Shown here: one piece after another, positions 1 through 64,000 of the stretch
Numbering within the stretch: position 1 is the first letter of the stretch
Layout: every line of letters starts with the position of its first letter
IMG/VR virus record: IMGVR_UViG_3300009702_000014
Coordinates: 126,445-190,444 of that record
Direction: 5' to 3' (one strand)
DNA length: 64,000 nucleotides
Origin: a virus
Made by a program: the position numbers and the translations under genes
Notes under the pieces: generated by a model
Told to the model about the DNA's origin: nothing
The model's input: only the letters and a program-made list of their open reading frames with translations
Database searches by the model: none

Positions 1-344
1 TCTTTCCCAACAGTCTCAGCGAAAGAAATTATGCCGAAATCCTTAGTAAGAAACTTTTCCGTACCAGAAAAACAGTTCATCAACGTGGTACCAGCGTAAT
101 CTGTACCAGCGTTGGCTGTTATTCGGCCACCAAAGGTATTCTTTAGCCCGACAGCATCCCCATTTTCATCGAGCTTAATCATCATGTCAAGGAATTTCTC
201 ATACCAATATTCGGAATCGACCTCAACGCTTGCTAAAGCACGAGCCACCCGTTGAAAGGTTTCAAGTGGTGTTTCGCCGTCATATTGATATTTACTCGCC
301 CAGTTTTGCCGAGCAAGCGTTGTCTTAAATAGTTTATCCTTCAT
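1..344 (-). CDS. Ribonucleotide reductase, probably class II (NrdJ type), N-terminal part
   Basis: The reading frame starts at ATG 344 and runs off the left edge, so only about 114 N-terminal residues are present. It contains QNWASKYQYDGETPLETFQR near the start and GGRITANAGTDYAGTTLMNC around residues 72-91. The pattern GGRITANAG followed by a short stretch and a substrate-site Cys is typical of adenosylcobalamin-dependent ribonucleotide reductases, which reduce ribonucleotides to deoxyribonucleotides. The start codon overlaps the thioredoxin stop (TAATG), so the two are translationally coupled, and thioredoxin is a natural reductant for this enzyme. Class I cannot be excluded because the catalytic Cys/Glu region and the C-terminal Cys pair lie outside the window. 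Confidence 0.8.
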   Translation of the reverse strand, partial: MKDKLFKTTLARQNWASKYQYDGETPLETFQRVARALASVEVDSEYWYEKFLDMMIKLDENGDAVGLKNTFGGRITANAGTDYAGTTLMNCFSGTEKFLTKDFGIISFAETVGK

Positions 345-646
345 TATTCTCCTGAGTAAATATCAAAAGCAGACGTGTAGGTGTGCTTCGCTTGGAGCCC
401 TTTGAACTCGTTTTGTTGGGTACCATTAATAAAAAGCTTGACAGTCGGCACAGATTGAATCCTATATTCTTGTGCAAGCTCGGGAGCTGAGTCTACATCG
501 ACATAATAAAAGTCTAAGGACGGGTACTTTTTAGAAAACTCTTCCATCATAGGGTGGAGGAACTTACAAGGCTGACACCATCCCAATGCGCCAAAATATA
601 CAACAGAATTTGTAAGTTGTGTGCCATCAAAATCAGTGTGTAACAT
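344..646 (-). CDS. trxA: Thioredoxin
   Basis: A 100-aa protein of normal thioredoxin length. The redox motif is in ALGWCQPCKFLHP (C-Q-P-C, near residue 25), and the family cis-proline loop is RIQSVPTVKLF. It reduces disulfides in the cytoplasm, most likely in the ribonucleotide reductase encoded by the next gene, with which it overlaps by TAATG. I chose ATG 646 because GGAG lies six bases upstream; a TTG at 658 is in frame but has no site. The first bases overlap the end of the homing endonuclease gene by 14 bp. Confidence 0.93.
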   Translation of the reverse strand: MLHTDFDGTQLTNSVVYFGALGWCQPCKFLHPMMEEFSKKYPSLDFYYVDVDSAPELAQEYRIQSVPTVKLFINGTQQNEFKGLQAKHTYTSAFDIYSGE

Positions 647-1436
647 GTTTATCTCCAATAAGCCTTTTAGTTTTTCTTTTCATAGGAAGAGTAGTATCCA
701 AGAGAAGGCCGCGCGCTTTGATACGTTGTATCTCTTCCACTCTAAAGCGTAAATCCCAATAATTACCTGACTTACGTTTAGTTATCTTACCATTAAATTC
801 CTTACTCAATCCTTCTAAAAAGACTAGACTAGCAGATGTTATTGATATAGAACGGCCATCCTTTTTAACCCAACCATCCCCGTCTATGACTCCCCTCAAG
901 AGGCCAAGTTTAAACTGCTCTTGGGCTTGAAAGAACTTGGGAGTAAGTGACATATCATATGTTTTTGAACTAAAAGTTAGATATTCTCTAACTGTCTCCA
1001 TGAATTTTGGCATTGTACAGATATACCTAGATTTAAAACTGGAGGAAAGTGAATTTATATCTACTCTTTGCACAATATCCTCGGCGGAAAAGTTTTCAAG
1101 AAGTAGATTAAAGAAAGCCACTACAGTATCGTGGTCTTTAGATGAGAGGCTAAGTGCAACTCGTTCTACGGGCGACCGATTCTTTCTATTGATTGTAGCG
1201 GAACCATCTGTCGCAAATAACCCTACTGCCCAGCCTAATGCAAATAATTCTATATTCTGTCGTTCTTTATACTTTGTACGATAGCCCCGTGTCCGTGGAC
1301 TGTTTAGTTTGGAACGATGTTCTACGACTGTCCGCCGCCCGCGCCCTAATTGAGCGGCAATCCAAGCATTAGACTTATCTTTATGCTCTAAAAGAAAGTC
1401 TGTTTCTTTTTGACTCCATCTATTATGTTTTCCCAT
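633..1436 (-). CDS. LAGLIDADG homing endonuclease with SANT/Myb-like N-terminus
   Basis: A 267-aa protein. Residues 1-45 look like a Myb/SANT-type helix-turn-helix (RWSQKETDFLLEHKD ... WIAAQLGRGRRTV). Two LAGLIDADG helices follow: GWAVGLFATDGS at 68-79 (Asp77) and LGLLRGVIDGDGW at about 177-189 (Asp185/Asp187). This is the layout of a single-chain, pseudo-dimeric DNA cutter that copies its own gene into empty alleles. It is free-standing, squeezed between a PD-(D/E)XK-like gene and thioredoxin, and overlaps thioredoxin by 14 bp. ATG 1436 is preferred over an ATG seven codons upstream because a -10 box ends seven bases before it and there is no Shine-Dalgarno; the mRNA is probably leaderless. 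Confidence 0.88.
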   Translation of the reverse strand: MGKHNRWSQKETDFLLEHKDKSNAWIAAQLGRGRRTVVEHRSKLNSPRTRGYRTKYKERQNIELFALGWAVGLFATDGSATINRKNRSPVERVALSLSSKDHDTVVAFFNLLLENFSAEDIVQRVDINSLSSSFKSRYICTMPKFMETVREYLTFSSKTYDMSLTPKFFQAQEQFKLGLLRGVIDGDGWVKKDGRSISITSASLVFLEGLSKEFNGKITKRKSGNYWDLRFRVEEIQRIKARGLLLDTTLPMKRKTKRLIGDKHVTH

Positions 1437-1471
1437 ATTTACATTATATAGCACCAAAGCGCATAGCTCAA
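1437..1471 (-). promoter_or_regulatory. Sigma70-type promoter for the LAGLIDADG gene, leaderless arrangement
   Basis: On the minus strand, TTGAGC (1471-1466), a 17-bp spacer and TATAAT (1448-1443) are followed by six bases and then ATG 1436. The predicted start site coincides with the A of the start codon. The -35 box overlaps the end of the upstream nuclease gene. Confidence 0.6.
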
Positions 1472-2016
1472 TCAGCTTTATTCTCCTTTAGGTACTTGTG
1501 TACCTTTCTCAAAAACGAAAGACTTTCTCTAGGTGGATTCCCTACAATGGGTATATCTAATGTTTGTTTATTATTGAGCGCCTCCAAAGGGACCAAAACT
1601 ACCTTGCTTTTATATCCATAGTTCGCAACTTCTTTTATATTGTCCTTATACTCGCGTTCTAGCTCACTAAGTTGCTCCTGAGTGAAGAAGTACATCTTCC
1701 ACGTCAAATCTTCTTTAAAAATATAGACAATACAGTCGGCTTCCGTCGTATGAAGCCATCCTTTTTTGTGTACAACACCATCTTTTTGTCTAGAAACAAC
1801 CTCAATAGCCATATTTCCGGTTGAAGATGCTTTCAGGTCAAACTTCGTGTCGTAAAAAATCCCATCCACAACAAAATCTATACCACGTTTCTGCCAAGAG
1901 CGTGTAGAAGATACATTCTTTACGTCTTTTCTAATTTTTCCCATCAGGGAGATAAAGAGAGCCTCTCCTATCTCACCAACACTGTTTGAGGTTAGAAAAT
2001 TATGAGTCTGTGCCAT
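1468..2016 (-). CDS. Putative PD-(D/E)XK-type nuclease
   Basis: A 182-aa protein with no annotation I can name firmly. Residues 12-70 resemble a PD-(D/E)XK core: an N-terminal helix (SVGEIGEALFISLMGK), then RGIDFVVDGIFYDTKFDLKA with Asp and a D-x-K pair spaced as in Holliday-junction-resolvase or restriction-type nucleases. The rest is charged with no membrane segment or Cys cluster. It lies between the HNH-like gene and the homing endonuclease, 11 bases after the former, in the recombination operon. A DNA-processing role is inferred from fold and context only. No clear ribosome site precedes ATG 2016. Confidence 0.5.
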   Translation of the reverse strand: MAQTHNFLTSNSVGEIGEALFISLMGKIRKDVKNVSSTRSWQKRGIDFVVDGIFYDTKFDLKASSTGNMAIEVVSRQKDGVVHKKGWLHTTEADCIVYIFKEDLTWKMYFFTQEQLSELEREYKDNIKEVANYGYKSKVVLVPLEALNNKQTLDIPIVGNPPRESLSFLRKVHKYLKENKAD

Positions 2017-2026
2017 GTGTACCCAA

Positions 2027-2377
2027 TCAGGAACGCTGATGGTCTCTCTTTACCATGTCAAGAGCTTCCAAAGCCAGTTCCATATCCTCAGGCTCCATCA
2101 TAACATACTCTTCTATGAGATTTATGACAACATCAACAGGGTCTACGGCATAGTGGGACCAAAACTCGTGTTTGCCCCACCCATGCCGCTCATCAAGATG
2201 AACCCTGTGCGCGAGAGGAACGGCCCCAAAGTCAAAATATTTCTTTAGCCCGTCAGAGTATTTTCGAGTTACAGACTCATGATGTATGTCGGAAGGGTAT
2301 TCTCCGGTGATACAACAATACTGCTCCCCAACGAAGTCCAAGTAGGCCGGACTCTTGTATACTGTCTTATAGCTCAT
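2027..2377 (-). CDS. HNH-like nuclease (DUF968/Ref-like)
   Basis: A 116-aa protein. Metal-site candidates are Cys21-Cys22 with GEYPSDIHHE (His32-His33), AVPLAHRVHLDERHGWGKHE (His57, His60, His65) and Phe72. This Cys-x-HH-x(n)-P-L-x2-H-x2-H pattern matches small phage HNH proteins such as DUF968 and resembles RecA-dependent Ref nuclease of P1. It would cut DNA, and its place just downstream of recA would suit a recombination role, but that is inference. AGGAG precedes ATG 2377. It has its own promoter at 2401-2429 and follows the recA terminator. Confidence 0.65.
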   Translation of the reverse strand: MSYKTVYKSPAYLDFVGEQYCCITGEYPSDIHHESVTRKYSDGLKKYFDFGAVPLAHRVHLDERHGWGKHEFWSHYAVDPVDVVINLIEEYVMMEPEDMELALEALDMVKRDHQRS

Positions 2378-2400
2378 CGTGTCTCCTGTTGAAAATACTT

Positions 2401-2429
2401 ATCTTAGCACTACATTATGCCATTAACAA
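2401..2429 (-). promoter_or_regulatory. Extended -10 promoter for the HNH/nuclease genes
   Basis: Minus strand: TTGTTA (2429-2424), 17-bp spacer ending in TGC, then TAAGAT (2406-2401). It lies between the recA terminator and the HNH gene. Confidence 0.5.
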
Positions 2430-2454
2430 ACATGAGAATCATTAAGAATACCTA

Positions 2455-2484
2455 CAGAAAAGAGTCTAGATATATTATCCAGAC
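2455..2484 (-). terminator. Terminator after recA
   Basis: Minus-strand stem GTCTGGATA / TATCTAGAC (nine pairs, one G-U) with a three-base loop, followed by TCTTTTCT, 26 bases after the recA stop codon. Confidence 0.7.
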
Positions 2485-2509
2485 CCTCCTTCTTTGATAT
2501 GTGTAGTTG

Positions 2510-3544
2510 CTATAAAAGCTTAGCTACCTGAGCCCGAATCCGGTCAAAGGCATCCAAATCTGATGCCAAAAACTCTAAAATACCAGGACGGCCACGGAAT
2601 CTAGGCTCCTCTACATCAGGTATCCATTCAGCGGGGAGTGTATACATGGAACCCTCTTTCTTAATACCAAGTCTTTCTAACAAATTCTTATCTGTAAGAA
2701 TGTTGGCTAACTCTTCAATCAGGTCTATATTACCATTCTCATCTATAAAATATTTGGCTTCCTTGAACGGCACACTCAACTTATTCTTTTCTGTATATGC
2801 TGTAATCTCTAGAGGGTCTGAGCCTCTTTTTTTGGCTTTTAGTGTGATAATTATAGACGAATGGAAATCTAAAGCGTGACCTCCTGGACGCACAGGTTTA
2901 GGGTTGTACATATTAAGAGAGTCCCGTTGCTGATTTGTAAAAATCATCCACATGTTGTTACGTGAAATGGGTCCATTTAGCTTAGGAATAAAATCAGACA
3001 TAATCTTAGCCCTCTTACCCATATTGGCGTCTCCTAATTCACCAGAGACCACTGCTTTGATTGGGGCCCCTGCTACGGAGTCGAAGACAATCATATCCAC
3101 AGTCCTAGAGTTGGCCAAACGAACAGCTACTTCTCCTGCTGTTTCTAAATCATCTGTTTTAATCCAATCCATATTAGACATGTCTACGCCTTGTTTTTCA
3201 GCCCAATATGGGTCTAATGCGTACTCTGTATCTATGAAGACAATCTTACCACCCATTTTTTGTAGGTTAGCAACCGCTTTTAGTGCATGGGTGGTTTTGC
3301 CGGAAGCTTCCCAACCGGCTAAAACAGAGATTCGCCCTCGTGGATACCCACCTATACCTGTAGCGATATCAAGACTTAAGCTACCAGTCGATATAACATC
3401 TACCTTGGCTATTTCTCCCAAGATTACACTTTCATCCCCAAAGTCTTTTTGAATTCCTTGAATGACACTGGCAATGGACTTACCGCTGCCATTATTAAAC
3501 TGCATTCGGGCTCCTAAATCTGAATCATCTTTTTTCATAACCAT
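2510..3544 (-). CDS. recA: RecA/UvsX-like recombinase
   Basis: A 344-aa RecA-family ATPase. Walker A is GWEASGKT at residues 77-84, preceded by the family segment TGSLSLDIATGIGGYPRGR. Walker B-like MIVFDSVAGA and the L2-like region with FTNQQRDSLNMYNPKPVRPG follow. It coats single-stranded DNA and drives strand exchange for recombination-dependent replication and repair. It lies two bases after the Rad52-type gene, with AAGGGG seven bases before ATG 3544, so both are made from one message. It is about the usual RecA length, but the C-terminal domain is divergent and more phage-like. Confidence 0.94.
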   Translation of the reverse strand: MVMKKDDSDLGARMQFNNGSGKSIASVIQGIQKDFGDESVILGEIAKVDVISTGSLSLDIATGIGGYPRGRISVLAGWEASGKTTHALKAVANLQKMGGKIVFIDTEYALDPYWAEKQGVDMSNMDWIKTDDLETAGEVAVRLANSRTVDMIVFDSVAGAPIKAVVSGELGDANMGKRAKIMSDFIPKLNGPISRNNMWMIFTNQQRDSLNMYNPKPVRPGGHALDFHSSIIITLKAKKRGSDPLEITAYTEKNKLSVPFKEAKYFIDENGNIDLIEELANILTDKNLLERLGIKKEGSMYTLPAEWIPDVEEPRFRGRPGILEFLASDLDAFDRIRAQVAKLL

Positions 3545-3546
3545 GT

Positions 3547-4332
3547 TTACGCCCCTTGTAGAACTGATGTGAGATACTCATAAAGCGCTCTCTTAACTAC
3601 AAGAGGAGCAGCAGGGTTGTAATGTCCCATAACTTCTACTTCGCTGATTGCAAGTTCAATATTCTCACGGACGGCATTCTCAACTTCCAATGCACGTGCC
3701 TCCGCAATGATTTTTTTAATTATATCATCCGGGTTGGGGCGGTCAACAGGATAAGCCCACTCTGGGAGCTGAGGCGTTTCTACAACTCTACCATACTCGG
3801 CTCTTCCCTTGAGGCCCTTCAAATCATAAAGATAAGCCCCGATACCAAATTTAACCGCAGCACGCTTCAAAGCATCAGAAGTTGCGCCCTTTAGTTGGTC
3901 AGCCATCGACGGGCTACCAACATCGGCCTTAGTGACACCAAGAATAGTCAAATCACATTGCATCCCGCCGTATTTTATATCATTATATTCGTATTCGGCA
4001 AACGACTTATCCTTGAGGCCCGTGATTTTGCCCTGCTTGAACCAGAATACATCCTTTTCATCGAGCCCTAATTCCGATATTTTGGACTGGACAGCAGCGA
4101 CACTGGTAACATCTTTTACCTCTGTTTCGGTAACGGTTGTTGGGTGGTAAGAGTCATGCCAGTTTTCGGCCCCAATAACCCCATTTAGACGTTCAATGAC
4201 TTGACGGGCGTCAAGGTAGGCTAACACTGTGTTGCCTCCACCAACGCGAAAGTTCAACTCTTCGATTGGAAACGGCTCTGATAAGCGCTCGATAACCCAA
4301 TTATCAAGCTTTAAGCTCAAGTTGCTACTCAT
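3547..4332 (-). CDS. Rad52-family single-strand annealing protein
   Basis: A 261-aa protein. Residues about 15-70 hold the Rad52-like core (LDARQVIERLNGVIGAENWH) and residues 145-170 the diagnostic ATSDALKRAAVKFGIGAYLY. The family forms rings that anneal complementary single strands and load onto SSB-coated DNA. It is the first gene of an operon with recA and has AAGGAGG before ATG 4332. A phage carrying both an annealase and a RecA can recombine by annealing or by invasion. The C-terminal 90 residues are variable and acidic and may bind SSB or RecA (inference). Confidence 0.9.
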   Translation of the reverse strand: MSSNLSLKLDNWVIERLSEPFPIEELNFRVGGGNTVLAYLDARQVIERLNGVIGAENWHDSYHPTTVTETEVKDVTSVAAVQSKISELGLDEKDVFWFKQGKITGLKDKSFAEYEYNDIKYGGMQCDLTILGVTKADVGSPSMADQLKGATSDALKRAAVKFGIGAYLYDLKGLKGRAEYGRVVETPQLPEWAYPVDRPNPDDIIKKIIAEARALEVENAVRENIELAISEVEVMGHYNPAAPLVVKRALYEYLTSVLQGA

Positions 4333-4361
4333 TATGTCCTCCTTAGTGGTACATATAAGTC

Positions 4362-4390
4362 ATTATAGCATGGATATTTAAGGTCGTCCA
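4362..4390 (-). promoter_or_regulatory. Extended -10 promoter for rad52-recA
   Basis: Minus strand: TGGACG (4390-4385), 17-bp spacer ending in TGC, then TATAAT (4367-4362). This perfect extended -10 (TGC-TATAAT) lies 30 bases before the Rad52-type gene. Confidence 0.7.
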
Positions 4391-4393
4391 CTG

Positions 4394-5740
4394 TTAAAAA
4401 GTACGATTATATGAAGATTTTGCTTCAAAAATGCCAAAATTCTTCTTAAACACTAGGTCATTGGTAAAGACTGGCCCGTTTCTCTGTTTCGCAATCTCAA
4501 GCTTGACATATACCTCATCCTGGTCTTTAAGATACTCGTCTACATCTTCTAAGCCCAAGTCACTGATGCTATTCAAGTCGTGGTAGAGAAAGGCCACTAT
4601 AGAAGCATCTTGTTCCAAGGAACCTGAATCTCTCAAATCAGCCAGGTTAGGACGCCCTGTGCTGCTCCTTTTTACTACGTCTCGATTTAGCTGAGAGGCT
4701 ATAACTAACGGTATATTTAACTCGCTGGCTACATTTTTTAATTCTCGGGAAATTTGACTTAGCTGTTCATTACGATTGCGAGTCGCAAGTTGACCAGCAG
4801 CCCCAATTAGGCCAATATAATCCACGTATACAATATCGCAATGGTGGTCGTAAACTAGTTTCCTAATCTTTTGTGGTACTGTGTTGCTATTAAATGGTCC
4901 AACATCATCCACGAAAAATGGTTGTTCGGAATACCACAACAGTGCCGCCATCAAATGCTCATCAGCTTGGAACTCGTCACCTCCCATCCTCAGAATTTCG
5001 GCCCCGTCCACCTTTGCACGGGCCGCAACCAAACGATTGAGTAACTTAGCAGACTCCATTTCCATCGACAAAAAGCCGATTTTTGCACCTTTTTCCAGAT
5101 TAACTCGTGCGGACTGCAACATCATGGCCGTTTTGCCTGTACCAGGACGTGCTGCAAGATAGGAAATTTCCTTGCTATCAAAATCAACTAACTTTGTGTC
5201 TATTTCTGGCACGCCCGTATAAAGCCAACTGTTCCTACCTCGATAAAGCATTTCTATGTAGCTTTTCATCAAGTCAGCGCCCGTAGTTACTTGCTGTTTG
5301 ACTCCCTTCCCATTAATACTCTGCACCAGGGAGGAAAGCTGCTCTGTATACTCGTTTAAAGACTGATTTCTTTGCTGTAGTTCCTTTGAAAGTTGCCCAA
5401 GTTCAAACTCTAGAGTTCTGAACCCAGAAAATTCGGCTATTTGAACTGCAAAAGCCATCACAGTCTCTCCACTAACGCGATAATCCAGGAATCCTCGCAA
5501 CTCAGTCTCAGTTATACCTTCGTATGATTGTTTGTATAGTTCATTCCAGACAGTTTTCACATTAACTTCTACATTATTCGTAAAAAGTCTAATCATGGCA
5601 CCATAAACTGTCTTGGTGTCTCCATAATAGAAGTCGTCCTCACTAAGTAAACCTATAAGCCTGGGCAGGAGGGTCCCATCATACATCACACTTCCCAGAA
5701 TCGAGACTTCGCTTTCCCTAGAATTCAAAAGTTCATTCAT
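4394..5740 (-). CDS. dnaB: Replicative DNA helicase, DnaB type
   Basis: A 448-aa protein with the two DnaB parts. The N-terminal helical domain (residues 1-130) begins with SRESEVSILGSVMYDGTLLP. The RecA-like motor has Walker A ARPGTGKT at 197-204, Walker B-like CDIVYVDYIGLI and the RELKNVASELNIPLVIASQL segment of DnaB proteins. It unwinds DNA as a hexamer at the phage fork and pairs with the DnaG-like primase encoded at 15088-16773. Its start overlaps the end of the winged-helix replication gene upstream by eight bases, and AAGGAG precedes ATG 5740. Confidence 0.94.
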   Translation of the reverse strand: MNELLNSRESEVSILGSVMYDGTLLPRLIGLLSEDDFYYGDTKTVYGAMIRLFTNNVEVNVKTVWNELYKQSYEGITETELRGFLDYRVSGETVMAFAVQIAEFSGFRTLEFELGQLSKELQQRNQSLNEYTEQLSSLVQSINGKGVKQQVTTGADLMKSYIEMLYRGRNSWLYTGVPEIDTKLVDFDSKEISYLAARPGTGKTAMMLQSARVNLEKGAKIGFLSMEMESAKLLNRLVAARAKVDGAEILRMGGDEFQADEHLMAALLWYSEQPFFVDDVGPFNSNTVPQKIRKLVYDHHCDIVYVDYIGLIGAAGQLATRNRNEQLSQISRELKNVASELNIPLVIASQLNRDVVKRSSTGRPNLADLRDSGSLEQDASIVAFLYHDLNSISDLGLEDVDEYLKDQDEVYVKLEIAKQRNGPVFTNDLVFKKNFGIFEAKSSYNRTF

Positions 5741-6596
5741 TTTGCTCCTTAATCAACGCAAACATTGGATTCAACACAGGTTGTGTTTGACTTCTCTGCT
5801 CTTTTCGCTCCCGTTCCTCGCGTTCCTTCTTAGCTAGATGTGCTTGCTCTGCTTCGATACGTCTTTGCTCTGCAAGTTGTATCTGTTTCTGCTTCTCTTG
5901 CTTTGTGAAGATGTGTTTTCCCTTCTGGTAATTAACTTCCAGGTTGCGAAGGCAGTTATCAAACCCATAACCGTTCTCAAGGTAATAGTAGTTGGTTGAA
6001 ACATAGGTTGTGGCTATACGAAGCTTCTCTTCCAGGTCCTCCGGGAACTCTTTTAAAGCCTTTTGCACTAGCTTGCGTCGACTTCCGCGTATGGTGCGAA
6101 TCTTTGCAAGCCCTCCGCAGTTATCATTCCATGTATTTATGAGATTCTGGTATCCGTCAACGGAAGTTGACGTAATGCTATTACTACTATCCTTATTACT
6201 ACCCTCTATATTAATAGGGCCCGAATCATGGGAACCCATGTTGGCGGAACCCATGTTCTCGGTCTCCATCAATCCGATATCCGAAATTCCAATATCGGTG
6301 GTATGAGGCCGTTCATAAACTAGGTAGATGTATTGACCAAAATCACCATTATCTTTTCTCTCCTGGTGTCTAACCAGATAACCAGCTTCTTCTAGCTCTT
6401 TAATGCCAGAAGAAACACTCGCTTTCCCTTCTCTTGTATTCGTAACAATTTCACTCAGATAGAACTTCCAACCATCTGGGCGGCTTAACATATACACTAG
6501 TAAACCCTTAGCTTTGAAACTCAAATTATCATCATAAAGACATGTTTTATCAATCTGCACAAACGGGTTTTCACGTTTGACAGTTCTAAAAATCAT
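5733..6596 (-). CDS. Winged-helix replication protein, probable initiator or helicase loader
   Basis: A 287-aa protein. Residues 8-95 form a winged-helix domain of the replication-initiator type (LSFKAKGLLVYMLSRPDGWK, then STREGKASVSSGIKELEEAG-like wing). A middle segment near 150-215 resembles DnaD-like helical loaders (YFLENGYGFDNCLRNLEVNY-like ending). The last 60 residues are a charged Glu/Lys/Gln-rich helix. Its position directly before the DnaB helicase, with overlapping stop and start, supports origin recognition or helicase loading. Role is inferred from fold and neighbourhood. Confidence 0.75.
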   Translation of the reverse strand: MIFRTVKRENPFVQIDKTCLYDDNLSFKAKGLLVYMLSRPDGWKFYLSEIVTNTREGKASVSSGIKELEEAGYLVRHQERKDNGDFGQYIYLVYERPHTTDIGISDIGLMETENMGSANMGSHDSGPINIEGSNKDSSNSITSTSVDGYQNLINTWNDNCGGLAKIRTIRGSRRKLVQKALKEFPEDLEEKLRIATTYVSTNYYYLENGYGFDNCLRNLEVNYQKGKHIFTKQEKQKQIQLAEQRRIEAEQAHLAKKEREERERKEQRSQTQPVLNPMFALIKEQNE

Positions 6597-6831
6597 CTTC
6601 TAGATTCTCCCTGACTTCATAGGTAAAACGACCAAAACGTCCTCTTGACCTTTCCTGGATTTTTTGTAAATAGCCCCGAGCTTCTAACTCATTAATTCCT
6701 GTCATTACGCCGTTTCTTCCATCTGTGGCTTGTGCTACTATATCCTTGACATGCACATCCGGGTACTGTAAAAGAAAAGCCAATATTCCCTTTGCTTTCC
6801 AGCTAATTTCTTGGTCTAAAATGTAGTCCAT
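6586..6831 (-). CDS. Small winged-helix protein
   Basis: An 81-aa single-domain protein that repeats the winged-helix part of the next gene (ISWKAKGILAFLLQYPDV, GVMTGINELEARGYLQKI). It looks like a truncated paralogue and may regulate replication or the divergent promoter next to it. ATG 6831 is chosen because GGAAGG stands just upstream and the promoter's predicted start lies at about 6857; the longer frame from 6864 would begin inside the promoter. It is the first gene of the leftward replication operon. Confidence 0.7.
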   Translation of the reverse strand: MDYILDQEISWKAKGILAFLLQYPDVHVKDIVAQATDGRNGVMTGINELEARGYLQKIQERSRGRFGRFTYEVRENLEDDF

Positions 6832-6852
6832 CTTTTCCTTCCTTCCAATGTG

Positions 6853-6861
6853 TGTTATAAT
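6853..6861 (+). promoter_or_regulatory. Rightward extended -10 promoter
   Basis: TGT directly before TATAAT (6856-6861) gives an extended -10 on the plus strand, with only a weak -35 (TTTTCC region). It would start transcription about 26 bases before the RuvC-like gene. Confidence 0.55.
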
Positions 6862-6863
6862 CA

Positions 6864-6892
6864 AGTATACAACAAAAACGGATAACGGTCAA
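6864..6892 (-). promoter_or_regulatory. Leftward replication promoter
   Basis: Minus strand: TTGACC (6892-6887), 17-bp spacer, TATACT (6869-6864). It drives the winged-helix and helicase operon. It overlaps the rightward promoter that serves the RuvC-like gene. Confidence 0.75.
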
Positions 6893-6893
6893 C

Positions 6894-7445
6894 ATGAATA
6901 ATATTACAAATAAGGATATATTAATCAATCTGGACATCGCCCTTAATAAGACAGGATTGTCTATTCTTGATACTAAGGATAACATTCTTTATTCCGAAGT
7001 AGTTACAGTTAAATCACATTGGGAATATTACAAAAAACTGAATCATCTTTATGAGTATTACCTTAAGTTTTTTGATAAGGTTTTCAATCTTAAACCTAAA
7101 AGTGTCCTTCTAATCTTAGAAGGTCGTCTAAAGGCTGGATTTTCTGGCAATACATTAGCTTCCATTGAAGGAGCCCGCACTACTGCCTATCGTGCGTACT
7201 ATATTGTATGTCATAAGCATGAGGTTGATGTGAGAATGAAAATTTATGACCCTCAAACTGTCAAACAGTATTTTTCTGGGCGCCGTAATGCTGATAAAGA
7301 ATTGATGTACAAGTCAGCACTCTCACGCTTCTCATCGTTGAATACAGTAGAATTCCAGGAAGATATTTATGATTCGTTATATTTGGGACTGTATCATTTA
7401 CATGCCTCCAAGAAGGTTACACCATCAAAAAGAAAGAAGAAGTAA
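6894..7445 (+). CDS. RuvC-like Holliday junction resolvase
   Basis: A 183-aa RNase H-fold protein. Acidic residues fit RuvC/poxvirus-type resolvases: Asp14 in LINLDIALNKTGLSIL, Glu76 in VLLILEGRLKAGFSGNTLAS, and Asp157/Asp160 in EDIYDSLYLGLY. The segment GARTTAYRAYY and DPQTVKQYFSGRRNADKE follow the family order. It would cut four-way junctions made by RecA and the annealase, before packaging. It is the first gene of the rightward cluster. The C-terminal tail (SKRKKK) is basic. No strong ribosome site is visible. Confidence 0.82.
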   Translation: MNNITNKDILINLDIALNKTGLSILDTKDNILYSEVVTVKSHWEYYKKLNHLYEYYLKFFDKVFNLKPKSVLLILEGRLKAGFSGNTLASIEGARTTAYRAYYIVCHKHEVDVRMKIYDPQTVKQYFSGRRNADKELMYKSALSRFSSLNTVEFQEDIYDSLYLGLYHLHASKKVTPSKRKKK

Positions 7446-7454
7446 GGAGACGAT

Positions 7455-7928
7455 ATGGGCATTTTATCTGACATTCGTCAACACGCGGGGCTAAAAGAGA
7501 TTTGGATTGACCGCAATAAGTTGATGATGAGCCTAGGAATAGACCTTGAGAACGCGGAATACATTGTATTGAACCAGCTCTCTCCAGAAGAAGTAGCCGA
7601 CCTTCTAGTTAAGTCTCTTATGTGGATGGAGACTATCAACGAAAAAGTGGGCACCGCAAAAAAGTTCAAAATGGATGAAGAGTTGGAGCGAGACAGAGTA
7701 TTCAATGACGTTGTACGAAAGCTGATGGGGATTGAAGATGGTCTTAAAGTCACAGAAGCAAAAGCGGCTGCTAAAAGTCACCATGAGTATGTAGCGGATT
7801 CGAAACGCTATAATACATTAGCCGCGTATGTGGATTATTTGTCCCGGTTGCTCGACAATCTGGACAAATATCACTACGCCATCAAATCTCGTATTGACGC
7901 AGCAAGAAACATTGAAAGGAAATACTGA
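7455..7928 (+). CDS. Possible UvsY-like recombination mediator
   Basis: A 157-aa helical protein with no named domain. It shares features with T4 UvsY: IWIDRNKLMMS near residue 17 compares with FIDSTKL near the UvsY start, and VADSKRYNTLAAYVDYLSRL ... YHYAIKSRI near the C-terminus compares with the VLSADKD ... AIKSR region of UvsY. UvsY loads UvsX/RecA on SSB-covered DNA. The position after the RuvC-like gene and the presence of RecA and SSB in this window fit. AAGGAG precedes the start. The match is by eye and weak. Confidence 0.5.
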   Translation: MGILSDIRQHAGLKEIWIDRNKLMMSLGIDLENAEYIVLNQLSPEEVADLLVKSLMWMETINEKVGTAKKFKMDEELERDRVFNDVVRKLMGIEDGLKVTEAKAAAKSHHEYVADSKRYNTLAAYVDYLSRLLDNLDKYHYAIKSRIDAARNIERKY

Positions 7929-7944
7929 GAGAGGACTGATTTTA

Positions 7945-8421
7945 ATGCGTAATTCGGAAAAGTATGCTACAACAGATGGACGGACCCCTGAGGTAGACGG
8001 GCCTACTCCGACCGAGGAAACCTTGGCAGATGGACAATATAAATCTCACTGGATTTTGACGAAGGAGGAGCGTTCCAAGGGATTTATTCGGCCTGTGCGC
8101 ACTTCGTATAAACATGTTGGTGTACGCCCAACGTACTCCTTGCGTGCCTTAACACCACATGAACAGGAGGTACATAGTGAGATGAATTACCAATACTATG
8201 AAGAATATCCTCCCGAAAAGCTTCCCCTCATTGGGCATTATTGGACTGAGGAAGCACTAAATAGTGGGTGTGGTGGCGTTACAACGATGCCATATGACAT
8301 CGCAGAAACCTGGGCAGCAGACCCACATTTCTACGGTTCCACTTTTTGTGCTCGTTGCCATAAGTACTTGCCTGTCGAGGAATTCGTGTGGAACGGTACA
8401 AATGAAAGACTTGGTTCATGA
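7945..8421 (+). CDS. Conserved phage protein with Cys pairs, function unknown
   Basis: A 158-aa protein. I recognise the style of a widespread phage protein (HWILTKEERSKGFIRPVR, GCGGVTTMPYDIAETWAADP, STFCARCHKYLPVEEFVWNG) but no function. The Cys of GCGG and the C-x2-C pair near the end could hold zinc. ATG 7945 is preferred because GAGAGAGG lies upstream; the longer open frame overlaps the previous gene. The stop TGA overlaps the next start (ATGA), so the small downstream frame is coupled. Confidence 0.75.
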   Translation: MRNSEKYATTDGRTPEVDGPTPTEETLADGQYKSHWILTKEERSKGFIRPVRTSYKHVGVRPTYSLRALTPHEQEVHSEMNYQYYEEYPPEKLPLIGHYWTEEALNSGCGGVTTMPYDIAETWAADPHFYGSTFCARCHKYLPVEEFVWNGTNERLGS

Positions 8422-8688
8422 TGGAAGATAAGAAACATAACGGATATCTCCCCACTGGTAATATCTAGTTATCACGGATACATACTATTGTTTCATGATA
8501 TAGAAGGGATAGACGGCACTATTGAATTCTTGCAGGGTTTATCTGAAAAAGCCAAAGCAGGTGAGCTGGGAGATGGGCCTTACATGTGGGGTATTAGTAC
8601 ACCACTGGATGCAGAGATAGCGGAACAATCGCGTCAGTGGTGGGATGAATATACCGATTTTCTGAAAGAGAGGTTGAGAAATGGATGA
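8418..8688 (+). pseudogene. Small gene with apparent frameshift
   Basis: ATG 8418 overlaps the previous stop and opens a frame that ends after 16 codons at 8468. The next frame is open from 8422 to the stop at 8688 but has no ATG or ribosome site; only TTG 8488 is available. Joining the two near 8460 would give one 89-aa protein that reads smoothly, GYLPTGN then ISSYHGYILLFHD, and ends in QWWDEYTDFLKERLRNG. This looks like a one-base change in an otherwise intact gene, either real decay or a sequence error. The C-terminus overlaps thyX by eight bases. Function is unknown. Confidence 0.45.
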
Positions 8689-9565
8689 ATCAATACCAGT
8701 ACTAGATAAAGGATTTGTGCGTCTTGTGGATTACATGGGAAATGATGAAAGTATAGTACAAGCGGCCCGTGTTTCTTACGGCGGAGGTACAAAAAGTGTG
8801 CGCGAGGACAAGGCACTAATTGACTACCTAATGCGTCACCACCACAGCAGCCCCTTTGAAATGGTGGAGTTTAAATTTCATTTGAAGCTCCCGCTTTTCG
8901 TGTTTGCCCAGCTTGTACGTCACCGTACTGCCAGTTTGAACGCCATGAGCGCACGCTATAGTGAAATGCCTGATGAATTCTATACACCGGAATCGTATCG
9001 CACACAAGATACGAATAATAAGCAGGGAAGTTTAGACTACTTAAGTCCTGCGTGGAATGAATTCCCTTCTGGCGAGGTCCGTTCGGGCTCCACAATCGAA
9101 TATGACAGATACCAAGCACTGCTTGAACATGGGGTAGCACGGGAAATGGCCCGAATGGTCTTACCTCAGAATCTCTATACCGAAGTTTACTGGAAGCAGG
9201 ACTTACATAATCTGCTTCACCTTCTACGTCTGCGTTTGGACCCTCATGCACAGTGGGAGATTCGTCAATATGCGCAGGCCATCTATGGCATTATACAGCC
9301 AATCATACCTTGGACTATTGAATCCTGGGAAAATCATGTTCGTCAGGCTATTTCCCTCTCGGATATCGAGCAGGAAGTTCTCGTGCGTATGACTGAGCAC
9401 GGCTCTTTCAATGAAGGAAGCATGGAATCTATCATAAACCACATGATTGAACAGGGTAAAATCTCCAAAGGTTATTCTCGTGAGATTAGAGAAAAGTTTA
9501 GAACCCTCTACTTTCGAAAGGGTTTGAAAGAATACCAACAAAGGGTGCTAGAGAATAATGTCTAG
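8681..9565 (+). CDS. thyX: Flavin-dependent thymidylate synthase
   Basis: A 294-aa ThyX. The signature RHR-x2-S-x-N-x2-S-x-R is exact at residues 80-92 (RHRTASLNAMSAR). It makes dTMP from dUMP with FAD and methylene-tetrahydrofolate without dihydrofolate release. A longer-than-usual C-terminal tail of about 80 residues follows the core, and part of it (GSFNEGSMESIINHMIEQGK) looks helical. It overlaps the deoxyribosyltransferase-like gene by eight bases, forming a nucleotide-supply group with dUTPase and dNMP kinase downstream. Confidence 0.95.
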   Translation: MDESIPVLDKGFVRLVDYMGNDESIVQAARVSYGGGTKSVREDKALIDYLMRHHHSSPFEMVEFKFHLKLPLFVFAQLVRHRTASLNAMSARYSEMPDEFYTPESYRTQDTNNKQGSLDYLSPAWNEFPSGEVRSGSTIEYDRYQALLEHGVAREMARMVLPQNLYTEVYWKQDLHNLLHLLRLRLDPHAQWEIRQYAQAIYGIIQPIIPWTIESWENHVRQAISLSDIEQEVLVRMTEHGSFNEGSMESIINHMIEQGKISKGYSREIREKFRTLYFRKGLKEYQQRVLENNV

Positions 9566-10007
9566 GATATATTTGGCTGGCCCCATCAGTGGTTTATCCT
9601 ATGATGGGGCAACTGACTGGAGAGAACGGACTAAGTTGGAGTTAGCCCCACATGTCGAGTGTCTTTCCCCTATGCGGGGCAGCGAGCATTTGAAAGGCCG
9701 TGAGTTGTTAGATGACCACGACCCCAATGTGCTTGCTACTACTCCTGCGGTCCTTACGGCTAGGGATAAATCCGACGTAAGGCGGTCTGATTTGGTGCTT
9801 ATCAACTTTCTTGGAGCCACAAAAGCGTCTAGTGGCACTTTTATAGAGATTGGATGGGCAGATGCATGGCAAATTCCCATTGTCGCTGTCATAGATGAAG
9901 GCAATCCTAATAAGCACGCAATGGGGGACGTTCTGACTCTGCAAGTTCCGACACTGGAAATGGCCATTAAACTCGTTAAAGAAATATTAAATATAAAAAC
10001 GCACTAG
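9558..10007 (+). CDS. Nucleoside 2-deoxyribosyltransferase-like protein
   Basis: A 149-aa protein of the Nuc_deoxyrib_tr/DUF4406 type. The start RIYLAGPISGLSYDG and the later SSGTFIEIGWADAW, with its Glu-x-Gly-Trp-Ala, match the family. The enzymes cleave or exchange the base of 2-deoxynucleosides or -monophosphates. Here it would recycle bases or hydrolyse dNMPs next to ThyX. A Rossmann-like end (IPIVAVIDEG) is visible. Substrate is not predictable. Confidence 0.78.
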   Translation: MSRIYLAGPISGLSYDGATDWRERTKLELAPHVECLSPMRGSEHLKGRELLDDHDPNVLATTPAVLTARDKSDVRRSDLVLINFLGATKASSGTFIEIGWADAWQIPIVAVIDEGNPNKHAMGDVLTLQVPTLEMAIKLVKEILNIKTH

Positions 10008-10033
10008 ACGAACATGAAAATCTGTAGTATAAT
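10005..10033 (+). promoter_or_regulatory. Promoter for the sliding clamp gene
   Basis: TAGACG (10005-10010), 17-bp spacer, TATAAT (10028-10033). The predicted start is about 14 bases before ATG 10054, with an AGGGG ribosome site in the leader. Confidence 0.65.
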
Positions 10034-10053
10034 AGAAGGGTAGGGGCCGTAAG

Positions 10054-11166
10054 ATGAATCAGACTGAGCTTTTTGTTGATGGGCTGATAACTGTCTTAAA
10101 AATTGTAAAAAAGGATACCCCCGTATTAGTGGAAGCCAGTAAGGGCAAGTTGTTTATTGCCTCTTACAACGACTTCCACAGTATTGTTTTTGAGTGTGAA
10201 ACTGCCTGGGAGGACTTTAAGGTGATTCTTTCGGCAGAGGTCGCAAAACAGCTCCCACGGAATATCAAGGATACTTTAACCCTTGAATTTCCTAGTAAAA
10301 ACGTACTGGTTGTGAAGTCAAAGGGTGTAGAACTAAAGTTAACGACGTTGGATGCTGATTCTTTATCCCTACGTAAGCTAATGTCGAAATTCTCTAAGGA
10401 TGAGGATTGGATTATTGGCTCCGGGGAGTTGAAACTAGCTTTCAACACCATCGGACATTCGGCTAACGATAAAGACATTGGCGATGTGGTCCTAAAAGGC
10501 TACCACCTAACTAGAAAAAACGGGTCTTTGGAGTTTATGGCCTCCAATGGGGCCGTTATGTCCGTAGCTTCTTGGCCCTTGGACCTTTCTTCTAGTGACA
10601 AGGAAGGTACCCTCCTCCTAAATGAGGATTTTGCTTCTATTATCAGCCTTCTGTATTTCGAAAAGGACGCAGTAGTCCCTGTCAGATTGGCATTCAAAGA
10701 TGATACTATCAGTATAGAGGCTGCGGATGCTACGAAGGAACGCACCTTACGAGTTGTGAGTGCTCTTACCAATGGTACTCCTTTTAACTACGTACCTATT
10801 ATTGAGTCTGTAGCCAAAGAGAACCCATTTACCTACACACTCTTTAGAAAAGATTTGTTGGAGGCCCTGAAAACCAATGCATTCTTTACTAGTAATGAAT
10901 TGCATAACAGGGTAACGCTTAAACTTGGCAAACAAGCTATAGAGATTGAGTCACAAAATATGTATGGGCAAGCAAGTACTAAAGTTCCACTCGTGGAGTC
11001 TAATGATTATGAGCCAGTAGAACTTCTTATCAGTGGCACCTATTTGATTAATTACCTCTCAACTGCACTTGACGAGGAGGTAACACTGTCGGTAAAGGAT
11101 GATAAGAGTCCCGTAATGTTTACGGATTCCTACGAGACAGAAATCATTACATTATTCACTAAATAG
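10054..11166 (+). CDS. dnaN: DNA polymerase III beta-type sliding clamp
   Basis: A 370-aa protein of bacterial beta-clamp length. Three similar repeats of about 120 residues are suggested by recurring strand patterns, and the C-terminus VMFTDSYETEIITLFTK corresponds to the family's closing segment. It would ring DNA and tether a polymerase. No polymerase gene is in this window. The sequence is divergent, so the call rests on length, strand pattern and ending rather than long identities. Confidence 0.82.
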   Translation: MNQTELFVDGLITVLKIVKKDTPVLVEASKGKLFIASYNDFHSIVFECETAWEDFKVILSAEVAKQLPRNIKDTLTLEFPSKNVLVVKSKGVELKLTTLDADSLSLRKLMSKFSKDEDWIIGSGELKLAFNTIGHSANDKDIGDVVLKGYHLTRKNGSLEFMASNGAVMSVASWPLDLSSSDKEGTLLLNEDFASIISLLYFEKDAVVPVRLAFKDDTISIEAADATKERTLRVVSALTNGTPFNYVPIIESVAKENPFTYTLFRKDLLEALKTNAFFTSNELHNRVTLKLGKQAIEIESQNMYGQASTKVPLVESNDYEPVELLISGTYLINYLSTALDEEVTLSVKDDKSPVMFTDSYETEIITLFTK

Positions 11167-11178
11167 AAGGATTGAGTA

Positions 11179-11207
11179 TTGACAGTATTAAAAAGGACTG
11201 ATATAAT
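11179..11207 (+). promoter_or_regulatory. Consensus sigma70/sigmaA promoter
   Basis: TTGACA (11179-11184), exactly 17 bp, TATAAT (11202-11207): a perfect consensus. It would drive the small basic protein and the SSB genes. Confidence 0.9.
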
Positions 11208-11243
11208 AAGTATACGCTAAAATTAAGCGAAAGGATGAAAATA

Positions 11244-11444
11244 ATGGCTAAAACAGAAGTTAGACAAGCAACGATTGATTTAGAAAAGAATGTGGCCGCA
11301 TTTATGGCTGACCTAGAAGAAGAACTTCGTCACCAGCGCACAAAGACGAACTACTCCTCAGAGCGGCGCACTCGCGCACTTCTACGCACTTTTCGAGCAC
11401 GTGTGTACCTCCCCTACAAGGAAGCCACCCGTCGTACAGATTAA
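11244..11444 (+). CDS. Small basic protein, possible DNA-binding
   Basis: A 66-aa protein, rich in Arg, Lys and Glu. An acidic helix (DLEKNVAAFMADLEEELRH) is followed by a basic stretch (SSERRTRALLRTFRARVYLP). The layout recalls short histone-H1-like (Hc1-type) bacterial proteins, but identity is too low to name it. Directly behind a consensus promoter, it should be strongly made. AAAGGA is nine bases before ATG 11244; ATG 11235 in the same frame is less likely. A DNA-coating role is a guess. Confidence 0.6.
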   Translation: MAKTEVRQATIDLEKNVAAFMADLEEELRHQRTKTNYSSERRTRALLRTFRARVYLPYKEATRRTD

Positions 11445-11453
11445 GAGTCTTAA

Positions 11454-11774
11454 ATGAAACCACTTACCAAAGTTACATTGGAAGATTTGCAAGAAGCCCC
11501 CAAAATTTCAGGGATTCTTACAGATAGTCGCCTTATAACGATTAAATTTCCTCTAATTTGGGTTTATACGCCGGTTCCAGGAGAAGGAATCACGACAACC
11601 TCAACGAATAACCCCGCGCTTGCCGCCGCGATTCTTAGTGCAACTCATACTATGGTATTAGATGTGAAGAAAAAGTACGGCACTTTGCAATTTACTGTTG
11701 CTGAGCCCTATTTGAGAGTCTTTCTAACAGACTTGAGCAGAATAGAAGGCGCAGAATTAATCATAGGAGACTAA
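11454..11774 (+). CDS. Unknown protein, 106 aa
   Basis: I do not recognise this protein. It is compact and mostly beta by its pattern (TITIKFPLIWVYTPVPGEG, ATHTMVLDVKKKYGTLQFTV), with a short linker rich in Thr/Asn. No Cys pairs, no membrane segment. It lies between the basic protein and ssb, nine bases after one and two before the other, in the same transcription unit. Confidence 0.6.
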   Translation: MKPLTKVTLEDLQEAPKISGILTDSRLITIKFPLIWVYTPVPGEGITTTSTNNPALAAAILSATHTMVLDVKKKYGTLQFTVAEPYLRVFLTDLSRIEGAELIIGD

Positions 11775-11775
11775 A

Positions 11776-12489
11776 ATGAATGAAGTTGAATTGAGTGGAA
11801 TCTTAAAGGGAGACTTTCAAGACGTAAGCAACGATGGTGTGCAGTTCATACTCGTTAATCGTAATGAGCGTAACGGTAACACCGAATTCGAAGAATTTAT
11901 CTGTGTGTCGTATGGCAATGCAGCTAAATTCCTCAGACAACATGCGGAAAGTGGCAAACGGCTGGTTGTTCAGGGGCGTCTAAGCAGTGAAAAACTGGAT
12001 ACCGAGAACTATCACACTGTTATCACAGTAAGTCGAGTACTTGCTGTTTCTAATAGCAGCGATGGGACTGACTACTCGCACGCCTCTGTGATGGGGACTA
12101 TTAGTTGTGACGAAGTTAAGTACGTTGGCCAGAAAAACACCGCTGTCGCCAACCTACGTATCACTAACAAGCGTGAGTATAAAAACAGAGAAGGTGAGAC
12201 ATTCGAATATACTACATATTTGGGTGCTACCGCTTGGGGTCCCAGGGCCGAAGGGTTGGAAGCTAGCGGATTTATTCCTGCAACAGACTCTCCTGCCGTG
12301 GTTGATGGCCTTCTAAAGCCCCGCAGCTACGAAAATAGTGATGGAGCAACCATTAACAAGATTGATATTTGGGTCACAAATATCTACCCCCTCACTGGGA
12401 CCACCATCGCTTCTGAGGCTTCGGCCGCTAAAAAGACCACCCGTAAGGCTTCTCCAAAGCGCGCAAAGGCCGAAGATACTCCCTTTTAA
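11776..12489 (+). CDS. ssb: Single-stranded DNA-binding protein with two OB folds
   Basis: A 237-aa protein. Two OB-fold segments are visible, residues 1-95 (VELSGILKGDFQDV ... GKRLVVQGRLSSEKL) and 105-205 (SVMGTISCDEVKYVG ... VVDGLLKPRSYENSDGA). Then a Lys/Arg-rich linker (KKTTRKASPKRAKAE) leads to the acidic tip EDTPF, the docking tail used by bacterial SSB to bind partners. It coats single strands at forks and feeds RecA, the annealase and primase. AGGAG precedes the start and a terminator follows. Confidence 0.87.
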   Translation: MNEVELSGILKGDFQDVSNDGVQFILVNRNERNGNTEFEEFICVSYGNAAKFLRQHAESGKRLVVQGRLSSEKLDTENYHTVITVSRVLAVSNSSDGTDYSHASVMGTISCDEVKYVGQKNTAVANLRITNKREYKNREGETFEYTTYLGATAWGPRAEGLEASGFIPATDSPAVVDGLLKPRSYENSDGATINKIDIWVTNIYPLTGTTIASEASAAKKTTRKASPKRAKAEDTPF

Positions 12490-12506
12490 AGCCCAGTTTT
12501 TTGGGA

Positions 12507-12534
12507 GGGAGAGGGGTGCCTCTCCCTTCTTTTT
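12507..12534 (+). terminator. Terminator after ssb
   Basis: Stem GGGAGAGG / CCTCTCCC with a four-base loop and a TTCTTTTT tail, 18 bases after the ssb stop. No promoter is obvious before the next gene, so read-through (partial termination) is likely. Confidence 0.85.
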
Positions 12535-12543
12535 GGAGATGCT

Positions 12544-13110
12544 ATGAAGATTGGAATTTCAGGCAAGAAGCTGAGCGGCAAGGACACATTTTTCCAGATT
12601 GCCCAGGAGGTCTTTGCTAAAGAAGCCCCCCATGCCCGGTTGCACCGTTATGCATTCGCAGATTTGGTAAAACAGTATGCTGCAACCTATTTTAATATAG
12701 ACCCAAGGGTAAGTGGCGAAGAAAAGGAACGAGTCCGTTTCGTTTGGCAAGGAATCGGACAAATGTTAAGGGAAGAGGTAGATGAGGACTACTGGGTAAA
12801 GAAAGTTTTCGAGCAAATTGACCAGGACGGGCAAGAATACATGTCTGCATACCCAGACAGTATTTTCATCGGCATTATTACTGATGTTCGCTATAAGAAT
12901 GAAGCCCGTCTTATAGAAGAAGACGGAAATTCCTTACTTCTTCGCATCAACCGCCCATCTTTAACATTTGATGACCAACACGCTAGCGAAATCGACTTAG
13001 ATGATTACACATTTACATACGAAATTGAAAATACTGGGGATTTAATTCAGTATAAAGGACAGGTGATAGAATGGCTTTACAAAAACTTACCATTACTGAG
13101 CCTCTCGTAG
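12544..13110 (+). CDS. Deoxynucleoside monophosphate kinase
   Basis: A 188-aa P-loop kinase. The P-loop is GKKLSGKDT at residues 7-15. FADLVKQYAATYF and VRFVWQGIGQMLREE match phage dNMP kinases, and IITDVRYKNEARLI holds the DVR substrate segment. It phosphorylates dNMPs to dNDPs with ATP. It lies immediately behind the ssb terminator and its end overlaps the next gene by 40 bases. Substrate range cannot be read from sequence. Confidence 0.85.
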   Translation: MKIGISGKKLSGKDTFFQIAQEVFAKEAPHARLHRYAFADLVKQYAATYFNIDPRVSGEEKERVRFVWQGIGQMLREEVDEDYWVKKVFEQIDQDGQEYMSAYPDSIFIGIITDVRYKNEARLIEEDGNSLLLRINRPSLTFDDQHASEIDLDDYTFTYEIENTGDLIQYKGQVIEWLYKNLPLLSLS

Positions 13111-13367
13111 ACGATAATTTCAAAGAACTAGAAGCGGCTGCCGAGCATATTAAACTCACAGAGAATGATAACGACAGTTATGAAATACATGTTGACGTTC
13201 ATTCTAGGGAAATGGTCCCGACAGCATTATTTTTTGCACTAAAGAAGCGGTTTAATACACAGTATACTGCAACAGTTGGTGACTTTCCTTCAAATTACTT
13301 TGTGTTTAGCTTCTTGAAATCTAGTCACTTTCTAGATGTGCAAATGAAGGATTTAACTGATGTCTAA
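13071..13367 (+). CDS. Unknown protein, 98 aa
   Basis: Not recognised. A small acidic protein with a helix (NFKELEAAAEHIKLTEND) and a mixed alpha/beta second half (VPTALFFALKKRFNTQYTAT). It overlaps the dNMP kinase gene by 40 bases and the dUTPase gene by eight, so translation is coupled; AAAGGACAGG lies upstream of ATG 13071. Function is unclear. Confidence 0.6.
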   Translation: MALQKLTITEPLVDDNFKELEAAAEHIKLTENDNDSYEIHVDVHSREMVPTALFFALKKRFNTQYTATVGDFPSNYFVFSFLKSSHFLDVQMKDLTDV

Positions 13368-14034
13368 CCGTGATTACGCGCACAAAACTGTAGCAGTGGA
13401 GCTTATGGACCGTCCAGAAGGGCATGAAGGAATTTGGACTCCTAGTATGCCTGTTCATGCGGATGGAAGCCAACATCACAACGTAGGTATGGACTTCTTT
13501 TCTGCAACCCGAGTAGTTGCTACAGAAAGAGGTATTGTTCCCAACCTGCCTGTAGGAATATTTCGACTCAACATTGACCGTAGAGTAGACATAGAACAGC
13601 TAGAAATGCTGCAACAAAGGCTGAAAAGCACTATGGAGGAAGAGTTGCCTTATACTATGGTCGCCTTACCTGAGGGTGCTAAGCTCGACTATATGACAGG
13701 CTCTGATAATGCGCTCCACTATTATGAAGCGGTTATTCCCACTGGAGTTCGTATTGCTTTGCCGCCCCGAATGCATATGCGTATGGCATCTAGAAGCGGT
13801 TTAGGATTTAAGAAGAATATTTTGGCCTTTCCAGGTACTATTGACAATTCCTACCGTGGTCAGATTATGATTAAGCTCTCACAGCTTACCCCTAATCCCG
13901 AGCCTTTTGTTATCGAGGCCGGGGATAAGGTGGCACAGGGGATTGTATTCCGCAGCGAGGAATACATCATCGAAGAAGGTACCGTAGATTTAAACACCCC
14001 ACGCGGGGAGAATGGCTTTGGTTCTACCAGCTAA
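13360..14034 (+). CDS. dut: Trimeric dUTPase
   Basis: A 224-aa protein with the five dUTPase motifs in order: VGMDFFSATR (I, Asp), ASRSGLGFKKNI (II), GTIDNSYRGQIMIKL (III), GDKVAQGIVF (IV) and RGENGFGSTS at the C-terminus (V, P-loop-like). It hydrolyses dUTP to dUMP, which feeds ThyX and keeps uracil out of DNA. An insertion of about 50 residues near 60-110 (MLQQRLKSTMEEELPYT) makes it longer than the usual 150 aa. Confidence 0.93.
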   Translation: MSNRDYAHKTVAVELMDRPEGHEGIWTPSMPVHADGSQHHNVGMDFFSATRVVATERGIVPNLPVGIFRLNIDRRVDIEQLEMLQQRLKSTMEEELPYTMVALPEGAKLDYMTGSDNALHYYEAVIPTGVRIALPPRMHMRMASRSGLGFKKNILAFPGTIDNSYRGQIMIKLSQLTPNPEPFVIEAGDKVAQGIVFRSEEYIIEEGTVDLNTPRGENGFGSTS

Positions 14035-14035
14035 C

Positions 14036-14064
14036 TGGACTAACACTTGTTTTTATGCTATGAT
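14036..14064 (+). promoter_or_regulatory. Extended -10 promoter
   Basis: TGGACT (14036-14041), 17-bp spacer ending in TGC, TATGAT (14059-14064). It stands 20 bases before the zinc-ribbon gene and starts the segment with primase. Confidence 0.6.
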
Positions 14065-14083
14065 TGAAATAAGGTGAATGAAA

Positions 14084-14350
14084 ATGGCAACCTATGATTA
14101 TAAGTGTCGAGAAGATGGCTATATTTGGGAAGAGCATCACAGTATTTATGAAGACGCTAAATCTCTCGGCCTCACCTGTCCCTCATGTGGAAGTGATAAT
14201 ATATTTAGGTACCTTGGAAACTACAAGACGATGCCTATTAAGTTTATTGGCCCTGGTTGGACCATAAATGACCGGGCCTTAGATGCAATTGGAATGCCCG
14301 AGGCTACTCGAAATAGTCCCGAAGCAAGACAAAAGCTATTTAGGGAGTGA
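14084..14350 (+). CDS. FmdB-type zinc-ribbon protein
   Basis: An 88-aa protein. The N-terminal zinc ribbon has one Cys in YDYKCREDGYIWEEHHS and a C-x2-C pair in LTCPSCGSDNIFRYLG, the FmdB regulatory-protein pattern (the first pair is reduced to one Cys). The rest (PIKFIGPGWTINDRALD) is conserved in similar phage proteins. It may bind nucleic acid. AAGGTG lies before ATG 14084; ATG 14078 is possible. Confidence 0.7.
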   Translation: MATYDYKCREDGYIWEEHHSIYEDAKSLGLTCPSCGSDNIFRYLGNYKTMPIKFIGPGWTINDRALDAIGMPEATRNSPEARQKLFRE

Positions 14351-14355
14351 TACCT

Positions 14356-14727
14356 ATGACAAACAGCGGAACGACAAGTACTGGGGGTTATACTTGCAGT
14401 TTATGTGGAACATATGTCCCATACGGAGCAGCCCATATATGCACAGAACACAATCACAACGATACAGGGTGGATTTGCCCTAAGTGCGGCAAAGTAAATG
14501 CCCCTTGGAAGCCCTCTTGTGACTGTGTAGAGGCTGTAAACCCTTGGCAGCCTGTTTACCCGCAGCCATATCCCTACTGGCATTATTATTATCATTACTA
14601 CCCCTACCGTCTTGGAGACACGTGGCCATATTATTATCATTACCCCTACCGCCTTGGAGACCCGTGGCCGTATTCTATGGATGTAACATGGACAACTTCT
14701 AATAATTCCTGGAACATAACCCAATGA
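14356..14727 (+). CDS. Zinc-ribbon protein with Tyr/Pro/His-rich repeats
   Basis: A 123-aa protein. Residues about 13-60 hold Cys pairs: C-x2-C in YTCSLCGTYVPYG, one in HICTEHNHN, then WICPKCGKVNAPWKPSCDC, so one or two zinc sites. The second half is low-complexity and ends with two near-copies of YYYHYPYRLGD plus a Trp-Pro. The repeat is also visible in DNA (about 14583-14627 and 14631-14671). Its function is unknown. ATG 14356 has AGGGAG upstream and overlaps nothing; GTG 14347 is an alternative. Confidence 0.65.
   Translation: MTNSGTTSTGGYTCSLCGTYVPYGAAHICTEHNHNDTGWICPKCGKVNAPWKPSCDCVEAVNPWQPVYPQPYPYWHYYYHYYPYRLGDTWPYYYHYPYRLGDPWPYSMDVTWTTSNNSWNITQ
14583..14671 (+). repeat. Two-copy direct repeat encoding Tyr/His/Pro-rich units
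   Basis: Two copies of a roughly 42-base unit starting TATTATTATCATTAC and ending near GGAGAC-CGTGGCC. The first copy carries three extra bases. They encode YYYHYYPYRLGD and YYYHYPYRLGD. Confidence 0.75.
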
Positions 14728-15074
14728 ATCGTACCGAATACTATGCCCAAATAGTTCACGAGGCTATCCGAGTGTACAACGCAATGCACGGAGACCATTC
14801 CATTCCTACATGGGCCCATGCCAGTCCACACATGAAGAAACTTACTATGGCTGGTGTAAAAGGTGCTTTAGATGGGCAATCTGCCAAGGATTCCCACAAA
14901 GAGTGGATGAAGAACAAGCTTAAAGATGGTTGGACGCATGGACCTGACAAGGATGATGCTAAGAAAACCCATCCAGCCCTTGTTCCTTATGAGGACTTGA
15001 GTAAACACGAAAGAATCAAAGACGAATTAGTTGTGAATATAGTTGAGGCGCTGAAAAAGTCATTGGATATATAG
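14724..15074 (+). CDS. RyR-domain protein
   Basis: A 116-aa protein. The segment from about 55 to 105 matches the RyR fold named after ryanodine receptors: HKEWMKNKLKDGWTHGPD, then KKTHPALVPYEDLSKHERIK, with the Trp, Gly-Trp, His-Pro and Pro-Tyr-x-x-Leu of the family. The N-terminal 50 residues (EYYAQIVHEAIRVYN) are helical. RyR domains occur alone in many phages and in bacterial nucleotide-signalling and defence settings; ligand binding is suspected in the literature, not shown here. Starts by overlapping the previous stop (ATGAA). Confidence 0.82.
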   Translation: MNRTEYYAQIVHEAIRVYNAMHGDHSIPTWAHASPHMKKLTMAGVKGALDGQSAKDSHKEWMKNKLKDGWTHGPDKDDAKKTHPALVPYEDLSKHERIKDELVVNIVEALKKSLDI

Positions 15075-15087
15075 AATCGAGGCAAAT

Positions 15088-16773
15088 ATGAGCTTGTTAG
15101 ACGACATTCTTCAAAACTTGGATTTCGTCGATTTGGTAAATCGAAAAACAACAGTTAAGAGGACCAAGGGGGAGGAGTATAAAGGGCTTTCCCCCTTTAA
15201 TAAGGAAAAAACTCCGAGCTTTTACATAAATAATCACTCTAAGACTTGGTATGATTTTTCTTCGGGCCAAGGGGGAGGGGTTATAGACTATGTGATGAAA
15301 ACCGAGAATCTAGGAAAAAGTGAGGCAATTCATTTTCTTGCCGATTTCGCAGGTGTAGAAATAGAAGAGGAAGACGAGTTAGCTAAGTTGAGGCATGTAT
15401 TGATTACGGCAAATAAGTATTTCCGTATGTATGCCAGCGAAGCCGTTCCTTACTTAGAGTCTCGCGGATTTTCCCCCGAAATTGTGGCCAAATATAAGCT
15501 GGGATTTGCCCCTAACAATGATAATCTAATTGCCCACCTACAAACCGCAGGCCACAGCGACGAAGATATATTAACCTCTGGTGTGGGTTTTGAACTAGAA
15601 AACGGCACTTTGGTTTCCAGATATAAGAATAGGGTTATTTTTCCTATAAAAGACGCATATGGACTGTTGGTATCCTTCACAGGACGTGATGTGACGGGCA
15701 GCGCAAAAGCAAAGTATCTACATGGTCCCGTTTCTCCGCTCTTTAAGAAGAAAGATGTAGTGTGGAATCTGAGTGATATTCGGAATCTTATCACGGAGAC
15801 TGAAAAGGTCATTCTTTGTGAAGGCCAGATGGATGCGCTAGCTATTTCCGAAGCTGGGCTGCCCGCTGTTGCGTTGCTTGGGGCTACCCCTTCTGAGGCT
15901 CAACTTCAACTACTCTCTAAACTTACACAAAATCTTTATCTTATCTTCGATTCTGATAATGCTGGGCAAAGAGGAATGGTGAAAGCATTCAAGATGATAT
16001 CTAATTTGGATGCTGATGCCTTGTTATACTCTCTGATACTTCCGGGGGGAAAAGACCCCGACGAATTTATTCGTGAGAATGGAACCGAAGCTTTCCAGAA
16101 ACTCGTGGAACATTCTAAGCCGGATACATCTATCATCGTTCAAACATTGATTCGACAGAATGCAGGAAAGAATAGAACCAAGGCAGCAGTCACCAGAAGG
16201 GTAATTCAAGAATTGTTGCCATACATTCAGCAACAATTTACCTATAGAAGTTTGGACTTAATTGAGAGGCTCTCTCAGGAGCTTGGATTAAGTCGTAAAG
16301 AGCTTCAAGATTGGATTGAAAAGGGCGGCAACTTCACACATAGTAGTGGAGTATATGAGAAGATTAAGGATATTTCCTTTCCAGCCCCGATTTATGAGAG
16401 GCGCATTCTATATGGCCTGTTAGATGAACCCTCCAGGATTAGGAAATTCAAGGAAAGCGGCTTATCTGATATGGATTTTGAGTCATTCTTAGTCAGCAAG
16501 GTGGCCTCTAATATCTCTGCCTCCCTAGACTCTGCACAAGTATTTGAGGTTTTGCAGGAAAAGCTAGAAGAAGATGAGTATTATAAAGTCCTCGCCTTCT
16601 ATTCTCAGGGATTGCAGGACACAGATTTTGAATCAGCACTTAATGTGATGAAAATTAAGGTATTTGACAGAGTTAATACTCCTATGACAGATTTTCTTGG
16701 GCGTCCCTTGGCCTCGACGGAAAAAGAACTTCGCGGAGTAGTTAGAGACATAATGGACAGGGAGCCCTTTTAA
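15088..16773 (+). CDS. dnaG: DnaG-type primase lacking zinc ligands
   Basis: A 561-aa primase. The N-terminal domain aligns with the CHC2 zinc ribbon (YKGLSPFNKEKTPSFYINN, then WYDFSSGQGGGVIDYVM) but all four zinc ligands are replaced: Ser35, Asn38, Asp56 and Ser59. The TOPRIM core is normal, with ILCEGQMDALA (Glu245) and IFDSDNAGQRG (Asp288, Asp290). The C-terminal 200 residues are helical and could bind the DnaB-like helicase. It makes RNA primers for lagging strands. The next gene starts on its stop codon. Apart from the zinc loss it has typical length. Confidence 0.92.
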   Translation: MSLLDDILQNLDFVDLVNRKTTVKRTKGEEYKGLSPFNKEKTPSFYINNHSKTWYDFSSGQGGGVIDYVMKTENLGKSEAIHFLADFAGVEIEEEDELAKLRHVLITANKYFRMYASEAVPYLESRGFSPEIVAKYKLGFAPNNDNLIAHLQTAGHSDEDILTSGVGFELENGTLVSRYKNRVIFPIKDAYGLLVSFTGRDVTGSAKAKYLHGPVSPLFKKKDVVWNLSDIRNLITETEKVILCEGQMDALAISEAGLPAVALLGATPSEAQLQLLSKLTQNLYLIFDSDNAGQRGMVKAFKMISNLDADALLYSLILPGGKDPDEFIRENGTEAFQKLVEHSKPDTSIIVQTLIRQNAGKNRTKAAVTRRVIQELLPYIQQQFTYRSLDLIERLSQELGLSRKELQDWIEKGGNFTHSSGVYEKIKDISFPAPIYERRILYGLLDEPSRIRKFKESGLSDMDFESFLVSKVASNISASLDSAQVFEVLQEKLEEDEYYKVLAFYSQGLQDTDFESALNVMKIKVFDRVNTPMTDFLGRPLASTEKELRGVVRDIMDREPF

Positions 16774-17672
16774 TGAATACTAGTGAATTCATGTTCTCCG
16801 CAAGCAGCTTGAAAGAGTATATGCAATGCGGGTTAAAATTCAAATATAAGAGAATTGACAGATTGGAACCTACGGCAGTTGCCAGCCACCATAGATGGTT
16901 TGGAACGCTTGTCCACAATATGATTTATACAGGTATCGCCCACTATGATGGTAATAAAGACTTAGAACTACGTGAAAAACCGAATGAAAAGGGAGCATTA
17001 AAACTCCTTAATGATATTTGGGATTATGATTACGAGAATGAATTCGAAACTGCCCATCTAAAGTCGGACGACATATCTAAAATCGTCACAGACATCGGTG
17101 TAAAACCAAGCGGCCGGTTCATGGTTGGAAAAATAAAGTCCCTGGGCAATGATAACCCCAGTATCACACAAAAGGAATTAGAAAAAGGCTGGAAAATTGA
17201 AGCTCGTAAGATGGTAAAAAACGGAATTAGTGTCGCGGGCAATATTTACGAAATAGTAGAGTTAGAAAAAAAGCTTATCTGGAATTTCTTAGACCACAGG
17301 TTTATCGGCTATGCTGATGTTGTTGGTAAAAACTCAGAGGGTAAATACGAATTCTATGATTTCAAGACTGCATGGAATAAACCGGGCAAGTACTTAGCAA
17401 ACGACTTTCAGTTTTTCGCATACTCTTACGCCTTGAGACAGTTGTATGGCTTGGAGTACTACCCTACAGGACATTATGTACATCTACGTAGCGGTGAGGT
17501 CATTCCTAACGTCATTACAGAGGAAATAACGCAGAATATGGTGTCTAAAGCTAAAAGCGCTTTCTCTAATATGGAAGCAGATGTGTTTTTTGACGCCTAT
17601 GGAAGCCCCCTTTGTAGATACTGTGACTTCCGACATATATGTTATGGAGAAGATGAGGATATATGGCAATAA
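16773..17672 (+). CDS. Cas4/RecB-like Fe-S PD-(D/E)XK nuclease
   Basis: A 299-aa protein with the whole active site: His48, Asp182 (GYADVV), Asp196-x-Lys198 (EFYDFKTAW) and Gln213 (DFQFFAYSYAL). Four Cys for an iron-sulfur cluster are Cys19 (EYMQCGLKF) and Cys281, Cys284, Cys290 (PLCRYCDFRHICYG), as in Cas4 and AddB-type exonucleases. It would degrade DNA ends, probably to make single strands for the annealase and RecA. Coupled to the primase (ATG overlaps its stop) and overlapping the next gene by ten bases. Confidence 0.88.
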   Translation: MNTSEFMFSASSLKEYMQCGLKFKYKRIDRLEPTAVASHHRWFGTLVHNMIYTGIAHYDGNKDLELREKPNEKGALKLLNDIWDYDYENEFETAHLKSDDISKIVTDIGVKPSGRFMVGKIKSLGNDNPSITQKELEKGWKIEARKMVKNGISVAGNIYEIVELEKKLIWNFLDHRFIGYADVVGKNSEGKYEFYDFKTAWNKPGKYLANDFQFFAYSYALRQLYGLEYYPTGHYVHLRSGEVIPNVITEEITQNMVSKAKSAFSNMEADVFFDAYGSPLCRYCDFRHICYGEDEDIWQ

Positions 17673-18109
17673 CTATAGCATTACCAGACGCAGAGAAGAA
17701 GGTTACAATACCATATTATAATACTATGGAGGAATTGCTTGAGTCCCCAGACGTACATTTGCGCCAATTATTCTATAGTTACCTATTTTTTAAGTGGCTT
17801 ACCGCCTATGCAGAATTATTTAGTCAGAAAGTATTTCCCGATGAGGAAATACATGCACATCTGGATGCTGCTTCTATGTCATATCATAACCATCTAGATG
17901 TAGAAACTTTAGAAAATGATGAAATTTCCACAAAGATATTGGAGATTACCGAGTCTAAGGAGTTTGAAGAAAGATATAAGCCCTTTATAGATAATTTTAC
18001 TACCGAGGTTTTTGGGCTCTTTGCCCGAGGAGCACTATCCTTGGATGCGGGAGTTGCTGTGATTGATGAAACTCCCCAATTCGGGAGCTTAAGGACGGGG
18101 CAAGCATGA
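17663..18109 (+). CDS. Unknown protein, 148 aa
   Basis: Not recognised. A mostly helical soluble protein (VHLRQLFYSYLFFKWLTAYA near 32-51, then YNHLDVETLENDEISTKIL-type acidic helices). No metal motif or signal peptide. It overlaps the Cas4-like gene at its start and the next gene at its end, so it is translated in step with them; a role in replication or nuclease control is only guilt by association. Confidence 0.6.
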   Translation: MAITIALPDAEKKVTIPYYNTMEELLESPDVHLRQLFYSYLFFKWLTAYAELFSQKVFPDEEIHAHLDAASMSYHNHLDVETLENDEISTKILEITESKEFEERYKPFIDNFTTEVFGLFARGALSLDAGVAVIDETPQFGSLRTGQA

Positions 18110-18624
18110 TAGTATTGAAACAAGGGCCATTAAACATAGAAATCACTACGGATAATCCTGTCTACAGCACCTTAAAGAGATTTGTGGGGGAGAGCTTCAC
18201 TGTTGTAATAGACTCTAATAAGGCCACTATACAGAGCAAACACAGAGCAATTAACAGGGAGCCTTCTGCTGAGGAGCTTATTACCTCTCTTCAAAATCGA
18301 GCCGGTAGAGGTGATATAGTTCCACAGATAACTACTACTGTTGTTGAAGACATGGCCCCGTTTGAGATTGTGGTGGACCCTACAAAGATTTTTGAAGATT
18401 TAGATAAGTTATACTTGGAAGATAGTTTAGTCAAGGCACTTCTCCGTTCCCACATCGAGACTGTTTTGGGTACCACGGCCTCTTCCTCGATAAAGGCTTC
18501 CCATTACAAAGCAACAGGGAAGCTCTCCAAGGGGCCTTACTATACAATCTACCGACACATTCCTGATAGAGGACTGTTTTACCTCACAGTAAGAAGTGAT
18601 TTACATGACGCTGCCCGAGAGTAA
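18106..18624 (+). CDS. Unknown protein, 172 aa
   Basis: Not recognised. Begins with beta-type sequence (IVLKQGPLNIEITTDNP), continues with SKHRAINREPSAEELITSLQ and ends with YYTIYRHIPDRGLFYLTVRS. Mixed alpha/beta, soluble. It overlaps both neighbours by four and 20 bases. The middle (FEDLDKLYLEDSLVKALLRS) looks like a helical hairpin. No function can be assigned. Confidence 0.6.
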   Translation: MIVLKQGPLNIEITTDNPVYSTLKRFVGESFTVVIDSNKATIQSKHRAINREPSAEELITSLQNRAGRGDIVPQITTTVVEDMAPFEIVVDPTKIFEDLDKLYLEDSLVKALLRSHIETVLGTTASSSIKASHYKATGKLSKGPYYTIYRHIPDRGLFYLTVRSDLHDAARE

Positions 18625-18856
18625 CACCTTTACAATAACCGGAGTCAATGGATATGCATGTGTCCAGAGAAATGAAGAAGAGGATAATATAGGAATTGCC
18701 ATGCATGACGTAGAAAGCATCGGAGCCCATAAAGGAGATGCTCTCTGTTTTGAAGATGAAATAGAAGGTAGCCCTATACTTCCAATGACAATAGAAGGCA
18801 AACCTTTTCTTTTTATCCCCATCTCAGGAATTAGGGGAATTATTACGGTCTCATAA
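18605..18856 (+). CDS. Unknown protein, 83 aa
   Basis: Not recognised. Small acidic beta-type protein (ITGVNGYACVQRNEEEDNIG, PMTIEGKPFLFIPISGIRG). ATG 18605 lies inside the previous gene and is taken as start; the frame is open 9 bases further upstream, without a good ATG site. Last gene before a short gap with a possible -10 box. Confidence 0.5.
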   Translation: MTLPESNTFTITGVNGYACVQRNEEEDNIGIAMHDVESIGAHKGDALCFEDEIEGSPILPMTIEGKPFLFIPISGIRGIITVS

Positions 18857-18897
18857 CCCTCGTATAAATCTTTAATAATTCTCATTAATGCATAAGT

Positions 18898-18903
18898 TAT
18901 AAT
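18898..18903 (+). promoter_or_regulatory. -10 box for a leaderless gene
   Basis: Perfect TATAAT followed by six bases and ATG 18910. No clear -35 box is visible. The arrangement is the same as that seen before the homing endonuclease genes. Confidence 0.4.
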
Positions 18904-18909
18904 GTGTAT

Positions 18910-19287
18910 ATGAATGAAACTCTTATTACACAAACCCGAGTGACTATCAAAGTCACAGAGACTAAATTTACCATTTCTTACCAGCTTCCCTACGAAAAGG
19001 ACTCCTTTGTAATCTATGGTTATCATGGAGATATGGTATACATCGAAGGCATTCCATTCTATATCCTAGATGCTTGGCTTGGGCCGCTGGATTATGTAAA
19101 GCGTCCTAAGATACGACCACCACAAGAGTTTACAGAAGTTCTCATCTACAACTCATTCTCAAGTGATAGTCTGTATGACGTAGAGTTCAAAGTACGGCCC
19201 GGATATAACTTCTTTGAGATGGATTTTAGAGGGTTCAATGCCTATGTATTCGGGAGGTACAACGAAAGAACGTTCATTTGGGCATAA
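18910..19287 (+). CDS. Unknown protein, 125 aa
   Basis: Not recognised. A beta-rich protein: TRVTIKVTETKFTISYQLPY, FVIYGYHGDMVYIEGIPFYI, then YNFFEMDFRGFNAYVFGRYN. No Cys or membrane segment. There is no Shine-Dalgarno before ATG 18910 or before GTG 18904, but TATAAT sits six bases away, so leaderless translation is likely. The next gene follows after 12 bases with a good site. Confidence 0.6.
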   Translation: MNETLITQTRVTIKVTETKFTISYQLPYEKDSFVIYGYHGDMVYIEGIPFYILDAWLGPLDYVKRPKIRPPQEFTEVLIYNSFSSDSLYDVEFKVRPGYNFFEMDFRGFNAYVFGRYNERTFIWA

Positions 19288-19299
19288 GTAAGGGGATTT

Positions 19300-19758
19300 A
19301 TGAGCTACACAATAGAAGAAGTACGGGACTACATACGTCAGTCCTCAGAATCATCCAAGATTTACATTGGCTGCGACTCGCGTAATCTCAGCCGCCGCCG
19401 CAAGCCAACTACCTTGTACGTAACTGTTATCGCAGTCCACCTGGAGGGCAACAAAGGAGCTAAGGTTTTCCCGTTTTTTGATAGGGTTCCTAGGATTGCT
19501 TCTATGAGGCAGCGCCTCGCACAAGAAGTATATTACTCCCTAGGGAAGTATAATGAAATAGCTGACGTTATTGGTAATAGAGACTTCTATATAGACTTAG
19601 ACTACCACCCGTCTGACCAGCACAAGTCCAATCAGGTTGTCAAAGAAGCCGTTGGTGTAGTGCGTGGTATGGGACTACAATACAGACTAAAGCCCGAATC
19701 CTACGCAGCCACATGTGCGGCTGATTGGCTAGGTAGGCATACAGGCTTTCAAAAGTAA
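19300..19758 (+). CDS. YkuK/DUF458-type RNase H-like protein
   Basis: A 152-aa protein. SSKIYIGCDSRNLSRRR with a central Asp, followed by PTTLYVTVIAVHLEGNKGA, RIASMRQRLAQEVYYSL and YIDLDYHPSDQHKS, matches the RNase H-like fold of YkuK. Acidic residues at these sites could bind metal for nucleic-acid cleavage. Last gene of the rightward cluster, stopping in the convergent terminator. Biochemical activity of the family is not well known. Confidence 0.72.
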   Translation: MSYTIEEVRDYIRQSSESSKIYIGCDSRNLSRRRKPTTLYVTVIAVHLEGNKGAKVFPFFDRVPRIASMRQRLAQEVYYSLGKYNEIADVIGNRDFYIDLDYHPSDQHKSNQVVKEAVGVVRGMGLQYRLKPESYAATCAADWLGRHTGFQK

Positions 19759-19785
19759 AACCCCATCTTAACTGCTGGGGTTTTT
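19757..19785. terminator. Bidirectional terminator between convergent clusters
   Basis: AAAACCCCA / TGGGGTTTT stem around a ten-base loop with T tracts on both strands. It overlaps the stop of the RNase H-like gene (right) and lies against the stop of the last late gene (left), so it serves both directions. Confidence 0.88.
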
Positions 19786-20100
19786 CTTATGTGTTTGGTT
19801 GTAATAAGTTTGGTCGGCCTCCAAGATTTTTAATAGATTATTAATCTTGTCCTCCTGAGCTTGTTCCTCAGGTGTAGGTACCCAAGCTTGTATCTCGCCC
19901 TTATGTGCATTAACTATTTGTTTAACCTGAGTGATAGTTATTTGCTTAATCAATTCCTCTAGTTTCTGTTGGTTGATGGCTGGAGCGACTTTGTTAGCTT
20001 CATTCAAGCTATTCAATCCCCCGATTAATCCCCTCAGTATTGGCAGCAGAAGGGGCCACAATTTTAATAACAACGAAAGTATATTCATCAATTGTCCCAT
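19768..20100 (-). CDS. Small one-helix membrane protein, lysis candidate
   Basis: A 110-aa protein. Residues 5-25 are a hydrophobic helix (ILSLLLKLWPLLLPILRGLI) and the rest is a charged, probably coiled tail (KLEELIKQITITQVKQIVN). This could be a holin, antiholin or other membrane accessory; its place at the end of the late operon behind the second membrane protein and the amidase supports lysis. AGGAG precedes ATG 20100. Confidence 0.55.
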   Translation of the reverse strand: MGQLMNILSLLLKLWPLLLPILRGLIGGLNSLNEANKVAPAINQQKLEELIKQITITQVKQIVNAHKGEIQAWVPTPEEQAQEDKINNLLKILEADQTYYNQTHKKNPSS

Positions 20101-20117
20101 ATATCTCCTAAAATAAT

Positions 20118-20145
20118 AGGGCCATCTGACGGTACAGACGACCCT
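20118..20145 (-). terminator. Possible terminator after the holin candidate
   Basis: An 11-pair stem with two G-U pairs, AGGGTCGTCTG / CAGATGGCCCT (minus strand), followed by ATTATTTT. The T tract is short, so termination is likely partial. Confidence 0.55.
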
Positions 20146-20166
20146 ACTTTCTCCTTATTTTATTGG

Positions 20167-20748
20167 TTAGCTAGCAGGAGGAGCAGGAACGTCTCCCTTA
20201 ATAGACTTCGCAGCATCAGCAGCAGCCTGTGCAGCAGCCGCAGCCTTCTGAGCAGCTTCGGCAGCCTTCGCAGCCTGTTCCTGGGCGTTAGTAACAACAG
20301 CAGCTTTTTGTGTATCTGCCTGTGTAGCAGCACGAAGTGCTCCTGACGCAGCTTCCTGACGGGCAGCCTTAGCCAAACCGTTAGAACCTAGGAAGGCAAT
20401 AAGAGTAAGGAAAGCGGCTTGTAGGGCAGCGTGCCAACCACCGGAACCAGCAAGGAATCCAAGGCTAAACCAGCCACCGATACCACCTAGAAGGACGGCC
20501 ATGCCAGCAGAAAGCCACTGGGTTGCCCTACCGCTGGTCTTGAACCAATCCTTACCAATCGCGGTAAAGAACTTAGTTACCCAAGGCACAATAAGGGCAA
20601 CCGCAGCAAACAGAGTAGTTTGATTCTGATACCACGTGTGGTAATCAGTAACGACTACGGGAACTGTGCTGGTAGCCTGAGCCACTACCAGGCCGATTAG
20701 GGCAAAGAGGGTGACTAGACCAGCAATACGATACCAATTCTTTCGCAT
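20167..20748 (-). CDS. Multi-helix membrane protein, holin candidate
   Basis: A 193-aa protein. Four hydrophobic segments are visible: about residues 9-25, 45-61 (LFAAVALIVPWVTKFF), 80-100 (MAVLLGGIGGWFSLGFLAG) and 105-122. An Ala/Gln/Lys-rich tail of 70 residues (KAAEAAQKAAAAAQAAADAA) is probably a coiled coil. The layout fits a holin that perforates the membrane for the amidase encoded just before. GGAG six bases before ATG 20748 fixes the start; ATG 20760 is less likely. Confidence 0.6.
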   Translation of the reverse strand: MRKNWYRIAGLVTLFALIGLVVAQATSTVPVVVTDYHTWYQNQTTLFAAVALIVPWVTKFFTAIGKDWFKTSGRATQWLSAGMAVLLGGIGGWFSLGFLAGSGGWHAALQAAFLTLIAFLGSNGLAKAARQEAASGALRAATQADTQKAAVVTNAQEQAAKAAEAAQKAAAAAQAAADAAKSIKGDVPAPPAS

Positions 20749-20776
20749 ATTAATCTCCATTTCCTTAAATTAAGGC

Positions 20777-22003
20777 TTAATGACGTGTGTAGCCAGTGAC
20801 GTTGTAGGAGTCAGCGTTAGAGTAAGAGACACCATTTTCAGTTAGAACGGAAGCACCAGTAGCGGATAGCTCAACAAGTGTTGTACCATTCCAGTAGTAG
20901 CGGTATCCGCCTTCGACAGCAAGGGCAGCACCAGAGCGGTTGATGGGTGCCATCTTTTCGGACGGGAATTCTCCACGGTAGCGGAGTAGCCAACCAGAAA
21001 TACCAGTAACCCTCGGGTCAAGGTGGGCACGGAAACCGTCAACCATGTAGATGTAATCGAACATTGGCCATGCATTACGGAAGTAAATCGGGTCAAAGTA
21101 AGCTGTGTGAGTAGCAGAGACACCGTTTACATCAGTGAAGGTGCCGGTAAAGCTATTCAACTCGTTGACATTAGAGTACTGCATTCCTTTCGGGAAGATA
21201 TTGTCCCCAAAGCGGTGGAATCCAGCGTAGTGCCACTTATCAATATATTCATCTTCGGTCCAAACAACACGAGTCGGAGCAGCCTGGGTACCGCTAACAA
21301 TACCAGTATTTACCAAGTCAGTTGTGTAAGCTGTAGCGTCAATCCCACTCGCATCTACCTGTACAAGATGGCGCTGCTCATCGGTGGAACGCTCACTGTA
21401 GTAGTAAAGCAAGTGAACTGGCTTCACGACCGGAACAACAATAGTTTCCTTGGAAACACCAAGACCAATACCATAAGCACCTGGGTCGTAACCAAGTAGG
21501 TTATCGTGGCCAGTAGATAGATATGCCCAATCTAGTTGGAAGTCAGGGAACGGCTGGTCAAGACGTGCCGTGGTGATAGCAGAAGCAGCTAGAGTTACTG
21601 TAGGCTCAGCATTTACTACATCAATCGTGATGGTAGCACCGGTAGCAGCGGTTACTGTATCCGAGTAAACTTGAGCGGCCGTTACACCAGCAGCAATAGA
21701 GTGAGAAGCCTGAGTCGTACCATTGACCTTAACATCAACAGTGCTAGTAACAGTTGTGGTAGCAGAAGGTGTAACAGTATAATCCACCGTCATTGTTCCA
21801 CCTAGCCCAGTAATCTGGTAGGTGTATACGGTTGTAGTAGCACTAGCGGCTCCTACAACAGGACCGGCCACCGTATCTACGATACCGTCACCAACGATAC
21901 CGCCTACACGCTGTAGGAAGAGCTGACCCTGACGGTAGTACTTCTGTAGGGTGTAAGCGCCAGTCTGGACATAGGCACTTGTTAGATAGTCAAAATGAAT
22001 CAT
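20777..22003 (-). CDS. Probable virion or adhesion protein with Ig-like insert
   Basis: A 408-aa protein. The start (HFDYLTSAYVQTGAYTLQKY) and end (YRYYWNGTTLVELSATG) are beta-type and aromatic-rich. Residues about 50-145 form a Thr/Ala/Val-rich insert (TYQITGLGGTMTVDYTVTPS ...) that looks like an immunoglobulin-type or fibre domain. No signal peptide or membrane segment. It sits between amidase and holin with its own promoter and structured leader, which suggests strong, controlled expression. Function is not known; a decoration or fibre protein is likely. Confidence 0.55.
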   Translation of the reverse strand: MIHFDYLTSAYVQTGAYTLQKYYRQGQLFLQRVGGIVGDGIVDTVAGPVVGAASATTTVYTYQITGLGGTMTVDYTVTPSATTTVTSTVDVKVNGTTQASHSIAAGVTAAQVYSDTVTAATGATITIDVVNAEPTVTLAASAITTARLDQPFPDFQLDWAYLSTGHDNLLGYDPGAYGIGLGVSKETIVVPVVKPVHLLYYYSERSTDEQRHLVQVDASGIDATAYTTDLVNTGIVSGTQAAPTRVVWTEDEYIDKWHYAGFHRFGDNIFPKGMQYSNVNELNSFTGTFTDVNGVSATHTAYFDPIYFRNAWPMFDYIYMVDGFRAHLDPRVTGISGWLLRYRGEFPSEKMAPINRSGAALAVEGGYRYYWNGTTLVELSATGASVLTENGVSYSNADSYNVTGYTRH

Positions 22004-22013
22004 AATTTTATAT

Positions 22014-22045
22014 CCTCCAACGTAAATTGTTGGTCAAATACCAAC
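22014..22045 (-). promoter_or_regulatory. Alternative hairpins at the ribosome site
   Basis: On the minus strand, GTTGGT (22045-22040), ACCAAC (22034-22029) and GTTGG (22021-22017) are in order. The middle arm can pair with either flank. The second pairing would cover GG of the GGAGG ribosome site (22018-22014), so the leader could switch translation on or off. Confidence 0.35.
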
Positions 22046-22111
22046 GCACAGACCGTATTTTCCCACCAAGACTTCTTAACATCAAGATGTATGGGTGCGT
22101 AGCAATAATCA

Positions 22112-22120
22112 ATCATAGCA
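22112..22120 (-). promoter_or_regulatory. Extended -10 promoter
   Basis: Minus strand TGC followed by TATGAT (22117-22112). The -35 region (TAGAAT) is poor. It would give a leader of about 100 bases before ATG 22003. Confidence 0.45.
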
Positions 22121-22137
22121 CATCGAAATGAACAATT

Positions 22138-22794
22138 CTATTTTTTGCACATGTCTGTTTTCGGGGCAATGTACAGTTTATCGCCCACAATGGACATTCT
22201 TTCTATTTCTACTTCGCAACTACTATTGTCATGGTTAACCAGGAAGACTCGGCTGAATGGAAGAGCTTTACCTTCATATTTGCGAATTCCTTGTAGAACA
22301 TTCTGAGAAAAAGCTTCCATTGCCGAATTTGAAGCGTCCGCCTTGTCTATGGAAGTTACTTCAATGAGAATTGCTGGGCACTTGTTGTCGTCGATATAGA
22401 GTCTATTAAAACGACTTGTAGTTGAGCCTACAACTCTTTGTGTATGTAGATAAAATTGTTCATTCTCGGCAAACTTTTTACTGGCCGCCAACCTTTGTGC
22501 AGCAGCTTTATAGAAGTCAGCATAATAAATCATGGAACCCCCGCCATAAAAAGAGTCTTCATCGAAATGAATCGAAATGAACAAATCCTCGGGGCTGGCT
22601 ATGCTTGTCCTATCATGGAATGGGGTATCAATGTCTGTGGTGCGAGTTTCAACGGTAGTATACCCACGCTGAGTTAAAAATCGACCCAGGTAAGTTGCAT
22701 ATTTTAGAGTATAATTCTTCTCCATTTTTGTACCGTCTTTTGAAACGGCCCCGAAATCCGAACCACCGTGTCCGGCGTCAATAATTATTTTCAT
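22138..22794 (-). CDS. N-acetylmuramoyl-L-alanine amidase (Amidase_3), endolysin
   Basis: A 218-aa protein. Zinc and catalytic residues are in place: His9 in IDAGHGGSDFGA, Glu25 in KMEKNYTLKYA, His76 in FISIHFDEDS and catalytic Glu145 in AILIEVTSID. It cuts the amide bond between MurNAc and L-Ala of peptidoglycan. The last 45 residues (EVEIERMSIVGDKLYIAPKT) may be a small wall-binding part. It follows the tail fibre genes and precedes the holin candidates. No signal peptide, so it needs a holin for release. Confidence 0.92.
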   Translation of the reverse strand: MKIIIDAGHGGSDFGAVSKDGTKMEKNYTLKYATYLGRFLTQRGYTTVETRTTDIDTPFHDRTSIASPEDLFISIHFDEDSFYGGGSMIYYADFYKAAAQRLAASKKFAENEQFYLHTQRVVGSTTSRFNRLYIDDNKCPAILIEVTSIDKADASNSAMEAFSQNVLQGIRKYEGKALPFSRVFLVNHDNSSCEVEIERMSIVGDKLYIAPKTDMCKK

Positions 22795-22812
22795 TAGATG
22801 TCTCCATTCTAT

Positions 22813-25287
22813 TTATGCACCAACGAAGTGTAACCATACATACCCCGCTTGAGCCACAGAATTATTCCAGAAATATAAATAAGCATCTTGAGTATTAACT
22901 TGCTGGCCACTTAAGCTTACTTTTGCGGCATCAATCGCATGTTGCCAACCAGTAGAAATTGGCACTCCAGCATGTCCGATAAATTTAGCATAATGGTCAA
23001 AATATCGCGTATACAGGACATGTATCCATCCATTTGGAGGGTATGCCGCCCATTGATATCTAAGGAGTAAATGATTAGTGTATCCGTAATTACTATTTCC
23101 ATAAGGAGTAATTTCGGTCCACCATCTTTCTTCTACAATTTGGGTACGGATACTATAAGTGTCAGTCAAAACGTTATAGGAGCCTGAGCTTGTAGTAAAA
23201 GAGCTACCAGTAAAGACACCGACATCATAGTTTGGACTACGGTGGGTAGTGGTAAACCCAGTAGTAATACCCCCTGCTGGTTGATTATTTACATACTTAT
23301 ATACCCATTCTTGATTAGCTATAAATGAAGCATATGTTGAATTATATGCCCCACTACTTTGATTAGGACTGTTTACTTTAGCCTGCCCACTACTGTCCCT
23401 GATAATAATACGAGAAGCTGTAGGTGCTGATGTAGCTCCGTGTACATTAGTTTGAGCATTATGGGTAGCTACAGCATTATTAGAAAAATCTTCTGAATAA
23501 GACTTGTTTACAAGCGTGTATTGACTATCTCCAGAGACAACACTGACACTATAACTTAACTTACCCAAACCACTATCTCCGGCCTTATTAACAGGGGTGT
23601 AGCCTAACCCAGGGGTACCTGTAATTGCTGTATTTACCCAATTGGTACCATCGAAGGCAATGATTTGATTTACTGATGGCCCCGCAATAACTGTATCAAA
23701 TAGCCCAGCAAGTGTCAAAGGAACAGCATCAAAATTAGTTGTTGTGCTGTTATAGGCAATCGTATCATGATTCGTCCATGTTGTTGGAACATCATTCAAA
23801 CTCTTTAGACCAATCGTGTCAACAATTTTAAATCCGAAATCTGGATTAAATGAAGTAAGACTGCTCAGACCATTAGCAACTTCGGGTGTAGTAACAAAAG
23901 AGTAATATGTCGAAATGGTACGATTAACAGGATAATAGTCCGCGTTTAGAACATCTCGATTATACCAGGAATCATCATTCTGTTCTACAATAGCACGAAT
24001 GCTTGAGGTACTGGCAGTACTATTTAATAGCCCGACGCTATAAAATAGTACAAATACATCTGGCTCGTATCTGGTAGTCTGAGCAGCATCAAGTGCCTTT
24101 AAGTTAGGTATGCCATTATATTTAATAGCAAGAATTATTCCATCACTATACTGTTGAGTTGCATCCTGGAATAGTAAATCCCCGCTTGTGCTAATGTAGT
24201 TTGACGAAGGAATTTCAATGATTGTGTGGTTTTGTCCATCGAATAAGTATTCGACTAATAGTACGGAAGTATCATCCCCATCGTACAAAGTTCCGTATTT
24301 TGAATAATAATTAGTGGCCCCCGAAACGTGTTCTTCTTGTAATTGCTCCGCAGAAATTACATTGAAGGGAACGGTCGCGGCTGTAAAACTCTCCGAGGGG
24401 TCAATAAGCTGGTTTAGTTGAGTGCTCGTCAAATTCAACTCAATAATTCCACGGGAATAATCAACAACCTTATAGGTTCCGCTAGCTACCGACGAGCCGC
24501 TGCTAGTGTCCTGTGGAACATACACATACAGACTCCGGGACGGGCGATAAAGAATGATATGGCCACCAAAATCAATACTAAAATTGGTATGTGGGAAAGC
24601 TAAACGTGAATTATAGGTAGCAGGATTAGTCAAATCTGTACTAGTTGCCGAGCCCCATGTGTAAGATTCTGTCAATCCAGTTGAATCATACCTCTCGTTT
24701 AATACAGGGCGTGGATATTCAGCGCCCATTGTAATCTTTGAAATTGTTAATGATTGGGTATTAAATGCGCCCGATAGACTTTGAGGAGATGGATAGGCTA
24801 GAGTATAGTTTGTTCCCTGCGGGGAGCCGTTGAATCGTATATCATGATATCCATAGGTATATGTATTTCCAGAACCAGCTACAGGTCTATAGGGTAGTTT
24901 TCTTGCGGTTACAGATGTATTTTCAAATAGAAAGCTAGTAGTTCCTATGTTATCAATATTTTCAGGCAAAAGAGTCCACTCATGCACCTGTGGTTCAGAT
25001 GTTGCAGCATTATATACATCAAATTTGTAATATTCGTTATTATAGCGCCCAAAAAGACTACCAACCTCTGCAACGGTAGGTGAGAAGAAATTAGCTTCAT
25101 TACCCCCGGAACCTTTTAATGTATAGCCGAATGCTACATCGTTAGCAAAATATCCACCATTGTTAGACAATGCTTGTACAGAGAAGCTGAAATTTGCGCC
25201 AATGAAAGTACGAAAGTAGGAAAATAAATCCTCAAAATTATTACCTCCAATTGGCACACCTTCATAGGTATTAAGTGTAGTTAACAT
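22813..25287 (-). CDS. Tail fibre or receptor-binding protein
   Basis: An 824-aa protein. The N-terminal half is rich in Asn, Ser, Thr, Tyr and Gly with fibre-like segments. Near residue 590-680 come NNAVATHNAQTNVHGATSAP and SRIIIRDSSGQAKVNSP, typical of phage tail fibre connector regions. The C-terminus (from about 690) may be a small receptor-binding domain. It follows a baseplate-attachment gene. ATG 25287 has AAGGAGA upstream and is preferred over an in-frame TTG seven codons earlier. Confidence 0.72.
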   Translation of the reverse strand: MLTTLNTYEGVPIGGNNFEDLFSYFRTFIGANFSFSVQALSNNGGYFANDVAFGYTLKGSGGNEANFFSPTVAEVGSLFGRYNNEYYKFDVYNAATSEPQVHEWTLLPENIDNIGTTSFLFENTSVTARKLPYRPVAGSGNTYTYGYHDIRFNGSPQGTNYTLAYPSPQSLSGAFNTQSLTISKITMGAEYPRPVLNERYDSTGLTESYTWGSATSTDLTNPATYNSRLAFPHTNFSIDFGGHIILYRPSRSLYVYVPQDTSSGSSVASGTYKVVDYSRGIIELNLTSTQLNQLIDPSESFTAATVPFNVISAEQLQEEHVSGATNYYSKYGTLYDGDDTSVLLVEYLFDGQNHTIIEIPSSNYISTSGDLLFQDATQQYSDGIILAIKYNGIPNLKALDAAQTTRYEPDVFVLFYSVGLLNSTASTSSIRAIVEQNDDSWYNRDVLNADYYPVNRTISTYYSFVTTPEVANGLSSLTSFNPDFGFKIVDTIGLKSLNDVPTTWTNHDTIAYNSTTTNFDAVPLTLAGLFDTVIAGPSVNQIIAFDGTNWVNTAITGTPGLGYTPVNKAGDSGLGKLSYSVSVVSGDSQYTLVNKSYSEDFSNNAVATHNAQTNVHGATSAPTASRIIIRDSSGQAKVNSPNQSSGAYNSTYASFIANQEWVYKYVNNQPAGGITTGFTTTHRSPNYDVGVFTGSSFTTSSGSYNVLTDTYSIRTQIVEERWWTEITPYGNSNYGYTNHLLLRYQWAAYPPNGWIHVLYTRYFDHYAKFIGHAGVPISTGWQHAIDAAKVSLSGQQVNTQDAYLYFWNNSVAQAGYVWLHFVGA

Positions 25288-26089
25288 AGGATTCTCCTTT
25301 AGTACCACCGGCTCCTGGCTCTTTAATTACTACTCGATTTACTTTAATTCCGGCCGCAACTATATCATTGATAAGATACCTGAAACTTGGAACATGAAAT
25401 GCTGTAACAAAACTAGTGGAATATATGCTTTGTAGCTTATTAAAGATTAATTGGCTTCCGTCGGCAGCTTGAACATATATTTGTACCGCATTATTATAGT
25501 CATTATAAATAATGGGTGTGGGGCTAACTCCGCCGTCTGGCGTTACATAATGATATATATTAGCACTAGCCAAAGAAATTGGTATAAAAATTGTTGATTT
25601 TTGTAGATTTTTAGGTGTTATGATAACCGTTATGCCATATAACATAGTACCTTTAGCAGAACGAATAGGAGCATCAAAAGACGTGCTATTACCATCAAAA
25701 AAGTCTTTGTAGCTTTCAATAATATCTACGTCTGCCTCTATATTATTAGCCTGCAAAATGAACTTAATACTATTTTTGATACCAGAAATAGTAGAATTTT
25801 GGGAAATGGAAAACAGAATTCTTTGTCGGAAGCTGTCGTCTGTTTCACCGCTGTTTCTAAGCACGTCGAACATATATCCTAATCTATCCAGGTATTCACC
25901 ATATGCTTGAGGATAGATATTTGGAGCATCGCCCGAATATATAAGTGTAGTATTATCAATAGTTTTATTTTGAATATAGAGATTTGGTAGGATGCTTTTT
26001 ACTGTGGTATCTGCCAAAGTTATACCAGAGGAAATACCCCTAGTAAAGTTATAGAGTACGTCTTTTACGGCAGAAAAAATGGACATCAT
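25271..26089 (-). CDS. Baseplate or fibre-attachment protein
   Basis: A 272-aa protein of the type that follows the J-like gene in contractile phages. The segment YLDRLGYMFDVLRNSGETDD and FRQRILFSISQNSTISGIKN is helical and resembles the core of baseplate/fibre-attachment proteins. The end is Gly-rich (EPGAGGTKGE). It overlaps both neighbours, the fibre gene by 17 bases and the repeat protein by four. Confidence 0.5.
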   Translation of the reverse strand: MMSIFSAVKDVLYNFTRGISSGITLADTTVKSILPNLYIQNKTIDNTTLIYSGDAPNIYPQAYGEYLDRLGYMFDVLRNSGETDDSFRQRILFSISQNSTISGIKNSIKFILQANNIEADVDIIESYKDFFDGNSTSFDAPIRSAKGTMLYGITVIITPKNLQKSTIFIPISLASANIYHYVTPDGGVSPTPIIYNDYNNAVQIYVQAADGSQLIFNKLQSIYSTSFVTAFHVPSFRYLINDIVAAGIKVNRVVIKEPGAGGTKGESYVNYT

Positions 26090-27732
26090 ATATCCTTATA
26101 ATTTAAGAAGTATGGAGGGTATTTGGAATATAAAGTATCTACATTGGTATCAATAGCTTCCAGAAGTTTTGTATAGTTAGTGATGAGCCTCATGCGAATA
26201 GAAGGAAGGAACCTATTATCAAGAACACCTGTGGAGTATCTACGTTGACCCGGATATTTGTCGATGGCCGCCGGACTAGACGGATGGGTAGTAGAACGAG
26301 TGAGGTTGCTTATGTGAAGAAATGCGTAATCTATTGGTAATTTATCATTAGGGTTGAAGACCGTTGTAAATTTCAAATAAATACCTACATGTTCACCTGG
26401 ATTTAGGGCAGGTAGTTTAAGTTTTTGAGTACTTGAGAGAAAGGTTTGTCGTCTCAAATCAAACCCAATAGAAGAGCCATCTGCATTAAACTCGACTAAT
26501 TCTCGGGAGGGGCCAAGAAGTGTTCCAATTTTCACTTGTCCGAACATGGTACTTCTATTTTTCCCATTCAAATTATAATCGTTATATTCCTTCGAAGTCA
26601 ACGTTAGTCCATGAGCAATGAGGCCATCAAGTGTGCTAGTATTTTCTTGGAAGATAGTTTGTGGAGTGGCACTATTCTGTACCGTGAAGCTCTCACCCCC
26701 ATTAATCCAAAAATATATATTATCACTTGTATTGACGTTAATTTCACTGCTATTCTGAATATACAGAGAACTATAAAAGTCTCCTGAGAACATAGCATCC
26801 GTAGAGGGTATATAGTCGGGGGAAACTTTTCTTAGATTTGTTACAACCAAATCCCCCTGGGTAATCGTATGTGTGTCGGCTAACTCATAAAAAGACTGTA
26901 GTGGTGCGCCTTGGTCTTTAGAGATTGGCCCTCCATAAGCAGTTTGTGGCAAGTTAATGCACAAGGGGTAATCATTTTGGCTTATTATTTTAGACGTAAA
27001 GAAGTTTTCACTAGATATTATTTTAATAGTAGTTAGATTTACGGTGGGGTTAATATTAATAGGTGAAAATGCTTCTGCTGTAGCAATCTTGTTTACTGAT
27101 AGCTGAGGAGCCCCGATTAATGCAGTTGGGAAATAAACTTCTCCACCAGTAATAATTGTTGGATAAACACTAGCAACTCCTGGAGTAATAGAAATAGGAG
27201 ACCAAAGTTCAGAAGTTGGAATGGAAGTGGTAATTACAGCTTTACCAGTGATAAGGGGGTTGTATACAGATTCACCAGAAGGAATTTTTGTTGTAGTTAG
27301 GGTTTGCAGATACCCTATGGTAGGACTGTATACTCGGTAACTTTCAATAAATTGCCCAAGGTTTGTAACAACAAGCTGCTCATTAGGATGAAGATTTGCG
27401 GGGTAATATACATGTTCTGATGACGAAATTTCAGCAGTAGTTACAGAGGCGGTTCCAGGTGTTACAGAGGAATTGAAAAATGACTCGTTGCTAGGTATGA
27501 GATAAGTAACAACTTCTCCTTGGGCTATGTAAGCACTAAAGAAGTTCTCTTCTGATAGAATACTAGTAGTGGTGGTTACATTAGCAACACCAGAAGCCTC
27601 CGCCATCGGGAAAAAAGACTCCGCTGACGCAATCTCAGTTGTATATATCCCCTGAAATCCTGGGCCATTAACATAGGTTGCATAGAATGTTTCGGCCGAA
27701 GAAATTACAGAAGGGGTAACATTTATAGCCAT
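26086..27732 (-). CDS. Tail protein with short tandem repeats
   Basis: A 548-aa protein. The first 250 residues hold about 11 repeats of 22-26 residues with the core I-x-S-x-E-S-F-F followed by a Pro-Gly-x-Ala-x-Val-Thr-Thr segment (examples IASAESFFP, ILSEENFFS, IPSNESFFN, ISSENFFTS). The remainder is beta-type (LKLPALNPGEHVGIYLKFTT). It is likely an extended fibre or baseplate decoration. GGGG precedes ATG 27732. Confidence 0.7.
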   Translation of the reverse strand: MAINVTPSVISSAETFYATYVNGPGFQGIYTTEIASAESFFPMAEASGVANVTTTTSILSEENFFSAYIAQGEVVTYLIPSNESFFNSSVTPGTASVTTAEISSSEHVYYPANLHPNEQLVVTNLGQFIESYRVYSPTIGYLQTLTTTKIPSGESVYNPLITGKAVITTSIPTSELWSPISITPGVASVYPTIITGGEVYFPTALIGAPQLSVNKIATAEAFSPININPTVNLTTIKIISSENFFTSKIISQNDYPLCINLPQTAYGGPISKDQGAPLQSFYELADTHTITQGDLVVTNLRKVSPDYIPSTDAMFSGDFYSSLYIQNSSEINVNTSDNIYFWINGGESFTVQNSATPQTIFQENTSTLDGLIAHGLTLTSKEYNDYNLNGKNRSTMFGQVKIGTLLGPSRELVEFNADGSSIGFDLRRQTFLSSTQKLKLPALNPGEHVGIYLKFTTVFNPNDKLPIDYAFLHISNLTRSTTHPSSPAAIDKYPGQRRYSTGVLDNRFLPSIRMRLITNYTKLLEAIDTNVDTLYSKYPPYFLNYKDI

Positions 27733-27747
27733 GATTACCCCTATAGA

Positions 27748-28191
27748 CTAAAGTTTGAAAACGTTACCAGAGCCAGCGTCCCACACGATAGTAATGTCGC
27801 CACCGTTTGTAGCAACAGGGAGATTAGTAGCAGTATCAATATAAGCAATAAGAGCATTATCCGCATCTGTAGCAGTCAAGTTATCACGGTAAACGACAAG
27901 CGCACTAGCGGTGGAACCAGCAGTTACAGCAGGAAAGGTAGTTGACCCAGAGACAGCAGTTCCATCGTTTAGGGCAGCCGTCCGTCCCGTCATTGCCACA
28001 TCAGCAATACGAGCCCCGGCAGGAACATCAGCCATCGAGGTATGATTTACGAGGTCCACAGTGTAAAGGCTTGTGTCAATCAAGACTGCATGGATAGTGT
28101 CAGATACCCAATCAATCTTTCCTACAAAAGCTCCAACTGTAACAGAGGTTAGGAAGGCTTGTCTTCCGTGGTCATAAAGTGCATTAGCCAT
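27748..28191 (-). CDS. Conserved phage structural protein
   Basis: A 147-aa protein of a family common in tailed phages, recognisable by MANALYDHGRQAFLTS, the VLIDTSLYTVDL segment and the ending GGDITIVWDAGSGNVFKL. It is probably a small tail or decoration protein. GGAG precedes the start. Exact position in the particle is not known. Confidence 0.62.
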   Translation of the reverse strand: MANALYDHGRQAFLTSVTVGAFVGKIDWVSDTIHAVLIDTSLYTVDLVNHTSMADVPAGARIADVAMTGRTAALNDGTAVSGSTTFPAVTAGSTASALVVYRDNLTATDADNALIAYIDTATNLPVATNGGDITIVWDAGSGNVFKL

Positions 28192-28204
28192 AATTTATGT
28201 CTCC

Positions 28205-30559
28205 TTAAACATATGTAATTCCAACTAGAACGGTACTTGTTGTACCTATGGTTATACTGTTGGCTCGGAAAATTTCAACAGGGCTCGCCGTATAGTCAGA
28301 GATTTGATTATACGGAATTGTTGTGGGGTTAATAGGGTAGGTAGTGGTTGTATCTTGTATCAAAGGCTCGCTGTATATGTAGGATAGAAAATAATAGAAA
28401 TCAGGCGTACTGGTAGATAGGTGTGTTGAATTAGCTACCGCATTAGGGTCATTGCCTGTCAACGTGCTGAAAAAAGCAGCCGCCGTAGGAAGCCCGTTTA
28501 CTACCAGCGCTTGATACAGATTGTACAAAACCACTGCATCATTATTATACATGACAGGAGTACTAAGAAGCAAAACTTCATAGCTGTTCGCATTCACAGC
28601 CGAATAGAGGATGCCTACTCCTGATGTGTCTGAGGTCGGCAATGTGGAAAGTTTATATGTAGCCCCGCCTGTAGTACTGGCATTGGAGCTAGTGGGTAGC
28701 ACAATAATTTTACCATTATCTGAACTGGTAAAGTTATTTGTGTCTGAAATTGTTACAACTTTTGTACCAGCCGCGCGTTCTAAAACGGCCTCATCGTAAT
28801 CAGCTTTATATAAAGAGTATGTAGTATTAGTCAATTCCTTGGAAAGAATCAAATTATACACGTTTAGAATACCGTTAATTGCTGTTATTTGTTGGAGCAC
28901 ATCCGAATATCTAATAGAATCCCCTGGTATCTTTGTTTTTAAGTAAGCTTCAATGGCGGATTGAATTGACTGAGTAGCGGCTGTTTGAGAAGCTGTGGAA
29001 TCTAGAGTGACATTCATGGTAGTATTTATCTTAAGTAGCGTCGGAGACTCCACAATTACGTTAGTGCCAGCAGCCTTCCAATCATCCTTTAGATATTTTT
29101 TAATTGCGGTTTGTAAATCTTTACTCAGTGTACCATTATCATCCGAAGCCAGAATGATTGCGGAGCCGCGTGGGGATAAATTAGGTGGCAGAGTTTTGGC
29201 AAATGTGACACCTGCAACCTCTAGAGTGCCTGCCTCCAAAGCTGTATTTGTTGCTTTGGCAAGGCTCGCCAAATAGGTACGAAGCGCTTGACGATACTCT
29301 GCGTCTGTGTCCGTATCAGAAGCCCCACTAATAATAGCAGAGTTAATAAGGCGATAATCAGCAGTCAGCACACTATCCGGGTCAAATATAAGCGCATTAT
29401 TAATCTGGTCAGCACGTTGTTGAACCACCAAACCATTAGCAATGAATCCACCTGTTCCCGTAGCGCCTGCAATCCATGTGCCTAGCGTGCTAATTACAGT
29501 ACTAGTCTGATTAGTAAATGTACCGTCATAATTATTTTTATATGTATCTCCTAGATAGGTGAATGAATCCAATGTTAAAGTAAGTAAATTACCACCAGAG
29601 GTTATAGTTAGGGTAGGAACTATATGAGATGTATTGTCAATAGGTTGCTTTAGGGTAATTGAAGATGTAGTAGCCTGAATATACTCGAACACGAGCCCAG
29701 CTTGCAATGTTGTTCCGGGGTAACTCAAGTTTCCCGACGGATACTCAGTGTACATTCCCACAATAGCATTTTCAGAAAGGTCATGACCAATTTCTATATA
29801 ACCACTATTAGAGAAATTATATGCGTTGACGACAGAGAAGCTGCTTGTGGAAGGCGTATACTTAGTAATATCTGTATAACGGCTATAAAAAGGAGCACCA
29901 GAAATAGGCTGAGAAGTTGAAAAGAAAATACTACCAGGATTGCTTGTATTCAGGACGCCTGATAGCCCTAGTGCTGGGTTTGGATAAGAAGAAATTCCCC
30001 CCTCAAATACCTCTACCTGGGTACCTGTAAGAACCGAAGCGACTGGTAATAGTAGGAACTGTACATTTCGGCCATCTAGGTTAATTGTTTGTAAAGTTGT
30101 ATTATAACTGCTAGTGTTTTTTGGTTGAATCAGTGCGTAAACGATTCCTGATTCGCCTTGAGTATTATAACCAATAAATTTGGTAGCATTTTGTAGCCCG
30201 GAAATAAAAACACCACTTGTATAATCATAGGTAGCATATGTAAGTTGGGCTTGTGTAGCCTCGGGGTTTGATATTGGGGAATCACTGTATACTACCACAT
30301 ATCCTACATTTCTTGTGGCTGGAGAGCGGGGTAGCTGGAAAGTTCCATAGATGAGCTTGTCTAGATATGCGCCTGTAGCTGTAGAAATATAAGCCTGCTG
30401 CACTACAGAATCAATTTCCGTATAAATATCCTCTAACGAGGCTGAAATAGAGTAGAAAATATCATTGATAACAGAGCCAACAGTAAAGTCAGTGATTTTA
30501 TTCTGTATGCTGGAGTAAAATGATATGATATTTGTCTTGATTTCGCTAAGGGTTTTCAT
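28205..30559 (-). CDS. Baseplate J-like wedge protein
   Basis: A 784-aa protein. The N-terminal part (TVGSVINDIFYSISASLEDI, then ATGAYLDKLIYGTFQL) and the middle (DTDTDAEYRQALRTYLASLA, GTLEVAGVTFAKTLPPN) are typical of the P2 J/T4 gp6 family. Long insertions of beta-type Ser/Thr/Asn-rich sequence sit between. It forms the baseplate wedge that triggers sheath contraction. The gene follows directly on the gp25-like gene (stop and start overlap), as in other myoviruses. Confidence 0.87.
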   Translation of the reverse strand: MKTLSEIKTNIISFYSSIQNKITDFTVGSVINDIFYSISASLEDIYTEIDSVVQQAYISTATGAYLDKLIYGTFQLPRSPATRNVGYVVVYSDSPISNPEATQAQLTYATYDYTSGVFISGLQNATKFIGYNTQGESGIVYALIQPKNTSSYNTTLQTINLDGRNVQFLLLPVASVLTGTQVEVFEGGISSYPNPALGLSGVLNTSNPGSIFFSTSQPISGAPFYSRYTDITKYTPSTSSFSVVNAYNFSNSGYIEIGHDLSENAIVGMYTEYPSGNLSYPGTTLQAGLVFEYIQATTSSITLKQPIDNTSHIVPTLTITSGGNLLTLTLDSFTYLGDTYKNNYDGTFTNQTSTVISTLGTWIAGATGTGGFIANGLVVQQRADQINNALIFDPDSVLTADYRLINSAIISGASDTDTDAEYRQALRTYLASLAKATNTALEAGTLEVAGVTFAKTLPPNLSPRGSAIILASDDNGTLSKDLQTAIKKYLKDDWKAAGTNVIVESPTLLKINTTMNVTLDSTASQTAATQSIQSAIEAYLKTKIPGDSIRYSDVLQQITAINGILNVYNLILSKELTNTTYSLYKADYDEAVLERAAGTKVVTISDTNNFTSSDNGKIIVLPTSSNASTTGGATYKLSTLPTSDTSGVGILYSAVNANSYEVLLLSTPVMYNNDAVVLYNLYQALVVNGLPTAAAFFSTLTGNDPNAVANSTHLSTSTPDFYYFLSYIYSEPLIQDTTTTYPINPTTIPYNQISDYTASPVEIFRANSITIGTTSTVLVGITYV

Positions 30560-31080
30560 TAAGAGACTCCAACGGTCAAGTTGATGCTGAGGGTGCTTTG
30601 ATTCACTCCTATAGGAAGTACCACTGTTGTAACGTCAATAATAGTGGGGTCTACCAGCTTTGTAATAACCTGAACAACCTTCTGGGTGCGATTATCCTTA
30701 TATAATTCGTCTGTAATGTCTTGCCTTAGATTGGTAAGGACTGTGGTAGAGGAAGTGTAGCTTTTACCAAGGTAATTCAACCACGGGACTCCAAATGTAG
30801 AATCAACCGGATGGGTTCCTCGGGATGTCATTAATCTGTGTGTTATAGCTTGAGCATAATTATACACACTACCAACCAATTTTAAGTCGCCTTGGGTGTT
30901 ATTCACAAACAAATCACCCTCTGCGAACATATACAAATCCACCCCGAATAAAGACGTTAACCGGGCATTTTCTGTAGCACTTCGTTGCTGTGCAGCCGGG
31001 TCGTCTATCACAGGTTGATTCTGTAGGGAGATATTTATATCCTTAACAAATATCTGCCCATGTGTGTCATTATATGCCAT
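30559..31080 (-). CDS. Baseplate wedge protein, gp25/W-like
   Basis: A 173-aa protein. DLKLVGSVYNYAQAITHRLM followed by TSRGTHPVDSTFGVPW is the T4 gp25/P2 W pattern. It joins the sheath end to the baseplate. No Shine-Dalgarno precedes ATG 31080. A promoter with TAGAAT only six bases upstream suggests a leaderless mRNA. The neighbours are the PAAR-like tip and the J-like wedge gene. Confidence 0.83.
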   Translation of the reverse strand: MAYNDTHGQIFVKDINISLQNQPVIDDPAAQQRSATENARLTSLFGVDLYMFAEGDLFVNNTQGDLKLVGSVYNYAQAITHRLMTSRGTHPVDSTFGVPWLNYLGKSYTSSTTVLTNLRQDITDELYKDNRTQKVVQVITKLVDPTIIDVTTVVLPIGVNQSTLSINLTVGVS

Positions 31081-31086
31081 CGTCGT

Positions 31087-31115
31087 ATTCTACCACAGGT
31101 ACCGAGTTAGTTCAA
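31087..31115 (-). promoter_or_regulatory. Promoter for gp25-like/J-like genes, leaderless arrangement
   Basis: Minus strand TTGAAC (31115-31110), 17-bp spacer ending TGG, TAGAAT (31092-31087), six bases, then ATG 31080. It has an extended -10. Confidence 0.6.
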
Positions 31116-31411
31116 TTTATACTAACAAAGGACTGGGTGTTTGCTAAAATAGTATGAGAAGAGTCTAGAGAAGCGGCATCACCATTAACAATGACTTTTG
31201 TTCCATTAATTTTTACAAAAGACTGAGATGCCTTCATAGTGGCTCCCGAATGAGAGGCTAGCCCCTTCGTGTGGGTAGCGACCACATCGCCCTCTTGGAT
31301 AACTGCACTACCATTGATATAGACTGTGGTTTGCGTAGAGGTGACTCCAGGGGTGGAAGGAGTGAAACCAGCAGCTTGAACTTTATCTCCCTGTACTGCT
31401 ATAAGTGCCAT
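31112..31411 (-). CDS. PAAR-like spike tip protein
   Basis: A 99-aa protein that starts MALIAVQGDKVQAAG and has TVYINGSAVIQEGDVVATHT and SFVKINGTKVIVNGDA, the repeated short strands of PAAR-like tips that cap the tail spike. Only a few His remain (His residues near 47, 53 and 85), so the metal site is not certain. It overlaps the spike gene stop/start. Confidence 0.72.
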   Translation of the reverse strand: MALIAVQGDKVQAAGFTPSTPGVTSTQTTVYINGSAVIQEGDVVATHTKGLASHSGATMKASQSFVKINGTKVIVNGDAASLDSSHTILANTQSFVSIN

Positions 31412-33186
31412 TATACGTTATTCAGGTGAATTGCCGTACCTGTGATTGTCACAGTATCCGAGGGATTCCCTATGTTTACCCCACCAGTTTGTCCGTCTAC
31501 ACCTAGATTCAAAGCAATACCGGCAATTAGACGCGTTACATCAATAGAAGTGCTGTTTTGAGTTATAGTAGATACATCAGTTCCAGCTAGTGTAACTGTA
31601 GTAGTCTTACTCGGAAGACCGTTAGCTACCGTAGAGACTTCTGTTACTTTATTATTGTTGATGTCAGCTACAACGGCTGTTTCCGTTGAACTTGTGCCTG
31701 TAACTGTTTGTGTACGAGAGCTTGAATAGTTGCCGTATATTTGATGTATAGAGGCAACTGTCTGAGTACCATTGTTGTATAGGGAATATTCTTGCGGATT
31801 AGTGCCATCGGGGGTGTTTCTAAAATAAAGCCCGGCCCCGTTTCCCGAAGAAGCCAATGTATTCATACCAGACGAAAGGCGACTGCTCAAATCTGCAATA
31901 ACAGTAGCATCGCTAACCATGAGAAGTTCTTGGTTGGATACTCCGTCCTTTGTAAGGCCCGTTTTGGTACCAAAAGAGGTCTGAGCATCTCCAAATTGGC
32001 CCCCATTACGTATATATGTGAAAGTTCCATGCCCCGTTACGGCCCCCTGCTCCACAACTTGCTTATTTACTGTCCAAGAAACAACTCGCGGGGCATTTGG
32101 GTCTGCTTCTAGCAAAACACCCTGCCCCAAGTGGTCTCGGAGACGAATTTGGCCCTTATTCCCGTTGTGTACAATAGTAAATTGCTCATCATACTGAGAT
32201 TTTAGGGTGATTAGAAGCTGCTCTCCGTCTCCGTACTGGTCTTGAATCAAGAGTTTGTTATTTCCCCGCAAAGCAACCTGATACTCTTCCGCAGCGGGCA
32301 ACTCCCGCTCAAAATTAGCTTTATTTAGGTACTTTTTGTCCATAATAGGCTGGTAAGCGTTATAATGTTTATTTTTTAATACAATATCAGAGTATGTTGG
32401 TACCCAAGGGGAGGTATTCTCCACAATGTCATAATGATTAGCAGTAATTCTCTGTGTAATAGGCTCATATTGTAGTTCTGAATATGTATAAGCATGGTCA
32501 GTTTCACGGGCTTTAGGGACATTCAGAGGATTTGGATAAATACCTTTGTCTGATTCCAATGTTACTCCGTAGCCTATATCTTCTCCATTGCTGATAATGT
32601 AGTCTTTGTTATTTGATGAAGTAATATCAAAAACAGGGTCCCCACGCAGTACAAAATTACCCTGCGTAAGATTGCTACGGTAGAAATGACGCATTCTATA
32701 GCCAGTAATGGAGCGAATAAACTTGGTTCTAAAGTCCGCATCAGATACCGTTGAAGCAAATTGCCTATTATGGTCTCTATGGCTACGTAAATGTCCATAG
32801 TCGTTTTGCATAGAGCCCCATTGAGGTACTGGGTTTGGTCCGTAATCCTGACTCAATGGAGACGAATTATAAGTTGAATAGAGATAGACCGGAGCCTGTC
32901 CGCCTTGTCTACGAGTTTCCTCAATCCAAACTACATCCCCAATTTGAGGCATTTTGAAACTACCTAATACATCTTGAGTAACCAAGACATTCAAAGCAAT
33001 TCCTCCACCCTCTCTATTCAATTTAAAGCCACCAATATGAAGGTTTCTGCCTGTTTGAGGAGAAATGTCTTCGACAGTACCAACCTGTTGTTTATCATCA
33101 ATGGTACTAGCGTAGTCAACCCAAGCCACATAAAACTGAAATTTAGAGTTATATACGCTGTAGTCAGGATTATAGTCAATGGCCAT
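31411..33186 (-). CDS. Tail spike (gp5/VgrG-like)
   Basis: A 591-aa protein. Residues 10-110 look like the OB-fold of phage spikes (FQFYVAWVDYASTIDDKQQV ... MPQIGDVVWIEETRRQGG). The C-terminal 150 residues are a regular beta-type stretch ending GGVNIGNPSDTVTITGTAIH, as in triple-stranded spike helices. It pierces the cell envelope with the PAAR-like tip. It follows the 1217-aa baseplate gene directly. No lysozyme domain is seen inside it. Confidence 0.78.
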   Translation of the reverse strand: MAIDYNPDYSVYNSKFQFYVAWVDYASTIDDKQQVGTVEDISPQTGRNLHIGGFKLNREGGGIALNVLVTQDVLGSFKMPQIGDVVWIEETRRQGGQAPVYLYSTYNSSPLSQDYGPNPVPQWGSMQNDYGHLRSHRDHNRQFASTVSDADFRTKFIRSITGYRMRHFYRSNLTQGNFVLRGDPVFDITSSNNKDYIISNGEDIGYGVTLESDKGIYPNPLNVPKARETDHAYTYSELQYEPITQRITANHYDIVENTSPWVPTYSDIVLKNKHYNAYQPIMDKKYLNKANFERELPAAEEYQVALRGNNKLLIQDQYGDGEQLLITLKSQYDEQFTIVHNGNKGQIRLRDHLGQGVLLEADPNAPRVVSWTVNKQVVEQGAVTGHGTFTYIRNGGQFGDAQTSFGTKTGLTKDGVSNQELLMVSDATVIADLSSRLSSGMNTLASSGNGAGLYFRNTPDGTNPQEYSLYNNGTQTVASIHQIYGNYSSSRTQTVTGTSSTETAVVADINNNKVTEVSTVANGLPSKTTTVTLAGTDVSTITQNSTSIDVTRLIAGIALNLGVDGQTGGVNIGNPSDTVTITGTAIHLNNV

Positions 33187-36100
33187 TATTTCTTCATTGC
33201 TCCTATATAGAAGGCTTTCATTTGAGCTTCGACTTCGGATAGGCTGCTTGTCCCTGAAATACTATATTTGTTTGCAGCCTCAGTAATTAGCGACTCGTCA
33301 GTAACACCTACTTGCTTAGCTACCTTCATAGCTAAGGCACGAGAATCTGTAGCCCCACTATTATATGGACTTACACCAGCAGGAGGATGATAGGTAGCTT
33401 GTACTGTTTCACCGCCACCAGCATCAATTGGGGTTGTAATTTCATAATTATTGATACCTTCTCGTAACGCTAACTCATACATGTAATTGGATGTATTACG
33501 GAAAACTTGGGCATTATACATAAAAGATGCCTTTTTGAAATCCAAATCTTCTTTGTATTGATTTAAGAACATGTTTTGAATTGGAGAATACCTGGATGCT
33601 TCAGTAGTTTGAGAAAGTGCAGTAGTTCCAGACACATTGTTGGACGTATTTCCAGGCGGAGTAAACCATAGCTTATTTTGTGTAGGAGAGTCATATCCTA
33701 TTCTCATAGGCGAATGCAATGATAGAAAGCCAATGGGTAAATTACGTTTTGGCTCCAATAATACTAGCATATCCTGGCCAAAGTTTAATTCTAATGTAGT
33801 AGTCGCTTCGGAATCCTGTTGAAAATTATGAGAAACAGATTCGATATAATATTGAATCGCACGGAAATCCTGGAATTTCAGAGAATTAATAATACCTTCA
33901 TATGATTGAAATATATTAGAAGCTACCTTTTTAGCACTTTCATTATTTAGGACTACACCCTGCAAAAGATTCAAGTACAAGTCACGAATAGTAGCGTCAT
34001 CAATGTTTAGCTCATCCCAGGCAAAGAATTTACCAGTATCATGAGTATAAAACCAGTAGGTAGAAGGGAAAAATTCGGGGGTCAAGACATTTATTCCTGG
34101 TAATGTATTTTGCAAAAATTCAAAAGTTGCAATGAACTGGTCTAGTACGAAAGCGTATGGGTCACTATTATACGCTTCCTGTAAGTCTTTATCCGGGATT
34201 GGGTTGTAAGCTTGTGTTTGTGTATAGTAGTCTGTGTGCGTCAAACGCGGGTCGATACCAATATACGAAGGAATTAATTCTGTGTGATTTTTAAGATACT
34301 TAAACCAATTCAACATTTTAGGAATATCAATTAAACTTCTCGCCCTATGTTTAGTATTTTGAAGAGAGACTAAAACAGTTTCTCCAACCCTATACGATGT
34401 ATTATTTCTAATTTTTATAGAAGCGTGTTTAATTGGGCGGCCGTAATATTCTCGATAGATAATAGCCTTTCTTTGAGCACCACCAGTTTCACTGGTATAG
34501 ATGTCATCAATTTTTAGGCTGCGAAGGCCGTATCTAAACATTTCAGGGGCTATACTACTATCAGGTATTGTTTCCTCGACATTCATTGGTATTTTTCCTG
34601 GCTGTGGAACGCTACGACCAATAAAGGCCAATCCCATATAACCAAATACACTTTGTCCCAAAATCGGGGTCACATCAACCATAGTCTTAACTTGTTTGTC
34701 ACTGGTGCCGAATGTTGCACCGTTTCCGAGAACATCTATATCTTGAATAATAGGTGTATATTCAGGATGACTAATTCTACCCCAAGCCTCTAAAGAGAGG
34801 CGATAACGAAGTCGCCCCGTTTCATCCATGAATAATTCATAAAATTCAGCTACCCCTCCCACCTTTCGAAGGTTTGAATAAACTGAATTTCTCCCATCTA
34901 AAGTAACCGCAGTATTGATAGCTGCTTGTACCTCGGGTTTATCATAAGAACTATCTAGTACCCGAATCATTTCTTGGATTCTTGTCGTATCAATATAATT
35001 TACAGGGTTGAAGAGCCGAACATGACTATCCAACAAATTCTTATCAAAAGCACTATAAACAAAGTCTCCACGCAAAGGAATTAATCCTCCAAGAAATTTC
35101 TCGGACGTATTGAATTTTACTGAGCTATCCTTTGCCTGAATTGTAGTTTTGTTCAAAGGTCTTGCCAAAGACAAGAATCTATCAAAAGCGAGACCAGAGT
35201 ACGACGTAGCTTTTCCTAGAATAACTCGTTTAGAAGCCCACTCACTTATCATGGAGAGGATAGCGCGGGGCGGTGACATATAAACATATACGGTATTGTA
35301 GTCTGCTAGAGCAAGATTAATTTTACCAGGATACATTAAGTCTTCGAAATAAACTTCTGTTGTATTTAGAATCTTCTCATAGCCCGTTCCAGTAAGTGTA
35401 ACGAGATGTGTACCACTAACCGTACCAGTACTTACATTAACATCTGAAATTTGTCCTTTAAAAGCAAGATATGGCGTTTCTCCATGAGAACCATTAAGAA
35501 GCATTTTTCGGCCATTAGAAAAGTTTTGTTGAGTAACAGAAATCTCACGTCGCTTCTTATACTCTGAAATATAGGTATCAATTTGTTGATTCATGCCAAT
35601 AATAAAACTTCTTAAGGCACCAATAAAATCATTAGCCGAGTTTATATTGTTGATACCTATGTCCTTAAAAAGAGTCTGAATTTTACCTGAAAATTGAATT
35701 TTTGTAAGGTCTGTATATAAACCTGGAAGTTTATTACTAGTAGGTAATACATTAATTAGCTGCCTAATACTATCTCTTATATTATTAATTTGCTGGTTAT
35801 AACCCACCCCGCTAGTCGTTGTTGATTCTATGTAAAAACCTGTATGGTAACTAATAAGATTAGAGTAAATCTGGTCGGGATATAGGTTTGGAAAGGCCAT
35901 TTCCGTGAACTTTTTTACTTTAGCCGGAACATTTGTTTTATTAATTCCCGACTCTGCTTGAACAACAAAATCATTCAAGATATTATAGACATTCGATTTA
36001 TTAACTTTTGGTTTAGAAGTTGTCTTATTACCATTGATGGCATTCTGAATATCTTGTCCCACATACTGATTTACAAGCCCTACAATACCTAGAAGTGTTT

Positions 36101-36839
36101 CAGAAAAACTAGGACTGTTTGAAGAGAACTGATTCATGCGATTAGCTGAACCAACAACGCTTTTAATACCATCATCAAATTGAATTGTGTTTGGATTAAC
36201 TTGAATATTACCATCTTTAAAATAAAAATCTTTCGGGTCGTGATAAAGCCAAATCGTAATAGTATCATTAGCTTCTACCAAATCTTCTATATTAAATGAT
36301 GTAGACGCCCCAGTAATCCGATAGCGAGCTAGTCCCAAATCTTCATCTTTAACATAGTGCCATTCGGCAGGACCGCCGTCTAGTGGTTCTCGTAAGGTAG
36401 GTAAGCGTCCAGGTAGGCCAGATTCAGTCAGGTCCATACGATTCATTGGAAGGCCGGTAGCATCAATGAGTGCTTCGGTTTTTTTACTCGTAACCATCAT
36501 AAGGTCGTCTAGAGTAAAAGTGACCTGAAATGAATTTCCCTGTGTGCTAGCAGATGTTTTAACAGCAACAACATTCAGGGGGATAAGTTTATAGTATCCT
36601 TGAGTTCTATAGTAGTCACGCTCCTCGGTTACATCAGTATAATCTTTCAGTGTCGGAGAATAAGTACCACGAGAAGTAGATACTTTGGAATTAGAATTTA
36701 CAGTTTGTGCATCCATCCCCAACAGGCTAAGGTCATATTCATCCGCAGCTAATTCTCCTCCGGTTGGGTTTGGCCATACGCTCTCAATTGCTACAAGAGC
36801 GAAAGCTGTGTATTCTGGTGCATTGCCTTCATAGTTCAT
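33186..36839 (-). CDS. Large baseplate hub protein
   Basis: A 1217-aa protein, the largest in the window. It has no motif I can name. It lies between the 218-aa tail protein and the spike, the usual place of the hub (gp27-like or large hub) in myoviruses. Beta-type start (YTAFALVAIESVWPNPTGGE), a helical Gln/Asn-rich middle and a short C-terminal segment (SRALAMKVAKQVGVTDESLI) that looks like a helical tail. Role by position only. Confidence 0.55.
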   Translation of the reverse strand: MNYEGNAPEYTAFALVAIESVWPNPTGGELAADEYDLSLLGMDAQTVNSNSKVSTSRGTYSPTLKDYTDVTEERDYYRTQGYYKLIPLNVVAVKTSASTQGNSFQVTFTLDDLMMVTSKKTEALIDATGLPMNRMDLTESGLPGRLPTLREPLDGGPAEWHYVKDEDLGLARYRITGASTSFNIEDLVEANDTITIWLYHDPKDFYFKDGNIQVNPNTIQFDDGIKSVVGSANRMNQFSSNSPSFSETLLGIVGLVNQYVGQDIQNAINGNKTTSKPKVNKSNVYNILNDFVVQAESGINKTNVPAKVKKFTEMAFPNLYPDQIYSNLISYHTGFYIESTTTSGVGYNQQINNIRDSIRQLINVLPTSNKLPGLYTDLTKIQFSGKIQTLFKDIGINNINSANDFIGALRSFIIGMNQQIDTYISEYKKRREISVTQQNFSNGRKMLLNGSHGETPYLAFKGQISDVNVSTGTVSGTHLVTLTGTGYEKILNTTEVYFEDLMYPGKINLALADYNTVYVYMSPPRAILSMISEWASKRVILGKATSYSGLAFDRFLSLARPLNKTTIQAKDSSVKFNTSEKFLGGLIPLRGDFVYSAFDKNLLDSHVRLFNPVNYIDTTRIQEMIRVLDSSYDKPEVQAAINTAVTLDGRNSVYSNLRKVGGVAEFYELFMDETGRLRYRLSLEAWGRISHPEYTPIIQDIDVLGNGATFGTSDKQVKTMVDVTPILGQSVFGYMGLAFIGRSVPQPGKIPMNVEETIPDSSIAPEMFRYGLRSLKIDDIYTSETGGAQRKAIIYREYYGRPIKHASIKIRNNTSYRVGETVLVSLQNTKHRARSLIDIPKMLNWFKYLKNHTELIPSYIGIDPRLTHTDYYTQTQAYNPIPDKDLQEAYNSDPYAFVLDQFIATFEFLQNTLPGINVLTPEFFPSTYWFYTHDTGKFFAWDELNIDDATIRDLYLNLLQGVVLNNESAKKVASNIFQSYEGIINSLKFQDFRAIQYYIESVSHNFQQDSEATTTLELNFGQDMLVLLEPKRNLPIGFLSLHSPMRIGYDSPTQNKLWFTPPGNTSNNVSGTTALSQTTEASRYSPIQNMFLNQYKEDLDFKKASFMYNAQVFRNTSNYMYELALREGINNYEITTPIDAGGGETVQATYHPPAGVSPYNSGATDSRALAMKVAKQVGVTDESLITEAANKYSISGTSSLSEVEAQMKAFYIGAMKK

Positions 36840-36865
36840 AAAGTATCCTTATCTCTATAATATTT

Positions 36866-37522
36866 TTATAAAGCCCCCCAGATACGGCTTTTATTGGATT
36901 GATATTGGCCATAATCATGGGTGATATACATTTGTAAGTCTGCGTTCATAGTAGTGTTTTGGTCCGAGCGGTGTGTGAAATCCAAAGAACTCACAACAAC
37001 TTTATAACGAGCTATAAGTTTTTCTGTACCATCTGCGAATTCATCATATCCAATCAAATAAAGTCCACCATAAAAACGTCCTTGATTAGCAGAAAGGTAG
37101 GTCAAGGCTTCTAACCCTTTTTCATAAATTTCCCATAATCGCCCCGCCTTAATAATTTTAATTCTCATACCTAATTGTCTCATGGCTTGACCAAAGGTTG
37201 TCAAGGAATTACCACCAAGTGTATTGTACTGTACAACCTTATTCTTTGTACTTGGGCTATATTCCTGAGCAAGTGCAACCCCAGTATTAAAAGGTAGAAT
37301 AAGAGTAGAATTGTAAGCTACTCGTATAATCTCTTGTAAACTAAAAGTATTAGGGTCTTGTGCAAGAGAAGATGGTTGTTGGGCAGCCTCTTCTACAGAA
37401 CTACCTACGTATTTAAGTTTCTCACCAAGAACATAAAGCCTTGCTCCCCCTCCGCGAACATAGGGAAATGAAGGACGCCATTGAAGCTGATATCTTTTAA
37501 GTTGGTTAGAACTAGCGGCCAT
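36866..37522 (-). CDS. Baseplate or tail-hub protein
   Basis: A 218-aa protein. Beta-type with YQLQWRPSFPYVRGGGARLY at the start and LTYLSANQGRFYGGLYLIGY in the middle. It is placed where small hub-associated proteins occur. It overlaps the transglycosylase gene end by 11 bases. Confidence 0.45.
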   Translation of the reverse strand: MAASSNQLKRYQLQWRPSFPYVRGGGARLYVLGEKLKYVGSSVEEAAQQPSSLAQDPNTFSLQEIIRVAYNSTLILPFNTGVALAQEYSPSTKNKVVQYNTLGGNSLTTFGQAMRQLGMRIKIIKAGRLWEIYEKGLEALTYLSANQGRFYGGLYLIGYDEFADGTEKLIARYKVVVSSLDFTHRSDQNTTMNADLQMYITHDYGQYQSNKSRIWGAL

Positions 37523-40211
37523 TTACAATCTCCTGGATTTTAGTGCCTACAGCGTTTGCCAACGCAGAGTGACTTACAAAATTTGCCTGGGTATTAATAT
37601 ACAAATAGTGCTCCGCTTTTTGCATATGGTATTTCGTATCTAGCTTCTGAGCTTCCGTAGTTAATAAATCGTACTTATTTATACTTGTAGCAGTATTAAG
37701 CGCTTTGTTACTAAACAATCCATTATAACCCAACATGACTCTATATACAAGGTCTTGTTTTGTGATATAGCCTTTATTTCCTACATCTAATGTATAGTTT
37801 TGAGCGTATACCTTCGAGCCTGCGCGTGCAATAATCCAAGACATAGGTTTCCCTATTGCTGCTGGCCAGAAGATAGCGGCATAAACATCACCGATATTGT
37901 CATAACCCTCATGGAATAGTTTACTATACTGAGACATATACTTCTCTACATAGGTTAGTTGCTCAATTGGTGACATCTGAGATAGCGCTTTAATGGTTGT
38001 TCCAAGCTTAGATGCTGTATCGGGCATAAACTGAATTAAACCAGTAGCTCCACTTCCCATCATGTTTTTCTGTGAAGGAGAGAGCCCAGATTCTACTTGC
38101 ATTGCTGCTAATAGGTATCGTGGATTAATACCCAGCCTATCAGAAATCTCTTGAACTTTTTCCAAAAATGGTTTTCCCACTTTTTGAGCTACCCCGAATG
38201 GGAGTGCTTGCATTAATTGCGAAGCTTTTTGTATGCCTGTATGAACTACCGGACCCAAAGGCACTAGGGGTGTGCTCATCGTTTTAGGAAGATTATTTAT
38301 AATTTGTTTATAGTCGGCAATCGTCTGAGATAAAGAGTGTGGCTTTGTAGAGGCCTGTTCTTCATGGAGAGTTTTGGCGATTGTTATTCCGAATTGGCCT
38401 ACCATACTAACAAAACGAGGGGCGTCTTTTTCAAATGCATTCACAATCATGTCATTTACCTGTCCCAAAAGCTGTGCGTGCTTCATTATTTGTTTAGACA
38501 AATCAATGTTTCCCTGTGCAAACTTTTGTGTCCAACTTGACATAAAGAAATTGGGGTCTAAATAATATGAGGCTATAGTCTGATTCACGCCATTTATATA
38601 AGTATTGTATACTTCTGTGGCTCTTGCTCCATTAACATACAAATGCAATGCCCGCATAAGAACTTGCTGTGTAGAATTGTTAACACCCAATCCATAATGC
38701 ATATACATGTAATAGTTTTTCAGCATACCTTCATTTAAAGTGGCTGTTCCTGGTGTAAAACTTTCTTTGGTAATACCCAATTTAATAGCAAGGGCTCCCA
38801 GAACCTTATTAAATGTATCTGAATTTCCCGTTACCCCCCGAAGCGCAGCAGCAGGAGAAATATGGCCGATAGCTAATAGCTCATTAGCTCGGGCATTTGT
38901 CATAATTGCTCCCTGCCCTAAAACTTCATCCAAACCTTTTACCATAGTCTGCGTTGGTTGGGTTGTCAACATGCTCTTGAATTGGTTATCTTTAGCTACA
39001 AAGTTTTGAATGTTTGCTAGATTCTGAGGAGCCGAGGCATTCATTTTTACAGCATATCCGTAATCCTTAGAAAAAGCGGTCAACTCTCCCACAAGTCTTA
39101 TCTGGGCAACCTGAGGCTTGCCGCCGCCCGAGACGGCTGTAAAGAATTTTTCAAATTCTCGTGTAGATTCTTGTATAGCTTTTTGTCTAGGACCAATTAG
39201 AGATAGCTGTGAGTAAATCTGAGCGGTCGCCTGGGGATCGGCTCCATAGAGCCCAGCCATGATTGCAGAGTTAGAAACATAAGATTGCAAATCAGACATG
39301 TTTTTTACACGAGCATTATGAGATATATAAGCAATAAGTGGTTCTAATTGAGTATAATCATATCCAAGGCGGCTCAATGGCATACCAAACATACTCTGAT
39401 TACGCATCGTGTCCATCAGGGCATAACCATTGTTACCATTAAATTGACTATATCCTACAAAAGAGGAAGCATAAGCATTAAAATCGTTTACAATACGTTG
39501 TTTATCCAGAAGTTTAGAAGCAAATATTTGTCGGGCACGAGAATGTGCATATCCAGATGTAATACGCCCCCCAACATATTGACCGATATGTTGCAATGCT
39601 ACGGTAGTTGCAATGTCAACAACAGCCAAAGCTAGACCGGCAATCAAACTTGTTCCGGCTGTTTCTGGGGCTGCTGCCACACTAGCTGCTAACTCCTGTG
39701 TTTCACGCGCTCTAGCTCCAACTTTAGCAGCGGTTACTACATCACGAATAGCCCCACCTATCCGTTCTATTGTACCCATATTACGTAAAACAGTATAGCC
39801 AACACTCAAAAAGTTAGCTAGCATATTTCCATATTTGAAGGAAATTTCAGTTTGCGTTCGAAGCATATCTGCAACGGCTTGTTGATAACCTCCTACAGCC
39901 CGTTTAGTAATATTGAAAGACGGCATAGTTACAAAATTGAATTGGTCCTGAATTCTCCGGGCCGCAAAGAATGTACCGGCTGCACCACCGAGGACAGAAG
40001 CCCCAACAGTAGTTTTCAATTTTTGAAGACTTTCATCCAAAGAAGGTCCCGGACCCCCTTGACGATAGGGGCGCCAAATATCATTAATACCAGTAATAAT
40101 TCTATTCTCTTCTCTCCTCCCCATCCCAAAGATGATTAAGCGAGTTTCTTCATCCATAGGAAGACTCGCTATAGCAGATTTTTGTTTGTGGGTTAAAGAA
40201 TCATAATCCAT
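37512..40211 (-). CDS. Tail protein with C-terminal lytic transglycosylase domain
   Basis: An 899-aa protein. The SLT domain occupies about residues 690-830: LLAAMQVESGLSPSQ with catalytic Glu707, then SGATGLIQFMPDTASKLGTT and the NIGDVYAAIFWP segment. It would open peptidoglycan during DNA entry. The N-terminal 650 residues carry helical segments and a hydrophobic stretch near 185-215 (AAAPETAGTSLIAGLALAV) and may be a membrane-active tape-associated part. It follows the tape measure gene. Confidence 0.85.
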   Translation of the reverse strand: MDYDSLTHKQKSAIASLPMDEETRLIIFGMGRREENRIITGINDIWRPYRQGGPGPSLDESLQKLKTTVGASVLGGAAGTFFAARRIQDQFNFVTMPSFNITKRAVGGYQQAVADMLRTQTEISFKYGNMLANFLSVGYTVLRNMGTIERIGGAIRDVVTAAKVGARARETQELAASVAAAPETAGTSLIAGLALAVVDIATTVALQHIGQYVGGRITSGYAHSRARQIFASKLLDKQRIVNDFNAYASSFVGYSQFNGNNGYALMDTMRNQSMFGMPLSRLGYDYTQLEPLIAYISHNARVKNMSDLQSYVSNSAIMAGLYGADPQATAQIYSQLSLIGPRQKAIQESTREFEKFFTAVSGGGKPQVAQIRLVGELTAFSKDYGYAVKMNASAPQNLANIQNFVAKDNQFKSMLTTQPTQTMVKGLDEVLGQGAIMTNARANELLAIGHISPAAALRGVTGNSDTFNKVLGALAIKLGITKESFTPGTATLNEGMLKNYYMYMHYGLGVNNSTQQVLMRALHLYVNGARATEVYNTYINGVNQTIASYYLDPNFFMSSWTQKFAQGNIDLSKQIMKHAQLLGQVNDMIVNAFEKDAPRFVSMVGQFGITIAKTLHEEQASTKPHSLSQTIADYKQIINNLPKTMSTPLVPLGPVVHTGIQKASQLMQALPFGVAQKVGKPFLEKVQEISDRLGINPRYLLAAMQVESGLSPSQKNMMGSGATGLIQFMPDTASKLGTTIKALSQMSPIEQLTYVEKYMSQYSKLFHEGYDNIGDVYAAIFWPAAIGKPMSWIIARAGSKVYAQNYTLDVGNKGYITKQDLVYRVMLGYNGLFSNKALNTATSINKYDLLTTEAQKLDTKYHMQKAEHYLYINTQANFVSHSALANAVGTKIQEIVNGR

Positions 40212-40212
40212 A

Positions 40213-43110
40213 CTAGTACATCAACCTATTTTTTACTACATAGTTCTCAGTGGTTTGGTGGGCAATTTTAGTGATATCTTTGACAGACATCCCATTAAAT
40301 GCCATTGTGAGATACACTGTTCCCCCCGTATCTGTAATCGAAGATTCTCCTACAGAGGAGGTTTGAGAAATATTTTCACCAGACTGTATTCTATCAAGAA
40401 GTTGTCGATTATTACGAGTATTGTTATCAGAGATTACATATTCACCGCCATGCACAATACCGGCAATATCCATACGTCCACCAGAACCGGTAAATCCACC
40501 TATGGCGTGCCCAGGAATAGATGTCGCATTTGGTCCAAAGTGGGCATTTAAATATTGTGGGGTAATGGTGATTGCATTTGGTCCTGTTGTCAAAGCGTTT
40601 ACTCGTCTGCGTAAAGAGGTTAAAGCGCCGGATGGAAGAGTAATATTATTATTAGAAAGCCACGTATCAAGAACGGCTTGGGCATTCTGTTTCCTTTGTG
40701 GCACAGGAATCGCAGCCGCTTCGGTAGCAGAACCTTGTTTATATGGATTCGGTTGGTTAAGAACTTGCGCCATTTGAGTAACCATTCGCTGGATGCCAGC
40801 TTTGGCGTCGTCAATAATTTGATGGCCGGAAGCGTATTTAAGAAGCATATTTTGGATTGTTTCCATCTGTTTCATAACAACCTGGCTAGCATTAGTCATA
40901 GCGTCTACCTGTGCAGAAATTCCTGTATTTAACTTACCAAGCTGGGATTGAACAATCTGCTCAGCGCGGGTTTGCACCTGACTTTGGCCTTTGTCTACTG
41001 CTGCCTTAGCCTCAGCACTCATTTGTCCGTTATCACCAATAAACTTATTTTTGCCAACCATTTGCATCAAATTTAGTAGTATCTGTGCTCCTGGTACTCC
41101 TTGGAAACCCGTTTGCTGCATCATTGGCTGAAGGGCACCATATATAAGAGGATTTTCTCCTACCAAGTCCGCAGGATTCATATTCTGCCATCCTTTAGGA
41201 AGCATACCATTCTGCGTGAGCGCACCGATACCGGACTGTAGAATGCTCTGCGTTACTTGGGGACTGCCTTTGAATATGCTCTTGAAGCTATTACCCAAAG
41301 ACATACTATAAGCAAGTGTTGCTGGGTTACTTAATTGAGACTGTACTCCTGAATAAATCTGATTAGCCACAGTAGCAAAAGCTTGTGGATTTGTTTTCAT
41401 TAGATTGCCCAAATTAGTACCACTTTCAGACATTGTATGATAGAGATTTGTAACCTCTTTCTCCAAATTCTGATTTGTACGAGCTACATTCTTAAGTTGT
41501 AAGCTTTCAGTAACTTTCAATAGCGATGGAACCAAAACAGACATCGCAAAATTGCTGATTTGACCATTTTGGGCAGTTGCACCAGCAGCCATTTGGACAC
41601 TACGCTGAGCATTTTGTGAACCCATCATCTGTGCAGTTTGTAGCATTCCTGTAGCAGCACCTTCGTTGATACCATAGCCGCGAGCTAATTCCCCGACAAA
41701 AGCAGTATTTCCCAAAAGTTGCTGTCTATTAGCTGAAACAGTATTAAGAGACACTTGTGACATTAGCTGCCCCATTTGAGCAGCAGTATAACCAAGGCCA
41801 CGCATATTTCTGCCTTGACCCATGATAAATTGGTCTAGTACAGCATTGCCTGTTCCTATCTGTCCAGTCGGTAACATCCTATGAGCGGCTGCTTGGTCTC
41901 CGTAGTAATAACCAAACTGGGAGCCCGCCCCGGCTTGAATTAATCCAGCGACTGAGCCTTGAAAGTTTTGTAGAAGTGTTTGTGGATTAGCTACTGTTTG
42001 TGCAATACTTTGCTGGATAATTTTATCCTTGGAGGTTGTGATATGAAGTGACTGTAAGACATTGTTAAATACACCCGCAGCACTCAAGGCAGAAACAACA
42101 GAGCCAATGGCCATTGTTGCCAAACCTGCACCCCGACCGGCGGCTGTTGTTGCTGTGCGCATAGTATTTAGGCCAGCTATAGCACCACCAGCACCAGCCA
42201 TCATAAAGGTCTGATTAAGTCCTACATCATATTGTTTTTCTTGGGTAAAGGCTGAGCCTAATGCACCACCAACAGCACCTTGCTGACCCATGACATTCAT
42301 TGCAGGTCTAAATCCGTAGGTGAAAGGGTCTTGAATAAAACGGTGAGATGCAATTGTACTTAGTGCCATTGTTGAGGCAAGAGCACTCAAAAAACCCATT
42401 GTTTTATCTAGCCCGCGTTTTTGGTCTTTATTTGATGCATTAACGATATTCTGCAATTCTTTAAGAAGATTACCTTTAGAGCGAGACTCGGTAGAGAAAC
42501 GATGCAGCTCTGCATCGGACATACCAGCCCCCGTACCTACCTGATGATGGATTCTCTTTATATCAACAGATAATTCTTGAATCTTTTCCTCAAACATTTT
42601 ACGCTGCTCGGGAGTTAATTCTTCCCCCATTTGAAGCGCACTACGTGCCATACGCGCTTGAGAGCGTATACGCCATAATTCTTCTTGATTATATCCACGG
42701 TTAAGCGGATTAGCTGAGGCTTCCATCATTTCTAGAGCACTTAAATGACTTGTCGCAGTCCCACGCAAACTAAGCATGGCAGCACCGTAGCTACCAGGAG
42801 CCGGAATGCCGCCCTCCTGTTTGTAACTACTGACTATCTCTATGACGCCGCGAAGATATTGTTTCAAATCTTTAATATCAGCGCCAAAAATATCTTGTTG
42901 GTGGGACCTATAAATATCACGCACGACGCTCATTTCTTGCCTCATGCGTTTTTCCATCACGCTCGCGCTTTCAATAGATGGTCTTACCGTACCAGGAGGA
43001 ATATCATAACCATAGACCTCATTGCCACGACGTAAAGCCGCCTCAACATCTTCACTATACATCGGAAAGTTGGTAGTGAGCCCTTTTCTTAGGTCGTCAT
43101 TATTAGGCAT
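40213..43110 (-). CDS. Tail tape measure protein
   Basis: A 965-aa protein in the place of the tape measure. It has long helical Gln/Met/Ala-rich stretches, several hydrophobic regions near 245-350 (FLSALASTMALSTIASHRF, AGLATMAIGSVVSALSAAG) and the C-terminal IVHGGEYVISDNNTRNN segment common in tape measures. It sets tail length and is ejected with DNA. It lies directly after the tail assembly chaperone gene. Confidence 0.87.
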   Translation of the reverse strand: MPNNDDLRKGLTTNFPMYSEDVEAALRRGNEVYGYDIPPGTVRPSIESASVMEKRMRQEMSVVRDIYRSHQQDIFGADIKDLKQYLRGVIEIVSSYKQEGGIPAPGSYGAAMLSLRGTATSHLSALEMMEASANPLNRGYNQEELWRIRSQARMARSALQMGEELTPEQRKMFEEKIQELSVDIKRIHHQVGTGAGMSDAELHRFSTESRSKGNLLKELQNIVNASNKDQKRGLDKTMGFLSALASTMALSTIASHRFIQDPFTYGFRPAMNVMGQQGAVGGALGSAFTQEKQYDVGLNQTFMMAGAGGAIAGLNTMRTATTAAGRGAGLATMAIGSVVSALSAAGVFNNVLQSLHITTSKDKIIQQSIAQTVANPQTLLQNFQGSVAGLIQAGAGSQFGYYYGDQAAAHRMLPTGQIGTGNAVLDQFIMGQGRNMRGLGYTAAQMGQLMSQVSLNTVSANRQQLLGNTAFVGELARGYGINEGAATGMLQTAQMMGSQNAQRSVQMAAGATAQNGQISNFAMSVLVPSLLKVTESLQLKNVARTNQNLEKEVTNLYHTMSESGTNLGNLMKTNPQAFATVANQIYSGVQSQLSNPATLAYSMSLGNSFKSIFKGSPQVTQSILQSGIGALTQNGMLPKGWQNMNPADLVGENPLIYGALQPMMQQTGFQGVPGAQILLNLMQMVGKNKFIGDNGQMSAEAKAAVDKGQSQVQTRAEQIVQSQLGKLNTGISAQVDAMTNASQVVMKQMETIQNMLLKYASGHQIIDDAKAGIQRMVTQMAQVLNQPNPYKQGSATEAAAIPVPQRKQNAQAVLDTWLSNNNITLPSGALTSLRRRVNALTTGPNAITITPQYLNAHFGPNATSIPGHAIGGFTGSGGRMDIAGIVHGGEYVISDNNTRNNRQLLDRIQSGENISQTSSVGESSITDTGGTVYLTMAFNGMSVKDITKIAHQTTENYVVKNRLMY

Positions 43111-43430
43111 TAATTACCTCTTCGGCGTTCCTCTTTATCAATATCTTTTAAGAAATCCTCATCAATAACCAGATTATCTAAATTGCCATCGTCTCCAAAC
43201 TTTTCTTGAACCTTCTTAAGCCAGTTTGGGTCTCCAGAGTTCATAATATCATCAATATCCTGAGCAAACTCTTCTTCTTCTTTTTCCTCAGGAGTAAGTT
43301 CCTTACGATTACCAAGCTCAAGCTCTATAAGTGTAAAGATAGCATAGTGGTCGTCAGTCCACCTACTGAGGGAAGGCGCATATGGAACTAAATTTCCTCC
43401 CTGTCTTTCTTCGGCACCTAATAACGCCAT
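43110..43430 (-). CDS. Tail assembly chaperone, frameshift extension
   Basis: This reading frame has no ribosome site before ATG 43430. Its frame is open upstream to the slippery site at 43499-43508, and translation there by a -1 shift yields a 291-aa fusion (start 43984, end 43110), the equivalent of lambda gpGT. The joined segment reads KLLSTYEWRNIIDAWRKSS and then enters MALLGAEERQGG. The acidic C-terminus (TPEEKEEEEFAQDIDD) may bind tail-tube subunits. Confidence 0.87.
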   Translation of the reverse strand: MALLGAEERQGGNLVPYAPSLSRWTDDHYAIFTLIELELGNRKELTPEEKEEEEFAQDIDDIMNSGDPNWLKKVQEKFGDDGNLDNLVIDEDFLKDIDKEERRRGN

Positions 43431-43492
43431 TAGTTCATTATCTTCGGAGGATTTTCTCCATGCATCTATGATATTACGCCATTCGTAGGTGC

Positions 43493-43984
43493 TTAGGAGT
43501 TTTTTAAATCATCTTCTTCTACTGCTGTATTTTCTAACCAGTCTGCGTGCTTTACAATGGCATCAGAAACAAGCATTTCCTCGGATAATCCTTTATTATA
43601 GACTTCTTCCATGACATACTTTTCAAAGAGGCTGCTGTAATCCAAATCTTCTGCGGAATTAAATTCATAATCCGAATAAGTCTTTCCATTTTTCTTAATT
43701 TTACCCTTTTCATCGGTAACAAGGATACGGGTAATAGAGCTATTTAGGTTGCCCCAATACTGGAAGAAGTAAGTTAGTTGCGGGTCTTCCTCAATTGGAT
43801 TTGTAAAACCCATTTCATTGAGTTTTTTACTAGCCCAGGCGCGACCTCTGTATTTGTCCTTGAAAGACGGGCGTTGGAAAATAACGTAAATGTTCCAATT
43901 CTCAAGGAGTATAAAGTCACTGGGCTCATTTAAAAGGAGTCCCATCATCTTATTTTCAGTTTGTGTGATATCTGTTTCAGCCAT
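43493..43984 (-). CDS. Tail assembly chaperone (gpG-like)
   Basis: A 163-aa protein ending EDDLKNS just after the slippery site. FILLENWNIYVIFQRPSFKD and EFNSAEDLDYSSLFEKYVME look like a gpG-type chaperone. Together with the frameshift product it guides tube and tape assembly. ATG 43984 has AGGTGAGG upstream and is preferred over a start 17 codons earlier. Its promoter is at 44012-44040. Confidence 0.83.
   Translation of the reverse strand: MAETDITQTENKMMGLLLNEPSDFILLENWNIYVIFQRPSFKDKYRGRAWASKKLNEMGFTNPIEEDPQLTYFFQYWGNLNSSITRILVTDEKGKIKKNGKTYSDYEFNSAEDLDYSSLFEKYVMEEVYNKGLSEEMLVSDAIVKHADWLENTAVEEDDLKNS
43499..43508 (-). other. Programmed -1 ribosomal frameshift site
   Basis: Minus strand T-TTA-AAA-AAC in frame with the first chaperone (... 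GAT TTA AAA AAC TCC TAA). Slipping one base back avoids the stop at 43493-43495 and enters the second frame, which has no stop until 43110. Confidence 0.9.
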
Positions 43985-44011
43985 AAATTCCTCACCTTTC
44001 TGTATACACTC

Positions 44012-44040
44012 AATATACTCTAAAAAAGAATTCAAGTCAA
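44012..44040 (-). promoter_or_regulatory. Promoter for the tail chaperone and tape operon
   Basis: Minus strand TTGACT (44040-44035), 17 bp, TATATT (44017-44012). It stands directly downstream of the tail-tube terminator. Confidence 0.72.
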
Positions 44041-44046
44041 GAGAAA

Positions 44047-44065
44047 AGCGGAGCCGAAGCTCCGC
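44047..44065 (-). terminator. Terminator after the tail-tube genes
   Basis: Minus-strand GCGGAGC-TTCG-GCTCCGC, a seven-pair stem with a UUCG tetraloop, followed by TTTTCTC. It separates abundant tube messages from tail assembly genes. Confidence 0.9.
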
Positions 44066-44087
44066 CTTTACTGGGGTGATACCTATT

Positions 44088-44777
44088 TTAGGAACGATAA
44101 CCGAATAGCACGGAAGTAACTAGGTCAAGCATACCATTCTTAGAGTCGCCATTTTCTCGATAGGCGCGTTTGATGGCATCAGTAAACCAAGTGCCGCTCA
44201 TTGGACGGGCAACAGCATTTACAGAATCCATAATTACGGATTGCTGAGAAGTCATGCTAATAGAAGCAGACTGTAAAACGCAGACGTAGGAACCGAAGCT
44301 ACTAGCGCGAGCGTCAGGACTATTAGGTGTGGCCGGTTGGTTATTGTATGTGACGTTGGAACGTACAGAGCTATTAGAGACACGATTCAACACATTCAAG
44401 ACAAACATGAAAGGATACATGCTGGTATCAGTGCTGTCGATAATGCTTTGAGCAGCCGCGATATCAACCAAATTAGAAGCCTGATAGGTCTTACCTATGT
44501 GAGCCCATAGAGGGTTGAAGGAGCCAAGATTACGGAAGTCTGCCCCGTCAATAGTGGCCTTCTCTAGACGAATATTAGTGATTTGATAGCCCGGAGCCAA
44601 CACGGGTAGCGGAGTGCCAATGACATTCTCGGCACAGCTTCCGAAGTTATCATCGACATTGACATTTTGTGCCATTCCGACTTGCTTTAGAATCCCCTTC
44701 TTGTTGGGGGAACCATCAAGAAGATAGTCATGGGGAGGAACAAGTACGCGAATTGAAGCAAATTGGGAAACTCTCAT
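44088..44777 (-). CDS. Tail-tube-like protein (second copy)
   Basis: A 229-aa protein with a layout like that of the next gene upstream: GMAQNVNVDDNFGSCAENVI compares with GLARQLRIDEDWGTQNIYGI there, followed by a PLPVLAPGYQITNIRLEKAT / PRIVPNNYSVNVTAERIQLD pair. The two are probably diverged tail-tube proteins. GGGAG precedes ATG 44777, and a strong terminator follows. Confidence 0.62.
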   Translation of the reverse strand: MRVSQFASIRVLVPPHDYLLDGSPNKKGILKQVGMAQNVNVDDNFGSCAENVIGTPLPVLAPGYQITNIRLEKATIDGADFRNLGSFNPLWAHIGKTYQASNLVDIAAAQSIIDSTDTSMYPFMFVLNVLNRVSNSSVRSNVTYNNQPATPNSPDARASSFGSYVCVLQSASISMTSQQSVIMDSVNAVARPMSGTWFTDAIKRAYRENGDSKNGMLDLVTSVLFGYRS

Positions 44778-44790
44778 CTAATTACTCCCT

Positions 44791-45462
44791 TTATGCCAAC
44801 GCCGTGCTGCGAGACTGGAGGGCTATATTGTTTGTCAAGTTCTCATTAATCATATTCGTGGTATCGAATAGGAATTCTTCGTAAGAATACTTGAATCCAA
44901 TGAGATTAACGTTATTGGCAATCATTACATCACCAGAGGTAACGGCCTCAGAGGAGCTACGCGGCATGACGGCATAAATATCAAAACGGTTATTTTCCGT
45001 AGATTCCTTGCTCTTGACAAATAGATAGGTATAAAGCAGCAGGTCATTAATACCGATTTGCTGTTGAACAGTGTCAGCGTACCAATAGTCTGGTGTTGTG
45101 ATGTAATGAGCAAGCTCACGTGTGTCAAGCTGGATTCTTTCAGCCGTCACATTAACGCTATAATTATTAGGTACGATACGTGGCTTTGTCGGTGCACCAA
45201 TGCCATAGATGTTCTGCGTTCCCCAGTCCTCATCAATACGAAGCTGACGAGCCAAACCCACAGTTGTGAATACTCCATTCTTATTAGATTGAAGCGCCTG
45301 CGGGCCCTGAGAAAGTTTATTCTGTAGCTTGGTTAGAGCATCAGACACGGCATTCTTAGTTACATTGGAGCCGGTGATTTGGTCTGCCCTCAAATTCCCA
45401 TATAAAATGGAGGAAATTGAAAGCACCTTAACTTCTGCTAGTGTACTTAGTCTAACGGCCAT
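44791..45462 (-). CDS. Tail-tube-like protein (first copy)
   Basis: A 223-aa protein in the usual tail-tube position, downstream of the sheath gene, with a homing endonuclease inserted between. Beta-type, ending in QSRSTALA. The GGGAGG ribosome site lies inside the last codons of the endonuclease gene, which overlaps the start by 11 bases. It should form or cap the rings inside the sheath. Confidence 0.65.
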   Translation of the reverse strand: MAVRLSTLAEVKVLSISSILYGNLRADQITGSNVTKNAVSDALTKLQNKLSQGPQALQSNKNGVFTTVGLARQLRIDEDWGTQNIYGIGAPTKPRIVPNNYSVNVTAERIQLDTRELAHYITTPDYWYADTVQQQIGINDLLLYTYLFVKSKESTENNRFDIYAVMPRSSSEAVTSGDVMIANNVNLIGFKYSYEEFLFDTTNMINENLTNNIALQSRSTALA

Positions 45463-46699
45463 CTAAATAAACCTCCCATTTTTGGGTTCCTGGGCCATAA
45501 ATGTAAAAATATCCAAAATCATTTAATATTTCCTCCGCTGTTTTATCTTCTGCATAGGAAGGTAAGCTTTTTAAATTCTTTCTCTGAAACCCTCGTCTAT
45601 TATATATCTTTTTGTAGTCAGTTACAAATAGTCGATGCCTGCTTTGACCGGTTTGAGTGAAACCTAATTTCTTATAGGCATTTCCGGTACTATATCTATT
45701 ATCAGAGTAAGTTATTATATGTGTTTTATCGCTTGCAACCAGGAGTTTTCCCAAGGCCCCGCGAATAATCGTATCTCGTTTAGAACAAAATCGTTGCATA
45801 ATATTTTTAGAGAAACCCATGACTGAGACCAATTCCCCATCATAGGATAATCCGACTCTCTCACCTGAGAATACGGTTCCCTCTAGATGATTATTCTCTA
45901 AAAACTCATTATACTCTAAAAAGGATGGATACACCACCTTGCATTTTCTGGCCGATAACTTCCTTGCGGTTTTGCCTAATTTATTATTCAAAAAGGAAGC
46001 AACTAAATCAGGCTTTTCTAATACTTCGGAATCCCAGAATTGTACCAGTTGAATTCCCTTTTTCTGCGCGGCTCTGAATTTCTCCTCATGATAGTTGGCA
46101 TTTCTTTTACTATGCCAGTAAAGACCATTTATTTCTATCCCCAGCCTGTGTTCAGGAAGGTATATATCAATTTCAAGCGGAGAAAGTATCTCTCTGTCAT
46201 TTACGGTAAACTTCTCATTTCCCAATATCTCTATTATTACTTGATAGGAGAATTCAGGTCTAGTTTTTTGATTATAAAATACGTGTGAAGTTATTTTCTC
46301 ATTATAGCATTGTGCGCACCCAGCACCATTCATATGGTCGTGTGCATATTGTGTAAATGCACCGTGTGTTTTACAAATTATCGTTGGATACTTTCCAACG
46401 CGCTCGCCAACCTGAGAATAGTCGTATTTGTTTCCATGTACTTCCCGCGCTCTAGAAATAAAATCTTCACGAGTTAATACTTTGTTTGGAGCACAGAGTG
46501 GGCAACCTTGCCCTTTAAGATGCTTATTAGGTGTTTGGCTAAAATCTCCATGCGTTCTACAGGTAATCGTAACCTTGGTGGAGTCATTGACATAATCAAC
46601 TTTATCGTAAATATATCTATCTTTGTGTATTTCTTTTGCTTCAGCTAAAAACTCATCTTGGGTTTTAGATTCCATTTTCCCTGTTTTTCTTTCGCACAT
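45452..46699 (-). CDS. Vsr/EDxHD-like homing endonuclease, main frame
   Basis: A 415-aa frame with two zinc ribbons (VTITCRTHGDFSQTP ... GQGCPLCAP; PTIICKTHGAFTQYA ... GAGCAQCYN), then a Vsr/PD-(D/E)XK-like core (SPLEIDIYLPEHRLGIEING, YWHS, QLVQFWDSEVL) and the C-terminal domain shared with its two relatives (ITYSDNRYSTGNAYKKLGFT, IYGPGTQKWEVYLDG). An additional first ribbon is encoded in another frame at 46645-46869, so the full gene is frameshifted. Its own promoter precedes that first part. Inserted between tail sheath and tail tube. Confidence 0.82.
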   Translation of the reverse strand: MCERKTGKMESKTQDEFLAEAKEIHKDRYIYDKVDYVNDSTKVTITCRTHGDFSQTPNKHLKGQGCPLCAPNKVLTREDFISRAREVHGNKYDYSQVGERVGKYPTIICKTHGAFTQYAHDHMNGAGCAQCYNEKITSHVFYNQKTRPEFSYQVIIEILGNEKFTVNDREILSPLEIDIYLPEHRLGIEINGLYWHSKRNANYHEEKFRAAQKKGIQLVQFWDSEVLEKPDLVASFLNNKLGKTARKLSARKCKVVYPSFLEYNEFLENNHLEGTVFSGERVGLSYDGELVSVMGFSKNIMQRFCSKRDTIIRGALGKLLVASDKTHIITYSDNRYSTGNAYKKLGFTQTGQSRHRLFVTDYKKIYNRRGFQRKNLKSLPSYAEDKTAEEILNDFGYFYIYGPGTQKWEVYLDGR

Positions 46700-46869
46700 A
46701 TAGGGCAGCCGCTTCCTTTTAGATGGTTATATGGAAGCTGGCGAAATTCCCCGTGCTCAGGACAAATAATACGAATTTTATCCTTGGTACGGAGAAGCTC
46801 AACAAATGAGTAATCATATTTATCTTTATGCACTTTATTAGCCCGCTCAATAAACTCTTGCGTAGTCAT
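46645..46869 (-). pseudogene. First zinc ribbon of the homing endonuclease, frameshifted
   Basis: A 74-aa frame starting at ATG 46869, with one ribbon (IRIICPEHGEFRQLPYNHLK ... GSGCPICAKEK). It runs into a stop eight residues after the shift point. The downstream frame continues the same pattern from about 46690. The change lies in an A-rich run (GCGAAAGAAAAACAGGGAAAA) and no good slippery heptamer is in register, so mutation or sequence error is more likely than programmed shift. Confidence 0.7.
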
Positions 46870-46874
46870 GCCCT

Positions 46875-46903
46875 ATTATAAGTTGATTCCCCCTCCCTGT
46901 CAA
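46875..46903 (-). promoter_or_regulatory. Consensus promoter for the homing endonuclease, leaderless
   Basis: Minus strand TTGACA (46903-46898), 17 bp, TATAAT (46880-46875), five bases, ATG 46869. A nine-pair GC-rich hairpin (46888-46916) surrounds the -35 box and may also end sheath transcription. Confidence 0.85.
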
Positions 46904-46916
46904 CCAAGGAGGGGGA
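46888..46916 (-). terminator. GC-rich hairpin after the tail sheath
   Basis: Minus-strand TCCCCCTCC / GGAGGGGGA with an 11-base loop, just after the sheath stop at 46922. The downstream tract is not T-rich, so it may stabilise mRNA rather than terminate. Confidence 0.45.
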
Positions 46917-46921
46917 GATAA

Positions 46922-48835
46922 TTAGGCCAAGTTGTAGAGAAGTCGGTTAGTAACCGGAATGAAGTCCACCTCGGTTACTGGCTGGAAGTCAAATGTAATA
47001 GCGTAAACTGTCAAATCATTATTTGGTGTAACAACGATGTTGGCATACGCGACAAGAACACCCTCGGAAACTAGTTGTCCTAGCAATGCTTCCGTGTAGC
47101 TCTTGATGCGGGCAGCGGTTTCAGGGCCGCGTGAGGTTGCGCCAATGAAATTCTCTTCCAAATTCTTGTAGAGAAAGGTGTTCATGTAGTCGACAATACG
47201 ACGGGTCATGAATAGCTGTAGGCCACGACTCGGTGCGCCAGTGAAGCTGGTGTAGTTGTTGGCAGCAATGTACTCCAAAGCCCCTGTCGAAGTACGGCGC
47301 TTCTTGACGAAATCCCATGCGCGGGTATACAGCTCGTCACGCTGAGCCTGAGTGAAGGAGAACTCTAGGCCATCCGTGAATATTCCAGCTAGCTGAGCGA
47401 AGGTCAAAGAGGTTGCTACGCTGCGGGCAGCCTGAGCACCTACAACAAATGAAGCTAGCATCTCTCCGCCGTAATCTTCTACGCTGCTACTAAAGGCGGT
47501 GCTCTTAAAGCCCCCGGCCCATAGCTGGACTCTATCACTGTTGATAACCCCACTAATGTCTTGTGTTGCATCAAGGAAGTCAGCCGCCGTCTTATTAGCG
47601 GTATCGCCCTTTAGGTAATATGGCATACCCGTAATCATGCTACGGAACATACGATTTGGAATATTTGACAAAGTATTAATGTGGGCAAGGAACAAAGGCA
47701 TCAAGGCCTTATAGAACCCGTACCTCTCGGTCCAAGTTGTCGAGTTCGTGCTGGCCCCTGTGTAATTAAACAGATAGGCAGGTTGAATAAAGTTAACCTC
47801 TTCGCTTTCAAAAAGAGCTAGAGAAGTAACCCAAGAGTCAGTCATAACCGTAGAACCGGACGTATCCCAACTCATTAGACCACCATTGTAATATCCGGTA
47901 CCATCGTCCCCATTTGTACCACCTGATAGGGAGATATAAGCGTGTTCGATAATATCGTCGGCTGTAGTTGCATCGTAGACGTAACCAGCAGTTAGTAGTT
48001 GCGTCATGGTCGGGTTTGTATCATTTAGCGTAACGAGGTTGGAACTTGTCATACCAAGCCCACCGTTGTTAATTACGGCCTCGATAAGAGCGAGCGGGTA
48101 AGAATTGGTACCTGTTCCATAAGGGAAGGGCCCAAGTAGGGATTCGCTGGTGGACTTTAGGTTATCTACCTGCTGAATGAAATCCGCCTGCGTAGCATTT
48201 CCGTATCCCCATGTATTCGGGATTTCACGAATTTCACCAGTTAGATTATTGTATAGAACGTAGTAATCTGTGGTGTTATTGTTGTAATAACGGTATGCGG
48301 TTGCTCCTGTGCTGTCTGTATAAACAGGATTAGGAATATAAGCCGAGAAGATGTAGCTTTCACGAATATCATTGCCGCTGGCATCAATATACTTCACATC
48401 AATTTCAAGAGTATCATCATCTGTAGGTACAGTGCCCTGGGTGTTTAGGGTAACGGCAACCTGGATATTATTGCCAAGAGTACCGTAATCCTTAGCTGAC
48501 CAAGAGTAGCTCTGGCTGGTTGCACCGCTAATATTAATGGCAAGCAGCTTAGATTGTGTAGCTGTACCTGTGCGAACACAGATAAGTTGATTAGCCCCAC
48601 CGACATAAGCGGCGAGACCGTGGCGGACAAGTGGGCCGTCACCGAAGGTATCGACCAATTGCGTGTAACTAGTGATGGTTACTGCCTGATTTAGCGGCCC
48701 CTTTTCTGCGAGACCAATCATACCGATGATGTTTGAGGCAACACCATTAATATCAGTAAGGCCGCTCAAGTCAGTACGGATATAAGCTCCGAACTGCTTA
48801 ATCAGATAACCGCCTAGACTAATCTGTTTTGCCAT
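46922..48835 (-). CDS. Tail sheath protein
   Basis: A 637-aa protein. The start (GYLIKQFGAYIRTDLSGLTD, then GVASNIIGMIGLAEKGPLNQ) and the C-terminal part (FIGATSRGPETAARIKSYTE, then GVLVAYANIVVTPNNDLTVY) fit phage contractile sheaths, whose C-terminal arms link neighbouring subunits. It forms the outer tube that contracts. GGAGG precedes ATG 48835. It makes the phage a myovirus. Confidence 0.93.
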   Translation of the reverse strand: MAKQISLGGYLIKQFGAYIRTDLSGLTDINGVASNIIGMIGLAEKGPLNQAVTITSYTQLVDTFGDGPLVRHGLAAYVGGANQLICVRTGTATQSKLLAINISGATSQSYSWSAKDYGTLGNNIQVAVTLNTQGTVPTDDDTLEIDVKYIDASGNDIRESYIFSAYIPNPVYTDSTGATAYRYYNNNTTDYYVLYNNLTGEIREIPNTWGYGNATQADFIQQVDNLKSTSESLLGPFPYGTGTNSYPLALIEAVINNGGLGMTSSNLVTLNDTNPTMTQLLTAGYVYDATTADDIIEHAYISLSGGTNGDDGTGYYNGGLMSWDTSGSTVMTDSWVTSLALFESEEVNFIQPAYLFNYTGASTNSTTWTERYGFYKALMPLFLAHINTLSNIPNRMFRSMITGMPYYLKGDTANKTAADFLDATQDISGVINSDRVQLWAGGFKSTAFSSSVEDYGGEMLASFVVGAQAARSVATSLTFAQLAGIFTDGLEFSFTQAQRDELYTRAWDFVKKRRTSTGALEYIAANNYTSFTGAPSRGLQLFMTRRIVDYMNTFLYKNLEENFIGATSRGPETAARIKSYTEALLGQLVSEGVLVAYANIVVTPNNDLTVYAITFDFQPVTEVDFIPVTNRLLYNLA

Positions 48836-48866
48836 TTAGTTTTCCTCCAAAATACCAATCATGAAG

Positions 48867-49520
48867 CTATATTTGTATATTATCAACAAGAGTTTCTGTT
48901 AAACTTACTTTGTATTGCTGGTAGGTTTCCCCGGACGTATCATTAAAGAATGGAGCCATGACGGAATAAACGAGAGTGCCTATGTACACTGGACCATCTA
49001 TATACAAATCATGGTTAGTACCTTCGTAGGCGCGAATAAATCGAATGGCAAACAATTCTCTTAAATAGTAGAAGGGGAACTCTAACGTTCCATCATATAC
49101 GTCTTGCTCTAATTCTAGCATCCAGAGCTTGATTAATTCCACTATATTATCTCTGTCTTTAGAATCTGTACTCCAGACAGAGAGTTCCATAGTGTACTGG
49201 TCTACCCATCCCAAATTCAAAGACTCATGGATAGGGGTTGTCGTTCCAACATCGGCTAAATTAATCTCCCCGTCCACAGTATTGCCTATGCCATACATCT
49301 GTACAGTGTTGTTAAGCTTCTTAACTACGATACGCCGCTTGATGGGTATAGTGTCCCTCTGGTCTTTCTCAAACGTTTCTCTGGAAGGATAGTCGGTACT
49401 AATGTCAAACGGCACACGTAACAGTCCCAATTCTTCTATTTTGAAATTTAGCCCCGCAATAATGATATCTTTGGGATTACGAGAGTCAATAACTGGTAAT
49501 GTTTTGCCAATAGTAGCCAT
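48867..49520 (-). CDS. Tail terminator or neck protein
   Basis: A 217-aa protein right before the sheath gene. No motif named. Beta-type with a helix (NIVELIKLWMLELEQDVYDG) and a segment TTPIHESLNLGWVDQYTMEL. The position fits a tail-completion or sheath-terminator protein. AGGAAG precedes ATG 49520. Confidence 0.5.
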   Translation of the reverse strand: MATIGKTLPVIDSRNPKDIIIAGLNFKIEELGLLRVPFDISTDYPSRETFEKDQRDTIPIKRRIVVKKLNNTVQMYGIGNTVDGEINLADVGTTTPIHESLNLGWVDQYTMELSVWSTDSKDRDNIVELIKLWMLELEQDVYDGTLEFPFYYLRELFAIRFIRAYEGTNHDLYIDGPVYIGTLVYSVMAPFFNDTSGETYQQYKVSLTETLVDNIQI

Positions 49521-49552
49521 AAAGCTTCCTTATTTTATCAAAATGTAAAGAA

Positions 49553-49990
49553 CTAAGCAAATAGCCGTTGTATGAAATTTCTTATCTGTTTCGCTCGCAC
49601 ATGGACTTTATTTAAGAAATAGTTTTGTTTAACATTCTCAGGAATGCTCTTGTCCTCTCTAAGCTTAACCTCTGCGGAATAGCTGAGGGCACTCTCTGTC
49701 AGCATCATCTCATCAATTTCATCATACCCCGTGTCTGGGTGTAGCAAATTAAAGGCTTCGTCAACAGGAACCACATGACTACGACAATGAGGATGAAATA
49801 GGTTGGTATGAAAATTACCTGTTGTCCAGATAGCTGTGGTTAATGTTTCTTCGGTGTAGGTGTACTTACGCCCTCCCACGTCCACAGTAAAAGGAAATGT
49901 GAGGCCACCCTCACGTAAAGCTTTTGCTTCGATGGCCTCACAAACTGGACTAGAATTTTCGTCCTTCATTCGGACAATCATCCATCTCAT
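49553..49990 (-). CDS. Putative neck or head-completion protein
   Basis: A 145-aa protein. FTVDVGGRKYTYTEETLTTA is beta-type, and a His/Cys cluster in TGNFHTNLFHPHCRSHVVP could bind metal or sit in the active site of an unrecognised enzyme. The C-terminal helix (NVKQNYFLNKVHVRAKQIRN) is basic. It overlaps a short frame upstream by about 40 bases. Function is unclear. Confidence 0.5.
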   Translation of the reverse strand: MRWMIVRMKDENSSPVCEAIEAKALREGGLTFPFTVDVGGRKYTYTEETLTTAIWTTGNFHTNLFHPHCRSHVVPVDEAFNLLHPDTGYDEIDEMMLTESALSYSAEVKLREDKSIPENVKQNYFLNKVHVRAKQIRNFIQRLFA

Positions 49991-50105
49991 TTTCGAATTC
50001 CTCGGGAAAATCTCTCTTGGCCTGGGCTAAACGAAACGCGGCCATACGTTCTTCATACTCTTCAATTTGCTGTAGTGCGGAGTCAATAGCCTCTTGAATT
50101 GTCAT
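49950..50105 (-). CDS. Small helical protein, 51 aa
   Basis: Starts with ATG 50105 overlapping the stop of the previous gene (TAATG). Encodes an amphipathic helical peptide (MTIQEAIDSALQQIEEYEER, then MAAFRLAQAKRDFPEEF). It overlaps the next gene by about 40 bases. Coupled start and good helix pattern argue for a real gene, possibly a neck accessory. Confidence 0.55.
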   Translation of the reverse strand: MTIQEAIDSALQQIEEYEERMAAFRLAQAKRDFPEEFENEMDDCPNEGRKF

Positions 50106-50608
50106 TAATAGTTTCCTCCAACTTCTATAATCTGGTAGATTGTGTTGGAATTGATTGTCGGCTTCTGAGGGTCTTGTACAGCATACAGAGTTTCTGTAAC
50201 TTCTCTCGTTCCGTCAGGATTGCAACAGCGTCCGAGTACTTCGAATTTATCACGAAGAAGTCTGCGAGAATTGTCGCTGAGGCGTTCTTTCAACATGTGC
50301 AAATCCAGATTTCGGGGAACAGAAAAAGTCTTGTTGCCTTTAAAGAAACCACCGGAACCATCCGGGTACCATTTGTTTGTATTGTCTGTGTAGATGGCTT
50401 TGAATTGTATCGGGCTCTTGTAGATAGACCCACGTCCTCCACAGACAGGACATTCAATCCAAGGTGCGCCTCGGTTTTCATCATAGCAGGGAGAGCCATC
50501 ATCACGTACATTTGGGCACATGATAGGCTCATACCAGAGTACATCAGTCCCTCCCATCCCTAGGGCTGCGTCTGCAACCATGTTAGAAATTGGTGCTAAG
50601 TCAAACAT
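50105..50608 (-). CDS. Head-tail connector/neck protein with Cys cluster
   Basis: A 167-aa protein. Cys pairs in IMCPNVRDDGSPCYD and WIECPVCGGRG form a plausible zinc site. The rest is beta-type (SPIQFKAIYTDNTNKWYPDG; LYAVQDPQKPTINSNTIYQI). Comparable neck proteins sit between capsid and sheath genes in Bacillus-type myoviruses. It follows the homing endonuclease by 17 bases. Confidence 0.52.
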   Translation of the reverse strand: MFDLAPISNMVADAALGMGGTDVLWYEPIMCPNVRDDGSPCYDENRGAPWIECPVCGGRGSIYKSPIQFKAIYTDNTNKWYPDGSGGFFKGNKTFSVPRNLDLHMLKERLSDNSRRLLRDKFEVLGRCCNPDGTREVTETLYAVQDPQKPTINSNTIYQIIEVGGNY

Positions 50609-50624
50609 ATAGTTAATTATACCA

Positions 50625-52199
50625 TCAAACCTTAGAAAAGGTCCATTTTTTAGTTCCGGGACCCCAAATCTGATAGAAACCGTGTTTCTCGGCTATTTCC
50701 CTGGCCGTCAATTCCGAATCTCCGTATTTCTCGATTAGTTTATGTCGTTGGAATTGGTTTCTGGAGTACAAGTTAATCGTATCAGTATAATGCAAAGTGT
50801 ATCTGTTTACCTTGTCGAGAGTAAAACCTAATGTTTTATAAACTTCTCCGCTGCTATACCTATTAGCAGAGAAAGAGATTAAGGTGTCGTGGGATTTTAG
50901 AAAATCCTTTATTATTTTTCCAGCCCCGCCAACTACTATTAATCCCCGCTTAGAGGCTAATCTGTCAAGGTGGTTTCCTGTAAACCCTCCAACAGCGACA
51001 AGATTCCCATTGTAGAGGAGTCCTTTCTTTATCTTAGAATTTATTGCACCTTGCAGATGGTTTTCTGTAAGGAAGGATTTATACGTAGTGCTGTCAATAT
51101 TTACCAGATTACATTTCCTCGCATAGATTCTATCAGTGAGCCGGTTTAATTTAGCTAGAATCATATCCTGGACCAGTTCAATGTTGTCTCGGATTTCATA
51201 ATCCCAGAATTGCAAAAGTTTTATTCCAGCATTTTCTGCGGCCTTAAATTTATCATAATGATACCCTCTTTCCTTGAAAATGGTACTATGATAATAAAGT
51301 CCATTTATTTCTATAGCTAATTTATTCTTGGGGATATATATGTCCAATTCCTTTGGATATATCATAGACCGGTCATTAACTTTGTATTCAACATCTATAC
51401 TGTCAAGAAAGTTTATAATCCTTTGGTGGGGCGTGGAAACATTGCAGGCTGGACACCCCAGCTTATCATATAAATGCCTTACCACGCTTCTTTGGAACCA
51501 CCCGTGTTGGGCGCACTTTATATCCAATAGTTGTCTATTGTTGCGATATATAAAGGGTTTATATTCATAATTAGGAAAGAGCTTCTTGCCTTCTTGGATT
51601 ATGATATTAGAGTTCAACACTCTCTTTGTCTTATTACAGTCCGGGCAACCATATCCTTGCAAATGGTTTAGTGGTTGTTTAATAAAGTCCCCATGCTCGG
51701 GGCATGTAATTATGACATTTTCCTTGTTGTTAATGTATTGGGTTTTAGAGTAGTCGTACTTCTTGCCATGTATTTTTCTGGCTTCTTTAATAAACTCTTT
51801 TGTATCCCTTTTTACATTGCCCGCGCATAGGGGACATCCTACCCCTTGTAGATGGTGCGCCGGTGTTTGTTCGAAAGGCCCATGTTCATTACAGATTATT
51901 GTAACTTTATTTTGGCTGCCTAGATAATCTACACGGCTGTAGTCATATTTAGAATGGTGTACCTCTTTTGCTTTATCAACAAACTGCTGGGTTGTTTTTT
52001 GCCCGCGCCCAGCATAGGAACATTTTGGGCATCCCTGTCCTTGGAGATGCTTTGCTGGGGTTTGGTAAAAGGAACCATGTTCCTTGCAAATTATTTCTAC
52101 TTTTGTTTGTGAATTCTTATATGAAACTTTTGAGTAGTCATATTTGGTCCCGTGTTTATGGTCGGCAGCCGAAATAAAAGATGAGGTATCATATTGCAT
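50625..52199 (-). CDS. Vsr/EDxHD-like homing endonuclease with four zinc ribbons
   Basis: A 524-aa protein. Four ribbons cover residues 1-250, each with a KYDYS-like start and C-x2-H-G ... GCP-x-C (examples IICKEHGSFYQTPAKHLQGQ; ITCPEHGDFIKQPLNHLQGY). Then the nuclease core: KELDIYIPKNKLAIEINGLY with E-x-D, YHS, YHYDKF and LLQFWDYEIRD, as in Vsr and the EDxHD group that includes I-Bth0305I. The C-terminal domain (SFSANRYSSGEVYKTLGFTL, then GPGTKKWTF) is shared with the other two relatives. Leaderless start at 52199. Confidence 0.87.
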   Translation of the reverse strand: MQYDTSSFISAADHKHGTKYDYSKVSYKNSQTKVEIICKEHGSFYQTPAKHLQGQGCPKCSYAGRGQKTTQQFVDKAKEVHHSKYDYSRVDYLGSQNKVTIICNEHGPFEQTPAHHLQGVGCPLCAGNVKRDTKEFIKEARKIHGKKYDYSKTQYINNKENVIITCPEHGDFIKQPLNHLQGYGCPDCNKTKRVLNSNIIIQEGKKLFPNYEYKPFIYRNNRQLLDIKCAQHGWFQRSVVRHLYDKLGCPACNVSTPHQRIINFLDSIDVEYKVNDRSMIYPKELDIYIPKNKLAIEINGLYYHSTIFKERGYHYDKFKAAENAGIKLLQFWDYEIRDNIELVQDMILAKLNRLTDRIYARKCNLVNIDSTTYKSFLTENHLQGAINSKIKKGLLYNGNLVAVGGFTGNHLDRLASKRGLIVVGGAGKIIKDFLKSHDTLISFSANRYSSGEVYKTLGFTLDKVNRYTLHYTDTINLYSRNQFQRHKLIEKYGDSELTAREIAEKHGFYQIWGPGTKKWTFSKV

Positions 52200-52204
52200 A
52201 CCTC
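52176..52204 (-). terminator. Hairpin over the endonuclease start codon
   Basis: Minus-strand GAGGTAT / ATACCTC with an eight-base loop, followed by ATCTTTTATTTC. It follows the connector gene by 35 bases and could end its transcript, but it also folds over ATG 52199 in the endonuclease message. Confidence 0.5.
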
Positions 52205-52233
52205 ATTATATACGAGAAGAAGAATTGTGTCAA
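52205..52233 (-). promoter_or_regulatory. Consensus promoter for the homing endonuclease, leaderless
   Basis: Minus strand TTGACA (52233-52228), 17 bp, TATAAT (52210-52205), five bases, ATG 52199. A perfect sigma70/sigmaA consensus. Confidence 0.85.
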
Positions 52234-52238
52234 CCGGA

Positions 52239-53276
52239 TTAATACCCTGTAAGGAGTACCATATTGTAGCCCCGCAACAGGTCCTCCGCCTCTCTGCGGT
52301 ATCTGTCCATCACATCGGCATAAAGTCCTTTTCCAAATGCCGCACTGAAGCCCTGTACACTAAAATTCATCATACCTTTGGTGTAGGATATGTTGATTAA
52401 TTCAAACGCTTTAATAGCCGAAAAAAGAGCCACAGCATCCTGTAGGGAGGGTGGGATTTCTTTAAATCCATACTCATAATCCACATGAATGATTTGAGGC
52501 ATACTCGGAACAACTAGGCCATAACCCGAGGACGCAATTAAGTTATTTGGCCCTGTAGCACTAATCTTAGCCTGTGCTGGGAAAAGGATAACTGCGCCCT
52601 CTTTTTCATACAAAAAGTACTCATTAGGAGCATATGTACGATTAAGGTAAGGAATACCAAGGCCCTGTGGGTCTTGAATTTCCAAAGCAAGTTTATGAAT
52701 CTTGGTCACATAACGTTCATAGAATTTAATGTAACTTCTGCCCTTACCGTCGATTCTCTCTTCATTTTCGATTTTATTAGGTACGTAGAGCACCTGTTGG
52801 CTGAATGTTGTCCGTTGGTCGGTTGTTAACAAGTCCCACGGTAATGTTCCTGGAGTATACAGTGCCGAGTCATTGTTATATTGAGCCTGCTGGGTTGTAG
52901 TCAAATCTGTCCATAGGGGATAATCCCTCGCCGTAGGGGTAAGGAAGGAATTCAAACCACCACTTCCGTAGGTAACTCTATCCTTATAAACATCCTCAGG
53001 GCTTTTAGCTAGATTTGTTTTACGGCGGGGGTAAAGCGCAAGCTTAATTTCATTTTCTATACGAGTGACACTACGTTGAATAGCCCTAATGAGTGTAGAA
53101 CGAAATCCGGGAATAGAACTAGGGCCTGTTACACAGCTAGCGGAGGCTGGCAATGTACCACTATTAGGAATAGGAGTGGAACTCATCATCGGAGCCCCAA
53201 ACATTCTATCCTCTGTTGCTTCAATTAGAAGTTGTAACTCCTTCCCTTGAACACCAGGGCCTCTGGCATATTCCAT
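52239..53276 (-). CDS. Head-tail connector (neck adaptor)
   Basis: A 345-aa protein. The C-terminal region resembles helical gp6-like connectors: IPPSLQDAVALFSAIKAFEL, then GKGLYADVMDRYRREAEDLL. The middle includes long linkers rich in Thr/Gln (TDLTTTQQAQYNNDSALYTP). It sits between the capsid genes and neck genes, where the first ring below the portal is usually encoded. AGGGG precedes ATG 53276. Confidence 0.55.
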   Translation of the reverse strand: MEYARGPGVQGKELQLLIEATEDRMFGAPMMSSTPIPNSGTLPASASCVTGPSSIPGFRSTLIRAIQRSVTRIENEIKLALYPRRKTNLAKSPEDVYKDRVTYGSGGLNSFLTPTARDYPLWTDLTTTQQAQYNNDSALYTPGTLPWDLLTTDQRTTFSQQVLYVPNKIENEERIDGKGRSYIKFYERYVTKIHKLALEIQDPQGLGIPYLNRTYAPNEYFLYEKEGAVILFPAQAKISATGPNNLIASSGYGLVVPSMPQIIHVDYEYGFKEIPPSLQDAVALFSAIKAFELINISYTKGMMNFSVQGFSAAFGKGLYADVMDRYRREAEDLLRGYNMVLLTGY

Positions 53277-53288
53277 ACTGTACCCCTA

Positions 53289-53708
53289 TTAAAGACCGAA
53301 TTCGTCTCTATACTTTTTCAATGTAGTAGTGGTTGTTCCGTAGTAATCAGCAACCGCAGACCAAGTACCCTTTTCTTCATAAAGGGCTGCAATTTCATCT
53401 TTTGTAGCGTCTTCAATAGACGCCTGTGTTTCTTCAGCTTCTGGTGCAACCTGTTCCTCATCGGAAGTTTCTTCTGGTTCTTCTTTCTGCTCAGGTGCTT
53501 CGACAGATGCAACTACAGGCGTCGGGTCCGCATGACGAATAATTCTGCCAATGTAATCCAAACGCTTAGCAAGGTCAGCAACGTATTGGTCTACGCGCTT
53601 TGCAATGCCATCCTCAAAGACAACAAGTTGACCGCCAATGTTTTTAATTTGTCTCCCTGTGCGGGCGAAGCGCTTTTCTAAATGTAGACTAAAATATTCC
53701 TCAGCCAT
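53289..53708 (-). CDS. Small protein with helix-turn-helix-like C-terminus
   Basis: A 139-aa protein. N-terminal part (EEYFSLHLEKRFARTGRQIK) leads to a highly acidic linker (EQKEEPEETSDEEQVAPEAE) and an ending that looks like a helix-turn-helix (TWSAVADYYGTTTTTLKKYR). AAGGAG precedes ATG 53708. It may be a head accessory. A separate 26-codon frame overlaps the start. Confidence 0.5.
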   Translation of the reverse strand: MAEEYFSLHLEKRFARTGRQIKNIGGQLVVFEDGIAKRVDQYVADLAKRLDYIGRIIRHADPTPVVASVEAPEQKEEPEETSDEEQVAPEAEETQASIEDATKDEIAALYEEKGTWSAVADYYGTTTTTLKKYRDEFGL

Positions 53709-53781
53709 ATGTTTTCTCCTTTTCATAAAAAAGTTCAGGAACTTCTTTTGCTAATGTTTTGTGTGTGTGTTTATGCGACAT
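53701..53781 (-). CDS. Possible leader peptide, 26 aa
   Basis: ATG 53781 starts MSHKHTHKTLAKEVPELF and ends on TGA inside the second and third codons of the next gene. A GAGAG run lies close upstream. It could couple translation to the next gene. Very short and without comparison, so only tentative. Confidence 0.3.
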   Translation of the reverse strand: MSHKHTHKTLAKEVPELFYEKEKTYG

Positions 53782-53800
53782 ACTCTCGCTTTTCAAAAAT

Positions 53801-53832
53801 AAAGGATACTACACTACAGTATAGCATCCTTT
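53801..53832 (-). terminator. Terminator after the 63-aa gene
   Basis: Minus-strand 14-pair stem with two G-U pairs (AAAGGATGCTATAC / GTGTAGTATCCTTT), loop TGTA, followed by ATTTTTG. Confidence 0.8.
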
Positions 53833-53846
53833 CACGAGTTTATCAA
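53818..53846 (-). promoter_or_regulatory. Extended -10 promoter inside the terminator
   Basis: Minus strand TTGATA (53846-53841), 17 bp ending TGC, TATACT (53823-53818). The -10 box lies within the upstream arm of the terminator stem, so the site both ends one unit and starts the next. Confidence 0.68.
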
Positions 53847-53851
53847 ATTGT

Positions 53852-54043
53852 TTAAGCAGTCTGCAAGGCCAATACAATATCACTAGCCGTAGCTGTAGTA
53901 TTATCTAGGGTGTCAACTGCGTCTTGGATACGGCTCTGACGAAGAACGAAGTTAACAACAGTGTCGTCGGCCTTACCACGGTTAGGACTTGCGAGTGCAG
54001 TATAAAGCACCTGTAGTGCAATGGAGTCTGATTCTAAAGCCAT
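53852..54043 (-). CDS. Small structural protein, 63 aa
   Basis: Short helical protein (SIALQVLYTALASPNRGKAD, VVNFVLRQSRIQDAVDTLDN). AGGAGG precedes ATG 54043, and its own promoter (54102-54110) and terminator bracket it, so it is a monocistronic, well-expressed gene. Its place next to capsid genes suggests decoration or assembly, but the role is not known. Confidence 0.6.
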   Translation of the reverse strand: MALESDSIALQVLYTALASPNRGKADDTVVNFVLRQSRIQDAVDTLDNTTATASDIVLALQTA

Positions 54044-54101
54044 TTCTTTTTCCTCCTAGGAAATTATTAGTTGGGGGATTAACCTTGTAGTCTTATTCCT
54101 A

Positions 54102-54110
54102 ATTATAGCA
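54102..54110 (-). promoter_or_regulatory. Extended -10 promoter
   Basis: Minus strand TGC followed by TATAAT (54107-54102), a perfect extended -10. The -35 region is weak (TTGGAT). It gives a leader of about 50 bases for the 63-aa gene. Confidence 0.6.
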
Positions 54111-54111
54111 T

Positions 54112-55290
54112 TCAATTGTGGTAAATCCAAGTCTTTGTGCCAGCATCATATACTTGAAGAGCCCCTTCTTGGCTCGCAAGTTGTCGTTCAGTGTAATTTT
54201 CTGGATTCTGTATGTCAAGACGACTCGCAATTTTGTATTTCATAAACCCATTTCGGTTTTTAAGCTTATTTTTATGGTAATAGAATAGTGAGGTTTTATT
54301 TTCTCTCTCAAGTGTAAATCCATTTTTCACATATACGTCACCATGACTATATCGGTTGAAAGAATAGGAAATAATGGGTTTGTCTTTGGGAATACGTTTG
54401 AAAAGCTTTGAAAATCCCCCTACGACTATATACCCACGCTCTGTACAAAACCTATCCAACTCCCGGTGTTCACCATAGTCCGTTACACCCATTACCGCTA
54501 TAAGACGGTCCTGAAAAAGCAAACCCAGCTTAATACCTGAGGTACGCGGGCCTTCTAAATGGTGTTTTTGAAGAAAGTCTTTATATTGTAAACTATCTAC
54601 TAACACCACTTTAGTATTGCGAGCATACACTTTGTGCTTCACTAGTTGAAGTCTTTGCAATATCATGGAAGATACTAAATCGAAATTATCCTGTATCTCA
54701 AAGTCCCAAAATTGCAATAAGGAAATACCACGGTTTTCACAAAGTTTATACTTATCATAATGATAATACTTATCCTCAAGCTTGTCAAGGGTATGATAGA
54801 ACACGCCGTTAATCTCTATGGCGAGGGAATGCTCGGGAAAATAAATATCTAGCTCTTTCCCATCTAGTAGGGTACGGTTGTTGACCTCATAGGGTATCTT
54901 TAGGTTGTCCAAAAAAGTTATGAGTTTTCTATGTGGGGCAGACACATTGCACTTCGGGCATCCTTGCATTTTCTTCGAAATATGCATGTGAGGAGTTTGC
55001 CAGAATTCTCCGTGTTTGGGACAAATGATACATACTTTTGTTTTAACCCCCTTATACTCTACCTTCGAATAGTCATAAAAGTCCCCATGTATACTCTGTG
55101 CTTGCTTGACGAAGGAGTCAAAGGTATGTTTCCACCTTTTTGTGATACCGAGAAGATGAGCAATATGCTTGACTTTCTGTGGTTTAATCTGTAAATGCTC
55201 CGCTATCTCACTAACTGATTCCCCTCGTTCATAGGCAGAAATGATATAGTTGTCGTATAGCTTTTTCCGTTGCAGTACGTCTTTCCTCAT
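54112..55290 (-). CDS. Vsr/EDxHD-like homing endonuclease with HTH and one zinc ribbon
   Basis: A 392-aa protein. Residues 12-50 are a helix-turn-helix (YERGESVSEIAEHLQIKPQK), followed by one zinc ribbon (CIICPKHGEFWQTPHMH ... MQGCPKCNVS), the nuclease core (KELDIYFPEHSLAIEINGVF, YHYDKYKLCENRGISLLQFW) and the common C-terminal domain (SYSFNRYSHGDVYVKNGFTL, DAGTKTWIYHN). It sits between the capsid gene and the 63-aa gene. ATG 55290 has no ribosome site, but a -10 box lies eight bases upstream. Confidence 0.85.
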   Translation of the reverse strand: MRKDVLQRKKLYDNYIISAYERGESVSEIAEHLQIKPQKVKHIAHLLGITKRWKHTFDSFVKQAQSIHGDFYDYSKVEYKGVKTKVCIICPKHGEFWQTPHMHISKKMQGCPKCNVSAPHRKLITFLDNLKIPYEVNNRTLLDGKELDIYFPEHSLAIEINGVFYHTLDKLEDKYYHYDKYKLCENRGISLLQFWDFEIQDNFDLVSSMILQRLQLVKHKVYARNTKVVLVDSLQYKDFLQKHHLEGPRTSGIKLGLLFQDRLIAVMGVTDYGEHRELDRFCTERGYIVVGGFSKLFKRIPKDKPIISYSFNRYSHGDVYVKNGFTLERENKTSLFYYHKNKLKNRNGFMKYKIASRLDIQNPENYTERQLASQEGALQVYDAGTKTWIYHN

Positions 55291-55298
55291 ATACAAAC

Positions 55299-55327
55299 AG
55301 TATACCATAGAGATACATGAAAGTAAA
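55299..55327 (-). promoter_or_regulatory. Promoter for the third homing endonuclease
   Basis: Minus strand TTTACT (55327-55322), 17 bp ending TGG, TATACT (55304-55299), eight bases, ATG 55290. The expected transcript begins within 0-2 bases of the start codon. Confidence 0.6.
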
Positions 55328-55342
55328 CTCTGGCGCCAAGTA

Positions 55343-55371
55343 CAAAAAGAAGAGGCCGCATAAACGGCCTC
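55343..55371 (-). terminator. Terminator after the major capsid gene
   Basis: Minus-strand GAGGCCG-TTTATG-CGGCCTC, then TTCTTTTTG, about 20 bases after the capsid stop. Confidence 0.9.
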
Positions 55372-55392
55372 AACTTTTAGCTTTTAATTAGC

Positions 55393-56838
55393 TTAGACGA
55401 TGTTTTCCTGACCAACGTTAACAATGAGGAAGTTGAACTCAGGAGCGCGGGCGTACATCGAAGACACGTGACGGATAGCAAAGTCACGGTTCAAGGTCTG
55501 CGGTAGAGGAACCTGTTCTAGAGGAATCCACTGTGCAAGCATAGTGGTCATAAGGTCCGTACCAGCGACAAAACCAGTACCCGGCAGTTGGCGATACGTG
55601 AAGGTACCGTAAGCAGACGTTAGGGTCTGAGCGCCGTTGTCGGTAACAGTGACAGGGGACGCAGGGTTGTACACCGGAATCTTACGCAAGAACTTCGGAG
55701 TAGCCCCAGCAGCATCAGCGCGGTTAACAATTAGCCACTTCGTAGCGGCATCAAGACTACCGACAGCGAAGGTAATCTGACCATCCGTAGCTGGGACACC
55801 TGTGGTTGTAACAGCAGCAGTGGCAACAGCGGTGGATTCACCATTGAAGTTAGCGGCCTTTACCTCGTATGTATAGGTGCCCGCAGGTAGACCAATAGCG
55901 GTTCCGTCGTCATAGCTACCGGTAGAAGCAGCGGCAGCAGCAGCAGTTGTAATAGCAGGAGCAGCAGGACGGGCATATTCCCCACCAGTAGCACCAAAGC
56001 CCTGGTCAGAGTACTTGTGCCAATCACCAAGGAAGCGGTCAGTAACCAATTCGGATTCTCCGTAAGCAGAGATGTAGCTCTGAGCATCGGCACCAAGAAC
56101 ACCGGCAGCGCGTTCACCCTGATTGGTACGAGCAATCTGGTAGAAGCTCTGCTGGAGATTGATTTTATCGACGGGGCTCATGAATACAACATTCGGACGG
56201 GCTAGACCCTGAGTTAGATAGACCTTGTTCTCTGCGGCCCATAGAGCAGCAACGGAAAGAGGCTTACCCTTTAGGTCAAGAACGTTCTGCGGAGCACCGC
56301 GCTTAACGATATTCTCGATACCGTCGAACTGTAGGTTCTGCGGGCTAGAGAAGTCAACAGAGCCGAAGGCACGGTTTCCGTGGAATAGCAAGTATTCCGT
56401 TTCTTCCATGACGGCTACCATCTTTTCGTTGCGTGCCGTCTGCTCGGCGGTCTGCACACCAGCGCGAGTCGTTGCAACAGCAAGCTCGGTGATGGTGATG
56501 CGGTGGCCTAGAAGTGTCGGAAGAGTACGACGACGAGCAATATCCACTTCAACAGTACGCGGAACGCCACCGTCTCGGTAAGCTGCGTAACCAATCTTGT
56601 CCTGTCGGCTGGTTACGACATTATACTCGTGTTCGTAGGCAGTTGCCTGGACCTTGTTAAGACGGTCATAGAAAGGAGTTTCAAGGATGTTTAGGCGTTC
56701 TAGTTCGCCTTCCAAGTCCTGACGCTCCAAGGACTGTGCGACCTGGGAAGTACCATCAATTGCCTTGAGCACGTCCAAAGGAAGGTGCTCTAGATAATCT
56801 AGGTGGTCCGGGTAGTTTCGAGAAACGGTGTCGTTCAT
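55393..56838 (-). CDS. Major capsid protein with Ig-like insert
   Basis: A 481-aa protein of the HK97 fold. It shows the family order: an N-terminal helical arm (DGTSQVAQSLERQDLEGELE), the E-loop-like region (VVTSRQDKIGYAAYRDGGVP), the long helix (TEQTARNEKMVAVMEETEYL) and the end NRDFAIRHVSSMYARAPEFN. Residues about 285-400 (GTYTYEVKAANFNGESTAVA ...) are an inserted immunoglobulin/fibronectin-like domain. There is no processing pattern I can see, but a protease gene precedes it. High, even Ala/Gly codon use suggests abundant expression. Confidence 0.88.
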   Translation of the reverse strand: MNDTVSRNYPDHLDYLEHLPLDVLKAIDGTSQVAQSLERQDLEGELERLNILETPFYDRLNKVQATAYEHEYNVVTSRQDKIGYAAYRDGGVPRTVEVDIARRRTLPTLLGHRITITELAVATTRAGVQTAEQTARNEKMVAVMEETEYLLFHGNRAFGSVDFSSPQNLQFDGIENIVKRGAPQNVLDLKGKPLSVAALWAAENKVYLTQGLARPNVVFMSPVDKINLQQSFYQIARTNQGERAAGVLGADAQSYISAYGESELVTDRFLGDWHKYSDQGFGATGGEYARPAAPAITTAAAAAASTGSYDDGTAIGLPAGTYTYEVKAANFNGESTAVATAAVTTTGVPATDGQITFAVGSLDAATKWLIVNRADAAGATPKFLRKIPVYNPASPVTVTDNGAQTLTSAYGTFTYRQLPGTGFVAGTDLMTTMLAQWIPLEQVPLPQTLNRDFAIRHVSSMYARAPEFNFLIVNVGQENIV

Positions 56839-56869
56839 AATATTACATATCCTCCTGTAGATAACCTAA

Positions 56870-58738
56870 TTATAATTTACCTCTGTCAGCCATTTTTACG
56901 TAATGGTTGAAAGCTTGGGGTTGAATGTCGAGTTCTTGCTGTGCTTGCTCTACAATCCTCGCACGCTTCTGAGAGTGAGAAGCTGTATGGCCTCGGATAT
57001 CTCGATATGCAGCAACATAAGATTTTAGTGTATCAACTTGCTCGGCGCTGAAAAATGAATTATCGTCGTCGTCGGAAAGTCCAACAGACTTACGAACTAG
57101 ATTAGGCACCTGTTCTTCTGGGTCCCCGTCTACTGCTGCGCCCGGATGGACAATAGCAGCTTCGGAGCGATAATTAGCAGAAGCAGAAGTGCTCTTAACT
57201 ACAGTAGTCTCACTGTATAGTTTTTCTACGACTTTTTCAACAATTCTGTCTTCAAAGCCGTCGAAAATAGACTTGATAGCCTCACCGAATTGAACGGTGG
57301 ACTCTTCGGAAAGAGTAACCACTGTGTCATTGTTAGAAATGGTTTCGGTAATAATACTCTTGAGCGCATCCATGTCGATACTCTTCGTGGCAGCGACATT
57401 TGGAGCTTCCTGAGTAACTTGGTCGGCCACTGGAGGTTCTTCCCCACCGGAAATATGTAGAGCATCAGCAATTGTCTGGAAGAGGTCAAGCATAGTATCT
57501 AGCTTGTCAAGAATCATTTCCTGAGCAGCATCTTCGCCGCCTTCTCCACCATCACCTTCCTCGTCTCCAACTAGTGTGTCAAGGACACCCCCGGCACCTT
57601 CGTCGGCACCCTCATCTGGTGTTGCACTTTCGGTTGGAGCAGGCGCATCGGCTAGTGCCGCACCCTCGTCGCCACCTTCATCCGGGGGCGTTACGTCTGC
57701 TTCCTCAGGCAAATGCTTATCCTGGGGGACTCCAGCGTTTTCGGTTTCTGGAGCTACGCCATCTGGTGCTGGCATATTTCCTGCCGTATTATCCTTTTGG
57801 TCGGTGCCCTCTGCGGCAAGCTCGGCACCTTGGTCGGCAACTTCTTGGCTCAAACCCGGTTTCGGGTTCTTTTTGTTGTTGTCGGCCTTGGCATCGTTCT
57901 GGATAGGAGAAGCCTTCTTGCCCTTATCCTGCTCGCCTGGGGCAGCCTTTAAGGTAACATTCTTATCTGCCATAGCGTTTTTTATATCCTCCTTCAAATC
58001 AACATATGATTCAAATACGTGTGTAATTCCATCGCCACCTTGTACCGTAGACTTAATTACAAGACGATTCCTTTCTGCATCGTAGACTGTTTCATCAGGT
58101 ACAATTGTATGGAACTGAATTTCAGCTTCGTCTTGCGCATCTGCATCCATCATGCTCTTGAGAACAGCAGCCCACGTCTTTGTATTAGGATTTACCGGCT
58201 CCGGGGTCATGGAAACTTCGTAGAGGAGCAAGTCAGGAAGATAGGTAACATACTGTCCTTTCTTTACATCATATTCTCTGCGAGGCTGGCCAAGATATTT
58301 AGCTCCGATAGAAAGACCAATCTGAGATTTAAATTCTTCATCGGAGTTTTGTAGGAATTCATCCCACATTTTACGAGCCATCGGATGCTTCTTATTAAGC
58401 ATGGCCTTAATATAAAGACCCTCTGGCCTAATCTCTGCATCCAAGGGCTTACCAAGTGGTGTTTTCAAACTCAGAATTTCGTCTTTGCTAAAACCAAATT
58501 GCTGTAGCCAATTCGCATTTTCCTTGGCATAGTCGTGGTCAAAGAAAATCTTCCCGTTTGACTTAAAGAATTCGATAGAATTATGGAAACTTTCTGGATA
58601 GACAACTTCCCCGAATAAATCAACGTCGGCGGTAGATGCAATCCCCTCAAAAACCCAAGGGGCATCCTCTCCACCAAAGCCATCAACAGACTTTACAACG
58701 TCAATGGGCATAAATACATTGAAAGTATCTTTTTGCAT
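56870..58738 (-). CDS. Prohead protease fused to scaffold
   Basis: A 622-aa protein. Residues 1-200 match the U35/HK97-type prohead protease, with His68 in KIFFDHDYAKENA and Ser143 in GLSIGAKYLG. Residues 240-445 are a strongly acidic Asp/Glu/Ala/Pro linker (DEGADEGAGG repeats), and the C-terminal 180 residues are helical and scaffold-like (LKSYVAAYRDIRGHTASHSQ). It should shape and then mature the capsid. It lies just before the capsid gene. Confidence 0.85.
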   Translation of the reverse strand: MQKDTFNVFMPIDVVKSVDGFGGEDAPWVFEGIASTADVDLFGEVVYPESFHNSIEFFKSNGKIFFDHDYAKENANWLQQFGFSKDEILSLKTPLGKPLDAEIRPEGLYIKAMLNKKHPMARKMWDEFLQNSDEEFKSQIGLSIGAKYLGQPRREYDVKKGQYVTYLPDLLLYEVSMTPEPVNPNTKTWAAVLKSMMDADAQDEAEIQFHTIVPDETVYDAERNRLVIKSTVQGGDGITHVFESYVDLKEDIKNAMADKNVTLKAAPGEQDKGKKASPIQNDAKADNNKKNPKPGLSQEVADQGAELAAEGTDQKDNTAGNMPAPDGVAPETENAGVPQDKHLPEEADVTPPDEGGDEGAALADAPAPTESATPDEGADEGAGGVLDTLVGDEEGDGGEGGEDAAQEMILDKLDTMLDLFQTIADALHISGGEEPPVADQVTQEAPNVAATKSIDMDALKSIITETISNNDTVVTLSEESTVQFGEAIKSIFDGFEDRIVEKVVEKLYSETTVVKSTSASANYRSEAAIVHPGAAVDGDPEEQVPNLVRKSVGLSDDDDNSFFSAEQVDTLKSYVAAYRDIRGHTASHSQKRARIVEQAQQELDIQPQAFNHYVKMADRGKL

Positions 58739-58749
58739 AATTCACCAAT

Positions 58750-58779
58750 ATATTAACATGAGAAAAAGGAACAAATCAA
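58750..58779 (-). promoter_or_regulatory. Possible promoter for protease-scaffold and capsid genes
   Basis: Minus strand TTGATT (58779-58774), 18 bp ending TGT, TAATAT (58755-58750), 11 bases before ATG 58738. Boxes are weak. Confidence 0.35.
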
Positions 58780-58797
58780 TACGATATGTGCCTTTTT
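58761..58797 (-). terminator. Possible terminator after the 1065-aa gene
   Basis: Minus-strand AAAAAGG-x-ACA / TGT-x-CCTTTTT, ten pairs with one mismatch and a long loop, ending in TTTTTCTC. It overlaps the weak promoter of the next gene. Confidence 0.5.
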
Positions 58798-58853
58798 GTC
58801 TGTAATAATGTACTCATTCTACACCATATTAAATGAAAAACTCAACTCAGAGG

Positions 58854-61800
58854 CTAAAACTTCAAGCTCTGTATGAAATTACGAGTGGACTTTTTGGTCT
58901 GTTCTTTGTAATAATCCTGGGTAGAGGACCATTTATTGTACATTTCATTTGGTAGGTAGACTTTATAATTATTACCTTGCTTAGTCCAGTAGACTTTTGA
59001 AGGGTCCTCCTTGGAGAGAAGGTCTTCCAACTCTTCACGGCTAAAAGGTCCACGGAAATAGTCGGCATCTCCTACTACATCATTAGAAGGTTTTTTATTC
59101 TCATCCACTGAGGTTGTTTCCATAGCCTCGCCAATAGTCGGTTTCTCTTCATTTTGTGGGGGAGCTTTCGCTTCTACAGGAGCCTCTTTCTCGTTGGGTT
59201 GTGTTTCTTCTGCATTAGGAAAGAATTGGGTAATGGGGCTTATTTTTCCAACCTCGTCAGTTACAGGTTTAAAGGCCCCTTCCCCCTTCTTCTTACGCTC
59301 CCAAGAGACAACTTTCGCTTGACCATCCGGGAGCGCTTCAATGGTTACACGCTGAGTATTACCAAAGCCACTCTGACGTTCAATGGTACGCTGCTCTCCG
59401 ACCTTTGGAAGAGTTACTTTTTCTTTTTTGGGCGCTTCTTTTTCTTGAGGCCGCTCTTGTTCTGGCTGCTCTTTGGCTGCTTCTTTTGTGGGTAATTTGA
59501 CATTTTCATGTTCCTTTGAAGGAGTGGGTTTGCTCATAAACTGGCTTCCGGGTTTAACATTGAACAGGCTTGGTTTTTCCTCTTCTTTTGGCTGAGGAGG
59601 ATTTACCAATGCATCCATCTGAGACTGCAATTCCTTCTTACGCTTACTCCAGGCAAAGCCAAGACTCATCGTCCTATTACGCCCAGCTTGTTGATGGCCA
59701 GGCTGTTTATATAATGCACGCGCCTGTTTAATAGCCTTCTTATAATAGGCTTCGTCCTTTGCATAGGTGTCCTTCAAGTCTTTATACTTCTGCTTGTCCT
59801 CCTCTGACAGGTGGGACAAGTCCGGCCCTTCCTGAATGGATTCTTCTTTAGCCTCAGATGCTACAGGGGTATTCCGAGTATCAGATTCAGATACTTCTGG
59901 TTTATTTTCAGGTACTTTTGGTTCATTTGTGACCCCGAGTTTGGATAAAACACTTTCCGGGCTAACATCGGTATCAAATGTTAGATTACCACGTGCGTCC
60001 CTATGCCCGACCATAAGCGCCTTTTTCTTTGGATTGTAAAGAAAATCTACGCTGGAGTCACCACGGCTTAGGCGGAAAACCTTGCCCGGCATTTTTGTGC
60101 TAACTTCAATACCATGTTGAGCAATAGTCTTTGTCAAGTCTGTGACAGCCTGCTGTTCGTTTGGAGACAAAGGAGCGTTGAATTGGAATGCCGGAATGAC
60201 AGCCTCCTCATCAAGGGCTTGCTGTACATTCTCGGGAATTTGGGGCTCGCGCTTTTTGTAATTATCAATCAATTGTTTTGCGACTCCGAATACGTAGTTT
60301 TTGTATTGCTCTCTTGCTGCTTCGTCGCCTTCTTGTGGCTGTAGCTGGATGCTACCCGCATTAGCTCCCGTAGGGCTTTTAATTCTCCAGCGATTTCCCT
60401 CTGGTGTAATGACAAACCCATCATCAGATATAATTTTGCCTGAGCTAACATGGAAACCCGGATAGATGGATGATGCTCGTTCTTCGGGTGAGACTTCTTC
60501 CTCTTCTTCAATTTGGGGTAATTCATCAAACTCATCTGCTTTTTTGGTAGGCTGAGCAGGAGCGCCCTGATGAGGAATTCTTAGAGCCTGATTTGTATAC
60601 GTTGCTGCATTGCGGGCCTCTTCATCAGTGAGGGTATTAATCAAATCAGGGCCATCACCTTTCGCTAATCCTGCGTTGAGAGATGCATTCGCCCATTTTT
60701 TCATGTAGGAATCCATACTCGGTTTTTTATCACTCTTACGCAGCAATATAGTACCGTCAATGCGTCCAAGACGTTGTGCGATTTCTTTTAAAGCTTGAAT
60801 CTTTTCTCGTGTTGAACCGCTTTCTGCCGCTCTTGTGGCAGTTCGCAAGACTTCTTCTACCTCTCGGGCCATATCAACATCTTGATTGTAATGATAGTAT
60901 CGTTCATAAGCAAGACGATATTCTAGTCTGTGCAGGGCATGAAGTCCCGTTTTGGGGTCCGTGAGTTCTACAGTAGCTCCTACCTTATCCCCATCAGAGA
61001 TACCATCAAAGATTCTAGCAGCAGCGTGCAAAAAGACCCTGTGTGTAGCGTTTAACTTTGCCCCACGGAAATTATCAAAGACATTCATCAAAGCTCCAGC
61101 CTCGGCTGGGGTAAAATGCTCTGGTAATTCTCTAGGGAGTGTTTCTGGAGAGCCTTCAAAAACATTAGGCTCGATACGAGTAAACTTAGCTTTTTCCTCA
61201 GGGTTGAAATCATCGTACATTCTACGATAAATCTGATTAAAATGGTCTCGTAGGGCCGAGGCACCTGGGCTATTCGACTTTAAATTATCCTCCAAATTTT
61301 CAAGGCCCGGATACAGATTGGCAAGAATCGAATATTCATTCTTTGCTTCGGAGGCATATGGCTTATAGCGGGATTCATAATGCTCACGCATCCCACTCCC
61401 CGACTCCAACTCTTCACGAACCAAATCATCAAGGTTGATTTGAGCAGGAGTAACGCCCTCCTTAGCCATTTCCATAGCCTTAACCAAAGCCAAGTCGAAT
61501 GCTTTGAGTGTGTACCAAAGCATTTCGTCTGGTTTTGCCCCGGCGGATTTAATTAGTTGATTAACATAACTCTCGATATAAGAGCCCCATCCCTTATCCG
61601 GGAGGGCACCGCGTTTCTGGACTTCTCCCTTATGCTGTTCATAGAGAGCTTTCCCCTGCTTATGTATTTTTTCAGGAGTAGTCTTTTGTTCCTGAGCTTG
61701 CTTTTGCAACGCCTGCTGGTAATATTGCTGTACCATCCCTGTGTACTGTTGACGCTGCTTTTCGAATGCCTTCTCATACTGCTTTTGTAGCGCAGGGCCA

Positions 61801-62051
61801 CCCACTTCGGCGGCTCTGGAAAGAACGTCTAACTCTTTCTCTAAGCTGCGTAGTGTCTTCTGGTCAGCAGGGTCTAGAGGGACTCCTTGCTTTTGTAGCC
61901 ACTCGGCGTATCCTTCGGCATCTGTGTGGATAGGAACGACCTTGCCGTGGATATTACGAAAGATAATATGCTTACCTTCATCATCCACATACATCTGGTC
62001 GCCAGCCGAAACTGCCTTAAATGTAAAATTAGGTATCAGGTTGCGAAACAT
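58854..62051 (-). CDS. Large head-associated protein, possible internal or ejected protein
   Basis: A 1065-aa hydrophilic protein with long Lys/Glu/Gln-rich helical regions (residues 60-170, 710-960). A start-near segment (AGDQMYVDDEGKHIIFRNIH, then GKVVPIHTD) resembles the N-terminal motif of large phage polyvalent proteins, whose other domains are enzymes. No catalytic motif stands out. It lies between the helicase-like gene and protease, in the head module. GAGG lies six bases before ATG 62051; the longer frame to 62063 has no site. Confidence 0.55.
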   Translation of the reverse strand: MFRNLIPNFTFKAVSAGDQMYVDDEGKHIIFRNIHGKVVPIHTDAEGYAEWLQKQGVPLDPADQKTLRSLEKELDVLSRAAEVGGPALQKQYEKAFEKQRQQYTGMVQQYYQQALQKQAQEQKTTPEKIHKQGKALYEQHKGEVQKRGALPDKGWGSYIESYVNQLIKSAGAKPDEMLWYTLKAFDLALVKAMEMAKEGVTPAQINLDDLVREELESGSGMREHYESRYKPYASEAKNEYSILANLYPGLENLEDNLKSNSPGASALRDHFNQIYRRMYDDFNPEEKAKFTRIEPNVFEGSPETLPRELPEHFTPAEAGALMNVFDNFRGAKLNATHRVFLHAAARIFDGISDGDKVGATVELTDPKTGLHALHRLEYRLAYERYYHYNQDVDMAREVEEVLRTATRAAESGSTREKIQALKEIAQRLGRIDGTILLRKSDKKPSMDSYMKKWANASLNAGLAKGDGPDLINTLTDEEARNAATYTNQALRIPHQGAPAQPTKKADEFDELPQIEEEEEVSPEERASSIYPGFHVSSGKIISDDGFVITPEGNRWRIKSPTGANAGSIQLQPQEGDEAAREQYKNYVFGVAKQLIDNYKKREPQIPENVQQALDEEAVIPAFQFNAPLSPNEQQAVTDLTKTIAQHGIEVSTKMPGKVFRLSRGDSSVDFLYNPKKKALMVGHRDARGNLTFDTDVSPESVLSKLGVTNEPKVPENKPEVSESDTRNTPVASEAKEESIQEGPDLSHLSEEDKQKYKDLKDTYAKDEAYYKKAIKQARALYKQPGHQQAGRNRTMSLGFAWSKRKKELQSQMDALVNPPQPKEEEKPSLFNVKPGSQFMSKPTPSKEHENVKLPTKEAAKEQPEQERPQEKEAPKKEKVTLPKVGEQRTIERQSGFGNTQRVTIEALPDGQAKVVSWERKKKGEGAFKPVTDEVGKISPITQFFPNAEETQPNEKEAPVEAKAPPQNEEKPTIGEAMETTSVDENKKPSNDVVGDADYFRGPFSREELEDLLSKEDPSKVYWTKQGNNYKVYLPNEMYNKWSSTQDYYKEQTKKSTRNFIQSLKF

Positions 62052-62322
62052 CAAAAGCCTCAAGCTGTTGCATAGGGTACTTGAAATGGTAGGCCGCTAA
62101 TTTAAGATTAGTTAGGCGCTCAGCAATCTCTTGCTCATCCATGTTCATAAAATCAGATTGCAAAAGATACAGGGATTGCAGGAAGTTGAAATATTTCTCA
62201 AATTCCTCATCTTTAGGGTCATTCGTTGCACTCGGCATGTGAATTAGAGCAGTGGGGGTATCCTGCTGAGAATACATGTTCGTCAACAATGCAATAATTT
62301 GCTTGCGCTCACCATCAGACAT
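62029..62322 (-). CDS. Unknown protein, 97 aa
   Basis: A small helical, acidic protein (EFEKYFNFLQSLYLLQSDFM, MNMDEQEIAERLTNLKLAAY). Starts on the stop of the helicase-like gene (TAATG) and overlaps the next start by 23 bases. Not recognised; it is probably a head accessory translated with its neighbours. Confidence 0.6.
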   Translation of the reverse strand: MSDGERKQIIALLTNMYSQQDTPTALIHMPSATNDPKDEEFEKYFNFLQSLYLLQSDFMNMDEQEIAERLTNLKLAAYHFKYPMQQLEAFDVSQPDT

Positions 62323-64000
62323 TATTGTTCACCTGACTCTCGGGAGAGAATACGAGGACGATATTGCATCAGCTTGTCTATAAAAGACGTGAGTGTCCCC
62401 ACATTCTTTAATTCAATTTCATCAGCTTCGTCGTCGGCGTCAATAAGAGCTTGCGTAGCCTCTTTAGCCATTTCTGACTTGCGCTGCTCCAACTCTCTCA
62501 TATATTGTACTATACCATCCGGGACAACAACAGTTGAGACATTGTGCTGTTCCGCTTTACGGTGGAAACGTCCTTGATACTGGCCTGCTTTAGCAGAGTT
62601 CCATGTGGGGAATCGGAAACTTCTTTCAGCGGGCAAAGACAACCCATATAGACCGGCACCGGTGACGAGGGAGATAACAAATCTATCCTTTTCTCTCTGG
62701 TGCGCAGTTTGCTGTTGATTAACCGACTCAGGAGGGGTATCTCCGTCAATAATATTGATGAGTACCTTGTCCTCGGAGTAGCGCTCTTTCAACTTTCGAT
62801 AGAGAATATTAATGGCGCGCTTAGAAAAACCAGCAGTGCCCATCTTGAGAGGTGGTTTTCCGGCCCCCTGATGATTCTTCATGGCATCATCAAGGCCGTC
62901 CATAATTACATCGAGAATTGGTGCATCCCACGAAGCCAATACCGCATCCATAGCATCTCGACTGGTTTCCGAGAAAATCTGGCGGAACATCTTGTTACGG
63001 TCTATGACATTTGTATCTTCTTTTGGCAAACGCCCAATTCCGAGACTGTTCTTTACGCTAGTGGCCTGGGATAGATACTCTTGCATTTCTCTCTTAAAAG
63101 CCATAGCATCTCCGGCAGGAAGCTGTTTCATGACACCAGACACTAATAGGTCTGTACCTAAGTCATATTCTAGCAGTCGAGCCGGAGAGGTTGCTCCGAA
63201 GGAAGCATTAATCAAAATAGAAGCCAGACCAAGTGCTCTATTCATCTTACCTAAATCAGAGCTTTGACGTAACTTCCTTTCAGCCTGGGAGTATACTGTT
63301 CCCCAGTTCTTACCCAAAGGGGCACCAGCATCATCTGTTTGAACAAAACCAAAGTTGTCTCCAGCAACAGTCTTACCACTGAGCGGGTAAATAACGCTAC
63401 CAAACACATTCATGAAGTCTCTTAGACGGTTATAGTCCTTCCAGATACGACGGCCCATTCTCTTACTTTCTCGGCCCCCGCCTCTGTCGGTCATTGTATA
63501 CTCCTGAGCTAACGTCATATAATTCTCACGCGCAAAAGCATTCACGAAAGAGATTTCAGAAAGCGTATCAGTAGCCGAGTTACCGGAAATATTCCCATTC
63601 AATGTCCAAACAAGGCCACGGGTATTATATACGGAGTCAATAATTTCTTTCAATGCGTGGTGACGGGCGGCATCGTAATTAACATACTGCCCAGATTCGT
63701 CAACAGCTAATACTCCGATATGGTTTCCCTTGACTTCTCTTTCCCCGCTACGTCCACCTTGGGCTAATAGTTTCATGTATTGAGCGTCTACATCCAACTC
63801 CCAAGCATCTTCTTCGTCTGTGTCCCGACCATCATCAGCCCGAGTAAAACGGAACTTAGAACTACCTACAATTACCATACTGGGCAATTCATTGTCTTGC
63901 GCCTTTTTAAGCAAATCTTCCCACTGCTCAATACGAGTAGACCTGTCTCCGTCAATTACAACAGCATATTCGCCAAGGAATTTACCGACTTCGTTCTGCC
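62322..64000 (-). CDS. SNF2-like helicase C-terminal part, in head module
   Basis: Open to the right edge, so the N-terminus is missing; about 559 residues are seen. It has features of a SNF2-type superfamily 2 motor: IGVLAVDESGQYVNYDAARH (motif II-like), GLVWTLNGNISGNSATDT (motif III-like) and, near the end, VTGAGLYGLSLPAERSFRFP and KAGQYQGRFHRKAEQ (motifs V-VI: Gln-x-x-Gly-Arg-x-His-Arg). It would move along double-stranded DNA. Placement in the capsid region suggests an ejected or packaged enzyme; this is inference. Confidence 0.72.
   Translation of the reverse strand, partial: QNEVGKFLGEYAVVIDGDRSTRIEQWEDLLKKAQDNELPSMVIVGSSKFRFTRADDGRDTDEEDAWELDVDAQYMKLLAQGGRSGEREVKGNHIGVLAVDESGQYVNYDAARHHALKEIIDSVYNTRGLVWTLNGNISGNSATDTLSEISFVNAFARENYMTLAQEYTMTDRGGGRESKRMGRRIWKDYNRLRDFMNVFGSVIYPLSGKTVAGDNFGFVQTDDAGAPLGKNWGTVYSQAERKLRQSSDLGKMNRALGLASILINASFGATSPARLLEYDLGTDLLVSGVMKQLPAGDAMAFKREMQEYLSQATSVKNSLGIGRLPKEDTNVIDRNKMFRQIFSETSRDAMDAVLASWDAPILDVIMDGLDDAMKNHQGAGKPPLKMGTAGFSKRAINILYRKLKERYSEDKVLINIIDGDTPPESVNQQQTAHQREKDRFVISLVTGAGLYGLSLPAERSFRFPTWNSAKAGQYQGRFHRKAEQHNVSTVVVPDGIVQYMRELEQRKSEMAKEATQALIDADDEADEIELKNVGTLTSFIDKLMQYRPRILSRESGEQ

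Follow-up and report, generated by a model that had tools for sequence, protein, structure and literature searches.

Three sibling genes among the virion genes of a large phage probably encode free-standing homing endonucleases with a Mom-like C-terminal domain

The T5orf172 nuclease belongs to the GIY-YIG class. For homing endonucleases built on this other class of nuclease, ribbon shuffling has already been described in the available portion of PMC10448857, a text in which the terms Vsr, EDxHD and acetyltransferase do not occur. In the available part of PMC3943268, I-Bth0305I is regarded as the homing endonuclease of a group I intron. Fusions of Mom with a restriction endonuclease (Mom-REase) in jumbo phages have been read as restriction-modification systems (PMC7824862). 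Apparently, a single family carries two readings that we have not seen reconciled: homing endonuclease according to database and record labels and the phage MIJ3 copy, versus Mom-REase restriction-modification in the latter report.

Here, we describe three members of this family, designated HE1, HE2 and HE3, in a window of 64,000 nt from the 202-kb record of a large relative of the Thermus phages. Their minus-strand open reading frames comprise 415, 524 and 398 aa, respectively. We consider it likely that all three are free-standing genes for homing endonucleases and belong to a single family, whose plan is, from N to C terminus, zinc ribbons, a Vsr/EDxHD-type nuclease and a Mom-like domain. 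The features discussed below are the following.

45452–46699, minus strand: HE1 open reading frame, 415 aa, with two in-frame ribbons, nuclease and Mom-like C-terminal domain
45455–45973, minus strand: HE1 Mom-like GNAT domain, Mom-family Asp retained (TYSD)
45980–46237, minus strand: HE1 Vsr/EDxHD-like nuclease core, residues ~155–240, 6/6 compared residues kept
46645–46869, minus strand: frame holding the first HE1 ribbon, 74 codons, out of frame with the 415-aa open reading frame
46875–46903, minus strand: predicted HE1 promoter with a perfect TTGACA-N17-TATAAT, its end 5 nt upstream of the ATG at 46869
46922–48835, minus strand: tail sheath gene, upstream flank of HE1
50625–52199, minus strand: HE2 open reading frame, 524 aa, with four ribbons, nuclease and Mom-like domain
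50628–51137, minus strand: HE2 Mom-like GNAT domain, Ala at the Mom-family Asp position
51138–51437, minus strand: HE2 nuclease core, I-Bth0305I and Vsr fold
51438–52199, minus strand: four HE2 zinc-ribbon repeats, DUF4379/DUF723 type
52205–52233, minus strand: predicted HE2 promoter with a perfect TTGACA-N17-TATAAT, its end 5 nt upstream of the ATG at 52199
54112–55290, minus strand: HE3 open reading frame, with weak helix-turn-helix, one ribbon, nuclease and Mom-like domain
54115–54642, minus strand: HE3 Mom-like domain, Phe at the Mom-family Asp position
54643–54942, minus strand: HE3 nuclease core, 6/6 compared residues kept
54949–55131, minus strand: single HE3 ribbon (DUF723)
55162–55245, minus strand: weak helix-turn-helix match (HTH_28) in HE3
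55299–55327, minus strand: promoter-like site of HE3 (TTTACT-N17-TATACT, also with TG), located 8 nt upstream of the ATG at 55290
55393–56838, minus strand: major capsid gene, upstream flank of HE3

For HE3, the open reading frame list gives a start at 55308 (398 aa), while the ATG adjoining the promoter-like site lies at 55290 (392 aa).

A preliminary description of this DNA had proposed three related Vsr/EDxHD-like genes sharing a nuclease core and a C-terminal domain, and our data agree with this. Each of the three matches phrog_559 and phrog_3339 (E 2e-70 or better), the latter labeled 'homing endonuclease' (E 2e-70 to 4e-78 for the three genes), and each matches PADLOC 'HEase' (E 4e-7 to 5e-6). 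Alignment of the cores yielded identities of 42% (HE1-HE2), 45% (HE2-HE3) and 37% (HE1-HE3), far over chance. In a tree of 103 cores, made from 100 of the 104 core rows at 75% coverage (identical rows dropped; 112 core matches overall) plus the three genes, HE1, HE2 and HE3 form a single clade with a support of 100/97; the MIJ3 protein is not part of this tree. Since the sibling cores are only 37–45% identical, they do not point to a recent spread within the phage.

The same description called such a set uncommon, which our data do not support: 982 phage records contain 2,956 places similar to HE2, although part of this number may reflect similarity to the ribbons only, and it is common for a phage to have several genes of this type. 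In 115 phage records, one place spans 80% of HE2 or more. The closest matches among those listed are ~30–41% identical, leaving the three genes without a close relative, and searches with the HE1, HE2 and HE3 proteins against viral_contigs and with HE2 against genome_contigs found no closer one. The three siblings appear to be members of a widespread phage family. Family scans covered the best 80 of 558 and the best 80 of 136 matches, and the family alignment comprises 64 of 107 matching open reading frames together with HE1, HE2 and HE3.

The HE2 nuclease resembles I-Bth0305I (3r3p) both in sequence (E 3e-4) and in a Foldseek comparison of the model (E 7e-5), with a VIA Z of 13.0 over 95 residues (rmsd 2.6, 26% identity). 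The six nuclease positions compared are retained in all three proteins. Across the family, D and the first E are present in 103/103 cores each and K in 102/103 (D286, E297 and K317 in HE2 numbering). The Vsr-like fold and the conserved acidic and histidine residues place these nucleases in the EDxHD/Vsr-like group. A Vsr repair endonuclease was rejected, the scores being 12.7–13.4 bits for Pfam Vsr (cut-off 27) and 15.9–17.6 for TIGR00632 (cut-off 97.85). So was a T5orf172 (GIY-YIG) homing endonuclease: the Pfam scan at E 1 detected no T5orf172 domain, and the HE2 nuclease is Vsr-like.

The domain common to the C-terminal ends of the three proteins has a GNAT fold and appears to group with Mom of phage Mu, a DNA-modifying acyltransferase. 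This likeness had been overlooked in the first reading of the sequence. To our knowledge, a Mom-like domain lies outside the usual plan of homing endonucleases. For the whole HE2 model, the top Foldseek match is Mu Mom (PDB 8bv8, E 8e-6), and the VIA Z of 9.3 for this pair is tied with many other GNATs. The structure 8bv8 is a Ser124-mutated Mu Mom, an 'inactive mutant' by its title. Ser124 itself was considered as a marker and found unusable, the aligned family column being T or S in 37/67 rows. The Mom family (PF25680) matches 17/23 domains at E 1 or better and 24/67 proteins at E 0.01, HE2 having no match in either search, and phrog_1384 matches 18/23 domains. None of the six family members from named phages matched Mom at E 0.01. 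Mu Mom alone aligned weakly with the 23-row profile (hhalign probability 5.4), and this profile against PDB sequences matched solely other acetyltransferases and no Mom.

This kinship raises a different reading, in which the proteins are single-chain restriction-modification systems that acylate the phage's own adenines and attack unmodified DNA of the host or of rival phages. In its favor, the family C-terminal profile matches nine Mom proteins (hhalign probability 98.2, E 6e-14), and the Mom-type His, Arg, Tyr and Asp are kept in 102, 103, 103 and 94 of the 103 family cores, HE1 having all four. However, the Asp of the SF/YAD motif, found in 9/9 Mom proteins compared and as D in HE1, is replaced by Ala in HE2 and by Phe in HE3, while the compared nuclease residues are all retained. 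If the modifying partner were missing, the nuclease would put the phage that encodes it at risk, and the Mom HMM matched nothing in this phage's genome at E 10 or better. The location of the siblings between virion genes and that of the MIJ3 copy also suit homing better. As the Mom Asp is absent from HE2 and HE3, restriction-modification was dropped as the main reading, and we regard it as quite unlikely; homing is favored for these genes since this Asp is missing from two of them and the nuclease residues are present in all three. The Mom-like domain of HE2 and HE3, which would have lost acyltransferase activity, is probably a DNA-gripping relic, while that of HE1 may still be an enzyme.

A combination of both activities in one chain, that is a self-protecting homing element whose Mom-like domain marks the DNA of the carrier and whose nuclease cuts unmarked rivals, seems unlikely to us. 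If true, both states would occur in this phage: the modifier of HE1 would be potentially active, and that of HE2 and HE3 would have been dropped, the insert itself destroying the target.

Homing, the preferred reading, is consistent with the genomic surroundings. The nearest relative is a 194-kb contig (L007) with no family member in its whole record. There, the flanks of HE1 and HE2 are syntenic and directly adjacent, and thus constitute two empty sites: the gap between sheath and tube is 58 nt in L007 versus 1459 nt here, and that between connector and neck is 1 nt versus 1630 nt. The preliminary description would have been contradicted by all three genes occupying identical locations in every relative; L007, lacking all three, is such an empty relative. 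The HE3 insert, behind the capsid gene, lacks a clean right border, as the right-hand gene also differs in L007. The virion-gene neighbors named earlier are backed by family searches for capsid (phrog_752) and sheath (phrog_279), but not for connector, neck and tube, which are labeled at best as unknown function or virion structural protein. Capsid-based scans yielded six loci, of which L007 alone is close, and a connector-based scan found the L007 contig only; three Thermus-phage regions contained no family members. With one close relative in the collections searched, gain here and loss in L007 are indistinguishable.

An intron or intein as carrier was rejected, as the flanking genes align whole with those of L007 and Rfam gave no match at E 1 in 44000–57000. 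Over the entire window, Rfam at gathering scores detected neither a group I intron nor any other structured RNA, and these were likewise rejected. No tRNA was found in the window, and no common target motif was seen by eye at the three insertion sites. In phage MIJ3, where polB is split and has a split intein, a family member is located between its two halves, which is a classic homing position.

Each of the three genes is preceded by its own predicted sigma-A-like promoter. Five perfect TTGACA-N17-TATAAT sequences occur in the 202-kb record, two of them directly before HE1 and HE2, and the window contains three versus 0.02 expected. By eye, among 19 starts of which two positions were guessed, TATAAT lies at most 10 nt from the start at HE1, HE2 and neck, and HE3 has TATACT. 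The gene at 58738, also by eye, has TATATT 8 nt from its start. The GC content of the three genes (0.376–0.387) contrasts with that of nine neighboring genes (0.40–0.53).

Alternatively, the three could be former homing genes, either kept for another use, for example regulation or insulation of virion genes, or drifting to loss. In favor of this, the HE1 stop overlaps the ATG (45462) of the next gene by 11 nt, with an RBS-like GGGAGGT within HE1 ahead of that gene; the neck gene has a TATAAT at 7 nt from its ATG that is provided by the HE2 tail; and the first HE1 ribbon is out of frame. As assembled, HE1 represents a broken gene, a frame slip or a sequencing error. Yet HE2 and HE3 have kept their full length and their nuclease residues and are preceded by good promoter sequences, and the one-base offset in HE1, which falls within an A-rich part of a metagenome assembly, may represent an error. 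Decay or domestication is, in our view, very unlikely.

The out-of-frame ribbon also affects the ribbon counts. Earlier counts of 1, 3 and 4 (HE3, HE1 and HE2) included a third HE1 ribbon that is read in another frame from the ATG at 46869, with a stop at 46645; in-frame C..HG...C..C ribbons number two, four and one in HE1, HE2 and HE3, respectively. The helix-turn-helix proposed for HE3 is present as a match, but a weak one (HTH_28, E 0.0088, 16.6 bits versus a cut-off of 25). Ribbon number does vary, as suggested by the idea of modular change in DNA-targeting parts, but the turnover is family-wide, with 45 changes on the 103-row tree versus 52–62 on shuffling.

In the homing model, the three genes would be separate cassettes with their own promoters among virion genes. 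During co-infection with a phage that has no such gene, the protein would bind the uninterrupted junction through its ribbons, perhaps aided in HE3 by the helix-turn-helix. The nuclease would then cut the junction, and the gene would be copied into it by repair from the occupied genome. The siblings descend from one ancestor, and they would either have jumped within the phage lineage or have arrived from a single unsampled pool. Three siblings, one with and two without the Mom-motif Asp, all with intact nuclease residues and with two clear empty sites in a relative, render the choice between homing and restriction-modification directly testable. They would also offer a clear case of strong promoters borne by inserts in a virion gene block.

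Compared with known systems, HE2 shares its nuclease fold with I-Bth0305I, from which the present genes differ in that no intron match was found (E 1) and in that ribbons and a Mom-like domain flank the nuclease. T5orf172 homing endonucleases, as far as the available portion of PMC10448857 describes them, have the same CapR/DUF723/DUF4379-type ribbons in variable number and lie near essential genes; their nuclease, however, is T5orf172, in contrast to the Vsr/EDxHD nuclease here. Mu Mom is the top structural match of the HE2 model and a profile match of the family C-terminal domain, but the Asp of its SF/YAD motif is absent from HE2 and HE3, and Mu Mom itself, unlike HE1, HE2 and HE3, has no nuclease fusion. 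Close counterparts, too, are the 'Hef-like' phrog_3339/phrog_559 homing endonucleases (for instance in PA5oct and as MIJ3 orf154), which match in ribbons, nuclease and C-terminal domain, with E values down to 1e-136; the MIJ3 copy resides in a split polB, whereas HE1, HE2 and HE3 lie between whole genes, at different sites.

Three sibling genes among the virion genes, HE1, HE2 and HE3, are free-standing putative homing endonuclease genes belonging to a known family:

45452-46699, minus strand, HE1 (415 aa)
50625-52199, minus strand, HE2 (524 aa)
54112-55308, minus strand, HE3 (398 aa; promoter-adjacent ATG at 55290)

In line with the nuclease and C-terminal domain that the preliminary description had taken the genes to share, all three are matched alike by phrog_559 (HNH endonuclease), phrog_3339 (homing endonuclease) and the PADLOC homing-endonuclease model. 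Their domain order is ribbons, nuclease, C-terminal domain. Of the 1, 3 and 4 ribbons originally counted, one in HE3 and four in HE2 were recovered, while HE1 has only two in frame; its additional ribbon starts at ATG 46869 in a different frame, one that reaches a stop at 46645, and this offset may reflect decay, slippage or sequencing error. Pfam ribbons above cut-off are DUF4379 and DUF723 in HE2 and DUF723 in HE3. The helix-turn-helix ascribed to one gene corresponds to an HTH_28 match in HE3, albeit below the Pfam cut-off.

HE2 matches I-Bth0305I in both sequence and fold; given a mean pLDDT of 92.9 but a pTM of 0.60, the domains of its AlphaFold2 model are reliable, their mutual arrangement is not. 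All six nuclease positions compared are kept in HE1, HE2 and HE3, as in most of the 103 aligned cores (these three and 100 relatives). HE2 and HE3 are plausibly active by prediction, whereas predicted activity of HE1 is uncertain.

The nearest relative, L007 (capsid 78% identical), offers an empty allele, as it lacks all three genes, and no family member was found anywhere in its record. Sheath and tube are separated by 58 nt in L007 versus 1459 nt in the window (HE1), connector and neck by 1 nt versus 1630 nt (HE2). At both sites the flanking virion genes are shared and adjacent in L007. The capsid site is not clean: the right-hand neighbour differs (a 63-aa ORF at 53852-54043 in the window, a 138-aa ORF at 11458-11874 in L007, marking a variable spot before the next shared gene), so that all that is clear there is that HE3 is missing. 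Family members were likewise missing from the stretches compared of three Thermus phages and of five further related IMG/VR loci, two of them short and hardly reaching past the capsid. Each of three related records tested carries a single distant member, located elsewhere. Within 40000-60000, just two stretches are conserved enough to match the Thermus phages by blastn, one being the capsid 3' end near HE3 (55405-55446).

In the tree of 103 cores, HE1-HE3 form a single clade (support 100/97) with HE2 and HE3 paired (100/92), the bootstrap being not fully settled. With core identity at 37-45% and no close relatives of the three turned up by the scans, they may stem either from jumps inside the phage lineage or from arrivals out of a single unsampled pool. 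GC content is 0.376-0.387, versus 0.40-0.53 in neighbours.

Perfect TTGACA-N17-TATAAT promoters number three in the window (0.02 expected) and five in the 202-kb record. Two end 5 nt upstream of start codons, those of HE2 and the HE1 first-ribbon frame; the HE3 promoter is a near match. The three remaining perfect sites, with ORFs labelled by eye, are:

11179-11207, plus strand, after a sliding-clamp-like ORF
G000:C1:119479-119507 and 119918-119946, minus strand, region of small-heat-shock-like and VWA-like ORFs

A -10 box adjoining the start codon, yielding leaderless mRNA, is described as common in Deinococcus-Thermus (PMC12340547). A G/C-rich inverted repeat immediately 3' of the sheath stop codon holds the HE1 -35 box TTGACA (promoter 46875-46903) in its loop. 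In the HE2 insert tail, a TATAAT (50608-50616) lies 7 nt upstream of the neck ATG; as the L007 gap is just 1 nt, the insert may supply this virion gene with a new promoter.

The C-terminal domain is predicted to adopt a GNAT acyltransferase fold. Foldseek placed phage Mu Mom, a DNA-modifying enzyme, first for the HE2 model (E 8e-6); by VIA, Mom (Z 9.3, rmsd 2.9, 139 aligned) ranks level with many GNATs. Hhalign of the family profile against nine Mom proteins gave probability 98.2 (E 6e-14), and many relatives match PF25680 (the Mom family) or phrog_1384. Against Mom kinship weigh the lack of PF25680 matches in HE2, its own genome and six named-phage members (0/6 at E 0.01), and the weak match of Mu Mom alone to the family profile. 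All nine Mom proteins have the Asp of the SF/YAD motif; of the three genes HE1 keeps it (D), whereas HE2 has A and HE3 has F at this position. Across the 103 cores the column reads D 94, N 7, A 1, F 1, and it changes three times on the tree. The Mom-like domain and the contrast of HE1 with HE2/HE3 are the part deserving an experiment.

A literature search uniting homing endonuclease, acetyltransferase domain and Mom found no paper in the collection searched. Five places in PA5oct belong to the family, and PMC7824862, in which the word 'homing' does not occur, likewise counts 'five momylating enzymes' there; we infer that the two sets are identical. In Acinetobacter phage LAPP1 a member lies directly 3' of the putative major capsid gene, like HE3. 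In MIJ3, according to PMC6892783, a member sits between the two parts of a split polB that has a split intein. For other nuclease classes, PMC10448857 describes homing genes that have shuffled ribbons and lie close to capsid, terminase and replication genes.

Follow-up and report, generated by a model that had tools for sequence, protein, structure and literature searches.

This locus, a stretch of 64,000 nt (the window) within a virus record of 201,951 bp (G000), raises the question of how homing endonuclease genes (HEGs) that sit in the structural operons of a phage are transcribed and translated. An earlier note on this DNA had proposed that leaderless promoters drive all four HEGs of the window, and that each gene would consequently be expressed right after insertion without having to fit the host operon. 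Here we relate the promoter and start-codon geometry of these genes to their insertion sites, to the rest of the record, to related phages, and to related HEGs from other viral contigs.

Three of the four genes (HEG1, HEG2, and HEG4) are Hef-like: Pfam identifies in them a series of DUF723/DUF4379 zinc fingers and, behind these, a restriction-type nuclease domain. HEG2 (50625..52199; this and all other window features described below are on the minus strand) encodes 524 aa with DUF4379/DUF723 repeats and a DUF559-like nuclease, and HEG4 (54112..55290) encodes 392 aa. HEG1 is divided into a first frame of 74 aa (46645..46869) bearing the first DUF723/DUF4379-like zinc-finger repeat, and a second frame of 415 codons (45452..46699), displaced by -1 relative to the first, which bears further zinc-finger repeats and a nuclease domain that matches MTES_1575 REase weakly. 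Matches to the Hef-like family were obtained by tblastn in 1007 phage records, annotated Hef-like HEGs included, and the alignment contains invariant E..D..E..G..H columns. HEG3 (633..1436) encodes a LAGLIDADG endonuclease of 267 aa (PF14528, E=3.8e-11) with no relatives in the phage collection. Single-sequence scans of viral contigs using HEG2 and HEG3 returned no relatives, whereas alignment-based scans did find relatives. The frame change in HEG1 takes place at a GGGAAAA run (46681-46675), which provides an in-phase G_GGA_AAA heptamer of a known slippery type, and the joined product would comprise approximately 472 aa. Programmed -1 frameshifting was nevertheless not adopted, since no structure is predicted downstream of the frame change (z +1.2) and the heptamer is not rare (17 in the window vs 11.9 expected), so that a simple frameshift mutation or an error in sequencing is equally likely. 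Split in this way, HEG1 may be a dead gene. Searches of the window for RNA families and tRNAs found none.

All four HEGs are preceded by a sigma70-type promoter in which the -35 and -10 boxes are separated by 17 nt, and the -10 boxes end 5, 5, 6, and 8 nt before the ATG of HEG1 to HEG4, respectively, precisely where the earlier note had placed them. The promoters of HEG1 (TTGACA, 46898..46903; TATAAT, 46875..46880; ATG 46869) and HEG2 (TTGACA, 52228..52233, 5 nt past the stop codon of the upstream gene; TATAAT, 52205..52210; ATG 52199) are, as had also been claimed, perfect, and share the arrangement TTGACA-N17-TATAAT-N5-ATG with the same spacer and the same gap. Those of HEG3 (TTGAGC, 1466..1471, overlapping the upstream stop codon at 1470-1468; TATAAT, 1443..1448; ATG 1436) and HEG4 (TTTACT, 55322..55327; TATACT, 55299..55304; ATG 55290) have -35-like boxes that match the consensus at 4 of 6 positions only. 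Given its 8-nt gap, the HEG4 transcript may have a leader of 1-2 nt; a second in-frame ATG is located at 55308, 18 nt upstream. A hairpin resembling an intrinsic terminator (55352..55371) separates the major capsid gene from the HEG4 promoter, and a strong G+C hairpin (46888..46916) lies between the tail-sheath stop codon and the -10 box of HEG1, the -35 box being contained within its loop and 3' arm.

Gene starts were surveyed from the window to the end of the record for a -10 box matching at least 5 of 6 positions at 3-9 nt from the start together with a -35 box matching at least 4 of 6. Such a promoter was found only at the HEGs and at gene 50608, that is, at 4/4 HEGs vs roughly 1/59 other genes (Fisher p ~8e-6), counts that are approximate because the gene calls are simple ORFs with inferred starts. 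Shine-Dalgarno (SD) matches of at least 4 nt precede 55 of the 71 surveyed genes and are lacking at the tabulated starts of HEG2, HEG3, and HEG4; HEG1, whose 74-codon first ORF is too short for the SD table, was judged by eye to have no SD at a usable spacing. A GAGGT directly abuts the HEG2 ATG and is therefore too close to serve as an SD. The contention that the HEGs lack an SD which most other genes possess was thus borne out, and all four show the two features that characterize -10-adjacent leaderless genes, namely a TANNNT box approximately 5-8 nt before the start and no usable SD.

The history of the four sites could be approached through IMGVR_UViG_3300040801_002290 (G001; 194 kb), a close IMG/VR relative with a capsid protein 78-80% identical to that of G000 and a collinear order of structural genes. 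G001 is without all four HEGs (HEG2-type genes are absent from it), which makes it useful as an empty-site reference, and the genes that flank each of the four HEG sites in G000 are direct neighbours in G001; the HEGs are therefore insertions, each placed after one stop codon and before the start codon that follows. The promoters are located between the upstream stop codon and the HEG, and promoter and HEG thus arrived together at insertion. Part of the HEG3 -35 box may be native phage sequence, given that it overlaps the upstream stop codon. On the opposite side, the displaced next gene receives its start signal from the 3' end of the HEG at all four sites. A GGAGG within the coding end of HEG1 is the SD of the downstream gene, and the 3' end of HEG3 overlaps its downstream gene (ATG 646) and carries a GGAG for it. 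The 3' end of HEG2 contains a promoter (TGGACC-N18-TATAAT, 50616..50645) situated 7 nt before the ATG of gene 50608, so that the leaderless-type promoter of this gene comes from the HEG, and that of HEG4 contains a promoter (TTGGAT-N17-TATAAT, 54102..54130) and, beyond it, there is a leader whose AGGAGG (54057-54052) serves downstream gene 54043.

Whether leaderless placement is a property of the HEGs or of the phage was addressed in the remainder of the record and in related phages. The only named relatives of the major capsid protein are those of the Thermus phages phiYS40, TMA, and YS40_Isch (49% identity over 97%), and a search for the host through capsid relatives in bacterial genomes found none. 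A link to the Deinococcota is suggested by the capsid's nearest named relatives. A strict form of the arrangement (TTGACA-N16/18-TAnnnT-N3/9-ATG) occurs 14 times in G000 as compared to a mean of 0.8 and a maximum of 4 in shuffled sequence, 6 times in G001 (0.65 expected), and 9 times in 150 kb of phiYS40 (0.97 expected), where it includes DNA polymerase, primase, and ribonucleotide reductase. Only two of the 14 sites in G000 belong to HEGs; the other 12 are non-HEG sites, most of them outside the window, and some of the 14 open short frames only. Eight fall in a block of small plus-strand ORFs at 36-48.5 kb, also outside the window. In that region (G000 36000-48600, plus strand) many small ORFs have their own TTGACA-N16/17-TAnnnT-N5/6-ATG, and it is likely an early, leaderless gene block of the phage lineage. 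The distance of TATAAT-like boxes from the start peaks at 6-8 nt upstream in the annotated genes of phiYS40 (18 vs 3 on the reverse strand), and the genes of G000 give comparable counts at this distance (16 vs 3). Three non-HEG genes retain the arrangement in both G000 and G001 (17230/149089, 35227/185608, and 108917/44731, respectively). Because non-HEG genes of G000, G001, and phiYS40 use it, leaderless placement is the lineage's own style and is not HEG-specific. Comparison of -10 positions in related phages, which the earlier note had offered as a check on its proposal, accordingly told against a special role for HEGs, as both G001 and phiYS40 use the arrangement for ordinary genes.

In order to place the four genes within their wider family, 95 distinct Hef-like HEGs from other viral contigs were compared with 224 flanking ORFs. 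Sigma70-like promoters within 40 nt of the start were present at 29/95 HEGs vs 26/224 flanking ORFs (p=9e-5), the corresponding reverse-strand counts being 9 and 12. Most of these private promoters lie 15-39 nt upstream, i.e. with a leader, and leaderless placement (-10 box at 4-9 nt) was not significantly enriched (5/95 HEGs vs 4/224 flanking ORFs, p=0.13), the boxes at this distance in the HEG survey all being in A+T-rich sequences. A private promoter is thus common in the Hef-like family and leaderlessness is not. TAnnTTTG, the Bacteroidota -7 motif, was seen shortly before the start of several family members from A+T-rich contigs (22 forward vs 7 reverse across the 95 upstream regions), which suggests that HEG promoters follow the type of the host. 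Viral contigs were also scanned for exact matches to TTGACA-N17-TATAAT-N5/6-ATG. Among the matches listed, 78 of 125 open a frame of at least 60 codons, as compared to 16% of random ATGs; the commonest families behind them are replication and nucleotide genes, the ordinary genes found being exonuclease, primase, dCMP deaminase, thymidylate synthase, ligase, and clamp loader, and the 25 commonest among the listed matches include no homing-endonuclease family. In many viral contigs, perfect leaderless sigma70 promoters thus often precede genes of the replication and nucleotide classes, and this mode of starting therefore seems underrated in phages generally.

We consider it probable that the four genes are HEG cassettes which bring a private promoter of the host sigma70/sigmaA type, adopt the leaderless placement characteristic of the phiYS40-related lineage, and furnish the gene that follows with a start signal from their 3' end. 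As free-standing mobile cassettes lodged between two phage genes, after the stop codon of the first and before the start codon of the second, they would be transcribed by the RNA polymerase of the host, carrying its housekeeping sigma factor, from a position at or 1-3 nt from the HEG ATG, and 70S ribosomes would initiate on the leaderless 5'-AUG. The HEGs would then be active early despite sitting in structural operons; the quality of the promoter consensus is what points to this timing, early expression being likely because the -35 and -10 boxes of HEG1 and HEG2 are perfect. An unlikely alternative is that the leaderless promoter represents an HEG adaptation, namely an autonomous start module able to function at any site of insertion. 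Within the window the arrangement is indeed present at all four HEGs and otherwise only at gene 50608, which is fed by HEG2; it is shared by two unrelated nuclease types (Hef-like and LAGLIDADG), the promoters are at or within the inserted DNA, and a fifth HEG-like gene, of the HNH type (ATG G000:66298), is leaderless-like. These points must be set against the 12 of 14 strict leaderless promoters of G000 that are on non-HEG genes, the strict sites in G001 and phiYS40, which are without these HEGs, the absence of significant leaderless enrichment in the 95 related HEGs, and the ordinary genes returned by the listed matches of the viral-contig scan. HEG-specific leaderlessness as a general rule was rejected on these genome-wide sites and the two surveys. 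Of the original proposal there remains, therefore, a placement suited to leaderless or near-leaderless RNA at each HEG of the window, minus its standing as an HEG trait; likewise, expression immediately upon insertion is plausible as a consequence of the private promoter, and not of leaderlessness.

It is also conceivable, if improbable, that the promoters are real and the HEGs are translated mainly from longer RNAs, or hardly at all, and that the promoter near the ATG mainly restores transcription of the structural genes downstream of the insertion. Such a role would suit insertions that interrupt structural operons, the second promoter at the 3' ends of HEG2 and HEG4, the divided reading frame of a possibly dead HEG1, and the precedent of several T4 HEGs that contain promoters for downstream genes (PMC2988022). 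However, a long transcript would be translated poorly given that no window HEG has an SD, a terminator-like hairpin precedes HEG4, a long RNA would lock the HEG2 start codon in a predicted hairpin, and the best promoters are found at the 5' ends of the HEGs rather than at their 3' ends. A chance or compositional origin, with TATAAT-like words happening to precede ATG in A+T-rich intergenic DNA, is very unlikely. While weak promoter-like sites are common (38 vs 27 expected in the 13 kb scanned) and the -35 boxes of HEG3 and HEG4 are weak, composition would have to account for two perfect 12/12 promoters with an identical 17-nt spacer and 5-nt gap, for 14 strict sites where shuffles give 0.8, and for the contrast between 4/4 HEGs and about 1/59 other genes.

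Translational control of HEG2 may add a further layer to the favoured cassette model. A perfect 9-bp inverted repeat with an 8-nt loop (52181..52206) extends over the HEG2 start codon and is the longest start-covering inverted repeat among the 288 predicted genes of G000. Read-through RNA is predicted to fold the AUG into this hairpin, and RNA starting at the AUG would be without the 5' arm. The whole read-through fold has a z of -1.85, with 9 of 200 shuffles folding as well, and among the other window HEGs a start-covering repeat is limited to 5 bp at HEG4, with none over the ATG of HEG1 or HEG3. The palindrome was also considered as a shared operator and rejected, there being no second copy in the window. 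HEG2, and perhaps others, could conceivably constitute an on/off cassette in which AUG-starting mRNA is free and read-through RNA is silenced by the hairpin, such that its own early promoter would be the sole source of the protein, insulating it from the late operon; we regard this predicted switch as doubtful enough to be treated as a lead.

Several components of this arrangement have counterparts in known systems. In phiYS40, a related phage (capsid 49% identical), a -10 box is found 6-8 nt before many starts and several genes have the strict TTGACA-N17-TAnnnT-N6-ATG; the arrangement there serves core phage genes, whereas here it also serves HEGs, and we know of no phiYS40 HEG with a leaderless arrangement. 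Leaderless phiYS40 transcripts were reportedly described by Sevostyanova et al. in 2007. Middle and late phiYS40 mRNAs are reported to be mostly leaderless (PMC3594737), a further difference being that the HEG promoters here have a full -35 box. In Deinococcus, a TANNNT beside the ORF has been demonstrated experimentally to drive leaderless expression, which a -35 box at 17 bp raises, and leaderless expression from such an adjacent box is widespread in Deinococcus-Thermus (PMC12340547). The HEGs resemble these genes in lacking an SD and in having the box within a few bp of the ORF, together with a -35 box at 17 bp, which strengthens expression there; those genes, however, are bacterial, and the ones described here are mobile HEGs of a phage. 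In T4, some HEGs (segG/gene 32 and others) have a private promoter of the middle or late class and contain embedded promoters that serve genes downstream; no HEG-specific early promoter is known and seven HEGs are promoter-less (PMC2988022). A HEG-specific promoter just upstream and a 3' end that provides the next gene's start signal are thus shared with T4, in which, unlike here, the transcripts have SD leaders and the promoters are middle or late, never early (PMC2988022). A hairpin that hides the start in read-through RNA only, as predicted at HEG2, is likewise known from I-TevI of T4 (PMC2988022), although the I-TevI hairpin hides the SD and that of HEG2 the AUG itself, and it is clear in only one of the four HEGs here. 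For the hidden HNH element of mycobacteriophage ShiLan, leaderless initiation has been proposed at an SD-less phage homing endonuclease; in that case no promoter was shown, and a GTG start lies inside a longer transcript rather than at a leaderless 5' terminus (PMC11855218).

Private HEG promoters with embedded downstream signals (T4) and leaderless -10-adjacent genes (Deinococcus-Thermus, phiYS40) are therefore of known kinds, and what is new is the combination of a private promoter with leaderless placement on HEGs. What is known of promoter choice by HEGs comes largely from T4, in which the promoters specific to them are of the middle or late class and the transcripts have leaders; here, two nuclease types located in structural operons have near-consensus host-type promoters, leaderless placement, and 3' start signals. 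If confirmed, this would mean that HEG cassettes conform to the way in which the phage they inhabit expresses its genes, and that they may be active early. The wider survey shows in addition that Hef-like HEGs of many phages commonly possess a private promoter within 40 nt.

It is important to note that statements on all four HEGs are valid for the window, as at least three further HEG-like genes of the free-standing kind lie elsewhere in G000. The HNH gene with its ATG at G000:66298 has TATAAT-N8-ATG and a weak -35 box, and a LAGLIDADG gene at about G000:79300 has an ambiguous start. The third, an HNH_3 gene at G000:65772 behind a tRNA-like sequence, is without such a promoter and is, as one of the three outside the window, a counterpoint to the promoter rule. 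LAGLIDADG matches also occur within three minus-strand ORFs of more than 1000 codons, at about 105.1, 125.7, and 190.8 kb of G000, and these are probably inteins.
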